From: a virus
Strand: one strand, 5' to 3'
DNA: 36,784 bases
IMG/VR virus record: IMGVR_UViG_3300022539_000370
Location: 1-36,784 of that record
In this document: piece by piece, positions 1 through 36,784 of the stretch
How positions within the stretch are numbered: the first letter of the stretch is position 1
Layout: every line of letters begins with the position of its first letter
Notes under the pieces: model-generated
What the model was told of the DNA's origin: nothing
What the model saw: the letters and a program-made list of their open reading frames with translations, nothing else
Database searches by the model: none
Made by a program: the position numbers and the translations under genes

Positions 1-55
1 GCGCAGAATTACACATTGCCGGGCGGCGAGTATGGATTTTACCCGCAAATTAAGG
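1..55. repeat. Terminal direct repeat, copy 1 (contig overlap)
   Basis: These 55 bases are identical to 36730-36784. The length is typical of an assembler k-mer overlap on a circular contig. It therefore marks a closed or terminally redundant molecule and says nothing about the physical ends of the packaged DNA. Confidence 0.95.
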
Positions 56-609
56 ATGCTGGGATCACGAGCCCTGAATGGCAAATCGGGGTAGGCTTTG
101 GAGGTGCGGCTTACGTGACAAACATTTACCATGCTCATGCGGACTGCAGGTCACAACAGCGATATGTCCAGGCGTCCGGCGAAGTGTTCTGGATTTTCAT
201 TTCGAGAGATAAGTTGACCAAGAAGATTTGTGGTATTTACGAGGCCCCTGATCATCCGTGTATGGGTAACGGCGGCAAGCCTCAGGTAGTTTGGCATCCG
301 TTTCCGGACTTTAATGAGAGCACGCACGAAATAGTCGTGATTAATCCAAGTCCGGCTGAAGTTTTGGCCATGCGCATGGCCACGGTCATCGAGGACGAGA
401 CGAAGCCTGATCGGGATATGATTAGCGTTATTCTTGAGGATTATGAGATCGACGAATTGACAGAGGCTGACTGGCCGGATAAGGAAGTCACGGTCGCTTT
501 ACCAAAAGATTGGGAGGATGCCTGGGCATCCAGGCGGCCGGTGATACCTATTAAGAAAAAGATCCCGAAACCGAAAGGCGTCCTTTGCAGGAGGTTAATC
601 AAAAAATGA
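1..609 (+). CDS. Tail-fibre-like virion protein, 3' part (gene continues from 36226 across the contig join)
   Basis: This is the C-terminal 202 codons of a gene that starts at 36226. The frame is open from base 1, and bases 1-55 repeat 36730-36784 in the same frame (offset 36729, a multiple of 3), so the whole protein is about 370 residues. This half carries no motif I can name with confidence; it has a mixed polar sequence and a basic, proline- and lysine-rich tail near its end. It ends with TGA at 607-609, which overlaps the ATG of the next gene at 606. Its position after the tail-tip gene and before another fibre-like gene supports a receptor-binding or fibre role. That role is inference from order and from the N-terminal half. 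Confidence 0.75.
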   Translation, partial: AQNYTLPGGEYGFYPQIKDAGITSPEWQIGVGFGGAAYVTNIYHAHADCRSQQRYVQASGEVFWIFISRDKLTKKICGIYEAPDHPCMGNGGKPQVVWHPFPDFNESTHEIVVINPSPAEVLAMRMATVIEDETKPDRDMISVILEDYEIDELTEADWPDKEVTVALPKDWEDAWASRRPVIPIKKKIPKPKGVLCRRLIKK

Positions 610-2276
610 AATATTGGATCAGGATAATTTTGGCATTGTCATTATTTATGGCGGTACCGGTACTCGCGAAAACAGTTTATCTCAGAACCTCATTGACAGG
701 CGGGGGTGCGGATGCCCTGGATCAGGTAGACGGAGACGATCTTTCGGATAATGACACAGCCATCGTGACCTATGGAGGGGAGTTTTATTTTTATGAATTG
801 GACTCCACGTCCGGGGCGACAGAGAATCCGCCCGCGATTATAAGCCCGGATTTAAACCCAGGAACTAAGCGATGGATACTTCAAGGGATTCACGAAGCCG
901 GAAGCCATGTCAGGCAGAACTTAATTACTAATTCAGAATTTGGGGTATGTAGTGACAGCACGATTGCGGATTATTCGGATGCGAATACAGGATTTTCGGC
1001 ATTACATCCTGTAGATAATTGCACAGACCCTGATAATGATCAGGACAATACGACTGGGTGGGCAGCCGTCAATGCAACGTTAACATCCGAGGCTGGAGGT
1101 GTGACGGGGAACCGACTGAAGGTCGACGCTGATGTTGCCAGCTATGGTATAGCTCAAAAAACAGGTATTACATTAACGGCTGGTAAATTATATCGGATAA
1201 AAGGCAAATGTGGAGCTGATGTAGGGGATAGCTATAGATATTATCTTTTTTCCTCCACTTACGGAGGTAATGGATATGATTCAGGTGTTATCGCAGGCGC
1301 AGGCGCAGGAAATTGGGATACATACGATATAATATGGGAGTGTGTATCAACCCAGACAGATTGGCGAATAATGTGTAGAGCAGAAGGTAATAATGACAAC
1401 GCCTATTTCGATAATATCTCGCTTTCTGAAATAACTCCAGCTTTTGTAATATCCGGCGTATCGGCTTTTGATGGATGGAGAAGAACATCCACGCTTGATA
1501 TTTACCGCTGGCAACAGGACTCGACGCATTGTAAAGGGTTTTATGGGGTAAAGGTGGTTAAAGGCCATAACAACATTGAACAATTTATATGGCCAGTATG
1601 GGACATTTATTACCTTAACGAGTTTTGTAACTCTAAATTTGAAGGAAGAACAGTCACTTTTGGCGCCTGGGTTTACGATGCAAGCGGTGATGATGATAAT
1701 ATAAAATTAGTGATTAATGATAGCGATGGCACAACAGAAAGCAGTTTTGTCACATCCAATTCATTAGTTTGGGTTAGCGTGACGCGAACAATAGGAAGTG
1801 GGGTTACATGGTTTCATGCTGACGTTAATTGGGAGGGCGATGCAGGTGACGTCGCCTATGTTTCCCGGCCCATGCTCGTTTTCGGGAGTTCAATCGGTGA
1901 AGGAAATTATATCCAGCCACCCGGAGAGATCCTTTGGGTTGAGAGCGGTGTAACCATGACCGATTATAGTGGCGTCACGGTTTCGGCGGATATTGCAATC
2001 AATATCGAAGTGCAGACGGAAGGTAAGATTCCGAAGGGCGTGAAGGCTGTTTATGCTCAGATCACCGGGAAGTGTGCCACTACAGACAAATATATTGCCC
2101 TGTTATCTGCGGGCGGAGGTATAAGCGGGCCACGTATCGAGGATGTGATCGTTGCTGCCAAAAACCATACAGCTGTGGGCTGGGTTCCGTGCGATGCGAA
2201 TGGTGATATTTACATTGAACGTGACGGCACTTTTTATGATGTCGTTATAAAAATATTAGGGGTCGAAATTCGATAA
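606..2276 (+). CDS. Secreted or exported tail-fibre-like protein with signal peptide (556 aa)
   Basis: The start at 606 is chosen because AGGAGG lies at 589-594 and the ATG overlaps the previous TGA. The first 21 residues look like a Sec signal peptide: basic MKYWIR, a hydrophobic core, and VLA before the mature KTVYL. Residues about 25-95 (VDGDDLSDNDTAIV through GTKRWILQ) match in style a module common near the start of phage tail fibres. The middle resembles a jelly-roll, carbohydrate-binding-like beta domain (LITNSEFG, NIEQFIW), and the last 120 residues look like a fibre C-terminus. A signal peptide on a fibre is odd, because tail fibres normally assemble in the cytoplasm. It may instead be an exported adhesin. 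Fold assignments are by eye. Confidence 0.8.
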   Translation: MKYWIRIILALSLFMAVPVLAKTVYLRTSLTGGGADALDQVDGDDLSDNDTAIVTYGGEFYFYELDSTSGATENPPAIISPDLNPGTKRWILQGIHEAGSHVRQNLITNSEFGVCSDSTIADYSDANTGFSALHPVDNCTDPDNDQDNTTGWAAVNATLTSEAGGVTGNRLKVDADVASYGIAQKTGITLTAGKLYRIKGKCGADVGDSYRYYLFSSTYGGNGYDSGVIAGAGAGNWDTYDIIWECVSTQTDWRIMCRAEGNNDNAYFDNISLSEITPAFVISGVSAFDGWRRTSTLDIYRWQQDSTHCKGFYGVKVVKGHNNIEQFIWPVWDIYYLNEFCNSKFEGRTVTFGAWVYDASGDDDNIKLVINDSDGTTESSFVTSNSLVWVSVTRTIGSGVTWFHADVNWEGDAGDVAYVSRPMLVFGSSIGEGNYIQPPGEILWVESGVTMTDYSGVTVSADIAINIEVQTEGKIPKGVKAVYAQITGKCATTDKYIALLSAGGGISGPRIEDVIVAAKNHTAVGWVPCDANGDIYIERDGTFYDVVIKILGVEIR

Positions 2277-2285
2277 GGAAAAATT

Positions 2286-2588
2286 ATGGAATTAACGATC
2301 AATGAACTTGTTGGTGCAATTACAGGGGGATTCATAACCATAGGGGGAGTGACCATGGCCCTTAAGAAATTAGGCTGGATCAATTTCGGCAAGCAAGTAA
2401 AAGATAACTGTGGGGTATCTAAAAAGGACTGCAAGAAAGACATGGCAGTTGTAGATGAAAAATTGGAGAAAGGCGAAACTCATTTTAAAGATTTAGATGG
2501 AAAAATCTCAAAGACTGCTGAAGATGTATCATTTATACGTGGCTGGATAGAAGGTAAGAGCGTTGGTGGACAAGGAAAAACAACTTGA
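2286..2588 (+). CDS. Small membrane protein with coiled coil, holin- or i-spanin-like (100 aa)
   Basis: AAGGA precedes the ATG at 2286. Residues about 7-30 form one hydrophobic, glycine-rich membrane segment (ELVGAITGGFITIGGV). The rest is charged and heptad-like (VVDEKLEKGETHFKDLDGKI), as in XhlA-like or inner-membrane spanin proteins. Two cysteines (in DNCGVSKKDC) lie just after the membrane segment. Together with the next small genes, a lipoprotein and a second small membrane protein, this looks like a lysis cassette. Assignment rests on topology and position, not on sequence recognition. Confidence 0.7.
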   Translation: MELTINELVGAITGGFITIGGVTMALKKLGWINFGKQVKDNCGVSKKDCKKDMAVVDEKLEKGETHFKDLDGKISKTAEDVSFIRGWIEGKSVGGQGKTT

Positions 2589-2706
2589 GGATTTAAAACA
2601 TATTTTACGTAATGGAGCCGCGGAGATCGCAGGCATCCTAAAGCATATGACTAAGGCAATTAAGGAATACGAAAAACCGTTTAAAAACAAGGAGAAAGGC
2701 GAATGA
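2566..2706 (+). CDS. Small hypothetical protein (46 aa, GTG start)
   Basis: An open frame begins at GTG 2566, inside the end of the previous gene, and ends with TGA at 2704-2706, overlapping the next ATG at 2703 by 4 bases. It fills an otherwise empty gap of about 115 bases. The product is helical and highly charged (KQLEDLKHILRNGAAEIAG, then many lysines). The ribosome site (AAGGTAAG about 10 bases upstream) is weak. Overlap on both sides favours a real, translationally coupled gene, but its function is unknown. Confidence 0.5.
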   Translation: MDKEKQLEDLKHILRNGAAEIAGILKHMTKAIKEYEKPFKNKEKGE

Positions 2707-3020
2707 AAAAGAGATTGATCGGTTTAAGTGTAGCACTATTTTTCGTATTGGCATTGGGGGGTTGTGCTACAAATCCAGGTGTGGATTTTAAGTGGGGAAC
2801 TGCTACCTTCAAGAGCTGGGGCGACCATGAACTGGATGGTCTAAAGGTTGTAAAGAAAATAACGAAGGATGGAGTGTTAGTAGAGGACATTACAATTGAA
2901 CTCGGATCTTCGGCAGCCAAAGAACCACAGGCTAATCTTGAGGCCATGAAAGCAACTCTTGAGGCTATCAAGGCACTTAGGGAATTGCTTGATAGAATCC
3001 CGGCAATACCAGTAAAATAA
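2703..3020 (+). CDS. Lipoprotein, possible outer-membrane spanin (105 aa)
   Basis: The N-terminus MKKRLIGLSVALFFVLALGGC is a classic lipoprotein signal, with lipobox LGGC and cysteine 21 as the lipidation site. The mature part has a short beta-rich stretch and then an amphipathic helix (LEAMKATLEAIKALRELLDRI). The gene overlaps the small frame upstream by 4 bases. Following a membrane protein with a coiled coil, it could be the outer-membrane partner of a two-component spanin, though it lacks the proline richness usual for Rz1. A non-lysis lipoprotein, such as one for superinfection exclusion, is equally possible. Confidence 0.75.
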   Translation: MKKRLIGLSVALFFVLALGGCATNPGVDFKWGTATFKSWGDHELDGLKVVKKITKDGVLVEDITIELGSSAAKEPQANLEAMKATLEAIKALRELLDRIPAIPVK

Positions 3021-3036
3021 GAGGTGAAGATATTTT

Positions 3037-3216
3037 ATGACCTTCAAGCAAATCATCAAAAGCAAGACCATTGATTTTAATGCTGGCTATCTGGCGTTGA
3101 TTGCCCTGGTCGGAGCTTTGGGCTATGAATTGGACCCAAAGGTCGTGGCGGCGGGGGCTATGGTATTGAACTGGATTCTCCGGTTTTTTACAACGAAGGC
3201 GCTTGCTGATAAATAA
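3037..3216 (+). CDS. Small membrane protein, holin-like (59 aa)
   Basis: The ATG at 3037 follows GAGGTGAAG at 3021-3029. The protein has two hydrophobic stretches, around residues 17-28 (YLALIALVGALG) and 34-46 (VVAAGAMVLNWIL), separated by a turn with Pro and Asp, and ends in a basic tail (RFFTTKALADK). Size, topology and the C-terminal Asn-Trp-Ile-Leu-Arg pattern resemble the small holin-like proteins found beside phage lysis genes. It is the last gene before a candidate terminator, so it probably ends the late transcript. Confidence 0.65.
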   Translation: MTFKQIIKSKTIDFNAGYLALIALVGALGYELDPKVVAAGAMVLNWILRFFTTKALADK

Positions 3217-3235
3217 TAAAACAAAGGTCTGCGTT

Positions 3236-3261
3236 CAGGGGAGATTTCCTGCTATTTTTTT
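3236..3261 (+). terminator. Candidate rho-independent terminator after the late/lysis genes
   Basis: CAGG at 3236-3239 can pair with CCTG at 3248-3251, extendable by wobble pairs, and seven T follow at 3255-3261. The stem is short. The case rests on its position 20 bases after the last lysis-type gene and just upstream of a strong promoter. Confidence 0.4.
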
Positions 3262-3282
3262 GTCCATATTGTAAAATACCAT

Positions 3283-3311
3283 TTGACAAACGGTGTTTTA
3301 TGTATTACTAT
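3283..3311 (+). promoter_or_regulatory. Sigma70-like early promoter with overlapping inverted repeat
   Basis: TTGACA (3283-3288) and TACTAT (3306-3311) are separated by exactly 17 bases. An imperfect inverted repeat, TAAAATACC at 3272-3280 against GGTGTTTTA at 3292-3300 (8 of 9 pairs), flanks the -35 box, so a repressor bound there would block RNA polymerase. The promoter at 6482 has the same arrangement. It probably drives the gene block beginning at 3332/3374. Confidence 0.75.
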
Positions 3312-3373
3312 GAAATTAAAAGAGGTTAAAGATGGTAAACGAAAGTAAATCAAGCTTAATTAAGGAGGAGAAA

Positions 3374-3556
3374 ATGAGAAAACTCGTAAAATCTGCACGA
3401 GTCGATCCTAAAAACTCGGTCGATCTATTTGACGCAGATCGTCAAAATGAGTTTGGAGAAATGTATTGTGTAGCTCCGGCCATATTACCTCAACAGGTTA
3501 ATAACTATTGGTTAGGGTATATTAAAAACAAGGGTGAGGATCTTGAAATTTACTAA
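3374..3556 (+). CDS. Small early protein, unknown function (60 aa)
   Basis: The first gene after the 3283 promoter. I prefer the start at 3374 because AAGGAGGAGA lies just upstream. An in-frame ATG at 3332 with a weaker AGAGG would add 14 residues and is possible, since the transcript should begin near 3318. The product is polar, with an acidic centre (DLFDADRQNEFGE) and an aromatic segment (NNYWLGYI). No domain recognised. First position after an early promoter is typical of host-takeover proteins, but that is only context. Confidence 0.6.
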   Translation: MRKLVKSARVDPKNSVDLFDADRQNEFGEMYCVAPAILPQQVNNYWLGYIKNKGEDLEIY

Positions 3557-3590
3557 TCACAGTCAACACTTTAAACGAGAGGACTAAGAA

Positions 3591-3842
3591 ATGCCTGATT
3601 ATAGTAAATTACCTGATTATATGCAAAGTGGTATGAAGTTGTATATTGAGCGAGGGGTACTTCCCGGAAGTTTTCTCCAGGCCGTGATTTCAAATAAACT
3701 CGTGGAATCCTTTGCTCAAGCTGACGATGTGAATACCCATAGGCTTCGTGACTATGCTGATTTCCTTTATAATCAAGCGCCTTTGGGTTCCTGGGGTTCA
3801 GAAAAGGCAATGATAGCATGGTGTAAGGAAATTAGAAAGTGA
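3591..3842 (+). CDS. Conserved-looking small phage protein (83 aa)
   Basis: The ATG at 3591 follows GAGAGGA. The sequence has a compact pattern I associate with a recurrent family of small, uncharacterised phage proteins: an ERGVLPGSFLQAV motif at about 20-32, a helix with an N/D-rich turn, and a Trp-containing segment (APLGSWGSEKAMIAW) near the end. No catalytic motif is visible. Function is not known. It lies in the early block between a start-proximal small gene and a short membrane protein. Confidence 0.7.
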   Translation: MPDYSKLPDYMQSGMKLYIERGVLPGSFLQAVISNKLVESFAQADDVNTHRLRDYADFLYNQAPLGSWGSEKAMIAWCKEIRK

Positions 3843-3991
3843 GGGAGGTGAGAAAAATTATCCAGATAGTGTTGATTGTGACTGGCCTTGTGCTCTGTTT
3901 GATTGAGGGAGCGTGGGGGTTAAATGCGATCGGATTAGGCATGGTCATTGTGGCCGTATTGATCGGAGATAAAAAACGTGCGGGAAATTGA
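3839..3991 (+). CDS. Small membrane protein (50 aa, GTG start)
   Basis: The frame opens at GTG 3839, overlapping the previous stop, with AAGGAA about 9 bases upstream; GTG 3848 is an alternative start. The product has a basic N-terminus (REVRK) followed by two hydrophobic stretches, IIQIVLIVTGLVLCLI and AIGLGMVIVAVLIG, separated by EGAWGLN. It ends in a basic tail, so it is probably a hairpin membrane protein. Function unknown. It is the last frame before the gene-free structured stretch at 3992-4303. Confidence 0.5.
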   Translation: MREVRKIIQIVLIVTGLVLCLIEGAWGLNAIGLGMVIVAVLIGDKKRAGN

Positions 3992-4049
3992 AGACACATA
4001 AACCGAAAGCTATGGAAAACAGGACGCGCCATACGCGCTGAGTTTAAGT

Positions 4050-4240
4050 TGCTGAGATCCCCGAACATAGGGTAGGGGTGGCCGAGCGAAAGCCGTAAGT
4101 CCAGTAAGGCAATGAAAAGGCAATATGCGCTGGAGCGGATACGGTATTTCGGACCTCTCGCTTTCGTAAGGAAGTCGCCAGTAGAGGAAATCGGATAATA
4201 GCCGACAACGAGCCTGACACAACGAGCTTAGGCCGAAACT
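4050..4240 (+). ncRNA. Candidate structured RNA in a gene-free stretch (3992-4303)
   Basis: No coding frame on either strand in 3992-4303 looks genuine, yet the sequence is rich in complementary segments: CGAAAGC 4087-4093 with GCTTTCG 4160-4166; GTCC 4099-4102 with GGAC 4151-4154; CCGTA 4093-4097 with TACGG 4140-4144 (an alternative); CCTCT 4154-4158 with AGAGG 4183-4187; TCGG 4191-4194 with CCGA 4202-4205; GCCT 4212-4215 with AGGC 4230-4233. AAGGCAAT occurs twice (4106, 4117). CCAGTAGAGG at 4178-4187 also occurs in the RNA candidate near 12940. The fold is by eye, the strand is inferred, and I recognise no known class. Confidence 0.45.
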
Positions 4241-4257
4241 TCAAAAGTACCGCACGT

Positions 4258-4285
4258 AAAAAAGGGCGCCCCGTAAAGAGCGCCC
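4258..4285 (-). terminator. Terminator-like hairpin readable on the minus strand
   Basis: GGGCGC at 4264-4269 pairs with GCGCCC at 4280-4285. Read on the minus strand, this 6-bp GC stem is followed by six T (the A run 4258-4263), the form of an intrinsic terminator. On the + strand it is only a hairpin immediately before the ribosome site of the next gene. No minus-strand gene was found that would need it. Confidence 0.4.
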
Positions 4286-4303
4286 AGAAAGGAGGAAATG
4301 GAC

Positions 4304-4498
4304 ATGATAGAAGGTACGTTACAGGAATTAATTGATACTGTCAAGAAAATTGATAACCTCGCGGCCCGGCTTAAAGAGCAGCTTGAGGACGCGGGGTTGT
4401 TGAATCTTGGCAAGGAGCTTGATCGTCTTGATGGTCTTGATGCTGCACTTGCATCATATGATGATTTCGATGTCGAGAAGGAGGAGAGCGATGCCTGA
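4304..4498 (+). CDS. Small acidic coiled-coil protein (64 aa)
   Basis: Start 4304 is chosen because GGAGG at 4291-4295 is 8 bases upstream; the in-frame ATG at 4298 is too close to it. The product is almost entirely helical, with heptad-like leucine spacing (LQELIDTVKKIDNLAARLKEQL) and an acidic tail (DDFDVEKEESD). The next gene starts inside its 3' end at 4491. Unknown function; possibly a small protein-binding factor. The tail includes a partial copy of the dispersed palindrome (TCGATGTCGAGA, around 4469). Confidence 0.65.
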   Translation: MIEGTLQELIDTVKKIDNLAARLKEQLEDAGLLNLGKELDRLDGLDAALASYDDFDVEKEESDA

Positions 4499-4682
4499 AA
4501 TAACTACCAGCATTGAAGTTGAAGTTTGGTGTTCATGTGGCGAGGGATTGTGTAATCAATCTGAGGCCGAATCTCGTGGGCGAGGCGTAATAGTTGAGCC
4601 ATGCGAAAAATGTTTAGATCGAAGGTATGATGAAGGACATGCAGACGGCTATGAACAAGCTGAAAAGGATTTAGCAGAATAG
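4491..4682 (+). CDS. Small cysteine-rich, probably zinc-binding protein (63 aa)
   Basis: Start 4491 follows GGAGGAGAGCG; the same ribosome-site string precedes the next gene at 4693, so the two leaders look duplicated. Cysteines lie in two groups, CSCGEGLC and CEKC, about 25 residues apart, consistent with a treble-clef or zinc-ribbon site. The C-terminal part (RRYDEGHADGYEQAEKDL) looks helical. It overlaps the upstream gene by 8 bases. Function is unknown; zinc-bound protein or nucleic-acid contact is inference. Confidence 0.7.
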   Translation: MPEITTSIEVEVWCSCGEGLCNQSEAESRGRGVIVEPCEKCLDRRYDEGHADGYEQAEKDLAE

Positions 4683-4692
4683 GAGGAGAGCG

Positions 4693-5601
4693 ATGCCAGC
4701 TAAATATTTTAAATGTCCAGACGATGAGACAGTCGAGATAGAAAAGTGCTTGTCTTATCGAGGATGCAGGATGCAGGAACGATGTGCCAGTTTGCGTTAT
4801 CTCAATACCGTTGCCTTCGATCGGGAATGGCGAGGGATAACCGCAAGCGCGGCCGGAAATGGACCTCAATTAATCTATTTAACAAAAACGTGTGATTATA
4901 CTGTTGACCCGCTTAGCCGGGTGTTTGCCGTATTGGGGACAGGGACCCATGGGAAACTCCATACTCATGCCCCGTTGAATGTTTTATCAGAGGAGCGTTT
5001 AAAAGGCGGGACTCCTGATTGCCTTGAAATGGACGAATATAACGACGGATCCTTTATTTTATATGACGACAAGACCTGGGGATCATACCGGGTAATGCGA
5101 GCATTAGGTATGACCATAGAGAAACATGAGGAGCCGATTCTCGAAAATGGAAACCCAGTCCTTTTGAAATCGGGGCCGAATAAGGGTAAACCGAAAACCA
5201 AAACGATCTCGGAGGTAGTTATTAATCCGGAGAAGGCTGATCTCAGGGCAGCAGAATTGCAGTTAAATAGTTATAGGATAGATTTTGAATCTATTGATTT
5301 TCCTATTTCTCAAATGTTCCTTGAAATCCCTGTCAGGGACGGCGGCCTTGCGATCGCAAAAACCAGACATATTGAACGTAATCTGTATAAAATCCCTGTT
5401 AAGAGACTGCCCGATAAAGAAGTCAGGGATTATTACGCTGATTTGAACGCAGATATTGAAGTCGCATTGGCAATGGGATACGCAAGAAAATGTGATGATT
5501 GGGAATCATGGGACGGAAGGCGGTGCCAGGATTTTTGCGATGTAGCTCCGTTCTGTCAATATGCGAAAGATATTGCCCAGGGGAAGGAGGGAACCGAATA
5601 A
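4693..5601 (+). CDS. PD-(D/E)XK nuclease, Cas4/RecB-like, with Fe-S-type cysteines (302 aa)
   Basis: Nuclease core: GTPDCLE at 106-112, then FILYDDKTWGSY at about 121-132, giving the D...DxK catalytic pattern, with upstream histidines in GTGTHGKLHTH (about 82-92) like RecB motif I. Cysteines 8, 19, 25 and 31 lie at the N-terminus and 267, 278, 282 and 288 at the C-terminus, a layout like the 4Fe-4S clamp of Cas4 and AddB. It sits directly before an Erf-type annealing gene, so it probably resects DNA ends for recombination or replication. Family placement is by motifs; cluster type is inferred. AGGAGGAG precedes the ATG. Confidence 0.8.
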   Translation: MPAKYFKCPDDETVEIEKCLSYRGCRMQERCASLRYLNTVAFDREWRGITASAAGNGPQLIYLTKTCDYTVDPLSRVFAVLGTGTHGKLHTHAPLNVLSEERLKGGTPDCLEMDEYNDGSFILYDDKTWGSYRVMRALGMTIEKHEEPILENGNPVLLKSGPNKGKPKTKTISEVVINPEKADLRAAELQLNSYRIDFESIDFPISQMFLEIPVRDGGLAIAKTRHIERNLYKIPVKRLPDKEVRDYYADLNADIEVALAMGYARKCDDWESWDGRRCQDFCDVAPFCQYAKDIAQGKEGTE

Positions 5602-5620
5602 GTGTGGGTTGATATGAACA

Positions 5621-5666
5621 GGGGGCCTAAGATTGATCCTGGGCGATCCTGGGCCCCTCACTTTTT
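5621..5666 (+). terminator. Candidate terminator between the nuclease and annealing genes
   Basis: GGGCC at 5623-5627 pairs with GGCCC at 5652-5656, extendable outward by two pairs, and five T follow at 5662-5666. GATCCTGGG occurs twice inside the loop (5635, 5645). The loop is long, so it may be an attenuator rather than a full stop. Confidence 0.45.
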
Positions 5667-5687
5667 AATTTAAGGAGGACATGAGAT

Positions 5688-6467
5688 ATGAATATTTACC
5701 AGAAATTACTTGAGGTCAGAAAAGCAGTCCCGCATATTCAGACGGACGCTTTCAATGACTTCCATAAATTTAAGTATGTGAGCAGTTCAGCGGTCTTGAT
5801 GGCTGTCCGGGCTGAAATGGACAAGCAGGGCTTGATGCTGATCCCGGCCATAAAGAAAAGTGAAGTCCGGCCTCATAAGACTAAAGAAGGCAAAGAGTGG
5901 TTTTTTACAGAACTGACTATGCTCTTTACTTGGATCAATACAGACAACCCTGAGGAGGAGATCAAGTGCCGATGGTATTCTCAGGGCCTGGACGATAGCG
6001 AAAAAGGGGTCGGCAAGGCCTTGACGTATGCCGAGAAATTTTTTCTGCTTAAAACCTTTAATATTGCGACAGATGATCAGGACCCGGATAAGGGACCCAA
6101 AGGAAGTTATGGCAAGAAAACTACAAAGAACGGCCAGGATTATGATTTTTTAGGCCGTGTGAGCGAGATCAAAAAACAGATCGATCCAGACGAATACGAA
6201 GGCCTTAAGAAAGTATTTAAGGTGGAAAAATCAAGCGATATAGGTCCGAAGGCCATGGATCAATTTATTGAGGAGCTCAGTAAGATCAAAAACCGGAACG
6301 AGAGATTTCAGGCGGTCATGGCGGGGTTTAATAAAGATGTCCAGGAGAGCGGTAAGCTGGACGAAATGAATAAGATCCTTGAGCCTTATGGCGGGTATGG
6401 AGGGATTTTGACAAAGGCGGATCAGAAAACGATATTTGAGAAAGTATCTAAACTGGTCGGCAAGTAG
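5688..6467 (+). CDS. erf: Erf-family single-strand annealing protein (259 aa)
   Basis: The N-terminal 150 residues follow the Erf superfamily pattern: IYQKLLEVRKAVPHI at the start, FHKFKYVSSSAVLMAVRAEM at about 26-45, and GLDDSEKGVGKALTYAEKFF followed by ATDDQDPD at about 100-135. Erf-family proteins anneal complementary single strands in phage recombination. The C-terminal 100 residues are lysine-rich and helical, as usual for a variable Erf tail. It pairs functionally with the nuclease upstream, like Red alpha/beta systems. AAGGAGG lies 9 bases before the start; the earlier ATG at 5681 is out of frame. Confidence 0.9.
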   Translation: MNIYQKLLEVRKAVPHIQTDAFNDFHKFKYVSSSAVLMAVRAEMDKQGLMLIPAIKKSEVRPHKTKEGKEWFFTELTMLFTWINTDNPEEEIKCRWYSQGLDDSEKGVGKALTYAEKFFLLKTFNIATDDQDPDKGPKGSYGKKTTKNGQDYDFLGRVSEIKKQIDPDEYEGLKKVFKVEKSSDIGPKAMDQFIEELSKIKNRNERFQAVMAGFNKDVQESGKLDEMNKILEPYGGYGGILTKADQKTIFEKVSKLVGK

Positions 6468-6481
6468 ATGTAAAATAATAA

Positions 6482-6508
6482 TTGACAAACCATTTTACAT
6501 GGTATAAT
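6482..6508 (+). promoter_or_regulatory. Promoter with operator-like inverted repeat upstream of the HTH gene
   Basis: TTGACA (6482-6487) and TATAAT (6503-6508) are both perfect consensus, with a short 15-base spacer. TGTAAAAT at 6469-6476 is exactly complementary to ATTTTACA at 6492-6499, flanking the -35 box. The same TGTAAAAT arm occurs at 3270 before the other strong promoter. The small HTH protein encoded next is the natural candidate to bind here. Confidence 0.75.
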
Positions 6509-6516
6509 CAAGGATC

Positions 6517-6714
6517 ATGGAAATAAAAGAATATATGCAGGAGCACGGATTGATATTGAGCGACCTTGCCAGAAGGGCAGGGATATCGCGTCAGCTTTTG
6601 TTCTGGCATATAAAATATCCTGATAAGCCGTGGACGCCCGATAAAGCGACAGCGATCGAAGCGGCAACTCAGGGTAAGGTTTTCATCAGGTCCTTGATTA
6701 TCCATAGAGGATAA
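6517..6714 (+). CDS. Cro-like helix-turn-helix regulator (65 aa)
   Basis: A Cro-sized protein. Residues about 13-35 (ILSDLARRAGISRQLLFWHI) match a helix-turn-helix, with the Ala-Gly-Ile-Ser turn typical of phage repressors. No dimerisation or cleavage domain is present. It lies 9 bases after a consensus promoter whose -35 is flanked by a perfect 8-bp inverted repeat, suggesting autoregulation and control of the similar promoter at 3283. No divergent CI-type gene or integrase was found, so it need not imply lysogeny. Confidence 0.8.
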   Translation: MEIKEYMQEHGLILSDLARRAGISRQLLFWHIKYPDKPWTPDKATAIEAATQGKVFIRSLIIHRG

Positions 6715-6718
6715 GGAC

Positions 6719-6931
6719 ATGGATTTCAATACAAAAGCATCAATGGCCGTAAAGGCATTGGAAAAGCTAATTGCTGAATATGGAGATTTACCTATTTGTG
6801 CTGACGATCCGGATACGAGTTATAGATTACCGATAGGCATAGTTTTTAAACCAGCTGATAAGATTGAAGGATGGCCGGCTCGATTTGAAATTAAAACAGA
6901 ATATCATTATGATCCTAAAGGTATGATTTAA
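6719..6931 (+). CDS. Small hypothetical protein (70 aa)
   Basis: The ATG at 6719 follows AGAGGATAAGGAC, a leader nearly repeated before the gene at 6954. The N-terminal helix (ALEKLIAEYGDLPICADDPDT) has the KL...YGDLPV-like pattern seen in many small uncharacterised phage proteins. The C-terminal half is beta-like. No catalytic residues recognised. It is probably cotranscribed with the regulator upstream. Confidence 0.65.
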   Translation: MDFNTKASMAVKALEKLIAEYGDLPICADDPDTSYRLPIGIVFKPADKIEGWPARFEIKTEYHYDPKGMI

Positions 6932-6953
6932 GATTATAAGGAAGGATAAGGAC

Positions 6954-7277
6954 ATGATAAAAGACTTAACGTGCGGTCGATGTGGGGAGCACGAGGCAGG
7001 CTATTTGATGTATTTTCGCAAGATACAGCCAGAGAGCGGGGGCCTCGTTTTTTTCGATCCTTCATTGATTTGTGAAGATTGTAAAAATAGATTCGGGTCA
7101 GGGGCTGTGTTTGATGACAGGCCGGTTATAATATCATTTGTGGATTTAGCAGCGTGGCCAGATTATAAAGTCGGCTGGTTGTTATCCAAGAAGGGTAAGG
7201 AAGCGAATGCCTTAAATGTGAAATTTTGGCGTGATAAGGTCTGGCGGATTAGGTTTGTAACGAAGAAGGAGATATGA
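6954..7277 (+). CDS. Zinc-binding hypothetical protein (107 aa)
   Basis: Two Cys pairs, CGRC at 7-10 and CEDC at about 40-43, form a probable zinc ribbon. The C-terminal half is aromatic and basic (VKFWRDKVWRIRFVTKKEI). The leader AAGGATAAGGAC matches that of the upstream gene. The next gene overlaps its stop. One of at least seven small zinc-site proteins in this genome. Function unknown. Confidence 0.7.
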   Translation: MIKDLTCGRCGEHEAGYLMYFRKIQPESGGLVFFDPSLICEDCKNRFGSGAVFDDRPVIISFVDLAAWPDYKVGWLLSKKGKEANALNVKFWRDKVWRIRFVTKKEI

Positions 7278-7492
7278 TGAAAATTGTAATAGTTAAACAA
7301 AATATGAAATGGGATGAACGATATTTTGCCTTTCGATCTGGGTTATTAAGCCGTTTGGGAATATTCTGTCTGTTCAATAGAATTGGCTTTTCTGGCGGAG
7401 ATACACCAGAAGAATGTATAAAAAGTGCAAAATATGAATTAAAGCCTGATCCCCCACTTAATTCAAAAGTAGTTGAAATTGTTAAAATCTAA
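7274..7492 (+). CDS. Small hypothetical protein (72 aa)
   Basis: Starts at tandem ATGs 7274/7277 that overlap the previous stop; GAAGGAG upstream serves both. The sequence begins with a beta strand (KIVIVKQNM) and contains a Gly-rich turn (GFSGGDTPEECIKSAKYEL), which looks like a small alpha/beta fold. No motif recognised. It lies immediately before the replication ATPase and may be coupled to it. Confidence 0.6.
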   Translation: MMKIVIVKQNMKWDERYFAFRSGLLSRLGIFCLFNRIGFSGGDTPEECIKSAKYELKPDPPLNSKVVEIVKI

Positions 7493-7504
7493 TAGGGAGC
7501 GGGG

Positions 7505-8653
7505 ATGGGGCATGATACTTTTCTCGACATATACCAGGCGTATGCTGAGGAGATAACGGACGCAAGTCCTGATTATCACAGGTTCATGGGATTCTCTACG
7601 ATGGCGGCTATTCTGAGAAATAAAGTCTGGCTTCCCTGGGGGGATACCCGGCTGTATCCTAATTTGTGGATTATCTTATTAGGAGAGTCCACGATCGATC
7701 ATAAGACGACAGCGATTATGATCTCTAAGCGATTGCTCGACCGGTATGACAGCAAGTTGCTTTACCCGAATGAATTTAGCTATGAGCGCCTCGTGATGAT
7801 GCTGTCTAAGCGTCCGTGCGGGGCATTTTATTTTTCGGAGTTTAAGACATTCTTAGGGCTGTTGAACCGTGATTATATGCAGGGGGCCCGGGGATTGATA
7901 GCCGATTTATATGATGCCCCAGAAAAATACGACAGAGAGCTCACGAAAGATACCTATACCATAGAGTATCCAGCTTTTAATATATCGGCGGCTACTACCC
8001 TCGCATGGTTTACGGATAAGTTAAAAGATGAAGATGTCGAGGGAGGATTGCTGATTAGGTTTTTGATGATTTCAGCTCTTAAACGTGGGGCAAGCAAGCC
8101 GAGGCCTCCTCCGGCTGATCCTGAAAAGCGAAACGAGATGTACCGGTGGTTTAAGGTATTTGAAACTATTTCGGGGCCCTGTTATTTGTCAAAGACAGCA
8201 GAGTTGATCCATGACGAATGGTATGAAAAAATGCGACTTAGAAGTCAATTAAATGGTGGCCGATTTGCACCATTCGCCGGTCGTCTACAGGGATATCTTA
8301 TAAAGTTTTCAATGCTGCTTGAGATTAACCGGGCACAGAAACTTAAAATATCGGGCGAATCTATGACTGAGGCCGTGGCGACAGCTAATTGGCTATATAA
8401 ACATATGAGTAAAATCGAACAAGAGGAGATCGTCACAGGGAAGTCGAACAAAGATATCCAGAAAATCCGGAGGGCGATCAGGAGTCATAATGGCAAGATC
8501 ACCCGGCGGGACCTGATAAGGACAACGCACCTCAGTAAGTATGAATTGAATTCAGCGATTGAAACTATGCAGGAACAGGAGACAATCCAGGTCGCACCCA
8601 CCCGGGTCGAGGGATCGAAAAAACCAGTTTTGTATTATAGTGAGGTGATGTGA
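7505..8653 (+). CDS. DUF3987-like helicase/primase-associated ATPase (382 aa)
   Basis: The overall pattern is that of DUF3987-type phage proteins: an N-terminal ASPDYHRFMGFSTMAAILRN segment, a P-loop-like motif WIILLGESTIDHKTT at about 55-69 (G..S....KTT), a SYERLVMMLS segment, an acidic strand FYFSEFKTFLG (Walker B-like, ending in E rather than DE), and a C-terminal winged-helix-like tail (GKITRRDLIRTTHLSKYEL). These proteins are probable replicative helicase substitutes. The P-loop is degenerate (an acidic Asp-His before Lys), which is common in this family. The AT-rich repeats 350 bases downstream fit an origin region. Confidence 0.75.
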   Translation: MGHDTFLDIYQAYAEEITDASPDYHRFMGFSTMAAILRNKVWLPWGDTRLYPNLWIILLGESTIDHKTTAIMISKRLLDRYDSKLLYPNEFSYERLVMMLSKRPCGAFYFSEFKTFLGLLNRDYMQGARGLIADLYDAPEKYDRELTKDTYTIEYPAFNISAATTLAWFTDKLKDEDVEGGLLIRFLMISALKRGASKPRPPPADPEKRNEMYRWFKVFETISGPCYLSKTAELIHDEWYEKMRLRSQLNGGRFAPFAGRLQGYLIKFSMLLEINRAQKLKISGESMTEAVATANWLYKHMSKIEQEEIVTGKSNKDIQKIRRAIRSHNGKITRRDLIRTTHLSKYELNSAIETMQEQETIQVAPTRVEGSKKPVLYYSEVM

Positions 8654-8654
8654 T

Positions 8655-8774
8655 GTGGATCCAGTAGTTTTTATCTTTGGGGTAATTGTCGGGATCATGG
8701 TCGTGGCTTTATGTCAGGCTGGTAGGGAATGGCGTAGACTGAGGAGAATGGATAGACGGAATATTGTTCTTTAA
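8655..8774 (+). CDS. Tiny membrane protein (39 aa, GTG start)
   Basis: A frame from GTG 8655, with GAGGTGAT 7 bases upstream, nearly touching the ATPase stop. One membrane segment (VVFIFGVIVGIMVVALC) is followed by a strongly basic tail (REWRRLRRMDRR), giving an N-out/C-in topology by the positive-inside rule. Too short to assign. Such tiny proteins are common in phage early regions. Confidence 0.5.
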   Translation: MDPVVFIFGVIVGIMVVALCQAGREWRRLRRMDRRNIVL

Positions 8775-8814
8775 AACCATGTCGTTAGATGACTATAAAA
8801 TAGGAGGTTTAAAA

Positions 8815-8988
8815 ATGACACCAGAGGAATTATATCCATTCTGGCGATTTGAAATGTGGTGTAAAGGTTATGGGACGTATTTAGAAATTGATGAGGCTGT
8901 GAATAATAAAACATTGAGGCCTTTTAAAATTTACCCCGATAAGTCATCTAACAATCAAATCCAGCCGACCGATAAAGTTGGCGGCTGA
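8815..8988 (+). CDS. Small hypothetical protein (57 aa)
   Basis: Start 8815 is supported by AGGAGG at 8802-8807; upstream in-frame ATGs lack a site. The product is Trp- and Tyr-rich at the N-terminus (TPEELYPFWRFEMWCKGYGTYLEID in two parts) and polar at the end. No domain recognised. It is the last gene before the gene-free AT-rich stretch. Confidence 0.55.
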   Translation: MTPEELYPFWRFEMWCKGYGTYLEIDEAVNNKTLRPFKIYPDKSSNNQIQPTDKVGG

Positions 8989-9192
8989 TCTCAGGTATAA
9001 TATGTGAATTTGTGTATTTGATGCTGATGAAGTTCACTTAGTTCACATAATGGTAAAATAGGCTAACTGATTAATTTCTTTTAATATATATATTAAGTTC
9101 ACAAGTTACAAGTTATACTAAGGAGTGTAAATAAGAGGGATATAAAGGGGAGGGGTCGGAAAAGTGGTGAATTTATTAAAAGGTAAGGATAA
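8989..9192 (+). other. AT-rich gene-free stretch with GTTCAC repeats; candidate replication origin or control region
   Basis: AGTTCAC occurs three times (9031-9037, 9040-9046, 9096-9102), the first two in tandem with a 9-base period; an inverted GTGAA lies at 9004. A perfect 16-bp AT palindrome, TTAATATATATATTAA, lies near 9080-9095. No gene fits here. Location right after the helicase-like gene and the combination of short repeats with an AT-rich palindrome suggest an origin, but an operator cluster is equally possible. Confidence 0.4.
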
Positions 9193-9204
9193 ATGAGTTT
9201 AATT

Positions 9205-9221
9205 ACTCTCGACGTCGAGAG
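9205..9221. repeat. Dispersed 16-bp palindrome, copy 1
   Basis: ACTCTCGACGTCGAGA at 9205-9220; here the full palindrome CTCTCGACGTCGAGAG covers 9206-9221. The same 16 bases occur at 14195-14210 and 23837-23852. This copy lies just before the ribosome site of the next gene, or codes TLDVE if the ATG at 9193 is used. Confidence 0.85.
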
Positions 9222-9231
9222 AGGAGGGAAA

Positions 9232-9483
9232 ATGGCTATTACAAAAGTATCAGGATATTTATCGGAAAACAGTTTGAAATTATTTAAGCCAGTATTTGAT
9301 ACCTTAAATAATGAACGACAAGACGTTCTTGGCAGAAAGGGCGGGATTTTCTTTGAGGTTTTTGAGAATGGGAAATTTTATGGTCGTATGATTCCGAGAG
9401 AATCGTGCGATAAATTAAAAATAGTTTTAGCTGAAATAGAGGAAGCAGAAAATGCTGTACCGATTGACGATATACGAAAATGA
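9232..9483 (+). CDS. Small hypothetical protein (83 aa)
   Basis: Start 9232 is favoured by GAGGAGGG at 9221-9228; an in-frame ATG at 9193 with AAGGAT would add 13 residues encoded across the palindrome. The protein is alpha/beta in character (GGIFFEVFENGKFYGRMIP in the middle, then helix KLKIVLAEIEEAE). No recognised domain. The next gene begins 32 bases before its stop, suggesting coupling. Confidence 0.65.
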   Translation: MAITKVSGYLSENSLKLFKPVFDTLNNERQDVLGRKGGIFFEVFENGKFYGRMIPRESCDKLKIVLAEIEEAENAVPIDDIRK

Positions 9484-9637
9484 CAGAAAGAAAACTGTTG
9501 ACGAATTTGACGATGAGGACGATCTCCGAGAATCTGTGGAAAATGCCATGAATGATATTGAGAATCAGAATATCAAGACGTTTTCGGTGTCCTGGATAAG
9601 TGATAAAACTTATCAGAAACCGTTTTGGGAAAGCTAA
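9452..9637 (+). CDS. Small acidic hypothetical protein (61 aa)
   Basis: GAGGAAG lies 9 bases before ATG 9452. The frame overlaps the upstream gene by 32 bases and its last base is shared with the next ATG at 9637. The product has an N-terminal strand (LYRLTIYEND), a very acidic helix (DEFDDEDDLRESVENAMNDIE) and a C-terminal strand with Trp. The acidic patch could mimic DNA or bind a basic partner, but this is speculation. Confidence 0.6.
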   Translation: MLYRLTIYENDRKKTVDEFDDEDDLRESVENAMNDIENQNIKTFSVSWISDKTYQKPFWES

Positions 9638-9804
9638 TGCCCTACACGATCAACCGAAATAAAACCTTGGCGAGCATCCCGCGAGACCCGCCTAAGGATC
9701 CTGACCGGATATCAAGGTTGCAGAGAGAATATATCAGGGAACGTTGGCGAGAACTTTTTAAGGCATTAAAGAGGATTAGAAATGTCACTGTTAAAAGTAG
9801 GTGA
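9637..9804 (+). CDS. Small basic protein resembling a minor-head-protein N-terminus (55 aa)
   Basis: The ATG at 9637 overlaps the previous stop. Residues about 16-50 (DPPKDPDRISRLQREYIRER followed by RELFKALKRIRN) resemble the DPT...L...RF..L...IR start of MuF-type minor head proteins, but nothing of the later domain follows. It may be a fragment or just a basic helix. Its 3' end overlaps the next gene start at 9782. Its last third (9751-9784) is duplicated at 9997-10030. Confidence 0.45.
   Translation: MPYTINRNKTLASIPRDPPKDPDRISRLQREYIRERWRELFKALKRIRNVTVKSR
9751..9784 (+). repeat. 34-base leader duplicate, copy 1
   Basis: Matches 9997-10030 at 29 of 34 positions and ends, like it, in AGGATTAGAAATG, the ribosome site and start of the following gene. 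Both copies, read in the corresponding frame, give ELF(K/E)AL(K/E)RIRN. Confidence 0.7.
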
Positions 9805-9994
9805 TAAAGTAAAATTCATTGGGTGTCCGTATGATGAGCAGATATCTGAGGAACTTGAAAAATGGTACAATATAAAAAATCAAATTCATACCATTGTTGA
9901 AGTTAAGGACACCTCTGATATGAACGGAACTACCGGACAATGGGTGAAAACCGATCTTGAACCAGAGTGGATAGATAAAGTCTGGTATTGTTGA
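9782..9994 (+). CDS. Small hypothetical protein, SH3-like start (70 aa)
   Basis: The ATG at 9782 follows AGAGGATTAGA. The N-terminus LLKVGDKVKFIGC resembles the first strands of KOW or SH3-like small barrels (VGDxVxF.G). The rest alternates acidic helix and strand, and ends WIDKVWYC. Not recognised further. It lies in a run of small accessory genes. Confidence 0.6.
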   Translation: MSLLKVGDKVKFIGCPYDEQISEELEKWYNIKNQIHTIVEVKDTSDMNGTTGQWVKTDLEPEWIDKVWYC

Positions 9995-9996
9995 TA

Positions 9997-10030
9997 GAAC
10001 TTTTTGAGGCACTTGAAAGGATTAGAAATG
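9997..10030 (+). repeat. 34-base leader duplicate, copy 2
   Basis: The second copy of the 9751-9784 segment, here spanning the gap after the 9782 gene and providing AAAGGATTAGAAATG for the gene at 10028. It suggests a small tandem duplication with an insertion of a gene between copies. Confidence 0.7.
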
Positions 10031-10279
10031 AAAAGAGATATTACGGAGCTAACCCAGAGACATATTGATGGGATCGAATGGTGGCTGGATAGCAGTTTTA
10101 AGGTACAATTATTTCAATGTCCTTTCGATTTTGAAAATCCTATGAATCATTGGGTCCCGGCTTGCCAATGCAATAAAATCTTTCCTGGATTAAAGTCAAA
10201 TTGCCCGACAAGTAATTATGAAATGTGGTATATTCGCAAGGTATTCCGATGGGTTTTATCGGAGTGGAGGGGCGAATGA
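10028..10279 (+). CDS. Small hypothetical Trp/Cys-rich protein (83 aa)
   Basis: Start 10028 follows AAAGGATTAGAA in the duplicated leader. The product contains IDGIEWWLDSSFKV and a Cys-containing centre (QCPFDFENP, ACQCNKIFPG, NCP), possibly a metal site. It ends in a basic, aromatic helix (RKVFRWVLSEWRGE). The next gene overlaps by 4 bases. Function unknown. Confidence 0.6.
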   Translation: MKRDITELTQRHIDGIEWWLDSSFKVQLFQCPFDFENPMNHWVPACQCNKIFPGLKSNCPTSNYEMWYIRKVFRWVLSEWRGE

Positions 10280-10401
10280 TCCAAGCAATTTGCGGAAAGT
10301 GCGGTCACATTTTCATGGCCTGTGTGATTATGGGACTTACAGAGTGTCCTGAATGTGGAAGTAAGGACACTTATGTAGCTATCGAAGCTAACCACCCATG
10401 A
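10276..10401 (+). CDS. Zinc-ribbon miniprotein (41 aa)
   Basis: ATG 10276 overlaps the previous TGA (ATGA) with GGAGGGGCG upstream. The chain is little more than one zinc ribbon: CGKCGH at 6-11 and CPECGS at 24-29, a CX2C...CX2C site. Similar to the zinc-ribbon frame after TerL. Probably a nucleic-acid or protein-binding accessory factor, though no partner is evident. Confidence 0.7.
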   Translation: MIQAICGKCGHIFMACVIMGLTECPECGSKDTYVAIEANHP

Positions 10402-10416
10402 CGAGGGAGGATTAAG

Positions 10417-10662
10417 ATGTCACTAAAAGAACGGGTAATAGACGTATTTGAAGCAAGAGTTGTGCAACTAATAACAATAACTGATCTTACTAAATTACCT
10501 CAATGGATTGATGCCGATGTGATAGGAGCAGATTGCTTGCTCAAAGGATATCGTAAGCTTTCCCAACCAACCGAGCCAAGGGAGGGGGAAATGTCACCAT
10601 TGAAAAAGGCAATTCATAAGGCTCGTGGAGGCCCCCCGCCAGGGCCAGAGTATCGGTATTAA
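10417..10662 (+). CDS. Small hypothetical protein (81 aa)
   Basis: GAGGGAGG lies 8 bases before ATG 10417. The N-terminal part is helical (LKERVIDVFEARVVQLI), and the C-terminus is basic and Gly/Pro-rich (ARGGPPPGPEYRY), which looks disordered. An internal ATG at residue 59 has its own GGGAGGGGG leader at 10580-10588, so a short second product is possible. No domain recognised. Confidence 0.55.
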   Translation: MSLKERVIDVFEARVVQLITITDLTKLPQWIDADVIGADCLLKGYRKLSQPTEPREGEMSPLKKAIHKARGGPPPGPEYRY

Positions 10663-10687
10663 CCCTAGTTTATGAGAGACTAACAGC

Positions 10688-11050
10688 GTGAAAAAAAAGA
10701 TCCTCGAACGTGATGTCACAAAAGCTGTCCGGGACGTACTTAAGGCGGGCCGTGTCTGGCACTTCAAGCATTGGTCGGGCATGGGCTCTTACCCGGGAGT
10801 GCCTGATATCCTGGGCGTGTATAGGGTTAAAGTCGAGGACCTTATCAAGTGGAATGTGAAAGAGATAGGCGTATTTTTGGCAATCGAAGTTAAGGCCCCT
10901 GGGGGCACGGCTACGGAAAAACAAAGCCAGTTTTTACAGGAAGTGAGGGATAATGGCGGGTTTGCATTTACAGCAGACAGCCCGGAGGTTGTGATTAAAA
11001 AATTGGGATTATTTGGAAAAATCATGCCGTTGTTTAAAAAGGAGGCTTAA
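10688..11050 (+). CDS. VRR-NUC family nuclease (120 aa)
   Basis: GTG start at 10688; no ATG fits. The protein has the VRR-NUC core of the PD-(D/E)XK superfamily: a basic helix at the N-terminus, GSYPGVPDILG at about 33-43 with catalytic Asp 40, AIEVKAPGGTATEKQSQF at about 65-82 with Glu 67 and Lys 69, and the GGFAF strand. Stand-alone phage VRR-NUC proteins are thought to act on branched DNA, like a Holliday-junction nuclease. It may resolve replication or recombination branches for packaging, alongside the Erf system. Confidence 0.85.
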   Translation: MKKKILERDVTKAVRDVLKAGRVWHFKHWSGMGSYPGVPDILGVYRVKVEDLIKWNVKEIGVFLAIEVKAPGGTATEKQSQFLQEVRDNGGFAFTADSPEVVIKKLGLFGKIMPLFKKEA

Positions 11051-11052
11051 TA

Positions 11053-11367
11053 ATGGTCTTAACTAATATAGGAATGAGAAAGAGCAGGCAGATTCCAAAA
11101 CCTAAAACATGGCGCAGCGCCCGGTATCGTGAATTTGTCAGCATGCACCCCTGTATGAAATGTTATTCAAACCCACCGAATGATGGACATCATTATTCAC
11201 TTGGAGATCGGGGTATGGGAATCAAGGTACCTGATAGCCAGATTATCCCTTTATGCAGGATTTGCCATAATCAGGTACACACAGGAGAAGCGAAAATCGG
11301 CAGAGAATGGGCGGCTAAGAAAATGGTCGAATTACTCACAGAATTTTTAGAGAGGGAAGGATATTGA
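11053..11367 (+). CDS. HNH/DUF968-like phage recombination nuclease (104 aa)
   Basis: Pattern KPKTWRSARYREFV at about 16-29, C34-x2-C37, GHHYSLGDRG with His 46 and 47, PDSQIIPLC, and CRICHNQVH with C68, C71, H72 and H76. This is the layout of small lambda NinG/Rap or DUF968-like HNH proteins, which act in phage recombination. GGAGG precedes the start; an alternative ATG lies 7 codons later. Next to a VRR-NUC gene, so both may process recombination intermediates. Confidence 0.75.
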   Translation: MVLTNIGMRKSRQIPKPKTWRSARYREFVSMHPCMKCYSNPPNDGHHYSLGDRGMGIKVPDSQIIPLCRICHNQVHTGEAKIGREWAAKKMVELLTEFLEREGY

Positions 11368-11368
11368 A

Positions 11369-11578
11369 ATGGTAAAGAGATTTGCAATAGTGACGTTTGA
11401 AGGGCCGGCAGGTTGTGGAAAATCAACCATTAAGGATGCTATAGAGAATGTTATAATATGGCACATGAAAGATATGGATTTTGAAATTCTTGGCCCGCAT
11501 CAGCTTAAAATTACACGGAAAGAACGCGTGTTGGCAGTTCGTCAAGATAATAAGAGCGGTGCTACGCTAACGGACTGA
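11369..11578 (+). CDS. Small P-loop protein (up to 69 aa); 3' end overlaps an RNA candidate
   Basis: Walker A EGPAGCGKST at about 11-20 on an N-terminal strand (FAIVTFEGPAG) followed by a helix, then a strand pair (FEILGPHQLKIT). It resembles a group of tiny phage P-loop proteins of about 60 residues with no Walker B. From about residue 52 the frame runs through the left arm of the structured RNA at 11526-11636, and its tail (QDNKSGATLTD) looks unlike the family. The original end may have been replaced when the RNA element arrived. Function unknown. Confidence 0.6.
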   Translation: MVKRFAIVTFEGPAGCGKSTIKDAIENVIIWHMKDMDFEILGPHQLKITRKERVLAVRQDNKSGATLTD

Positions 11579-11636
11579 TCAATCCGGGACTCGCAAGCTG
11601 TTTATTGTTTTGAGGTGCGCCGAGCTGTCAGCACGT
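11526..11636 (+). ncRNA. Structured RNA, copy 1 of a repeated family (about 110 nt)
   Basis: GCGTGTTGGCAG (11526-11537) pairs over 12 positions, three of them G-U, with CTGTCAGCACGT (11625-11636). Inside, TTCGT 11538-11542 pairs with ACGGA 11570-11574, and AGCG 11555-11558 with CGCT 11565-11568. A second copy with the same terminal helix (GTGTTGGCAGT ... CTGTCAGCAC) and a similar AAGATAnnAAG segment lies at 12801-12914. It ends 12 bases before the ribosome site of the 11662 gene, so it may be a leader element. No known class recognised; fold not computed. Confidence 0.55.
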
Positions 11637-11661
11637 ATATTTAATAAAGGAGGGATATTGA

Positions 11662-12171
11662 ATGACAGAGACAGAGATTTTAGTGCCAGGAAATTTGCCG
11701 ATCAGGTATGACGAGAGGTCCCTTGTATTCACGGGACGTATATCATTCAAAGAGGCCGAACAGATAACAGGGATATTGACAGGGATAACTGGGGCTGTTC
11801 AATGGTGGTTCGGGGATCTCTTGAATATGGCTGAGATAGAGTTCGGAGAGAGATATGCTCAGCTTATTCCTGAAAATCTGGACCCGAAAACCCTGGGTCA
11901 ATGGAAATGGGTAGCGAATAAAATCCCGGCTGAATCTCGACGCCGAGAGTTATCCTGGAGTCATTATGAGGTCGTGGCGGCCATGCTTGAGCCTGATCGA
12001 GAATTTTGGTTGCAAGAAGCTGAGGAGGGAGGCTGGAGCGTTCATAGGATGCGAAAAGAGATCAAGCCACCAAAGGCGAAGGAGACAAAAGAACCGGAAG
12101 GATCGGAGGACCCGCAGCCGATCATGGTGACGTGTCCACAGTGTGGAGAGCGGTTTGATTGGGAAATCTAA
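11662..12171 (+). CDS. Conserved phage protein with C-terminal zinc ribbon, probably DNA-binding (169 aa)
   Basis: AAAGGAGGG precedes the start. The centre (VQWWFGDLLNMAEIEFGERY, then TLGQWKWVANKIPAESRR and LSWSHYEVVAAM) follows a pattern I know from widespread unnamed phage and mobile-element proteins, where these helices look like a DNA-binding or regulatory unit. The pattern ends in EAEEGGWSVHRMRKEI. A flexible Lys/Pro/Glu linker leads to CPQCGERFDWEI, half of a zinc ribbon with only one visible CX2C. Function not established; a regulator role is inference. Confidence 0.65.
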   Translation: MTETEILVPGNLPIRYDERSLVFTGRISFKEAEQITGILTGITGAVQWWFGDLLNMAEIEFGERYAQLIPENLDPKTLGQWKWVANKIPAESRRRELSWSHYEVVAAMLEPDREFWLQEAEEGGWSVHRMRKEIKPPKAKETKEPEGSEDPQPIMVTCPQCGERFDWEI

Positions 12172-12205
12172 GCTTATCCACAATATAAATATAAAGGAGA
12201 GGTAG

Positions 12206-12373
12206 ATGAGAGACTTTTATAACGATGGTTTTGATGATGGATATGGAAAAAAACATTATGGAGAAAGAGAGTATCCACAAACAGACAGTGATAAAAATTC
12301 TTATGAGCGTGGACTTGAAGAAGGTCAACGGCGTAAACATATTTCAGAAGAATTAGATCAAGAAGGATATTAA
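12206..12373 (+). CDS. Small hydrophilic protein (55 aa)
   Basis: AAAGGAGAGG lies 8 bases before ATG 12206. Rich in Tyr, Gly, Asp and Glu, with two similar segments, FYNDGFDDGYGKKHYGE and SYERGLEEGQRRKH, which both fit a (F/Y)x(D/R)G.(D/E)(D/E)G pattern, an internal repeat. Similar DGY.x.G motifs occur in small phage proteins of unknown role. No domain recognised. Confidence 0.55.
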   Translation: MRDFYNDGFDDGYGKKHYGEREYPQTDSDKNSYERGLEEGQRRKHISEELDQEGY

Positions 12374-12409
12374 CCTTTTGATTGGAAAATTTAATGAAAG
12401 GAGATAGTT

Positions 12410-12625
12410 ATGCAAGCGATTGAACACAATGGTTTCAAGAGAGACATGGAAATGTATAAACCGGAGAGATTAGAAGCCTTTTTAAATGACCCAAAAGTTA
12501 AAGAGGTTAGGGTATTCCGGTTACAAAAGGGAATGATAATTAATATTGAAGGAGCGCGATATAAAGTGATCGCAGTTAGGTCAAACGGTAAAACTACTTT
12601 AAAGCCAACAATGCAAGAAGCATAA
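12410..12625 (+). CDS. Small hypothetical beta-rich protein (71 aa)
   Basis: AAAGGAGAT lies before ATG 12410. After a helical start (PERLEAFLNDPKVKEV) the sequence is strand-rich (VRVFRLQKGMIINIEGARYKV), with a KG..I...G..YKV.AV pattern suggestive of a small barrel. No motif for catalysis. Lies in a run of small genes before the second RNA copy. Confidence 0.6.
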   Translation: MQAIEHNGFKRDMEMYKPERLEAFLNDPKVKEVRVFRLQKGMIINIEGARYKVIAVRSNGKTTLKPTMQEA

Positions 12626-12650
12626 ATCTAACGAAGGGAGGTAAGCGGAC

Positions 12651-12788
12651 ATGCCAAAAGTAGATTTGAAAAAGATCAATAACCTGATTAACCGCATGGA
12701 GCGGGCGGCAGAGGAGATCCAAAGCATGGTTCCTGATTTTGAGTGGTCTTATAAGCTCATAATTCAGAAATCAAAACCGGAGGATTAA
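12651..12788 (+). CDS. Small hypothetical protein (45 aa)
   Basis: GAAGGGAGG lies 9 bases before ATG 12651. A single charged helix (DLKKINNLINRMERAAEEIQ) followed by an aromatic segment (DFEWSYKLIIQKS). Its stop is only 12 bases before the second structured RNA. Length and strong ribosome site favour a real gene. Function unknown. Confidence 0.55.
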   Translation: MPKVDLKKINNLINRMERAAEEIQSMVPDFEWSYKLIIQKSKPED

Positions 12789-12800
12789 CAGTCGATTTAG

Positions 12801-12914
12801 TGTGTTGGCAGTCATAAAAGATACCAAGCAAGCGTGAACATGCCAGAGGGAACTGGCTCCATGTGGGATCGCACTTACCATTGTCTTGGTCAACAATAAC
12901 CCACTGTCAGCACA
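12801..12914 (+). ncRNA. Structured RNA, copy 2 of a repeated family, with a further hairpin to about 12979
   Basis: The gene-free stretch 12789-13002 starts with TGTGTTGGCAGT (12801-12812), which pairs over 12 positions with ACTGTCAGCACA (12903-12914). Inside, GCCAG...CTGGC is closed by ACATG...CATGT (about 12838-12863), and ATTGT...ACAAT (about 12880-12897) has a loop, CTTGGT, complementary to ACCAAG at about 12823-12828: a possible pseudoknot. Beyond it, GGTGAG 12918-12923 pairs with CTCACC 12961-12966 and GACC 12938-12941 with GGTC 12948-12951. Shares terminal helix and AAGATAnnAAG with 11526-11636. Confidence 0.6.
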
Positions 12915-13002
12915 AGCGGTGAGGGTTGGTGGGACAAGACCAGTAGAGGTCGGAGTTCAGCTCACCAGCCTAAGCCGCTAATTTGAGAGAAAGGAGAAGG
13001 AG

Positions 13003-13170
13003 ATGCCTACTATTATAATTTCAGAGGAAGATATTGAAGAGATTAAGAAGTATCAAGAAACGATTGGGCAGTTATTTAAACTTGCTCCAGTAGAAATTCC
13101 TAAAACGAGCATAAGATTGCAAAAGATATTTTCTATTATAACAGGATATAATCCATACGACCCTACTTAA
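13003..13170 (+). CDS. Small hypothetical protein (55 aa)
   Basis: AAAGGAGAAGGAG precedes ATG 13003. Begins PTIIISEEDIEEIKKYQET, a strand then an acidic helix, and ends with a Tyr/Pro/Asp tail. The gene lies between two copies of AAGCCGCTAA (12972 and 13180). Not recognised. Its leader is the right side of the RNA region upstream, so RNA-based control is conceivable. Confidence 0.5.
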   Translation: MPTIIISEEDIEEIKKYQETIGQLFKLAPVEIPKTSIRLQKIFSIITGYNPYDPT

Positions 13171-13221
13171 GCATAACCCAAGCCGCTAACATCAGGGCGT
13201 GAGGTAGGAAAGGAGGGTAAA

Positions 13222-13599
13222 ATGAAAAATCTCTGGTTAATCGCAGTCTTATTTCTATTCAGTTGTGCTACTCATCCTATTAGGTGTAGTCCTGACTTAA
13301 CAAAAATCAGATTCATGTGTGGAGAAAAAGCCCTAATCTGTGCGGAAATATATCAAATCTATTCTGATCGTATGGCCATGGTAGCTATTGGGCCAAGCGT
13401 GGGACGAATTCTGCACCATGCCCAGGCATACACCCTGATTAATGGTAAGATAAGGTGGATCTCCCTAAAACACGGATATATAAAGTTCTGGATGCAGGAA
13501 GAATTCAGGCCAACTGAGTTTCACACTGTACCACAGTTTAAACATATCTTGAAGGTGATAGGAGAAAGGGCAAGGAAATTCCATGAAGGTAAAAATTGA
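13222..13599 (+). CDS. Lipoprotein with a possible transglutaminase-like Cys-His core (125 aa)
   Basis: MKNLWLIAVLFLFSC is a short lipoprotein signal, with Cys 15 in the lipobox LFSC. The mature part contains FMCGEKALICAEIYQ (Cys 33) and, after a strand AMVAIGPSV, HHAQAYTLINGKIRWI (His 65/66). A cysteine at a helix start, then a histidine before a strand pair ending in Trp, is how small transglutaminase-like cysteine peptidases look, but I see no clear Asp. Could be a surface or lysis enzyme; a superinfection-exclusion lipoprotein is the plainer alternative. AAAGGAGGG precedes the start. Confidence 0.65.
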   Translation: MKNLWLIAVLFLFSCATHPIRCSPDLTKIRFMCGEKALICAEIYQIYSDRMAMVAIGPSVGRILHHAQAYTLINGKIRWISLKHGYIKFWMQEEFRPTEFHTVPQFKHILKVIGERARKFHEGKN

Positions 13600-13632
13600 A
13601 TATATGCCGTTATCAGGCATTGAGGGATTCGA

Positions 13633-13887
13633 ATGAACCCCCGAATCAAACACCTGAATAATGGCCATATCTATCTTATCAAGAGATGGATAAAGGGCGA
13701 AGGTTCACCGTGTCCGTTTCAAGAGGCATATGGGAAAGTGCCTGATAGATGTAAGATTTGTAGAGGTATCTTTATAGAAGCCCGATATATACCGCCCTGT
13801 CCTTGTGTGCAATATAATATGGATTTTGTTAAGCAAGTGGTAAATCAGACATTAAAAGTGTGGGAAAAAAAAGAGAAACTGAGGTGA
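13633..13887 (+). CDS. Cysteine-rich hypothetical protein (84 aa)
   Basis: ATG 13633. Seven lines of Cys-based spacing: PCPF, RCKICRG and PPCPC, giving a plausible zinc site around residues 27-60. Basic N-terminus (PRIKHLNNGHIYLIKRWIKG) and a helical C-terminus. It precedes TerS by 4 bases and is probably cotranscribed. Not recognised; a nucleic-acid-binding role would fit its basic, zinc-binding character. Confidence 0.6.
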   Translation: MNPRIKHLNNGHIYLIKRWIKGEGSPCPFQEAYGKVPDRCKICRGIFIEARYIPPCPCVQYNMDFVKQVVNQTLKVWEKKEKLR

Positions 13888-13891
13888 AATC

Positions 13892-14338
13892 ATGATAGAA
13901 AACCAGAAACATATAAAGGCCTTCTCATATTATTACAGCCTGGGGGACAAGAGAACGCTTGAGGCGGTTGCTGAACGTTTCAATATCGGCAAGAGGGCTT
14001 TAGAGCGCTGGTCGTCAGTTCTTAACTGGCAGGAGAGGGTTGCTTTAATGGATATTGAAGTAGCCAGGGCATTGAAAAAAAAGGATATCCGGGCAGTCGT
14101 AGCGACAAAGGCACAATACCGGAGAGAGATCCAGAATAATCTGAAAATAGTCAAGGCTTTGATCGGGACGGCAGTCGAAAAATTAAAAGCCGGAACTCTC
14201 GACGTCGAGACGGCGAAGGATTTAGATAAGGCAATGGCATCATTTGACCGGCTTGCGAAACTCGATCTCACGTTGATGGGTGAGGACCCGGGCGACCAAG
14301 TGATAAAGGTAACGGTTAAAGGGGAGGACGACGAATGA
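13892..14338 (+). CDS. terS: Terminase small subunit (148 aa)
   Basis: The N-terminal region has a helix-turn-helix (LEAVAERFNIGKRALERWS at about 27-45) for DNA recognition. The middle is a long charged helix (residues about 60-125) suited to ring oligomerisation, and the end MGEDPGDQVIKVTVKG is a strand typical of TerS C-termini that contact TerL or the portal. It binds the packaging site and presents DNA to TerL. Position two genes before TerL agrees. It contains a copy of the dispersed palindrome at 14195-14210, of interest because pac sites often lie within terS. Confidence 0.8.
   Translation: MIENQKHIKAFSYYYSLGDKRTLEAVAERFNIGKRALERWSSVLNWQERVALMDIEVARALKKKDIRAVVATKAQYRREIQNNLKIVKALIGTAVEKLKAGTLDVETAKDLDKAMASFDRLAKLDLTLMGEDPGDQVIKVTVKGEDDE
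14195..14210. repeat. Dispersed 16-bp palindrome, copy 2, inside terS
   Basis: ACTCTCGACGTCGAGA, read as codons for TLDVE in the TerS frame. Identical to 9205-9220 and 23837-23852. Candidate packaging or protein-binding site. Confidence 0.85.
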
Positions 14339-14511
14339 AAGAAAAAAATTGCTATTGCCATACATGCGAAAAAACTTTCCACTATTTGGGAATCACACGA
14401 CACCGGGCAATGCATAGAGACCGAAAAGAGGATTGTAAAATAACATATACTTATGGCGACACTTATATACATAAATTCTCGAACAGGCATAACCAGGTGA
14501 GAAGTAAATAA
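14335..14511 (+). CDS. C2H2 zinc-finger protein (58 aa)
   Basis: ATG 14335 overlaps the terS stop (ATGA). Residues 8-27 form a classical C2H2 finger: C8-x2-C11-x11-H23-x3-H27, with Phe 15 and Leu 18 at the hydrophobic positions. The rest is basic and His-rich. Single C2H2 fingers are uncommon in bacterial viruses but occur, for example in Ros/MucR-like regulators, though that family has a different spacing. Between TerS and the methyltransferase it may bind DNA during packaging; this is inference. Confidence 0.75.
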   Translation: MKEKNCYCHTCEKTFHYLGITRHRAMHRDRKEDCKITYTYGDTYIHKFSNRHNQVRSK

Positions 14512-14516
14512 CTTAA

Positions 14517-14545
14517 TTTAACTTAATCTGTTTAAATTAGCAGGG
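14517..14545 (+). promoter_or_regulatory. AT-rich inverted repeat upstream of the methyltransferase gene
   Basis: TAATTTAA is exactly complementary to TTAAATTA about 10 bases later, in the 52-base gap before the methyltransferase gene. There is no T run after it, so it looks like an operator rather than a terminator. Confidence 0.35.
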
Positions 14546-14563
14546 AGCGGAGTACAGGCCGAG

Positions 14564-15271
14564 ATGATTAAACCCTACTATCAAGAACCGAATATCACGA
14601 TCTACCATGGCGATTGCCTTGAGATCATACCGGGGCTGCCATTAGTCGATTGTGTCATTGCGGATCCGCCGTTTAATGTCGGCAAGAATTTTGGCTCAAA
14701 GACAAATGACAGGCAGCCACAAGAAAAATACTGGAAATGGTTTAAAGAAAGATTCAAGGAAATATCGAAGCTCGTTGATTCCGGGTACCTATATTCTTTT
14801 CACAGCGATAAAGGAATTTATTTATCCCGGCCCATTATTGAAGGTACCGGCTTTGAATTCATCCAACATATTATCTGGTGGGGTCCAAACGGATATTCGT
14901 CACAACTCCATGAAAAAGGCTGGTCTTGGAGACATGAAATAGCCCAATTTTTTAAAAAAGGAGATCCCGAAGGATTGCTGGTTGAGAAAGGGATATGGTT
15001 TCAGACCGTTATTAAGGCTAATCGCCCGCAAAGCAACTTCAAAGAAGGACGTTTCCATATATCACAAAAGCCGCTTCATTTATATAGGACAATCATAAAA
15101 AGGATGCCGGGCGGGATATTGTTAGATCCTTTTATGGGCTCGGGTACTGCATTATTAGCGGCGAAGGACGAAAACCTTGACGCTATTGGGATTGATATTG
15201 AAGAAAAAAATTGTGAAATAGCGGTGGATAGATTAAGGCAAGAGGTACTACCATTTGCACATCGAGATTGA
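14564..15271 (+). CDS. DNA methyltransferase, DPPF type (235 aa)
   Basis: Motif IV DPPF at 34-37 near the N-terminus and motif I LDPFMGSGTALLAA at about 187-200 near the C-terminus give the beta-class order of amino-methyltransferases (N6-adenine or N4-cytosine). Between them lie the target-recognition segment and HISQKPLHL (about 165-173), the usual motif X region. It transfers a methyl group from S-adenosylmethionine to DNA. No restriction partner is nearby, so it is an orphan, probably protecting phage DNA from host restriction. Its 3' end overlaps the terL start by 17 bases. Confidence 0.9.
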   Translation: MIKPYYQEPNITIYHGDCLEIIPGLPLVDCVIADPPFNVGKNFGSKTNDRQPQEKYWKWFKERFKEISKLVDSGYLYSFHSDKGIYLSRPIIEGTGFEFIQHIIWWGPNGYSSQLHEKGWSWRHEIAQFFKKGDPEGLLVEKGIWFQTVIKANRPQSNFKEGRFHISQKPLHLYRTIIKRMPGGILLDPFMGSGTALLAAKDENLDAIGIDIEEKNCEIAVDRLRQEVLPFAHRD

Positions 15272-16484
15272 TCCTACCGTATTCAACAAAGCCTTCCTTC
15301 CGTATCTGAATGACGACACCCGTACGCAGATTTTTTTCGGGGGATCTTCGTCAGGCAAATCAACTTTTATTGCGCAGCGCGCCATTTATAATCTACTCGA
15401 TGGAGGCCGAAACTATTTAATTGTCCGTAATATTGCTGATACAAATCGAGGCTCGACCTATAAAGAGATTACAAAGAACATTGAAAGTTGGGGAGTGTCA
15501 CGTCTTTTCAAAATCAATAAATCTAATTTAGAAATAACTTGCAGGAATGGGTACCAGATTCTTTTTAAGGGATTGGGCGATATAGAGAAGATAAAATCTA
15601 TCACAGCTCAGAGAGGAGTTATCACAGACATTTGGATTGAAGAAGCGACCGAAACGATAGAAGAAGATATAAAACAATTAAACAAGCGGCTCCGGGGTCA
15701 GACCAGGGTTAAGAAGCGGTTGATCTTATCGTTTAACCCGATTATGCGGAGTCATTGGCTGTTCAAGAAGTTCTTTAAGGATTTTGCCGATAAGGACATC
15801 TTATATCGAGACGAACGGCTGATAATCCTCAAGACGATTTACAAGGATAATCGATTCCTGGAAGATGATGATATTTACGAGCTCGAACATGAGGGGGATA
15901 AATATTGGCATGACGTTTACACATTGGGTAATTGGGGGACCCTGGGCGCGGTAGTTTTCAGTAATTGGGAAGTCCAAGACCTCAGTAAAGTTAAAAAGAA
16001 GTTTGATAATTATAAGAATGGCCTTGATTTCGGGTTCACGAATGATCCGACAGCTTTTGTCCGGATGCATTATGATAAGAAGCGGAAAATCCTTTATATT
16101 ACAGACGAGTTTTATGAAAGAGGGTTGACTAACCAGGAGATCGCCAAGGCGTTAAAGCCGATGATCGGGTCTGAATATGTGACTTGCGACAGCGCGGAGC
16201 CTAAGAGTATTGAGGAGTTGAAACGGGAAAATATCAACGCTTTGGGTGCGCTTAAAGGTAAGGATTCGGTCGGATTCGGGATCCAGTTCTTAAAAGGATT
16301 GAAGATTATCATTGACAAGAATTGTCAGAACGTGATAAATGAATTTCAATTATATCAATGGAAAAAGACCCGGGACGGTGATACACTTAATATCCCGGTT
16401 GATAGAGACAACCATACCATTGATGCCATTAGATACGGTATGGAAGATGAGGCCATTCAGCGCGGTCTTGTCTATGCTGTTTAG
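15255..16484 (+). CDS. terL: Terminase large subunit (409 aa)
   Basis: Start is TTG 15255 with AGAGGT 9 bases upstream; no ATG lies before the ATPase motif. Walker A GGSSSGKST at 29-37, Walker B VITDIWIEEAT at 122-132, coupling segment LILSFNP at 156-162, then an RNase H-like nuclease with acidic residues at Asp 258 (GLDFG), Asp 312 (TCDSAEP) and Asp 390 (DNHTIDAIRY). This is the Terminase_3 layout. It powers packaging and cuts concatemers. Family relatives are known for headful packaging but this cannot be read from the protein alone. The frame continues after its TAG stop into a zinc ribbon. Confidence 0.95.
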   Translation: MHIEIDPTVFNKAFLPYLNDDTRTQIFFGGSSSGKSTFIAQRAIYNLLDGGRNYLIVRNIADTNRGSTYKEITKNIESWGVSRLFKINKSNLEITCRNGYQILFKGLGDIEKIKSITAQRGVITDIWIEEATETIEEDIKQLNKRLRGQTRVKKRLILSFNPIMRSHWLFKKFFKDFADKDILYRDERLIILKTIYKDNRFLEDDDIYELEHEGDKYWHDVYTLGNWGTLGAVVFSNWEVQDLSKVKKKFDNYKNGLDFGFTNDPTAFVRMHYDKKRKILYITDEFYERGLTNQEIAKALKPMIGSEYVTCDSAEPKSIEELKRENINALGALKGKDSVGFGIQFLKGLKIIIDKNCQNVINEFQLYQWKKTRDGDTLNIPVDRDNHTIDAIRYGMEDEAIQRGLVYAV

Positions 16485-16637
16485 GTTACAATACGGTATT
16501 ATACCATTGAGGTAAAAGCAAAATATAAATGTTTAAAATGCGGTCATAGATATGAAGGCGAGCCTGGGCCAACTCAATGCCCTAAATGTGGTCATTTATA
16601 TGTGAAGTGGCTAAATTATAAACTGTGGTGCCCATGA
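16485..16637 (+). CDS. Zinc-ribbon frame directly after the TerL stop codon (up to 50 aa)
   Basis: In the same frame as TerL, immediately after its TAG, 50 sense codons encode a zinc ribbon: CLKCGH then CPKCGH, followed by LYVKWLNYKLWCP, a pattern I associate with short phage zinc ribbons. There is no ATG, GTG or TTG in frame before the cysteines; only ATA or ATT could start it. It may be made by amber readthrough as a TerL extension, start at a rare codon (GAGG at 16509 is too late), or be decaying. TAG is used as an ordinary stop elsewhere here, so recoding of the whole genome is unlikely. Confidence 0.5.
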   Translation, partial: VTIRYYTIEVKAKYKCLKCGHRYEGEPGPTQCPKCGHLYVKWLNYKLWCP

Positions 16638-16790
16638 ATGGAAACTGAAAGCATTGAACATATTAAAAGCACATTGTCGTTGTGTGTTACAGCCTTGAAA
16701 CTTTTACACCCGATAATGAACAAAGACGAACCATGTATTGTCTATGAAGCTTACACAGAGGCAAAACAAGTCTTGAGGTCGTTACAATAG
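16638..16790 (+). CDS. Small hypothetical protein (50 aa)
   Basis: ATG 16638 follows directly on the TGA of the zinc-ribbon frame. Ribosome site weak (GTGGTG). Helical protein (ETESIEHIKSTLSLCVTALKL, in part, then VYEAYTEAKQVLRSLQ), a two-helix hairpin in appearance. Not recognised. The stretch from here to 16888 holds nothing else that I can identify apart from the portal ribosome site. Confidence 0.45.
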   Translation: METESIEHIKSTLSLCVTALKLLHPIMNKDEPCIVYEAYTEAKQVLRSLQ

Positions 16791-16888
16791 CCTAAGTCCA
16801 GATTTTAAGATTAGATTAATACAATATTTGTTTAACCCTTCCAAAACTGCCCCCATCGAGAAATTCCACCCTAAATGGAGCATTAGAA

Positions 16889-18961
16889 ATGCGCAACCCT
16901 ATCGCGTCATGGCTTGACCGGAGGATTGAAAACCGGGCAAGGGCCATAGTGAAGGATTTAACTCAGGGATGGGTAACGTTGACAGACATTCCATTACCCG
17001 GTACTTCTCTGGGATCAAAAGACGCACAGCTTAAAGCCTACCAGAATCATGTCTATAAATGCGTGAATGTCATAAAGAATCGAGCGTCAACTATTCCTTG
17101 GAAGCTGATTTATCGGAGGGGTAGCGAGGAGGCAGAGGTAAAGAGCCACCCGTTTTATGATTTAACCGATCGCCCTAATCCGATATGGACATTCAGACAG
17201 TTGATGGCGTTTATGCAGATTCATCTTGATTTATGCGGGAGGGGATTTTTCCGGCTGATATTGAACGGAGCGGGGAGGCCCCAGGAGATTTGGCCGTTGG
17301 TCCCGAGTAATTTCTCCAAGATTATACCCGGGGAGGACAGCTTGATCGGAGGATATGAGTTTTATGTGCAATCAGGGACGACAGGCAGAATGAGAAGGGT
17401 TATATATCCGGCAGGAGAGATCGTGGATTTCAGGTATCCGCACCCTCACCTGTTATTGGAAGGGGCCAGCCCTATACAGCAGATGGCGTACTCATATGAT
17501 ACAGATTTGGGAATAAGAAAACAGCAGAGAAACTTTTTTCAGAACGCAGCCCGGCCTGATCTGGTATTTGAAACAGCCGATAATATTATACAGGAGCAGG
17601 CAGATCAATTCCTGGCAAAATGGAACGAAAGGCATCAAGGGGTTGACAGGAAGTGGATGCCGGCAATTTTGGGAAGTGGATTGAAGGCGCATGTCTTGAA
17701 TATTGCTAATACTGACCTTGAGTTATTGGGATTAATGGGAGCGTCAAAGGAGGATATTTTAGAGGCGTACGGGGTCCCGGCAGGAAAATTAGGGACGGTT
17801 AAGGACGTGAACAAGGCTAACCAGTTAGGAATTGACCAGGCGTTTAATGAGGAGTGTATACAACCGCGGTTAATCCTCCAGGCAGAGACGATTACATTAC
17901 AACTGCTCCATAAGTACGATCCTAAACTTATGATGGTATTTGACAGCCCTGTTCCGAGCGATAAGAACTTTCAGCTTAAACGCAGGGAAACCCACCTGAA
18001 AAATTACTACAGGTCGATCAATGAGGAGAGGGCGACCGAGGGCCTTGAGCCGGTTGCGTGGGGCGACCAGCCTTGGATACCATTGACTATGATTCAACCG
18101 GGTATGTCACAGCCGATTGGTGAAGGTGATAAGCAAAAAAAACAGTTAAATCAGGATGCTAAGAATAATTTATATGAACTTCACCAACGTCATTTGAGAA
18201 CTTTATCAGGGGGATTGGAACGATGGTTGAAGCGGTATTTTGGCAGATTGAGAAAAGAGGTCGAGCAGAACCTTGATGATAAATGGAAAAGGGTCGAGGG
18301 CGAGACAGCCGGTATGTCGGATAAACGAGTCGAGAAATGGGTCGAGGATCGCAAGGACGTGTGGGGGAGCCTGAATTTTGATCTAAAGAGTGCGGTAGAG
18401 GAAATGAAGGATGGCGCTATACCCTTTGTCGAGGCTACTTTTGCATTGGCATTTGATGAGGCCTTGGGCCTTGTCGGGGTTGATATAGTCGGGGTTGATT
18501 GGAATAATCCGGCTGTAATAGATTTCTTGCGAAAACGAGAGAATTTATTAGTTGGAATCACGAATGATATGTTCGAGCAGGTCAGGGCTCAATTAATTGA
18601 AGGGATCAAATTAGGTGAGAGTGTCGGCCAACTACAGCAGAGGCTTTTGGAAAATACATGGAATCCGTCCCAGGTGAGGGCGTTAGGGATTGCCAGAACA
18701 GAAACGGGGGTTGCGCTCAATAAGGGGACTTTACAGGGATATAAGGATAGCGGAGTAGTTGATCGAAAAGAATGGTGCGGGGGTACGAGAGAAACGCACG
18801 TCACGGCTTATGCTAAATATTCCGGTGAGGGAGCGATCCCGATTAATGAGGATTTTTATGTCGGGGCTGGATCCGGGCCGTGCCCGGGATCAATCGGATT
18901 GCCGGAGGAGGATATAAATTGCTCGTGTTGTACCATACCAGTTATAAGGGAGGGCGAATAA
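16889..18961 (+). CDS. Portal protein fused to a MuF-type minor head domain (690 aa)
   Basis: Residues 1 to about 400 match HK97-type portals: VYKCVNVIKNRASTIPW at 55-71, FMQIHLDLCGRGF, an ASKEDILEAYGVPAGKLG stretch at about 285-302, and INEERATEGLEPVAWGDQPW near 380-396. From about 430 a helical region leads to a MuF/SPP1 gp7-like domain with IARTETGVALNKG at 601-613 and a Cys cluster CSCC at 678-681. Portal and MuF are usually separate neighbouring genes; here a linker of about 30 residues joins them with no stop. The portal ring is the DNA entry channel; MuF-type domains sit at or in the portal vertex. Confidence 0.9.
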   Translation: MRNPIASWLDRRIENRARAIVKDLTQGWVTLTDIPLPGTSLGSKDAQLKAYQNHVYKCVNVIKNRASTIPWKLIYRRGSEEAEVKSHPFYDLTDRPNPIWTFRQLMAFMQIHLDLCGRGFFRLILNGAGRPQEIWPLVPSNFSKIIPGEDSLIGGYEFYVQSGTTGRMRRVIYPAGEIVDFRYPHPHLLLEGASPIQQMAYSYDTDLGIRKQQRNFFQNAARPDLVFETADNIIQEQADQFLAKWNERHQGVDRKWMPAILGSGLKAHVLNIANTDLELLGLMGASKEDILEAYGVPAGKLGTVKDVNKANQLGIDQAFNEECIQPRLILQAETITLQLLHKYDPKLMMVFDSPVPSDKNFQLKRRETHLKNYYRSINEERATEGLEPVAWGDQPWIPLTMIQPGMSQPIGEGDKQKKQLNQDAKNNLYELHQRHLRTLSGGLERWLKRYFGRLRKEVEQNLDDKWKRVEGETAGMSDKRVEKWVEDRKDVWGSLNFDLKSAVEEMKDGAIPFVEATFALAFDEALGLVGVDIVGVDWNNPAVIDFLRKRENLLVGITNDMFEQVRAQLIEGIKLGESVGQLQQRLLENTWNPSQVRALGIARTETGVALNKGTLQGYKDSGVVDRKEWCGGTRETHVTAYAKYSGEGAIPINEDFYVGAGSGPCPGSIGLPEEDINCSCCTIPVIREGE

Positions 18962-18962
18962 G

Positions 18963-19439
18963 ATGAAACGATTTGTCGCAGTAAATATTGTGATTTTAGC
19001 AGGATTGATATTACTGATCGCGCCTAATGCGTGGGGGGCCTTTGAAATTACTTTGGACCTTCCATCAGGGGTCACGACTCAACCGAACCCGTCCGGGACG
19101 ACTCCGTTTAAAATAAATAATGTCGATGCGAACGAAACGATTGATGATGTCCAGTTGCTGGATGGTGATTTTACACTTCAGGTGCAGGAGATCCTCACGG
19201 AGCATGGAGCGACCTCAGGGGTGACTTATACGATCTCGTATAAGGAAAGCCTGATTGATGATTATGCTCACTGGTCGGCTGCAACGGGTTACGTTATTGT
19301 AGGCCCGACGCTTGTGACCTCAGGAGAAACTCCGTATCAGGTCCCGTTCTATCCGAATATGACTAAGTACTTAAAATTTTATATTGAATCAGGCGTGAGT
19401 GGATTCAGACGATTTATAGCGAGAGTTATGTGTAAATAG
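18963..19439 (+). CDS. Exported protein with signal peptide, unknown (158 aa)
   Basis: Signal peptide MKRFVAVNIVILAGLILLIA...AWG with cleavage before AFEITL at about residue 25. The mature chain is Thr/Gly/Pro-rich and beta-like (EITLDLPSGVTTQPNPSG, then KYLKFYIESGVSGFRRF). Starts 1 base after the portal stop, so expressed with it. First of four consecutive signal-peptide genes inserted between portal and protease, where HK97-type phages normally have none. No family recognised; resembles virion or adhesin beta proteins in composition. Confidence 0.8.
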   Translation: MKRFVAVNIVILAGLILLIAPNAWGAFEITLDLPSGVTTQPNPSGTTPFKINNVDANETIDDVQLLDGDFTLQVQEILTEHGATSGVTYTISYKESLIDDYAHWSAATGYVIVGPTLVTSGETPYQVPFYPNMTKYLKFYIESGVSGFRRFIARVMCK

Positions 19440-19445
19440 GGGGTT

Positions 19446-20618
19446 ATGATGAAAAAGATAATTTGTTTAATCGTAATTCTGGCCGTGAGTTTATGGCTGT
19501 ACCCAGTCTTTGCAGGGGCGGATGGCTGGGGCGGGCCTAAGTCAAGAGTTTTCCGGGGTAAGACTGCGGCACCGACTGTCAATGATGATTTAATGGATGG
19601 GTACCGAATAGGCGACATATGGGTCGATGAGGCAAGTAATTGGGCATACATATTGGTTGACAAGTCCGTGGGTGCGGCTGATTGGGATCCGACGAATCGA
19701 GTTGCTTCAGGCACTACATTCGAGGCTACTCAAATCCATGATGGATCTGTGAGTAACATTGAATTTGGGTATCTTGACGGTGGAACAGAAAACATCCAAA
19801 ATGCGCTTGACGGCAAAGAATCTGCTACTTCCAATAATATTGATCCAGATAGATTAGCTGGGGATACGACTGATGATAATTCGATTGACCAGGGCATCAT
19901 CACATGGTGGATAGTTGATTCAGGAGTAACAACGGCAGACACAGAAACCATCATTACAAGTGCCGGAGACTATGTAAGGGTAGAAATAACGGCAGAAGAT
20001 GATCCAAGCGGTGTGACGGTCTCAGAAACTAATCTTGTTCACAATGATATCCGTGTTATCTATAATTCTGGTGTGTCAGAGATTCAACTTAGCTCTCAGC
20101 CTACAAGCACAGGAACAACACAAAAATTACCATACACAGTTTATATTGCTCAATTTGAGTCAGTTGTGCTTAGGTATCAGACTGACCGCTTGGTCTTACA
20201 TAACGGTAACAGACGGATGGACATTGATACGATCAATGCTAAGTCAATTCTTTACTCAAATAGTGGTAGAGCAAATACAACTCAACTAAATGATTTGTCA
20301 AGCATAGTTACATTGTTAGCCAAAGAAGTTGCCGGAACTTTCGTTGATTGTGATGCTCAATCAGGTCTCTCAAATTATCTATTGCCTACGCCTGAACCTG
20401 GCATGAATGTTCGATTCAACCTTTGTATAAGTGGAACTACAATCCAGGTAACGTCCGGTGAAACCTCTTACGTTGACGGTACGGCTACTAATCCCGGAAC
20501 CGGGGCTAAGCAACCTGCTACGGGCGTAGGTTCAATAGGTGAGTACATAGACGCCTGGGTAGCCTGGGATGCCACTAATGCTCAAAATTGCTGGTTCATT
20601 AGAAAACAGGATGATTAA
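19446..20618 (+). CDS. Exported tail-fibre-like protein with signal peptide (390 aa)
   Basis: ATG at 19446 or 19449, after TAGGGGGTT. Signal peptide MMKKIICLIVILAVSLWLYPVFA with cleavage about residue 23. Then a module very like the N-terminal part of phage fibre proteins: FRGKTAAPTVNDDLMDGYRI and GDIWVDEASNWAYILVDKS at about 40-80. The remainder is beta-rich with Ser/Thr/Gly/Val repeats, and ends in DAWVAWDATNAQNCWFIRK, another fibre-type closing segment. A cleavable export signal before a fibre module is the puzzle. Overlaps nothing; the next gene starts two bases after its stop. Confidence 0.8.
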   Translation: MMKKIICLIVILAVSLWLYPVFAGADGWGGPKSRVFRGKTAAPTVNDDLMDGYRIGDIWVDEASNWAYILVDKSVGAADWDPTNRVASGTTFEATQIHDGSVSNIEFGYLDGGTENIQNALDGKESATSNNIDPDRLAGDTTDDNSIDQGIITWWIVDSGVTTADTETIITSAGDYVRVEITAEDDPSGVTVSETNLVHNDIRVIYNSGVSEIQLSSQPTSTGTTQKLPYTVYIAQFESVVLRYQTDRLVLHNGNRRMDIDTINAKSILYSNSGRANTTQLNDLSSIVTLLAKEVAGTFVDCDAQSGLSNYLLPTPEPGMNVRFNLCISGTTIQVTSGETSYVDGTATNPGTGAKQPATGVGSIGEYIDAWVAWDATNAQNCWFIRKQDD

Positions 20619-20619
20619 T

Positions 20620-21375
20620 ATGAAAAAGCTACTGATAGCTTTATTCTCGATAGTTTGTTTTGCCTCCATTGCCTCTGCTAAACCTGTCACTTTTACAGGA
20701 GCGGCAGGGAGCTATGCTACTACTTACACCTGTAAAGTAGACACATATATGTTTGCCTATGATGGAGATTATGACGGAGACACTGATAAAGCCTGTTTTA
20801 TTTCCGGGGCAGCCAACAAGGACGGAACTATTGTTGATGCCACGGTAACATCTTCTTATGTAGAGTTTTCAGCAGTCAACGATTATATCCTATGGGTAGT
20901 TGCAGGTGAAGATGGCATTAATGATGAAGGGCCAATTACAATATATTTTTCTATGTATATCGTTGATGATACTAATGGCGATCTTGATGAAAACGTATTG
21001 GTTGAATCAGTCTCTAATAGCGATAATATGTTAGTCCTTTACACCAGTGACGCAAGTGATTCTGTAGCTGTAACATTTGAATCTGGTGGCACTAAGGTAG
21101 CTATTATTAGCACAGTAGATCCAAATATGGGCGCGTGGTATCGAGTTGGATATTCATATCAGACTGGTGTAGCAGGAAATGATCATGCAATTTCCGTTGT
21201 TACATTAGGAAATGCCCCTAACTGGGAAGAAACTGATAGTGATTTAGTAGCGTGGGATTTTGATGCGGACGATATAACAATAGGGGAAAAGAGTAGTGCA
21301 AAGAACGTTACTGATACTGTAAGAATAAAAGATCTGTGTGTGCTTTCAGGATATAAAACCGCTGATATATTTTAG
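20620..21375 (+). CDS. Exported LamG/lectin-like protein with signal peptide (251 aa)
   Basis: Start 20620 gives a clean signal peptide MKKLLIALFSIVCFASIASA before KPVTFTG; upstream in-frame codons belong to the previous gene. The mature chain follows a concanavalin-like jelly-roll pattern: YVEFSAVNDYILWVVAG, PITIYFSMYIVDD, MLVLYTSDASDSVAVTF, GAWYRVGYSYQTG and ITIGEKSSA, with alternating strands and the WYRV.Y strand typical of LamG domains. Carbohydrate binding is likely by fold. Asp-rich segments at about 48-66 could bind calcium. Fold call is by eye. Confidence 0.8.
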   Translation: MKKLLIALFSIVCFASIASAKPVTFTGAAGSYATTYTCKVDTYMFAYDGDYDGDTDKACFISGAANKDGTIVDATVTSSYVEFSAVNDYILWVVAGEDGINDEGPITIYFSMYIVDDTNGDLDENVLVESVSNSDNMLVLYTSDASDSVAVTFESGGTKVAIISTVDPNMGAWYRVGYSYQTGVAGNDHAISVVTLGNAPNWEETDSDLVAWDFDADDITIGEKSSAKNVTDTVRIKDLCVLSGYKTADIF

Positions 21376-21382
21376 AGGAATT

Positions 21383-23167
21383 ATGAAAAAATTGGTTCTA
21401 TTTTCCGTATTCATTTTGAGTTTAATATTTTTACCTTACGCAAATGCTGACACCCACAATGCCGCAAGTGTCTCACAAGCTGACGTAGAAACAGCAATTG
21501 CCGCTGCAAGCAGTGGTGATCTTGTGATCGTTCCATCGGGCACAGCTACATGGGGTAGCGTGGTCACGATAGACAAAGGAATAACTATCCAGGGACAGAC
21601 GACTGGTTGCCCTCTTTCATGCGTCAGTGGCACGACAATCAATGGGTATGGATTTAAAATTAGTGCCGCTAATGTTCGTATCACTGGTTTTACCCTTGAT
21701 GTTGCTACTGGCTTTGATTGGGGAGGTTCAAAGAATTTTAGGATAGACCATAACAGTGTTACCTGTAGTGGTACTTTTAAGAAAAAGGGAGGTGAAAGCT
21801 TAAAATATGGTCTGATAGATAATAACTATATAGCAGGTGGTGGAACTGAACATTGGTATGCGATGGGTAATGGAAATACCAGTTGGACTACTGGAGGAGA
21901 TGGCGGCCAAGATACAATTGAAGATGGATATGTTTATGTAGAGGATAATTATTTCTACTTCCCACCTTGTCAATATATGGATTCAGGTTCAGGGGCCAGA
22001 ATGGTAATTCGCTTTAATACATTTCAGGAAGATAATACTGCTTCTGGCGGTGTGTTTCTCGCTGCTCATGGGCATCTCTGGGCGCATAGGGATGGCCCCA
22101 GCAATGCTGGTACATATCATTTTGAAATTTACAATAATACTTTTAATTTCGATGGGGCAAATAGAACATGGGGCGGTTTTTTAAGCCCCAGAGGAGGTCG
22201 ATGGTACTGTTTTAATAATACTTTTATTGAAAATGGGAGCGTTTATTTCCGAAATTATGAAAGCACTGGAAGTTATACAGCACTCTGTTCTGTTGCAGCT
22301 CACGAAAGTATGGGCGTACCCCCAGGCCATACATTACCTTGGGCCAGTGATTGCGATAGTTGGCCCTGTCCAATGCAGATCAATAACAGTTATATTTTCG
22401 GCAACACTTTAGACGGTAGTGGCCCCATAGTTGTAAATCAAAGCACAAGTCATATACAAAGCGGTAGGGACTATTTTGCTGAAGAAGATTCAGGTGTTAC
22501 TACTGGCCTTTTTGGAAATATGCCAGGAACTTGTAACGAAGGAGAAGGTTATTGGGCAACGGATAAAGGGACATGGAATTCAACAGGCACAAGTGGCGTT
22601 TTATATAGATGCAATGCGGCTGATACCTGGATAGAGTTTTATGAACCTGAAAACTATCCCCACCCTTTACAGGGCACTTCTGTTGCCATGTCTGGCACGG
22701 CAACAGTAGGAATCAATGAGAGCGATGTTGTAGCGGGTGGAAAACGGATTACATTTATTTCTATTGACGCTTTCGTTTCAACCCTGGGAACCGCTGTTTC
22801 AGCCACAACAGATTTCATAGCCAGCCTTTCGTCAAACAGGAGTGAGACTTATGGATGGAATAACGTTGTCCTGGCCGGCCTGAACCATACCCATTGTACC
22901 CTTGTAAGCGGCAACACTACTTTCCATATAGACCTGCCCGCTTTTGGGAATTATAATATATTTCAAACGGAAGAAAAAATAACACCCAGTCCGCCTGGGA
23001 TAGCATTTGAATCAGGTGTAACACCTACAGGTACATCACCTACGGATTTCAGCATAGGGGTTGAGATTCCCGATGATCCACCCGGGGGCGGGGGATCAGG
23101 GTCGTACTCTGGGACAGGTATGCGATTTACATATTCACCGACAGGCCGGAGGCTTACGACACCGTGA
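21383..23167 (+). CDS. Exported parallel beta-helix protein, pectate-lyase or tailspike-like (594 aa)
   Basis: Start 21383 follows AGAGGAATT; signal peptide MKKLVLFSVFILSLIFLPYANA. Then a right-handed beta-helix pattern: VETAIAAASSGDLVIVPSG, VTIDKGITIQGQTTG, VRITGFTLD, NFRIDHNSVTC, YGLIDNNYI, YVYVEDNYFYF, FEIYNNTFNF and WYCFNNTFIEN, the recurrent N-N-x-I/F turns of pectate-lyase-like and tailspike proteins. C-terminus (about 430-594) is a separate beta domain ending in a Gly-rich linker. Could be a polysaccharide depolymerase. The leader peptide implies secretion by the infected cell rather than simple tail assembly. Confidence 0.85.
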   Translation: MKKLVLFSVFILSLIFLPYANADTHNAASVSQADVETAIAAASSGDLVIVPSGTATWGSVVTIDKGITIQGQTTGCPLSCVSGTTINGYGFKISAANVRITGFTLDVATGFDWGGSKNFRIDHNSVTCSGTFKKKGGESLKYGLIDNNYIAGGGTEHWYAMGNGNTSWTTGGDGGQDTIEDGYVYVEDNYFYFPPCQYMDSGSGARMVIRFNTFQEDNTASGGVFLAAHGHLWAHRDGPSNAGTYHFEIYNNTFNFDGANRTWGGFLSPRGGRWYCFNNTFIENGSVYFRNYESTGSYTALCSVAAHESMGVPPGHTLPWASDCDSWPCPMQINNSYIFGNTLDGSGPIVVNQSTSHIQSGRDYFAEEDSGVTTGLFGNMPGTCNEGEGYWATDKGTWNSTGTSGVLYRCNAADTWIEFYEPENYPHPLQGTSVAMSGTATVGINESDVVAGGKRITFISIDAFVSTLGTAVSATTDFIASLSSNRSETYGWNNVVLAGLNHTHCTLVSGNTTFHIDLPAFGNYNIFQTEEKITPSPPGIAFESGVTPTGTSPTDFSIGVEIPDDPPGGGGSGSYSGTGMRFTYSPTGRRLTTP

Positions 23168-23313
23168 ACAAGAAGAAACGAAAAGTAGAGCCAGAGAAAG
23201 AACCGGAACTTTGGGCCGGGGATGGCAACGCAAAGGGAGTCGTTGTGGCTACGATTGGAAGTATGCTTTTGCTTTGGTGGATGGCGGCGGGCTGTCCTGG
23301 GTGTTTACGATAA
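23164..23313 (+). CDS. Small membrane protein (49 aa, GTG start)
   Basis: GTG 23164 overlaps the beta-helix stop (GTGA). A very basic N-terminus (NKKKRKVEPEKEPE) is followed by one membrane segment (VVVATIGSMLLLWWMAAG) and CPGCLR. Small tail-anchored type. Lies between the exported block and the protease. No family recognised; a weak upstream ribosome site lowers confidence. Confidence 0.5.
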   Translation: MNKKKRKVEPEKEPELWAGDGNAKGVVVATIGSMLLLWWMAAGCPGCLR

Positions 23314-23329
23314 AAAATGGAGGTAAATA

Positions 23330-24538
23330 ATGGAAAAGAAAGTAAAGACAATTCCGTTTGAGATTAAGGACATAAACGAGAAAGATAGGACGTTCCTGGC
23401 CGTGGCGTCGACTGAAACGATTGATCGAGATAATGACAGAATCATGTCTGACGGATGGGATCTGGCAAATTTCAAGAAAAATCCGGTTATCCCATGGGCT
23501 CATAGATATTCAGACCCACCGGTTGCCCAGGCGACAGAGATTAAAATCGCAGACAAACAGCTTGTATTTCAGGCTAAGTTTGCGACAAAAGAAGATTATC
23601 CTTTCGCTGATACAATCTTTAATCTGTATAAAGGCGGGTTTTTAAGATCGTTCTCAGTAGGGTTCATGCCTAAACGGTGGGAACAGGTCGAGCGTGAAAA
23701 GGGTATGGGTAACGATTTTCTTGAACAGGAGCTATGGGAAATTTCAGCTTGCACGGTCCCGAGTAATCCGGAGGCCCTGATCGCAGCAAAGGCTCATGGA
23801 GTGATTACGGATGCAGACTTAAAACTGTTGACTAAAACTCTCGACGTCGAGAAAATAGAGCCTATTGTAACCGAACCAGACGATAAAGGCATAAGTGGAA
23901 GTAAAGACCTACCGATAAATGACAAAGGAAGCTGGGACGCAACGGCAGCTTCCCGGAGAGTTAGATCGTGGGCCGGGGGCCCGGACAAGGACGATGTAGA
24001 TTGGAAAAAATATGGAAAATGTTTTGTGTGGGTCAATCCAGAAGATAAGGAGAGCTTCGGGGGTTACAAATTGCCCTTTGCCGATATTATGGATGGTAAG
24101 GCGACAGCGGTATGGGGAGGCGTTCATAATGCGATGGCGGCTGTCCTGGGAGCCAGGGGCGGGGTAAATTTATCAGACGATCAAAGGCAGCAATGTTATA
24201 ATTTCTTGAAGGGATATTACAAGAAGTTTGACAAACCGGCCCCGGACTTCAGAGAGATCGATTTGCTCGAATTGCAAATTGAGCTTGACAAACTAAAAGA
24301 ACTCACGAATAATTTACACGGCATATTGAAAGGTTTGACAGAAACCCAAATTGAGGATGCGGATTTAGAGACGGCTTTAAAGGGTATGATAAAAGAACCC
24401 GAACTGAAGGAGGAGGACATCCAGGACCAGGCCCAGGAGATAATTGACAAGCATCTGGCCAAGGTGGTCGGAAAAGCGGTCAACAGTGTTTTGGGTATCG
24501 TGGACCCGGATAAACTTAAATTCCATAATAGGAGGTAG
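23330..24538 (+). CDS. Prohead protease, HK97 family, with extra middle and scaffold-like regions (402 aa)
   Basis: Residues 1-160 are a U35/HK97-type prohead protease: DRDNDRIMSDGWDLANFKKNP, then PWAHRYS with His 58, FLRSFSVGF with Ser 109, and LWEISACTVPSNPEAL with Glu 137. Residues about 195-315 (GSWDATAASRRVRSWAGG and GARGGVNLSDDQRQQCYNFL) form an accessory domain seen in other phage proteases. Residues 320-400 are a charged coiled coil like a scaffold or delta domain. It cleaves the capsid delta domain and itself during maturation. AATGGAGGTAAAT precedes the start. Confidence 0.9.
   Translation: MEKKVKTIPFEIKDINEKDRTFLAVASTETIDRDNDRIMSDGWDLANFKKNPVIPWAHRYSDPPVAQATEIKIADKQLVFQAKFATKEDYPFADTIFNLYKGGFLRSFSVGFMPKRWEQVEREKGMGNDFLEQELWEISACTVPSNPEALIAAKAHGVITDADLKLLTKTLDVEKIEPIVTEPDDKGISGSKDLPINDKGSWDATAASRRVRSWAGGPDKDDVDWKKYGKCFVWVNPEDKESFGGYKLPFADIMDGKATAVWGGVHNAMAAVLGARGGVNLSDDQRQQCYNFLKGYYKKFDKPAPDFREIDLLELQIELDKLKELTNNLHGILKGLTETQIEDADLETALKGMIKEPELKEEDIQDQAQEIIDKHLAKVVGKAVNSVLGIVDPDKLKFHNRR
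23837..23852. repeat. Dispersed 16-bp palindrome, copy 3, inside the protease gene
   Basis: ACTCTCGACGTCGAGA, again read in frame as TLDVE. Identical to copies at 9205 and 14195. Confidence 0.85.
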
Positions 24539-24541
24539 TTT

Positions 24542-25771
24542 ATGGAACAAAAAGAGATTATCGCGCTGTTCGAGAAAGTGCTCGATCAGTCGTTGAATGA
24601 GGAGAAGCTGGCCCCATTCATCAACCCGATTGTCGCGAAAGCTCTGGCAGATATTAAAAAAGAGCAGGTTTTGACCGCTGAGGAACTGGCGGCAAGGCAG
24701 GCTGCGGAAGTGAAGTCAACTTTCAGTCAGTTTCTTGGCGATTGTGTGAGAATGAGCAAGGGGCAGGTCCCGGCCTTTATACCGGCAGAGAAATTCATAA
24801 AGGGCATTACCAATATTGACCCGGTATACATGGCCAGCTTAGGTCCTAAGGAGCAGAAAAGCCTGTATGACAGTTCCAATGCCGCAGGCGGTTATTTAGT
24901 GCCGACAGAGGAGTCGAGGACCTTATTGGATTTAACAACTAATTGGGAAGTGATCCCTCCGATGTGCACCCAGGTTCCCATGAGGACCCATCAGATCACA
25001 TTCCCGACTTTGAGCGCAGGAATTACGGCTTATTGGATTCCTGAGGCAACGTCCAGTTCACCGAGTGGTCAGAGCGAAGGAGTAAAGCAGGAGAGCGACC
25101 CGACTTTTGGGCAGATGACTATTACAGCCCATGTGTTGGCTGTTTTGGTTTATGTATCCAATCAGCTTTTGGACGACAGCGATCCGGCAGTAGATACGGT
25201 GCTTTTCAACTTGTTTGCCAAGACCTTAGGAAGGTATCTGGACATTGCGTGCTTGAGGGGTGCGGGAACGGCAACAGACCCGGTTACAGGACTTTCAGGC
25301 CTGATCACCACTAACCTTTTAAGTGCGGGCGCATCGTTTGATTTTGATGACATTATTAATGTCATTTATTCGGTGCTGGATAATTCGGATGGTGGGACGA
25401 CCCAGGTTGATGTCATTGGTCATACAAAGGCAGAAAGAAAGCTGATGAAGGTCAAGGACAATGACGGCCAGTACATCTATAAACGCCCGTTGGATGGCAG
25501 AGGATTGCCGTCGATTTACGGGGAGCCATGGCATCGAGACAATAACATCTCGATAACCTTGGGCGCTGGGAGTAACGAGACCCGGATTTTCTCAGGTGAT
25601 TTTGCCAATTTCGCGTATGTTGGCAGCCGATCCCAAATTGTTATCAAGGCCAATCCCTGGGGGACCGGATTTACGCAGAACCAAACGGCCTTCTTGGCAG
25701 AATTCAGGAAGGGCTTTGCCGTTTCAGACGAGACCCGCTTTGCTAATTTGAGCGGCGTTCCTACAACTTAG
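24542..25771 (+). CDS. Major capsid protein, HK97 fold (409 aa)
   Basis: Layout of the Phage_capsid family: an acidic and helical N-terminal delta region to about residue 107, then SSNAAGGYLVPTEESRTLLD at 111-130, the usual first stretch of mature HK97-type capsids; N-arm and P-domain helices; ISNQLLDD-like VYVSNQLLDDSDPAVD at about 215; RYLDIACLRGAGTATDPVTG, and GLPSIYGEPWHRDNNIS near 318-334. Cleavage by the upstream protease probably lies near residues 105-111. GGAGG lies 6 bases before the start. Followed by a decoration-position gene. Confidence 0.95.
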   Translation: MEQKEIIALFEKVLDQSLNEEKLAPFINPIVAKALADIKKEQVLTAEELAARQAAEVKSTFSQFLGDCVRMSKGQVPAFIPAEKFIKGITNIDPVYMASLGPKEQKSLYDSSNAAGGYLVPTEESRTLLDLTTNWEVIPPMCTQVPMRTHQITFPTLSAGITAYWIPEATSSSPSGQSEGVKQESDPTFGQMTITAHVLAVLVYVSNQLLDDSDPAVDTVLFNLFAKTLGRYLDIACLRGAGTATDPVTGLSGLITTNLLSAGASFDFDDIINVIYSVLDNSDGGTTQVDVIGHTKAERKLMKVKDNDGQYIYKRPLDGRGLPSIYGEPWHRDNNISITLGAGSNETRIFSGDFANFAYVGSRSQIVIKANPWGTGFTQNQTAFLAEFRKGFAVSDETRFANLSGVPTT

Positions 25772-25783
25772 GAGGTGATACAG

Positions 25784-26422
25784 ATGAGTAAAAAGCTGAA
25801 AATATTTGGAATCTTGGCTATTGCGATCCTGTTGACCTTCCCGGGTAATGTTTTTGCAGCCAGGTTTTTCTGTACTGGCATGGTGGGGACGGTAGCAGGG
25901 GGGACATTGATTGTTACACCGGGAGGTAGGGCTTACGGAGCTTTTGTAATTCTCCCGGGAGACTCGAACAACCACACGGTCGTGACCAGTATCTCTGTTA
26001 CTTCGGATAGCGCACTGGTTACAGCGAACGCCTATGTTTATGATAAGGAAGATGAGGCGATAGTAGACAGCCCGAGTATAACGGGAACGAGAGAGCTTAG
26101 TATTAGTTCCGGCGGTGGAAATTTTGACGCGGCTGATCTAATTGTCATTCAGGATCCGGCAGGAAAATATGCATTTGTCGAAAGCGTGGCTTCCTCAGGT
26201 GCCGGCACTATCCTGGTTGCTGGTACTCTTGACAGGGCGGTCGGTATAGGCTGGCGGGTATATGAAATGGAAGAGATTTGCAGGATACCGGCCAGTATCG
26301 ATACCCAGGAATATGAGTCCGATGTTGCGGTCGTTGCAGGCGAGTATGATTCACCTGTTCTCATCTGGCTTGGCGGTTTAACAAGCTGTTCAATTAATTT
26401 CGCGGCAGGCCATTACAAGTAA
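25784..26422 (+). CDS. Signal-peptide protein in the capsid-decoration position (212 aa)
   Basis: Start 25784 has GGAGGTGAT 7 bases upstream; the in-frame ATG 25775 would add 3 residues. Signal peptide MSKKLKIFGILAIAILLTFP...VFA before ARFFCTG. The mature part alternates beta strands and Gly/Ser/Val turns (GAFVILPGDSNNHTVVTSIS and DLIVIQDPAGKYAFVESVAS), a jelly-roll-like composition. The gene after the major capsid usually encodes a cytoplasmic decoration protein; a Sec signal there is unexpected. Either the decoration protein has been replaced or this is another exported surface protein. Confidence 0.8.
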   Translation: MSKKLKIFGILAIAILLTFPGNVFAARFFCTGMVGTVAGGTLIVTPGGRAYGAFVILPGDSNNHTVVTSISVTSDSALVTANAYVYDKEDEAIVDSPSITGTRELSISSGGGNFDAADLIVIQDPAGKYAFVESVASSGAGTILVAGTLDRAVGIGWRVYEMEEICRIPASIDTQEYESDVAVVAGEYDSPVLIWLGGLTSCSINFAAGHYK

Positions 26423-26442
26423 TCTTTAACGTATTGATGATG

Positions 26443-26464
26443 CCCCGGAGAGAAATTTCCGGGG
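26443..26464 (+). terminator. Strong hairpin after the capsid genes
   Basis: CCCCGGA (26443-26449) pairs perfectly with TCCGGGG (26458-26464), loop of 8. Only TTAATT follows, so it may be a partial terminator or a transcript-stabilising hairpin that lets capsid mRNA accumulate above the downstream genes. Confidence 0.5.
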
Positions 26465-26482
26465 TTAATTCAAGGAGAACGC

Positions 26483-26671
26483 ATGAAGATTGAGGCATTG
26501 GTCAGGTTTAACGAGAGACCGAAGGGTACTGTATGGGATGCTGACGATGAGGATGCCAAAAAATGGATCGGGGAAAAATTGGCTAAGAAAACTGACAAGC
26601 CTATTACGAAAACACCAGTTAAGCCACCTAAGGATACGATGGCAAAAGATTCAAAGGCTACTACGAAATAA
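26483..26671 (+). CDS. Small head-region protein (62 aa)
   Basis: CAAGGAG precedes ATG 26483. N-terminal KIEALVRFNERPKGTVWDA resembles the small proteins found just after capsid genes in many phages (a K..ALV.F....G....G.E start), while the C-terminal third is a Lys/Pro/Thr-rich basic tail. Function unknown, perhaps a head-completion accessory. The next gene must start inside it, in another frame. Confidence 0.65.
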   Translation: MKIEALVRFNERPKGTVWDADDEDAKKWIGEKLAKKTDKPITKTPVKPPKDTMAKDSKATTK

Positions 26672-27752
26672 CGTTCACTCGATCCTGATTTTATTGGTTG
26701 TATTCTATCCAGTCCGCGGGTATATGGCCGCTGATGGTCATAATTTTATCGCCTATTATGCTGTGTTGATGACAGGCATTTTATTTTTGCCTATTCCGTG
26801 GCCGATTAAATTATTCGCCTGGGTTTGTGGGTTGTCATGTATCCAAATGCAGTGGATGGCAGCGAACCTATCCGCATGGTTTGTCAAGCTGTATGCATCG
26901 GCCAACTGTGATTTTCAGTTCATTTTAATCTTCATAGTTTTCCTTTCTTTGATTATTCTCTTAAAGCCAAGTATGAATTCATGGCTTAATCTATTGGTAG
27001 TAATTGCATTGATCGAAATTATGAGAATATCTGCTCAACGATTGGGATGGGACCCGGTATTTGTACCGATGGGAACTTGCAAAACAATAACCGTTGCGGC
27101 GGGGTCTCATGGAAATATTGGCTGGACGGGCATGGCACTTGCTATGTGTGGCCCGGCCTTTTTTCGTAAGAGGTTATGGATAGGCCTGATCCCGTTGGCC
27201 GGAGCATTGTATATTTTAAAGTCGAGTACCCCGGTTGTGGCTTTAGCGGCGGCTGGCATGCTTTTTGCGCTTTACAGATTCTCATGTCGGGGGCGAATCT
27301 GGGCCATATCCGGTATTTTAATGGCAGTTCTGGCCTATGTTATTTATGACCCGGTAATGATCGGAGGGGGCCTGAACACCCGGTTAATGAATTGGAACAG
27401 GGCCTGGGCTTTATGTCTTGGCCAGAGTCATTCATTGATCGGTTATGGATTAGGGTCGTGGATCGTTCTTTTCCCTGGAGGAGGTTTTAATTTCCACAGG
27501 GCTCATTGTGAGCCTATACAGGTTTATTTTGAGCTTGGGATGCTGGGCGTGCTCGTCCTGCTTTTGTACGGGAGATATTTAATAAAAAGATTTCTCGATG
27601 GGGGCAGAGGCAGGGCGAGCCTCCTTGCCAGTTGCGGCATGGTGACTGTAATAATGTGCAGTTTAGGAAATTTTCCCTTTCATTTGGCGGGTACGGCGAT
27701 TATCGCGGTGGGCTGGATGGGAATATTTGAAGTGGCGACCCGCAATGATTGA
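26538..27752 (+). CDS. Polytopic membrane protein, O-antigen polymerase/ligase-like (Wzy_C), about 404 aa
   Basis: About 11 hydrophobic segments run from SILILLVVFYP to AIIAVGWMGIF. The best family clue is GYGLGSWIVLFPGGG followed by RAHCEPIQVYFELGMLGVLV, corresponding to the G.G......HN.yLq...ElGl.G signature of Wzy_C O-antigen polymerases and WaaL ligases, though the usual HN is HC here. Such proteins join saccharides at the periplasmic face. The start is uncertain: TTG 26490 and ATGs 26538, 26547 and 26553 all lie inside the previous gene; 26538 has AAGGG upstream. Phage Wzy proteins can change host serotype. Its place in the head operon is unusual. Confidence 0.75.
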   Translation: MLTMRMPKNGSGKNWLRKLTSLLRKHQLSHLRIRWQKIQRLLRNNVHSILILLVVFYPVRGYMAADGHNFIAYYAVLMTGILFLPIPWPIKLFAWVCGLSCIQMQWMAANLSAWFVKLYASANCDFQFILIFIVFLSLIILLKPSMNSWLNLLVVIALIEIMRISAQRLGWDPVFVPMGTCKTITVAAGSHGNIGWTGMALAMCGPAFFRKRLWIGLIPLAGALYILKSSTPVVALAAAGMLFALYRFSCRGRIWAISGILMAVLAYVIYDPVMIGGGLNTRLMNWNRAWALCLGQSHSLIGYGLGSWIVLFPGGGFNFHRAHCEPIQVYFELGMLGVLVLLLYGRYLIKRFLDGGRGRASLLASCGMVTVIMCSLGNFPFHLAGTAIIAVGWMGIFEVATRND

Positions 27753-28146
27753 GCTAGAGGGGTGGGATCAAGAAAAATTAATAGATTTATTAAGTGATTT
27801 TGACGAAATCAATTTAGACGGAATCGAATTTGAAGGGAACGATTTAGACAGTTTTTTAAGCCAGGATAAACAAGGGAAATTAACTACACGTGCTTATAGA
27901 TTCAGGGCGCGAAAGTTCTTAAAAAACAGATGTGAAGCATGTAGCGCTGTTAAAAGGTTGCAAATACACCATAAGGACGGAGAGATTATGCATAACACAC
28001 AAGACAATGTTCAGACGTTATGTATTTATTGTCATAAATTTTTACACGATATGGCTCAGAGATTGAAGTTGGTAAATCCTGGAAGTTTAGCGTCTCCTAT
28101 ATTGATTAAATGTAGGAAAGTGGAGAGCAAAGATGGGGACCTATGA
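27745..28146 (+). CDS. HNH endonuclease (133 aa)
   Basis: ATG 27745 overlaps the previous stop (27750-27752). The C-terminal half has a complete HNH site: C63-x2-C66, HH at 75-76 (LQIHHKDGE), N84 region (IMHNTQDNV), and CIYCHKFLH with C93, C96, H97 and H101. The two Cys pairs bind structural zinc. The N-terminal 50 residues are acidic. Phage HNH proteins near packaging or head genes often assist terminase cleavage; homing is the alternative. The next gene starts 14 bases before its end. Confidence 0.85.
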   Translation: MIELEGWDQEKLIDLLSDFDEINLDGIEFEGNDLDSFLSQDKQGKLTTRAYRFRARKFLKNRCEACSAVKRLQIHHKDGEIMHNTQDNVQTLCIYCHKFLHDMAQRLKLVNPGSLASPILIKCRKVESKDGDL

Positions 28147-28753
28147 TTTAACTACGACAGCGCTGGTAAAAACGTATGAGGGAATCACGGCAGCGACTGA
28201 TGATACCTTGATCGGGTATTTGATCGAGAAGGTGACAGCACTGTTTGAGAGCTATTGCGGCCGGAAATTTCTGACGAGAGTTTATGATCCGGATAGTTTG
28301 AGCGAGCCGGATATCAGCCAGGACGATTGTATCCTTGACGGTTTGGAAAATCCTTTGAACAGGAAAATCTTATATTTACCCCAAAGGCCGATTATTACGA
28401 TCACGACAGTTAAGATAAATGAAACGGCATATACCGAATCAACAGATGTTTATACCTCAGGCTGGTATATTCACAACAGGAAGGCCGGCGCCCTGGGCTT
28501 AAGAGGGTACGATTGGCTCGCGGGGGCCAGAAATATCAAGATAAAATATACAGCCGGCTATGCCACCATCCCGTATGATTTGGCCTATGCCTGTATTGAG
28601 CAGGTGGTCTGGTCATTCAAGCAGGGCAAGAAAGAGCATAAATTAGGATTGACTTCCATTAATCTGGCAGAGGGATCGATTGGGCTCGTGACAGGGCCGT
28701 TGTTGCCATCAGTCAAGCAAGTGCTTAATCTATATCGGAATATAGCGATATGA
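28133..28753 (+). CDS. Head-tail connector, HK97 gp6-like (206 aa)
   Basis: The helical N-terminus (LIGYLIEKVTALFESYCGRKF) followed by LPQRPIITITTVKINE at about 82-98, YDWLAGARNIKIKYTAGYATIPYDL in parts at 124-148, and a C-terminal helix is the typical layout of gp6/QLRG-type head-tail connectors, the ring placed below the portal. It overlaps the HNH gene by 14 bases and the next gene by 4. AGAGCAAAG lies upstream. Confidence 0.85.
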   Translation: MGTYDLTTTALVKTYEGITAATDDTLIGYLIEKVTALFESYCGRKFLTRVYDPDSLSEPDISQDDCILDGLENPLNRKILYLPQRPIITITTVKINETAYTESTDVYTSGWYIHNRKAGALGLRGYDWLAGARNIKIKYTAGYATIPYDLAYACIEQVVWSFKQGKKEHKLGLTSINLAEGSIGLVTGPLLPSVKQVLNLYRNIAI

Positions 28754-29322
28754 AACTCGAATTGACAAAGAAAGCCAGGCAGGTATTAAAGAAATATCCC
28801 GATAAGGTATTCCCGGCGCTGATGAAGGGCATGGGCCGGAGTATGATTGACATCGAGGCCTATATCAAGAGAAATAAGTTGTCGGGCCAGGTATTGAACG
28901 TCAGGACTGGCAATTTGAGGCGCAGTATTCATCATAGGGTAAAGACGGCGGGAAATAAGGCGATCGGGTCGGTCGGGACTCCGCTTATTTATGGGAGCCC
29001 ACACGAGACAGGGAAGCCGGCATATATCACACCCACGATTGCTCAATGGCTGACAATTCCGTTGGAAGGGGCAAGGACGGCCATGGATGTTGGTAGAGGC
29101 AGGGCAAGATCATTCGCGAATACATTTTTTCTTAAATCAAAGGCCGGCAACTTATTGTTAATGCAAAGGAAGGGTAGCGATATAATCCCGCTGTTTGTTC
29201 TTAAAAAGAGGGTTAAAGTCATAAAAAGACCGTACTTAAGACCGGGCATAATAGAAAGGTTGCCGGCTGTCAGAAAGTATGTAGTACAGGAGATCACAAA
29301 GGCTTATGGCGGCGTCAGTTGA
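28750..29322 (+). CDS. Tail completion protein, HK97 gp10-like (190 aa)
   Basis: VRTGNLRRSIHHRVK at about 51-65 (the TG.L..SI signature), a GSVGTPLIYGSPHETG segment at about 73-88, and a long basic region follow the HK97 gp10/minor tail pattern. These proteins join or complete the tail end before head attachment. ATG overlaps the connector stop (ATGA), and the next ATG at 29306 lies inside its end. The insertion between about 100 and 150 is lysine-rich and longer than in the smallest relatives. Confidence 0.8.
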   Translation: MKLELTKKARQVLKKYPDKVFPALMKGMGRSMIDIEAYIKRNKLSGQVLNVRTGNLRRSIHHRVKTAGNKAIGSVGTPLIYGSPHETGKPAYITPTIAQWLTIPLEGARTAMDVGRGRARSFANTFFLKSKAGNLLLMQRKGSDIIPLFVLKKRVKVIKRPYLRPGIIERLPAVRKYVVQEITKAYGGVS

Positions 29323-29731
29323 AGATACGATTTTAATAGCCTTGAAAACGGCATTATTGACGATCCTTACGGCGAACGGATATGCGACTGATATTGCCAT
29401 GGTCACGGAAGAACCAGCGTTAATTTCTGATATTCCGGATAAGCCTGCTTTAGCGTTCTGGTCTGATTCGAGGGTGAGAAAGAATTTTGCTTACAGCACT
29501 TCCGAAAGCGAGCTGCATATCTGGATATGGGGGTATGTGGAGACGCAGGAGGGGGTTTATACAAAAGTCAGAGAATTGATGGCGGACGTTGAGAAGGTCT
29601 TGGACTCCTGGACTTATGACGAGTTTACTGATTTGAAAAATACGACCAAATATTTTGGGGGGTTGAATTTAATATCATTATTTGAAATGGAGTTAGTCGT
29701 GTCTTATAGATACGCATTTGGATCACCTTAA
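29306..29731 (+). CDS. Tail terminator-like protein (141 aa)
   Basis: Alternating alpha/beta pattern with an N-terminal helix (ILIALKTALLTIL), ALAFWSDSRVRKNFAY, a strand ELHIWIWGYV and a helix VRELMADVEKVLDSW matches tail terminator/neck proteins by layout and place after a gp10-like gene. It would cap the tail tube. Starts 17 bases before the previous stop. Assignment from gene order and composition rather than a clear motif. Confidence 0.65.
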   Translation: MAASVEDTILIALKTALLTILTANGYATDIAMVTEEPALISDIPDKPALAFWSDSRVRKNFAYSTSESELHIWIWGYVETQEGVYTKVRELMADVEKVLDSWTYDEFTDLKNTTKYFGGLNLISLFEMELVVSYRYAFGSP

Positions 29732-29748
29732 ATTTGTGGAGGTTTATT

Positions 29749-30150
29749 ATGGCGGCTTTACACGGAAAAGAGGCAACAATCAAGACCGGGGGTGCAGCCA
29801 GCACGGTTACGCTTATGAATGAGTGGACGATTGATGCGGTATTGGCGGCTGACGAGATTACGGATTTCGGGGACGATTGGAAGGCGTTTCTCCCGGGATT
29901 GGCCGAATGGTCGGGTTCGATGTCGGGATCTTTTGACCCTTCGGATGCGAACGGCCAGAAGGCTATCCATGATCTGGTGATCGCGGCGTCACCGGCTGGA
30001 GCGTCAGCGAACACCCTGTTCTATTTCAGCGCGGCAAATTATTATTCCGGGAATATCATATTTACAGGACTCAGTCTATCGACCCCGGTCGCTGGTATTA
30101 TTACGGTTACGATCACATTTCAGGGTAACGGTGCTCTGAGTTACAATTAA
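29749..30150 (+). CDS. Tail tube protein paralogue 1 (133 aa)
   Basis: Start 29749 follows GGAGGTTTATT. The protein shares DDWKAFLPGLAEWSGSMSG (about 46-64) and a final ITVTITFQGNG strand with its neighbour at 30165 (DWKAFDPGLAEASGSIEG and ETITFQVTGG). These are features of the tail tube fold, with the wrap-around strand before the Gly. The two proteins probably share an origin by duplication. Either may be the tube subunit; the shorter one is closer to a minimal tube protein. Confidence 0.75.
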   Translation: MAALHGKEATIKTGGAASTVTLMNEWTIDAVLAADEITDFGDDWKAFLPGLAEWSGSMSGSFDPSDANGQKAIHDLVIAASPAGASANTLFYFSAANYYSGNIIFTGLSLSTPVAGIITVTITFQGNGALSYN

Positions 30151-30164
30151 AAGGGGGTGATCTT

Positions 30165-30812
30165 ATGGCGGCGACTCATGGAAAATTCGGCGCCCTGTAT
30201 AAATGGGATAGTACGTCGGAGAATCTTGCGGCAGAGGCATGTACTGTTGTGGCGAACGATGCTCAGATTACGGATGCGGCAAAGAGACTCTTAAATCCGA
30301 ACTGTACGGATTTGCTCTTTACCCCGACCAATGCGGTGTCTTTACTGAAAATCGATCTTTTAATAGGGAAGGCCTATTTTGACGGGGCTCCTGGCGTGAC
30401 AACGTGCGCAGGAACTGGCGCATATATAGATCAGACCACAGACCTAATCAAGACCGCATACCTGTTCAACTGGACGCTTGACGTTGTATTGCAGGCAGCA
30501 GAAAAGACGGAATTTCAGGCCGATTGGAAAGCGTTTGACCCGGGGCTTGCCGAGGCGTCTGGTTCGATCGAAGGGTATCTTGTCGGGTCTAACTGGTGGG
30601 ACGATGTCGAAGATCTTGTTGATGGCACCCAGAAAGCGGCATGGCTATTGAGATTATTCTCTTATGATCCGGACGATGACATGACCGGCGATCATTACGA
30701 TATGTGGGCCGTATTGTCAGGGTTTGGCATTAATGTTCCTGTCGGGGAGCTCGTAAAGGAAACAATCACGTTTCAGGTAACTGGCGGCATAAACTTCACA
30801 GCTAATGTATAG
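30165..30812 (+). CDS. Tail tube protein paralogue 2 (215 aa)
   Basis: AAGGGGGTGAT precedes the ATG. Matches the upstream gene over its C-terminal half: NWTLDVVLQAAEKTEF against EWTIDAVLAADEITDF, DWKAFDPGLAEASGSIEG, and an FQVTGGINF end. It carries an additional N-terminal region of about 90 residues (HGKFGALYKWDSTSENLAAE through TCAGTGAY) missing in the other. Two tube-like genes in tandem suggest a mixed tube or a tube plus a specialised end ring. Function is by fold-type resemblance and order. Confidence 0.75.
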   Translation: MAATHGKFGALYKWDSTSENLAAEACTVVANDAQITDAAKRLLNPNCTDLLFTPTNAVSLLKIDLLIGKAYFDGAPGVTTCAGTGAYIDQTTDLIKTAYLFNWTLDVVLQAAEKTEFQADWKAFDPGLAEASGSIEGYLVGSNWWDDVEDLVDGTQKAAWLLRLFSYDPDDDMTGDHYDMWAVLSGFGINVPVGELVKETITFQVTGGINFTANV

Positions 30813-30821
30813 GAGGAAGAC

Positions 30822-31055
30822 ATGAGAGCATCTGTTAAGAAAAATGATCCGGGATATTTTCCGGATGCACATAAGCATCGTGTTTTTTTAAATGGTGAAT
30901 TCCTTAAACATTGTTTCACGGCAGATGAGGAAAAAGGCCTGGCATGGGTACATAAAGAAAATGAGCATGGCGAACTTTATATTGACAAAGCCAGCGGTGA
31001 TGTAGCTTCGGAACTGTTAGCTGGTAAGGTGAAAATAATCAAAATGGAGGGGTAG
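30822..31055 (+). CDS. Small tail-region protein (77 aa)
   Basis: AGGAGGAAG precedes ATG 30822. Contains HKHRVFLNGEFLKHCFTADEEKGLAWVH, split over two strands and a turn, and ends in a Lys-rich strand. Small proteins of this type with VFLNGE...C..A....G are common beside phage tail or head genes, but their role is unknown. Lies between the tail tube and chaperone genes. Confidence 0.65.
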   Translation: MRASVKKNDPGYFPDAHKHRVFLNGEFLKHCFTADEEKGLAWVHKENEHGELYIDKASGDVASELLAGKVKIIKMEG

Positions 31056-31058
31056 CCA

Positions 31059-31316
31059 ATGAACCAAAGTAAAAAAGTAACATGGATCAGGATTAATGCC
31101 GATATCACGGCGGATTTATTCCGTGTCAAGGAAGGCGCAGACAAAGAATTTCGACCTGATCGGATCACTATTAATATGGTGCAAGGACAGAAAATCAAAA
31201 TCAAAGTAGAGTTCAAAGACAAAAAACCGAAAACCTACGAAGCAGAGGAGTTTTTTGCGAACGCGCAGATAAGGAGGAGAGGTGGACCTGAAAACAGTAG
31301 TAGACGAAAAGGCTAA
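31059..31316 (+). CDS. Small tail-region protein (85 aa)
   Basis: ATG 31059 with GGAGGGG upstream. Strand-rich start (VTWIRINADITADLFRVKE) and a Lys-rich centre (IKIKVEFKDKKPKTY). Its final 12 codons overlap the chaperone gene start at 31282 by 35 bases. No family recognised; by position it may be a tail-assembly accessory or part of the chaperone operon. Confidence 0.6.
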   Translation: MNQSKKVTWIRINADITADLFRVKEGADKEFRPDRITINMVQGQKIKIKVEFKDKKPKTYEAEEFFANAQIRRRGGPENSSRRKG

Positions 31317-31722
31317 AGTTACCGGTTGGTTTGAATTTATTGAAGGGTTCGAGGTCGAATTGTCTTATATGAGTAGACCGGCTTTACAGGAAATCAACCG
31401 GAAGTGTACCAGGACAACTTATAAAAAACATCAGCCGATGGAGGAAGCCGATTCTAATCTGTTAAATAAAGAAATTGCCAAATATATCTTGAACTGGCGC
31501 GGATTAGATAAAGCCGTCCTTGAGCGAATGTTTACATTAAAGGAAGGCGCTGTAATGAATGGTGATGTCCCGTGCACAAGTGAGAGTAAGACATTTTTAC
31601 TCGAAAAGGCATACGGTTTTGATGATTTCATTATCCGGAGCCTGACAGAACTTGAGGGATACCGCAGGGAAAAACTGGACGAAGAAATAAAAAACTCCAG
31701 CGCTTTATCGCAGGACGGTTAG
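31282..31722 (+). CDS. Tail assembly chaperone, short form (G-like, 146 aa)
   Basis: GTG 31282 with AAGGAGGAGAGG directly upstream. Protein with an N-terminal strand region (VTGWFEFIEGFEVELSYMS) and helical C-terminus, the usual look of the lambda gpG-type chaperone that coats the tape measure during tail assembly. It lies between tube and tape measure, the conserved place. Near its 3' end at 31689-31695 is a canonical slippery heptamer, allowing a fraction of ribosomes to continue in the -1 frame (31695-32075). Confidence 0.75.
   Translation: MDLKTVVDEKAKVTGWFEFIEGFEVELSYMSRPALQEINRKCTRTTYKKHQPMEEADSNLLNKEIAKYILNWRGLDKAVLERMFTLKEGAVMNGDVPCTSESKTFLLEKAYGFDDFIIRSLTELEGYRREKLDEEIKNSSALSQDG
31689..31695 (+). 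promoter_or_regulatory. -1 programmed frameshift site (A AAA AAC)
   Basis: Zero-frame codons ATA AAA AAC give the heptamer A AAA AAC in the right register for tandem -1 slippage. The -1 frame stays open from here to 32073. Located nine codons before the short-form stop, as in lambda G/GT-type chaperones. Confidence 0.8.
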
Positions 31723-32075
31723 CCTCCCCGTTTGACGATCCATGTCGTGAGATATGCGATAGAGCTATTGAATTGGGGGCCAAGACCCGGGACGAGCTTG
31801 ATTGCGAGAATTGTAAATTCGTAATACCTCTCATGGCCGAGAATGAGGAGGCCGTATCTCTGATCGAGAAAGTTATGCCTGGGCTGGTATCCAACGGCCA
31901 GGTCAATTACGGAGCAATCGAGTCAGTTTTCAGGGTTTACGATATTCCTAAGTGGAGACAGCCGGAATTATTCGAGAAGTTACATATATATGTGATCCTG
32001 CTTCTTGAACATATCCAGGAAAAGACCGAGGAAAAACTAAATGCCGGACGCAATAGCACTCGATCTAATAGTTGA
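31695..32075 (+). CDS. Tail assembly chaperone, -1 frame extension (T-like, about 126 aa)
   Basis: Open -1 frame from the slippery site through LQRFIAGRLASPFDDPCREI to the TAA at 32073-32075. It has no convincing start of its own; the first usable codon in frame is TTG 31773 with no ribosome site. So it is probably made only as a fusion of about 264 residues. It contains CREICDRAIELG and DELDCENCKFV, a possible Cys pair site, and a C-terminal helix that overlaps the tape measure start by 35 bases. Known equivalents bind the tube protein. Confidence 0.75.
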   Translation, partial: LQRFIAGRLASPFDDPCREICDRAIELGAKTRDELDCENCKFVIPLMAENEEAVSLIEKVMPGLVSNGQVNYGAIESVFRVYDIPKWRQPELFEKLHIYVILLLEHIQEKTEEKLNAGRNSTRSNS

Positions 32076-33981
32076 CGATAAAGGAACGGTGTCAGTTCGC
32101 CAGTTTTCTCGTAAAACTGAAAGGACTGTGAGGGGGACTTCCCGAGTTGTCGATCGCAGTATGACCAAGGCTTTCACTAACTGGGCTAAAAAAGCTCTAC
32201 CCCTTGTCGATAAAATGAAGAAACGTTTATTGGGTATAAAGGGGACACTTTTGGCCATGGCCGGTGGTTATGGTATTATAAAGCTGGCAAAGAGTTTTCT
32301 GGAGGCGTCCAAAACAACGGAGGATTTCCAGGTAAGGCTCGGCGTCCTTCTTGGATCCGTTGAAGAAGGCAACCGGCTTTTCAAGGACATGGCAGATTAT
32401 GCGAGCAAGGTGCCTTTTGAGTTTGAGAAAGTCATGGGGGCTGCAACCCAGCTTGCCGGAATAATGAAGGGCGGAAGAGCCGAGATAAAGAAATGGATGC
32501 CGTTAATTGGGGATATAGCAGCGGCCACTGGATTTACAATTCAAAAGGCCACAGAGCAAATAATCCGTATGTATTCCGCAGGAGCCGCATCCGCTGACCT
32601 TTTTCGGGAGCGTGGAATCTTGTCTATGTTAGGTTTCGAGGTAGGTGTCTCATATACCGCAAAGGAAACCCGTAAACGGCTCGTGGAGATGTGGGAAGTC
32701 GCTGGTAGTAAATTCAAGGGTGTGACCGCTAAGTTGGCAAAGACCTGGGCCGGTATGATGTCGATGATCTCAGATAAATGGTTTCAGTTTCGTAATTTAG
32801 TCATGGAGGCGGGAATATTTGACGAACTTAAAAAGAACCTTGACGATATAAATAAACGATTCGGGATTTGGATAAAAACCAATAAAGAGATTATTAAGCA
32901 GAAAGTGCCTGAATATATAGATAAAGTTAAAAATGCTTTACAGAAAATATGGAATATTATCTCTTATGATCCGGCAATTATTCAATGGGGTTTGATCGGT
33001 CTCGCAATAGGTGGAAGAAAATTTGCTGTTGTAGCGGCCGGGATTGCTCATATGACAACATGGGCTGAGAATTTAGTAAAGGCTTTTCAAAATGCAGCCA
33101 AAGGGATCGTGACTTTTTCGGAGATTGCAAAGGCGAATTTCAAGGAATTAGAAGCCTTAGCTCAAAGAGGTGGGCCTTTTTTCAGAGGCAAGATCCCACC
33201 ACGACCAAAAGCAGCAGAAATAATTAAAGCGGCTCCTCCTCCCCTTACTCCTTGGCAAGATCCTTTCGGGGAAATGGGATTAAAAGAACGACTTGCTATG
33301 TTGACCGGCCACCATGACGCGGTCCTGTCCATTATGCAGGCACAACAGACTATGTGGATCGAGACAGAAAGGGAAAAAAATGAGAGATTGAAGGCGTTTT
33401 CCGAGGAGAGGATATCCCTGGATCAGGTAGAACATGACGCGGCCCTGGCATTAATGCAGAGCCAGCAGGATGCTTATATCCGTTTTCAGGAAGAAAAGAA
33501 GCGAATGGCATTTCAGACTGCCTCGGCACTTATTGGAATTATCGAGACTCTCGGGCAGAAAAATAAGATAGCAGCTCAAGCGGCTATTGCATTAAATACC
33601 ATCCTATCTGTTGCGCAGGCCGTCCAAAACATAGTAGTAGCATCCACAAGAGCAATGGCAGAGCTTGGCCCTATCGCAGGACCTCCGGCGGTGGCGGCAA
33701 TTAAGGCCTGGGGCGCAGTACAGATCGGCGCAATCATAGCGGCAGGGGCCCTGAAATTTGCAGGCATGGGAAAAGGCGGGACAGGAGCACCGACTCCTGT
33801 ATCTGTTGGACCCTCCGCGACTCAAATAGGCATGGGGGCAGGCCAGGCCCAGGGAGGTTTGAGAATTATCATATATGGCGATTTTTATGGCGATGAGGCG
33901 TTTATTGACAGGCTGGCCGAGAAGATCAATTACGCGGTCGAGAACAGGAATGTCCGGGTTGTATCAAGTGAGGTCGTGTAA
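32041..33981 (+). CDS. Tape measure protein (646 aa)
   Basis: Long, helical and Lys/Ala-rich, with the tape-measure pattern: SFLEASKTTEDFQVRLGVLLGS at about 86-107, FKDMADYASKVPFEFEKVM, and MGAATQLAGIMKGG, then a hydrophobic stretch (ALNTILSVAQAVQNIVVAST; AAVKAIGAVQIGAII-like AAIKAWGAVQIGAIIAAGAL) near 515-565. Its length sets tail length; at the usual 0.15 nm per residue this implies roughly 95 nm, a siphovirus tail. It begins inside the chaperone extension. A charged coiled coil at 395-480 contains HDA-type repeats (GHHDAVLSIMQAQQTMW, EHDAALALMQSQQDAY). Confidence 0.9.
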   Translation: MPDAIALDLIVDDKGTVSVRQFSRKTERTVRGTSRVVDRSMTKAFTNWAKKALPLVDKMKKRLLGIKGTLLAMAGGYGIIKLAKSFLEASKTTEDFQVRLGVLLGSVEEGNRLFKDMADYASKVPFEFEKVMGAATQLAGIMKGGRAEIKKWMPLIGDIAAATGFTIQKATEQIIRMYSAGAASADLFRERGILSMLGFEVGVSYTAKETRKRLVEMWEVAGSKFKGVTAKLAKTWAGMMSMISDKWFQFRNLVMEAGIFDELKKNLDDINKRFGIWIKTNKEIIKQKVPEYIDKVKNALQKIWNIISYDPAIIQWGLIGLAIGGRKFAVVAAGIAHMTTWAENLVKAFQNAAKGIVTFSEIAKANFKELEALAQRGGPFFRGKIPPRPKAAEIIKAAPPPLTPWQDPFGEMGLKERLAMLTGHHDAVLSIMQAQQTMWIETEREKNERLKAFSEERISLDQVEHDAALALMQSQQDAYIRFQEEKKRMAFQTASALIGIIETLGQKNKIAAQAAIALNTILSVAQAVQNIVVASTRAMAELGPIAGPPAVAAIKAWGAVQIGAIIAAGALKFAGMGKGGTGAPTPVSVGPSATQIGMGAGQAQGGLRIIIYGDFYGDEAFIDRLAEKINYAVENRNVRVVSSEVV

Positions 33982-34556
33982 TGGCCGGGAGGATAATTTG
34001 GAACGGAAATACATTGAGCCTGCCAAAAAAGGCGCGGGTCGTTTATGAGATCAACGAAGACCGAAACATTGATTTCTCAGCGTCCAGGAAACACCAGGTA
34101 ATACATTGGGCCGAGTGGACAAGGGTTACCATTAGCCTGAGGCTTTTAACGAAGGCCGAGATGTTTCCTTTCTGGTCGTGGTGGGCGTGGGCTCGATTAG
34201 GGAATGAATTTACGTTCTCGTTAGACAACCAGGATACGGAATCAAGTATCACAGTAGCGGCGGCAGCGGCACAGGCGAATATTACTGTCAATGCTTTAGG
34301 CGACATCAGCGCTGACGACTGGATTAAAGTTTTTGAGGTATCAGGCGATGATTATGAGGCTATTAAAGTTCAATCGGTCGGAGGCCTGGTCATCACCTGT
34401 GACAGTAATTTATTAAATGCTTATGCCGTGGGTGATAAGGTGCGGAATATAGACTATTTTCCTATTATGATCGTTGATATGGATATGCTTCCGCTTCCCA
34501 CAGACGCACCCGGTTATTATTTTTCATTCGATATTATTATTAGTGAGGTCTCTTGA
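33981..34556 (+). CDS. Distal tail-like protein (191 aa)
   Basis: ATG 33981 overlaps the tape measure stop. Contains HWAEWTRVTISLRLLTKAEM and FWSWWAWARLGNEFTFSLD, aromatic strands like those of distal-tail or minor tail subunits, followed by an inserted beta domain (about 80-165). Place between tape measure and hub gene is typical for the ring that closes the tube. Function is inferred from order; no motif is decisive. Confidence 0.7.
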   Translation: MAGRIIWNGNTLSLPKKARVVYEINEDRNIDFSASRKHQVIHWAEWTRVTISLRLLTKAEMFPFWSWWAWARLGNEFTFSLDNQDTESSITVAAAAAQANITVNALGDISADDWIKVFEVSGDDYEAIKVQSVGGLVITCDSNLLNAYAVGDKVRNIDYFPIMIVDMDMLPLPTDAPGYYFSFDIIISEVS

Positions 34557-36217
34557 TGCTGAGTGCGAGCGCGAATTTCCTTACCAAAAATGCCCTGGCC
34601 GAAAAGAAGCCTGCGTACATCGCATTTTTCGAGGGCGAGGAGTTCGAGTATTCTACGACAAGGAGGATCGCCAATCCGCTCAAGCCGCTCAAACCTTATA
34701 TTAAATCCATTTCCGGACATAGCCAGAGTATCACGCCTGAGGAGGGCAAGTCTTCGATCGGCCAGATCAAGGTCGAGATCCTTGATAAAATGGAAGGGGT
34801 TGTGTGGGAGGATGGCGTCGCCTGGGAATTCGGAGACGTTTGGGAAGCTGACAGATGGTCGGTCACTGCGCTGATCGCGACAGCGCCCTATAACCTACAT
34901 AGGCGCAAGTGCACTGTGAAGGCAGGCTACGAGAATATGAACGAAGCGGATTTCCTGACGGTGTTTACGGGGTGGGTCACGGATATTGCTTTATGGAGTA
35001 ATGCTTTAGGATATAGCGCCACAGTGACTGATCCTCAAAAGTGGCTCCAACGCAAGATATTCCGAAATGCTGAGTCCGCATCTGTGACACTTGTCGGGAA
35101 TCCGCTTAATATTTTACTGCAAATTTTAACGAGCACAGGTGACGGCACGAACGGAGAGTATGATGTATTAGCGGCTGAGAACGGTTTAGGGATTGATTCA
35201 GGCGATATAGATGTAACCCATATAGAGGAGCAGAGGGATAACTGGTTTCCGGGCGTGTCGTTTTCCTTCACGATCACGGATCGGATTACGGCCATGTCAT
35301 TTTTCGAGACCGAGATATTTAAGTTATGTAATGTTTACCCGATTGTGACGGGCCGGGGGCTATTCGGCATCAAGGTTTACCATGCGCCGTTGCCGATCGG
35401 AGTCGATGAAGTGCAGGAATTTGATGAAGATGTCATAATCGGCATACCGAAATGGAACCAAAACCTGGGGGGCATGATTAATGAAGTGGAGATCCATTAT
35501 AATTGGGACGGATCAGACTTTCTAAATATTGATTCATCTCTTGACAGTGAATCTATTGTCAACAGAGGACCTGGTAAGAAGGCCTTGGAAATAAAGACAA
35601 AAGGATGCACGGACACGGAATTTTTCACCAGGCGAACTAAACGGGTATTTCAAAGGTATGCAGCCCCGCCTCCTGTTCTCGATGTCGAGACTTTTTTCAA
35701 CAGACAGCTATCCGAGACCGGAGATGTGATCCTGGTCACACATACCAAGGTACCGAACCTTGTAACCGGAGATCGAGGTATTGTTAGCGATTATATGGAG
35801 ATCATTAACCGGTCTGTAGATTGGAAGCGCGGGGTGTGTAAGTTTCGGATGCTTTACACGGCATGGTCGGGGATGCGGTTCGCGGCTATCAGCCCGGCAG
35901 GGAAGGTATTAAGCGGGGCCAGCACGACCGTATTTACTTTAGAAACTGATCAGGGAGCTAAATTTAAGGAAGGATGGGTGATTTCCGTATTTTATGGAAA
36001 TATGGTATTAGTTGCGGCTAATCAGACGATCACGGATATCACAGGAGATCAGATCACGGTTACCCCGGGCATCGGAGCTACCCCGGCGGCTGGTTGGAAG
36101 ATCGTATTTGCTGATTATGACAATGTGGCGGCAGAACAAAAGCATTATGCTTTCGTGGCAAGCAATAATGACAAGTGCGGGGCCGCTGAAGGTGACGAAC
36201 CGTACAGGATTTGCTGA
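34556..36217 (+). CDS. Tail hub / tail-tip protein (553 aa)
   Basis: Start ATG 34556 overlaps the previous TGA; GTGAGG lies about 11 bases upstream. N-terminal part (ANFLTKNALAEKKPAYIAFFEGEEFEYSTT, here in parts) and GQIKVEILDKMEGVVWED with TGWVTDIALWSNALGYSATVTDPQKWL at about 140-170 match tail hub proteins that form the central tip knob. The C-terminal 120 residues add a beta domain (VISVFYGNMVLVAANQTI). It contains a diverged copy of the palindrome at 35677-35690. It is followed closely by the fibre-like gene that spans the join. Confidence 0.8.
   Translation: MLSASANFLTKNALAEKKPAYIAFFEGEEFEYSTTRRIANPLKPLKPYIKSISGHSQSITPEEGKSSIGQIKVEILDKMEGVVWEDGVAWEFGDVWEADRWSVTALIATAPYNLHRRKCTVKAGYENMNEADFLTVFTGWVTDIALWSNALGYSATVTDPQKWLQRKIFRNAESASVTLVGNPLNILLQILTSTGDGTNGEYDVLAAENGLGIDSGDIDVTHIEEQRDNWFPGVSFSFTITDRITAMSFFETEIFKLCNVYPIVTGRGLFGIKVYHAPLPIGVDEVQEFDEDVIIGIPKWNQNLGGMINEVEIHYNWDGSDFLNIDSSLDSESIVNRGPGKKALEIKTKGCTDTEFFTRRTKRVFQRYAAPPPVLDVETFFNRQLSETGDVILVTHTKVPNLVTGDRGIVSDYMEIINRSVDWKRGVCKFRMLYTAWSGMRFAAISPAGKVLSGASTTVFTLETDQGAKFKEGWVISVFYGNMVLVAANQTITDITGDQITVTPGIGATPAAGWKIVFADYDNVAAEQKHYAFVASNNDKCGAAEGDEPYRIC
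35677..35690. repeat. Diverged copy of the dispersed palindrome
   Basis: TCTCGATGTCGAGA differs from TCTCGACGTCGAGA by one base and codes LDVE in the hub gene, the same frame as in the exact copies. Confidence 0.6.
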
Positions 36218-36225
36218 GGTGAGAT

Positions 36226-36784
36226 ATGGCGCAGTTTGATATTGCAAATTTCAACAGATTTATTTTAAATACTGAGGACGATGCCAACAGCCCGATCAAC
36301 GAGGAGTATATCCAGCAGTTAAGAGAAATCCTTGTCGGGCTTATCCTTTTAATGGTTGATACCGGGGTGTCGGGATCAGCCACGGACGACCCGCCAGACG
36401 ATGCGACTGGTCAGTTTGAAGATACTGCCCTGGGAATTGCAGACGATGAGTATAATCAAATGACTTTGCTTATTACTTCCGGTACAGCGAAAGGGATGTT
36501 TTATACTATTGATGATTGTGTGCAGGCATCGGATTCTTTTTTCTGCACAGGTGACAATCTCTATGCGGCAGGGGTTAGATCAGGAGACACTTATAAGGTT
36601 CTGTACGATATTATTGCTAACCTGGACGGCCACGACCATGACGGATATAATTCTAAGGGGGGTACAGTTGCCGATAGTGCGATCAGCCAGGCGAAACTAA
36701 AGACTACATCGGGAGAGGTGGGGGGGGCGGCGCAGAATTACACATTGCCGGGCGGCGAGTATGGATTTTACCCGCAAATTAAGG
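36226..36784 (+). CDS. Tail-fibre-like virion protein, 5' part (continues at 56-609 across the join)
   Basis: GAGGTGAG lies 4-11 bases before ATG 36226. The frame is open to the window end and continues in phase through base 609. N-terminal segment INEEYIQQLREILVGLIL is helical. Around residues 132-142 there is LDGHDHDGYNSKGG, the H-D-H-D-G-x-N-S motif frequent in tail-fibre and tail-tip proteins, where it can mark a metal-bound or trimer-joining site. A helix follows and then the region at the join. The protein is probably about 370 residues. Follows the tail hub gene as expected for a fibre or receptor-binding subunit. Confidence 0.8.
   Translation, partial: MAQFDIANFNRFILNTEDDANSPINEEYIQQLREILVGLILLMVDTGVSGSATDDPPDDATGQFEDTALGIADDEYNQMTLLITSGTAKGMFYTIDDCVQASDSFFCTGDNLYAAGVRSGDTYKVLYDIIANLDGHDHDGYNSKGGTVADSAISQAKLKTTSGEVGGAAQNYTLPGGEYGFYPQIK
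36730..36784. repeat. Terminal direct repeat, copy 2 (contig overlap)
   Basis: Identical to bases 1-55; see copy 1. The genome without it is 36,729 bases. Confidence 0.95.

Follow-up and report, generated by a model that had tools for sequence, protein, structure and literature searches.

Four consecutive genes with predicted signal peptides in a phage head module: a candidate cassette directed at the host surface

Tailed phages are thought to build their fibres in the cytoplasm. The virus record studied here (IMG/VR IMGVR_UViG_3300022539_000370; hereafter the window, i.e., the whole stretch of 36,784 nucleotides) raises the question of why a phage should place, among its head genes, a series of genes whose products carry export signals, and of where these products act. 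The genome is circular and complete, a 55-bp terminal repeat closing the window, and the host of the virus, an environmental bacterium, is known by inference only. Four co-directional genes, named i1 to i4, are found at 18963-23167, between the portal and the prohead protease genes. The initial annotation had described four consecutive exported genes at this place, and both the coordinates and the signal-peptide-like N-termini are confirmed. In our view, the four genes probably form a late, swappable cassette of Sec-exported proteins that acts outside the infected cell and does not contribute parts to the particle. Its late transcription, secretion, non-virion location, activity and benefit are what we infer from the data presented below.

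On the left, the cassette is bordered by the gene of a portal protein fused to a Mu gpF-like C-terminal domain (16889..18961) and, on the right, by that of a prohead protease of the S78 family (23330..24538). The gene of the HK97-type major capsid protein (24542..25771) follows and, directly 3' of it, that of a predicted exported protein of 212 aa (25784..26422), hereafter the post-capsid protein. Within the cassette, i1 (18963..19439) encodes a protein of 158 aa with a predicted signal peptide, i2 (19446..20618) a fibre-like protein of 390 aa (signal peptide MMKKIICLIVILAVSLWLYPVFA), i3 (20620..21375) a beta-rich protein of 251 aa (MKKLLIALFSIVCFASIASA), and i4 (21383..23167) a predicted right-handed beta-helix of 594 aa (MKKLVLFSVFILSLIFLPYANA, then DTH). 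All these genes are on the + strand. The four genes are spaced by 1-7 bp, each has a Shine-Dalgarno-like stretch on its 5' side, the weakest being that of i3, and no terminator-like site was found on the + strand in the gaps between them. Cassette and head genes form one tightly packed block. Besides i1-i4, two signal-peptide genes lie outside the interval first described: that of the post-capsid protein, and a + strand gene at the end of the tail module (606..2276), which encodes a fibre-like protein with a signal peptide (MKYWIRIILALSLFMAVPVLA) and a weak CBM_4_9 match. The latter gene overlaps the preceding one by ATGA; searched as 585-2276, it has no match in cultured phages.

Signal peptides were scored by a home-made rule and not by SignalP. 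The rule looks for a charged n-region, a hydrophobic core and small residues at -3 and -1, and its threshold was chosen after the sequences had been seen. By this heuristic, the earlier proposal of a Sec-type signal peptide on each of the four proteins holds (4/4), against a background of 4 among 809 ORFs (0.5%) in distant phage loci. When i1-i4 are shuffled, the score of the protein itself is reached in 0-4 of 5000 shuffles. Given that about 28 late genes include six with a signal peptide, four of these would be consecutive by chance with a probability of about 0.017. Cysteine is enriched in the mature exported proteins (1.48% vs 0.79%, p 0.01). Some details are less clear-cut. In i3 and i4, in-frame starts exist upstream (20569 and 21338, respectively) and the signal peptide arises from internal ATGs; the cleavage site of i1 (..IAPNAWGA..) is ambiguous or weak.

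A search for the same insertion, suggested with the first description, identified two related phages, L005 and L152, in which signal-peptide genes occupy the slot directly after the portal gene. i1 is homologous to the first exported gene of that slot in both, with 25-26% identity and a score reached by none of 150 shuffles. In at least seven other relatives, the slot is empty and the portal and protease genes are adjacent, which indicates that the cassette is dispensable. Thus, the term "inserted" is appropriate for the portal-protease slot; however, a stronger and conserved sign of export is found in the gene 3' of the capsid gene, a gene that had been overlooked.

Indeed, the post-capsid gene adjoins the capsid gene in 12 non-redundant phages, that of the window included, and the export signal is kept in all of them, while the mature sequences diverge to less than 20% identity. 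The protein was not found in more distant relatives, nor in a GTA-like cluster in Desulfarculia. It has no significant Pfam or PHROG match, cultured phages gave no match to its family, and its profile gave chance matches only among PDB sequences. The protein is predicted to fold as a split beta domain (Mystique Z 12.2; VP1 capsid Z 9.2) into which a small barrel is inserted; such a barrel also occurs in proteins of phage tail tubes, tail tips, tailspikes and capsids. Its position after the capsid gene is that of a capsid decoration protein; however, decoration proteins have no signal peptide and are synthesised in the cytoplasm.

The contents of the cassette are diverse. Comparison of the i1 profile with those of capsid-decoration proteins failed to establish a relationship, and PDB sequences gave chance matches only. 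i2 carries the motifs GDIWVDE..GAADW and EFGYLDGGTENIQNALDGK, as in phage tail fibres, matches phrog_33012 (E 1e-6) and has weak tail-fibre matches in a Rhizobium phage and in Pelagibacter phage HTVC106P. For i3, no relatives were detected, viral contigs included. Of the contents first proposed, fibre-like holds for i2 and beta-helix for i4, and the LamG-like character of i3 is supported by no database.

For i4, structure prediction, as had been proposed, gave a right-handed beta-helix, with a low mean pLDDT (52.6) and better values in the first 300 residues. In structural comparison, this model comes closest to alginate lyase (Z 22.2), to RbmB (Z 21.6) and to phage depolymerases, including Kp32gp38 (Z 21.0); PfbA also ranks close, and a beta-helix of this kind may belong to an adhesin or to an enzyme. 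No Pfam family was matched at E <= 1, and NCBIfam gave one weak generic beta-helix match (E 0.006) and no curated lyase family. As a single query, i4 found no relatives among viral contigs or cultured phages. Two bacterial homologues (L135, L136), both exported, are encoded in Desulfobacterota exopolysaccharide gene clusters, near an asparagine-synthase-like amidotransferase, a Wzy_C O-antigen ligase and glycosyltransferases. Only an alignment combining i4 with these two proteins reached phage homologues, in nine other contigs, most of them with a signal peptide; three of the nine, from phages unrelated to that of the window, hold three to five consecutive signal-peptide genes. Bacterial and phage homologues share the signal and the mature start (A then DTH). 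Across the family, the polar residues Y185, E187, D188, R210, H235, E248 and R290 are invariant and a Cys pair (302/329) is nearly so, which fits an enzyme that folds in a compartment with oxidising conditions. The C-terminal domain of one relative (L141) also occurs in the cultured Marinobacter phages PS3 and PS6, in proteins without signal peptides.

The favoured scenario is then as follows. i1-i4 would be made alongside the head proteins and, after transport across the inner membrane via the Sec pathway of the host, trimmed by signal peptidase. Once folded in the periplasm, they would arrive at the cell surface or in the medium, no later than at lysis. There, i4 would cut or remodel the exopolysaccharide of the host, while surface glycans or receptors would be the ligands of i1-i3 and of the product of the tail-end gene. 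The phage may benefit through a matrix loosened for progeny exit, and through progeny and rivals being kept from sticking to the dying cell. The similar runs in unrelated environmental viruses suggest an action on the host coat before or during bursting. The initial idea of a module sent to the surface to cut polysaccharide is therefore supported in part: the run is real, the slot also encodes exported proteins in L005 and L152, and homologues of i4 belong to exopolysaccharide clusters. Points against this scenario are the heuristic nature of the signal calls, the low overall confidence of the i4 model, the possible adhesin role of its beta-helix, the lack of relatives of i3 and the features of i2 and the post-capsid protein, which are typical of virion proteins.

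Alternatively, the exported proteins could work in the living cell, together with a Wzy-like membrane protein, to alter or mask the receptor and block adsorption of further phages, a surface conversion or superinfection exclusion that we regard as unlikely but worth weighing. The candidate partner is a polytopic protein (26664..27752, + strand, start uncertain); in several relatives, its gene separates the exported post-capsid gene from the connector. By its pattern it resembles O-antigen ligases, and such a protein is found 3' of the post-capsid gene in the window, L006, L011 and L111 and, more diverged, in L093; in the unrelated podovirus L139, a membrane protein judged Wzy-like by eye lies between exported genes. 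The kept signal peptides also argue for action before lysis. However, the protein has no match in Pfam, PHROG or NCBIfam, and its Wzy identity is unconfirmed, the hhalign comparison with a true Wzy_C protein giving E 0.0013 and a probability of 18%. In addition, several relatives keep the exported post-capsid gene without the membrane protein. Finally, no integrase was seen among the early genes scanned, which cover part of the small ORFs, and long-term, lysogenic conversion is therefore unlikely.

It is also conceivable, if doubtful, that the proteins are virion decorations or side fibres, exported, folded in the periplasm with disulfides and docked at lysis when the compartments mix. Their location among head genes, the virion-like predicted fold of the post-capsid protein beside the capsid gene in 12 phages, and the tail-fibre motifs of i2 are in favour of this idea, as is a signal-peptide gene directly 3' of the capsid gene of podovirus L139, whose product has at its C-terminus a Phage_depo_C-like domain (E 7e-4, below the cut-off). 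We know of no established tailed phage that assembles via exported virion parts. Moreover, most relatives are devoid of the portal-protease cassette, an ordinary tail gene without a signal peptide is present in the window (36226..609, spanning the record ends), the inserted barrel is a small fold of wide occurrence, and no profile link was detected between the post-capsid protein and those of distant relatives, which lack the signal. Because of the virion-like fold, virion maturation outside the cytoplasm, raised in the initial annotation, is compatible with the data, and nothing requires it. A split route appears still more doubtful. In it, Sec-exported decorations and side fibres would fold in the oxidising periplasm and join capsids only at lysis; the post-capsid protein would be the conserved core of this route and the portal-protease cassette would supply exchangeable accessories, and several phage lineages unrelated to one another would use it.

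It is very improbable that the N-termini are hydrophobic anchors or wrong starts, leaving the proteins in the cytoplasm or inner membrane. The weak cleavage site of i1 and the prepilin- or anchor-like N-terminus, with no clear cleavage site, of the post-capsid homologue of L004 would fit; however, the persistence of the signal in the 12 diverged post-capsid homologues, the signal and mature start common to bacterial and phage i4 homologues, and the low background rate argue against it. An assembly chimera or stray host insertion deserves hardly any credence: the third-position GC of i2-i4 (0.28-0.37 vs about 0.5 in head genes) is in its favour, but the independent contigs L005 and L152 also have signal-peptide genes after the portal gene, and the window closes with its terminal repeat.

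In environmental genomes, such genes are usually labelled "tail fibre" or "depolymerase". Should runs of exported fibre-like and beta-helix proteins prove common in structural modules, many of these labels misplace the site of action, and phages have an unappreciated late programme that targets the coat of the host. Because the post-capsid gene is conserved, the choice between a surface module and extracellular assembly can be tested directly.

Phage-encoded exported proteins as such are already known. Lom, Bor, Cor and Llp of T5 are exported envelope proteins, several of them encoded near structural genes, that alter the host surface. They are single small membrane proteins or lipoproteins, whereas i1-i4 form a run of large soluble fibre-like proteins. 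The tailspike depolymerases, such as Kp32gp38 of a Klebsiella phage and LKA1 gp49, have a beta-helix like that of i4 and are among its closest structures, but they are virion parts without signal peptide encoded in tail modules, whereas i4 starts with a signal peptide and its gene is located in the portal-protease slot. A search of the literature on phage secretomes and signal-peptide tail fibres, with most subscription papers outside its reach, returned only the precedents cited here. In Bacillus phages SP10, phi NIT1 and SPG24, GH32 levan enzymes are predicted to act against extracellular polymer but have no signal peptide (PMC4595243), so that lysis alone can release enzymes devoid of such a signal. 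RbmB, an exported exopolysaccharide lyase of Vibrio cholerae (PMC11637428), shares with i4 the beta-helix and a predicted signal peptide and, like the bacterial homologues of i4, is encoded with exopolysaccharide genes; however, identity is about 15% over the structural alignment, and i4 is phage-borne and a putative lyase only. Finally, phages of Porphyromonas gingivalis carry several genes of unknown function adapted to the general secretion pathway of the host (PMC10367356). These are reported as five genes in one phage family infecting a different host phylum and, unlike i1-i4, they are not described as consecutive fibre-like genes within a head module.

The record of 36,784 bases is complete. 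A direct repeat of 55 bases occurs at both ends, and the last gene continues across them into the first, which indicates a circular assembly and a complete genome. From its predicted genes, this genome is that of an HK97-type siphovirus, with a terminase (15255), a portal fused to a Mu gpF-like domain (16889-18961), an S78 protease (23330), a capsid (24542), a connector (28133), a gp10-like protein (28750) and tail genes up to 36226, then across the record ends. The four-gene set reported between portal and protease in the initial annotation is indeed present at 18963-23167, as i1 (18963-19439), i2 (19446-20618), i3 (20620-21375) and i4 (21383-23167), with gaps of 1-7 bases.

The Sec signal peptides claimed for these genes were recovered with a simple rule that asks for a positive n-region, a hydrophobic core of nine residues and small residues at -3/-1; its threshold was picked once the sequences had been seen. 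All four proteins pass, vs. 4/809 ORFs of at least 100 aa from distant phage loci, and the score of each is matched by at most 4/5000 of its own shuffles. Two more non-lipoprotein genes pass, one closing the tail module (606-2276), whose start overlaps the preceding gene in an ATGA, and one directly 3' of the capsid gene (25784-26422, the post-capsid gene). If six of about 28 late genes encode signal peptides, four of them would be consecutive by chance with p of about 0.017. Two predicted lipoproteins, at 2703 and 13222, likewise pass. The first (lipobox LGGCAT), probably spanin-related, follows a small membrane protein downstream of the tail-end exported gene, and this pair (2286-3020) probably has holin/spanin functions. 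The second (LFSCAT, 13222-13599) is located upstream of the terminase.

Related phages were collected by searches with the portal and capsid proteins. The portal-protease slot also holds signal-peptide genes in the contigs L005 (two genes) and L152 (at least two, the contig ending there). The first genes of these two slots share 47% identity, and i1 is homologous to both (25-26% identity in the shared part, a score reached by 0/150 shuffles). Elsewhere (L003, L004, L006/L007, L012, L015, L111), portal adjoins protease, and L002 has no space for signal-peptide genes between them. Hence, the cassette is optional. Third-position GC is lower in i2-i4 (0.28-0.37) than in head genes (about 0.5).

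Homologues of the post-capsid gene, each encoding an N-terminal export signal, follow the capsid gene in all phage-like clade members whose sequence covers this position; these are 12 non-redundant phages (L003, L004, L005, L006/L007, L009, L011, L012, L014, L086, L093, L111, and the window). The signals of L004 and L009 are less canonical; the N-terminus in L004 (10732-11499; KRNKGFSLAGLLVMIVFLIIGLIA) resembles a type IV prepilin leader, not a Sec signal peptide. Identity between mature sequences falls below 20%, and many carry D-P/S-I/L-F right behind the cleavage site. No such gene occupies this position in roughly 67 more distant loci, nor follows the capsid in related Desulfarculia head clusters.

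These clusters (L099, L108, L116-L126 and others) compactly group portal, protease, capsid, gp6 and gp10 in about 16/63 Desulfarculia genomes, including the isolate Desulfocarbo indianensis SCBM. Their capsids are 45-48% identical to that of the window; they are usually single copy per genome, one adjoining host genes, and look like a vertically inherited, gene-transfer-agent-like element. Nearly all genome matches to the window capsid come from Desulfarculia and other Desulfobacterota, which supports, without proving, a Desulfobacterota host.

Among 297 Desulfobacterota genomes, two i4 homologues were found. Both are beta-helix proteins with a predicted signal peptide, located within exopolysaccharide clusters in the vicinity of glycosyltransferases, a Pfam-supported Wzy_C ligase and an asparagine-synthase-like amidotransferase similar to that of XrtA/PEP-CTERM. 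In one of them (L136), the mature protein begins with DTH, as in i4. An alignment including both retrieved i4 relatives on nine viral contigs; across the family, a set of polar residues is invariant and a pair of cysteines nearly so. The beta-helix content initially noted is borne out for i4, whose model, of modest confidence, aligns with alginate lyase (Z 22.2), RbmB (21.6), the phage depolymerase Kp32gp38 (21.0) and the adhesin PfbA (20.9).

In three contigs from unrelated phages, the i4 homologue is the last gene of a consecutive signal-peptide run (L138, four genes; L140, five; L141, three). In L139, an unrelated podovirus with a different capsid family (phrog_3437), the capsid gene is followed by one encoding a signal peptide and a Phage_depo_C-like end and, further downstream, by an exported-type beta-helix gene; a Wzy-like membrane protein was also seen by eye (6302-7795). 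Signal peptides occur in 9/49 genes within three genes of an i4 homologue, vs. 2/60 for the remaining genes of these loci (p 0.012) and 4/809 in the background (p 2e-9). Since phages with i4 homologues differ in capsids or terminases, such runs are a modular trait, not peculiar to one lineage. Residues 573-677 of an L141 protein (7995-10106) form a C-terminal domain also found in signal-less proteins of the cultured Marinobacter phages PS3 and PS6; the same domain thus occurs with and without export signals.

The best reading, and a reasonably probable one, is that of an envelope- and exopolysaccharide-directed module. Dense same-strand packing with the head genes and gaps free of terminator-like sites on the + strand suggest that the cassette would be expressed late, together with these genes. 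Judging from their sequences, its products would be exported via Sec. Bacillus phage enzymes aimed at levan have no signal peptide (PMC4595243), unlike the cassette proteins, so that release at lysis does not require one. That signals are retained here suggests a need for the proteins to arrive in the periplasm or at the surface ahead of lysis, or to fold in that location. The higher cysteine content of exported-type proteins (1.48% vs. 0.79%, p 0.01) fits folding in an oxidising compartment, and also favors this reading.

Superinfection exclusion in the living infected cell seems unlikely. It would agree with a conserved polytopic membrane protein, O-antigen-ligase-like by pattern, between post-capsid gene and connector in the window (26664-27752) and several relatives (L006 8677-9975; L011 4936-6126; L111 7170-8282; L093 2306-3400), but profile support for this pattern is weak. 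In the window, an HNH endonuclease-like gene (27727-28146) separates it from the connector. The post-capsid model (mature domain pLDDT about 80-94) shows a split beta domain into which a small barrel is inserted, similar to those inserted in tail-tube, tail-tip, tailspike and capsid proteins of phages, and the protein would thus combine a virion-like fold with a predicted export signal; extracellular virion assembly, outside the cytoplasm, is nevertheless improbable.

Single cases of phage-encoded exported proteins are known. Within the open-access literature, no description was found of consecutive fibre-like exported genes within a head module. As predicted for the window, several genes of P. 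gingivalis phages, of unknown function, are Sec-targeted (PMC10367356). Finally, i4 resembles RbmB, a signal-peptide-bearing beta-helix lyase whose gene belongs to the Vibrio cholerae biofilm cluster (PMC11637428), as the bacterial homologues of i4 belong to exopolysaccharide clusters.
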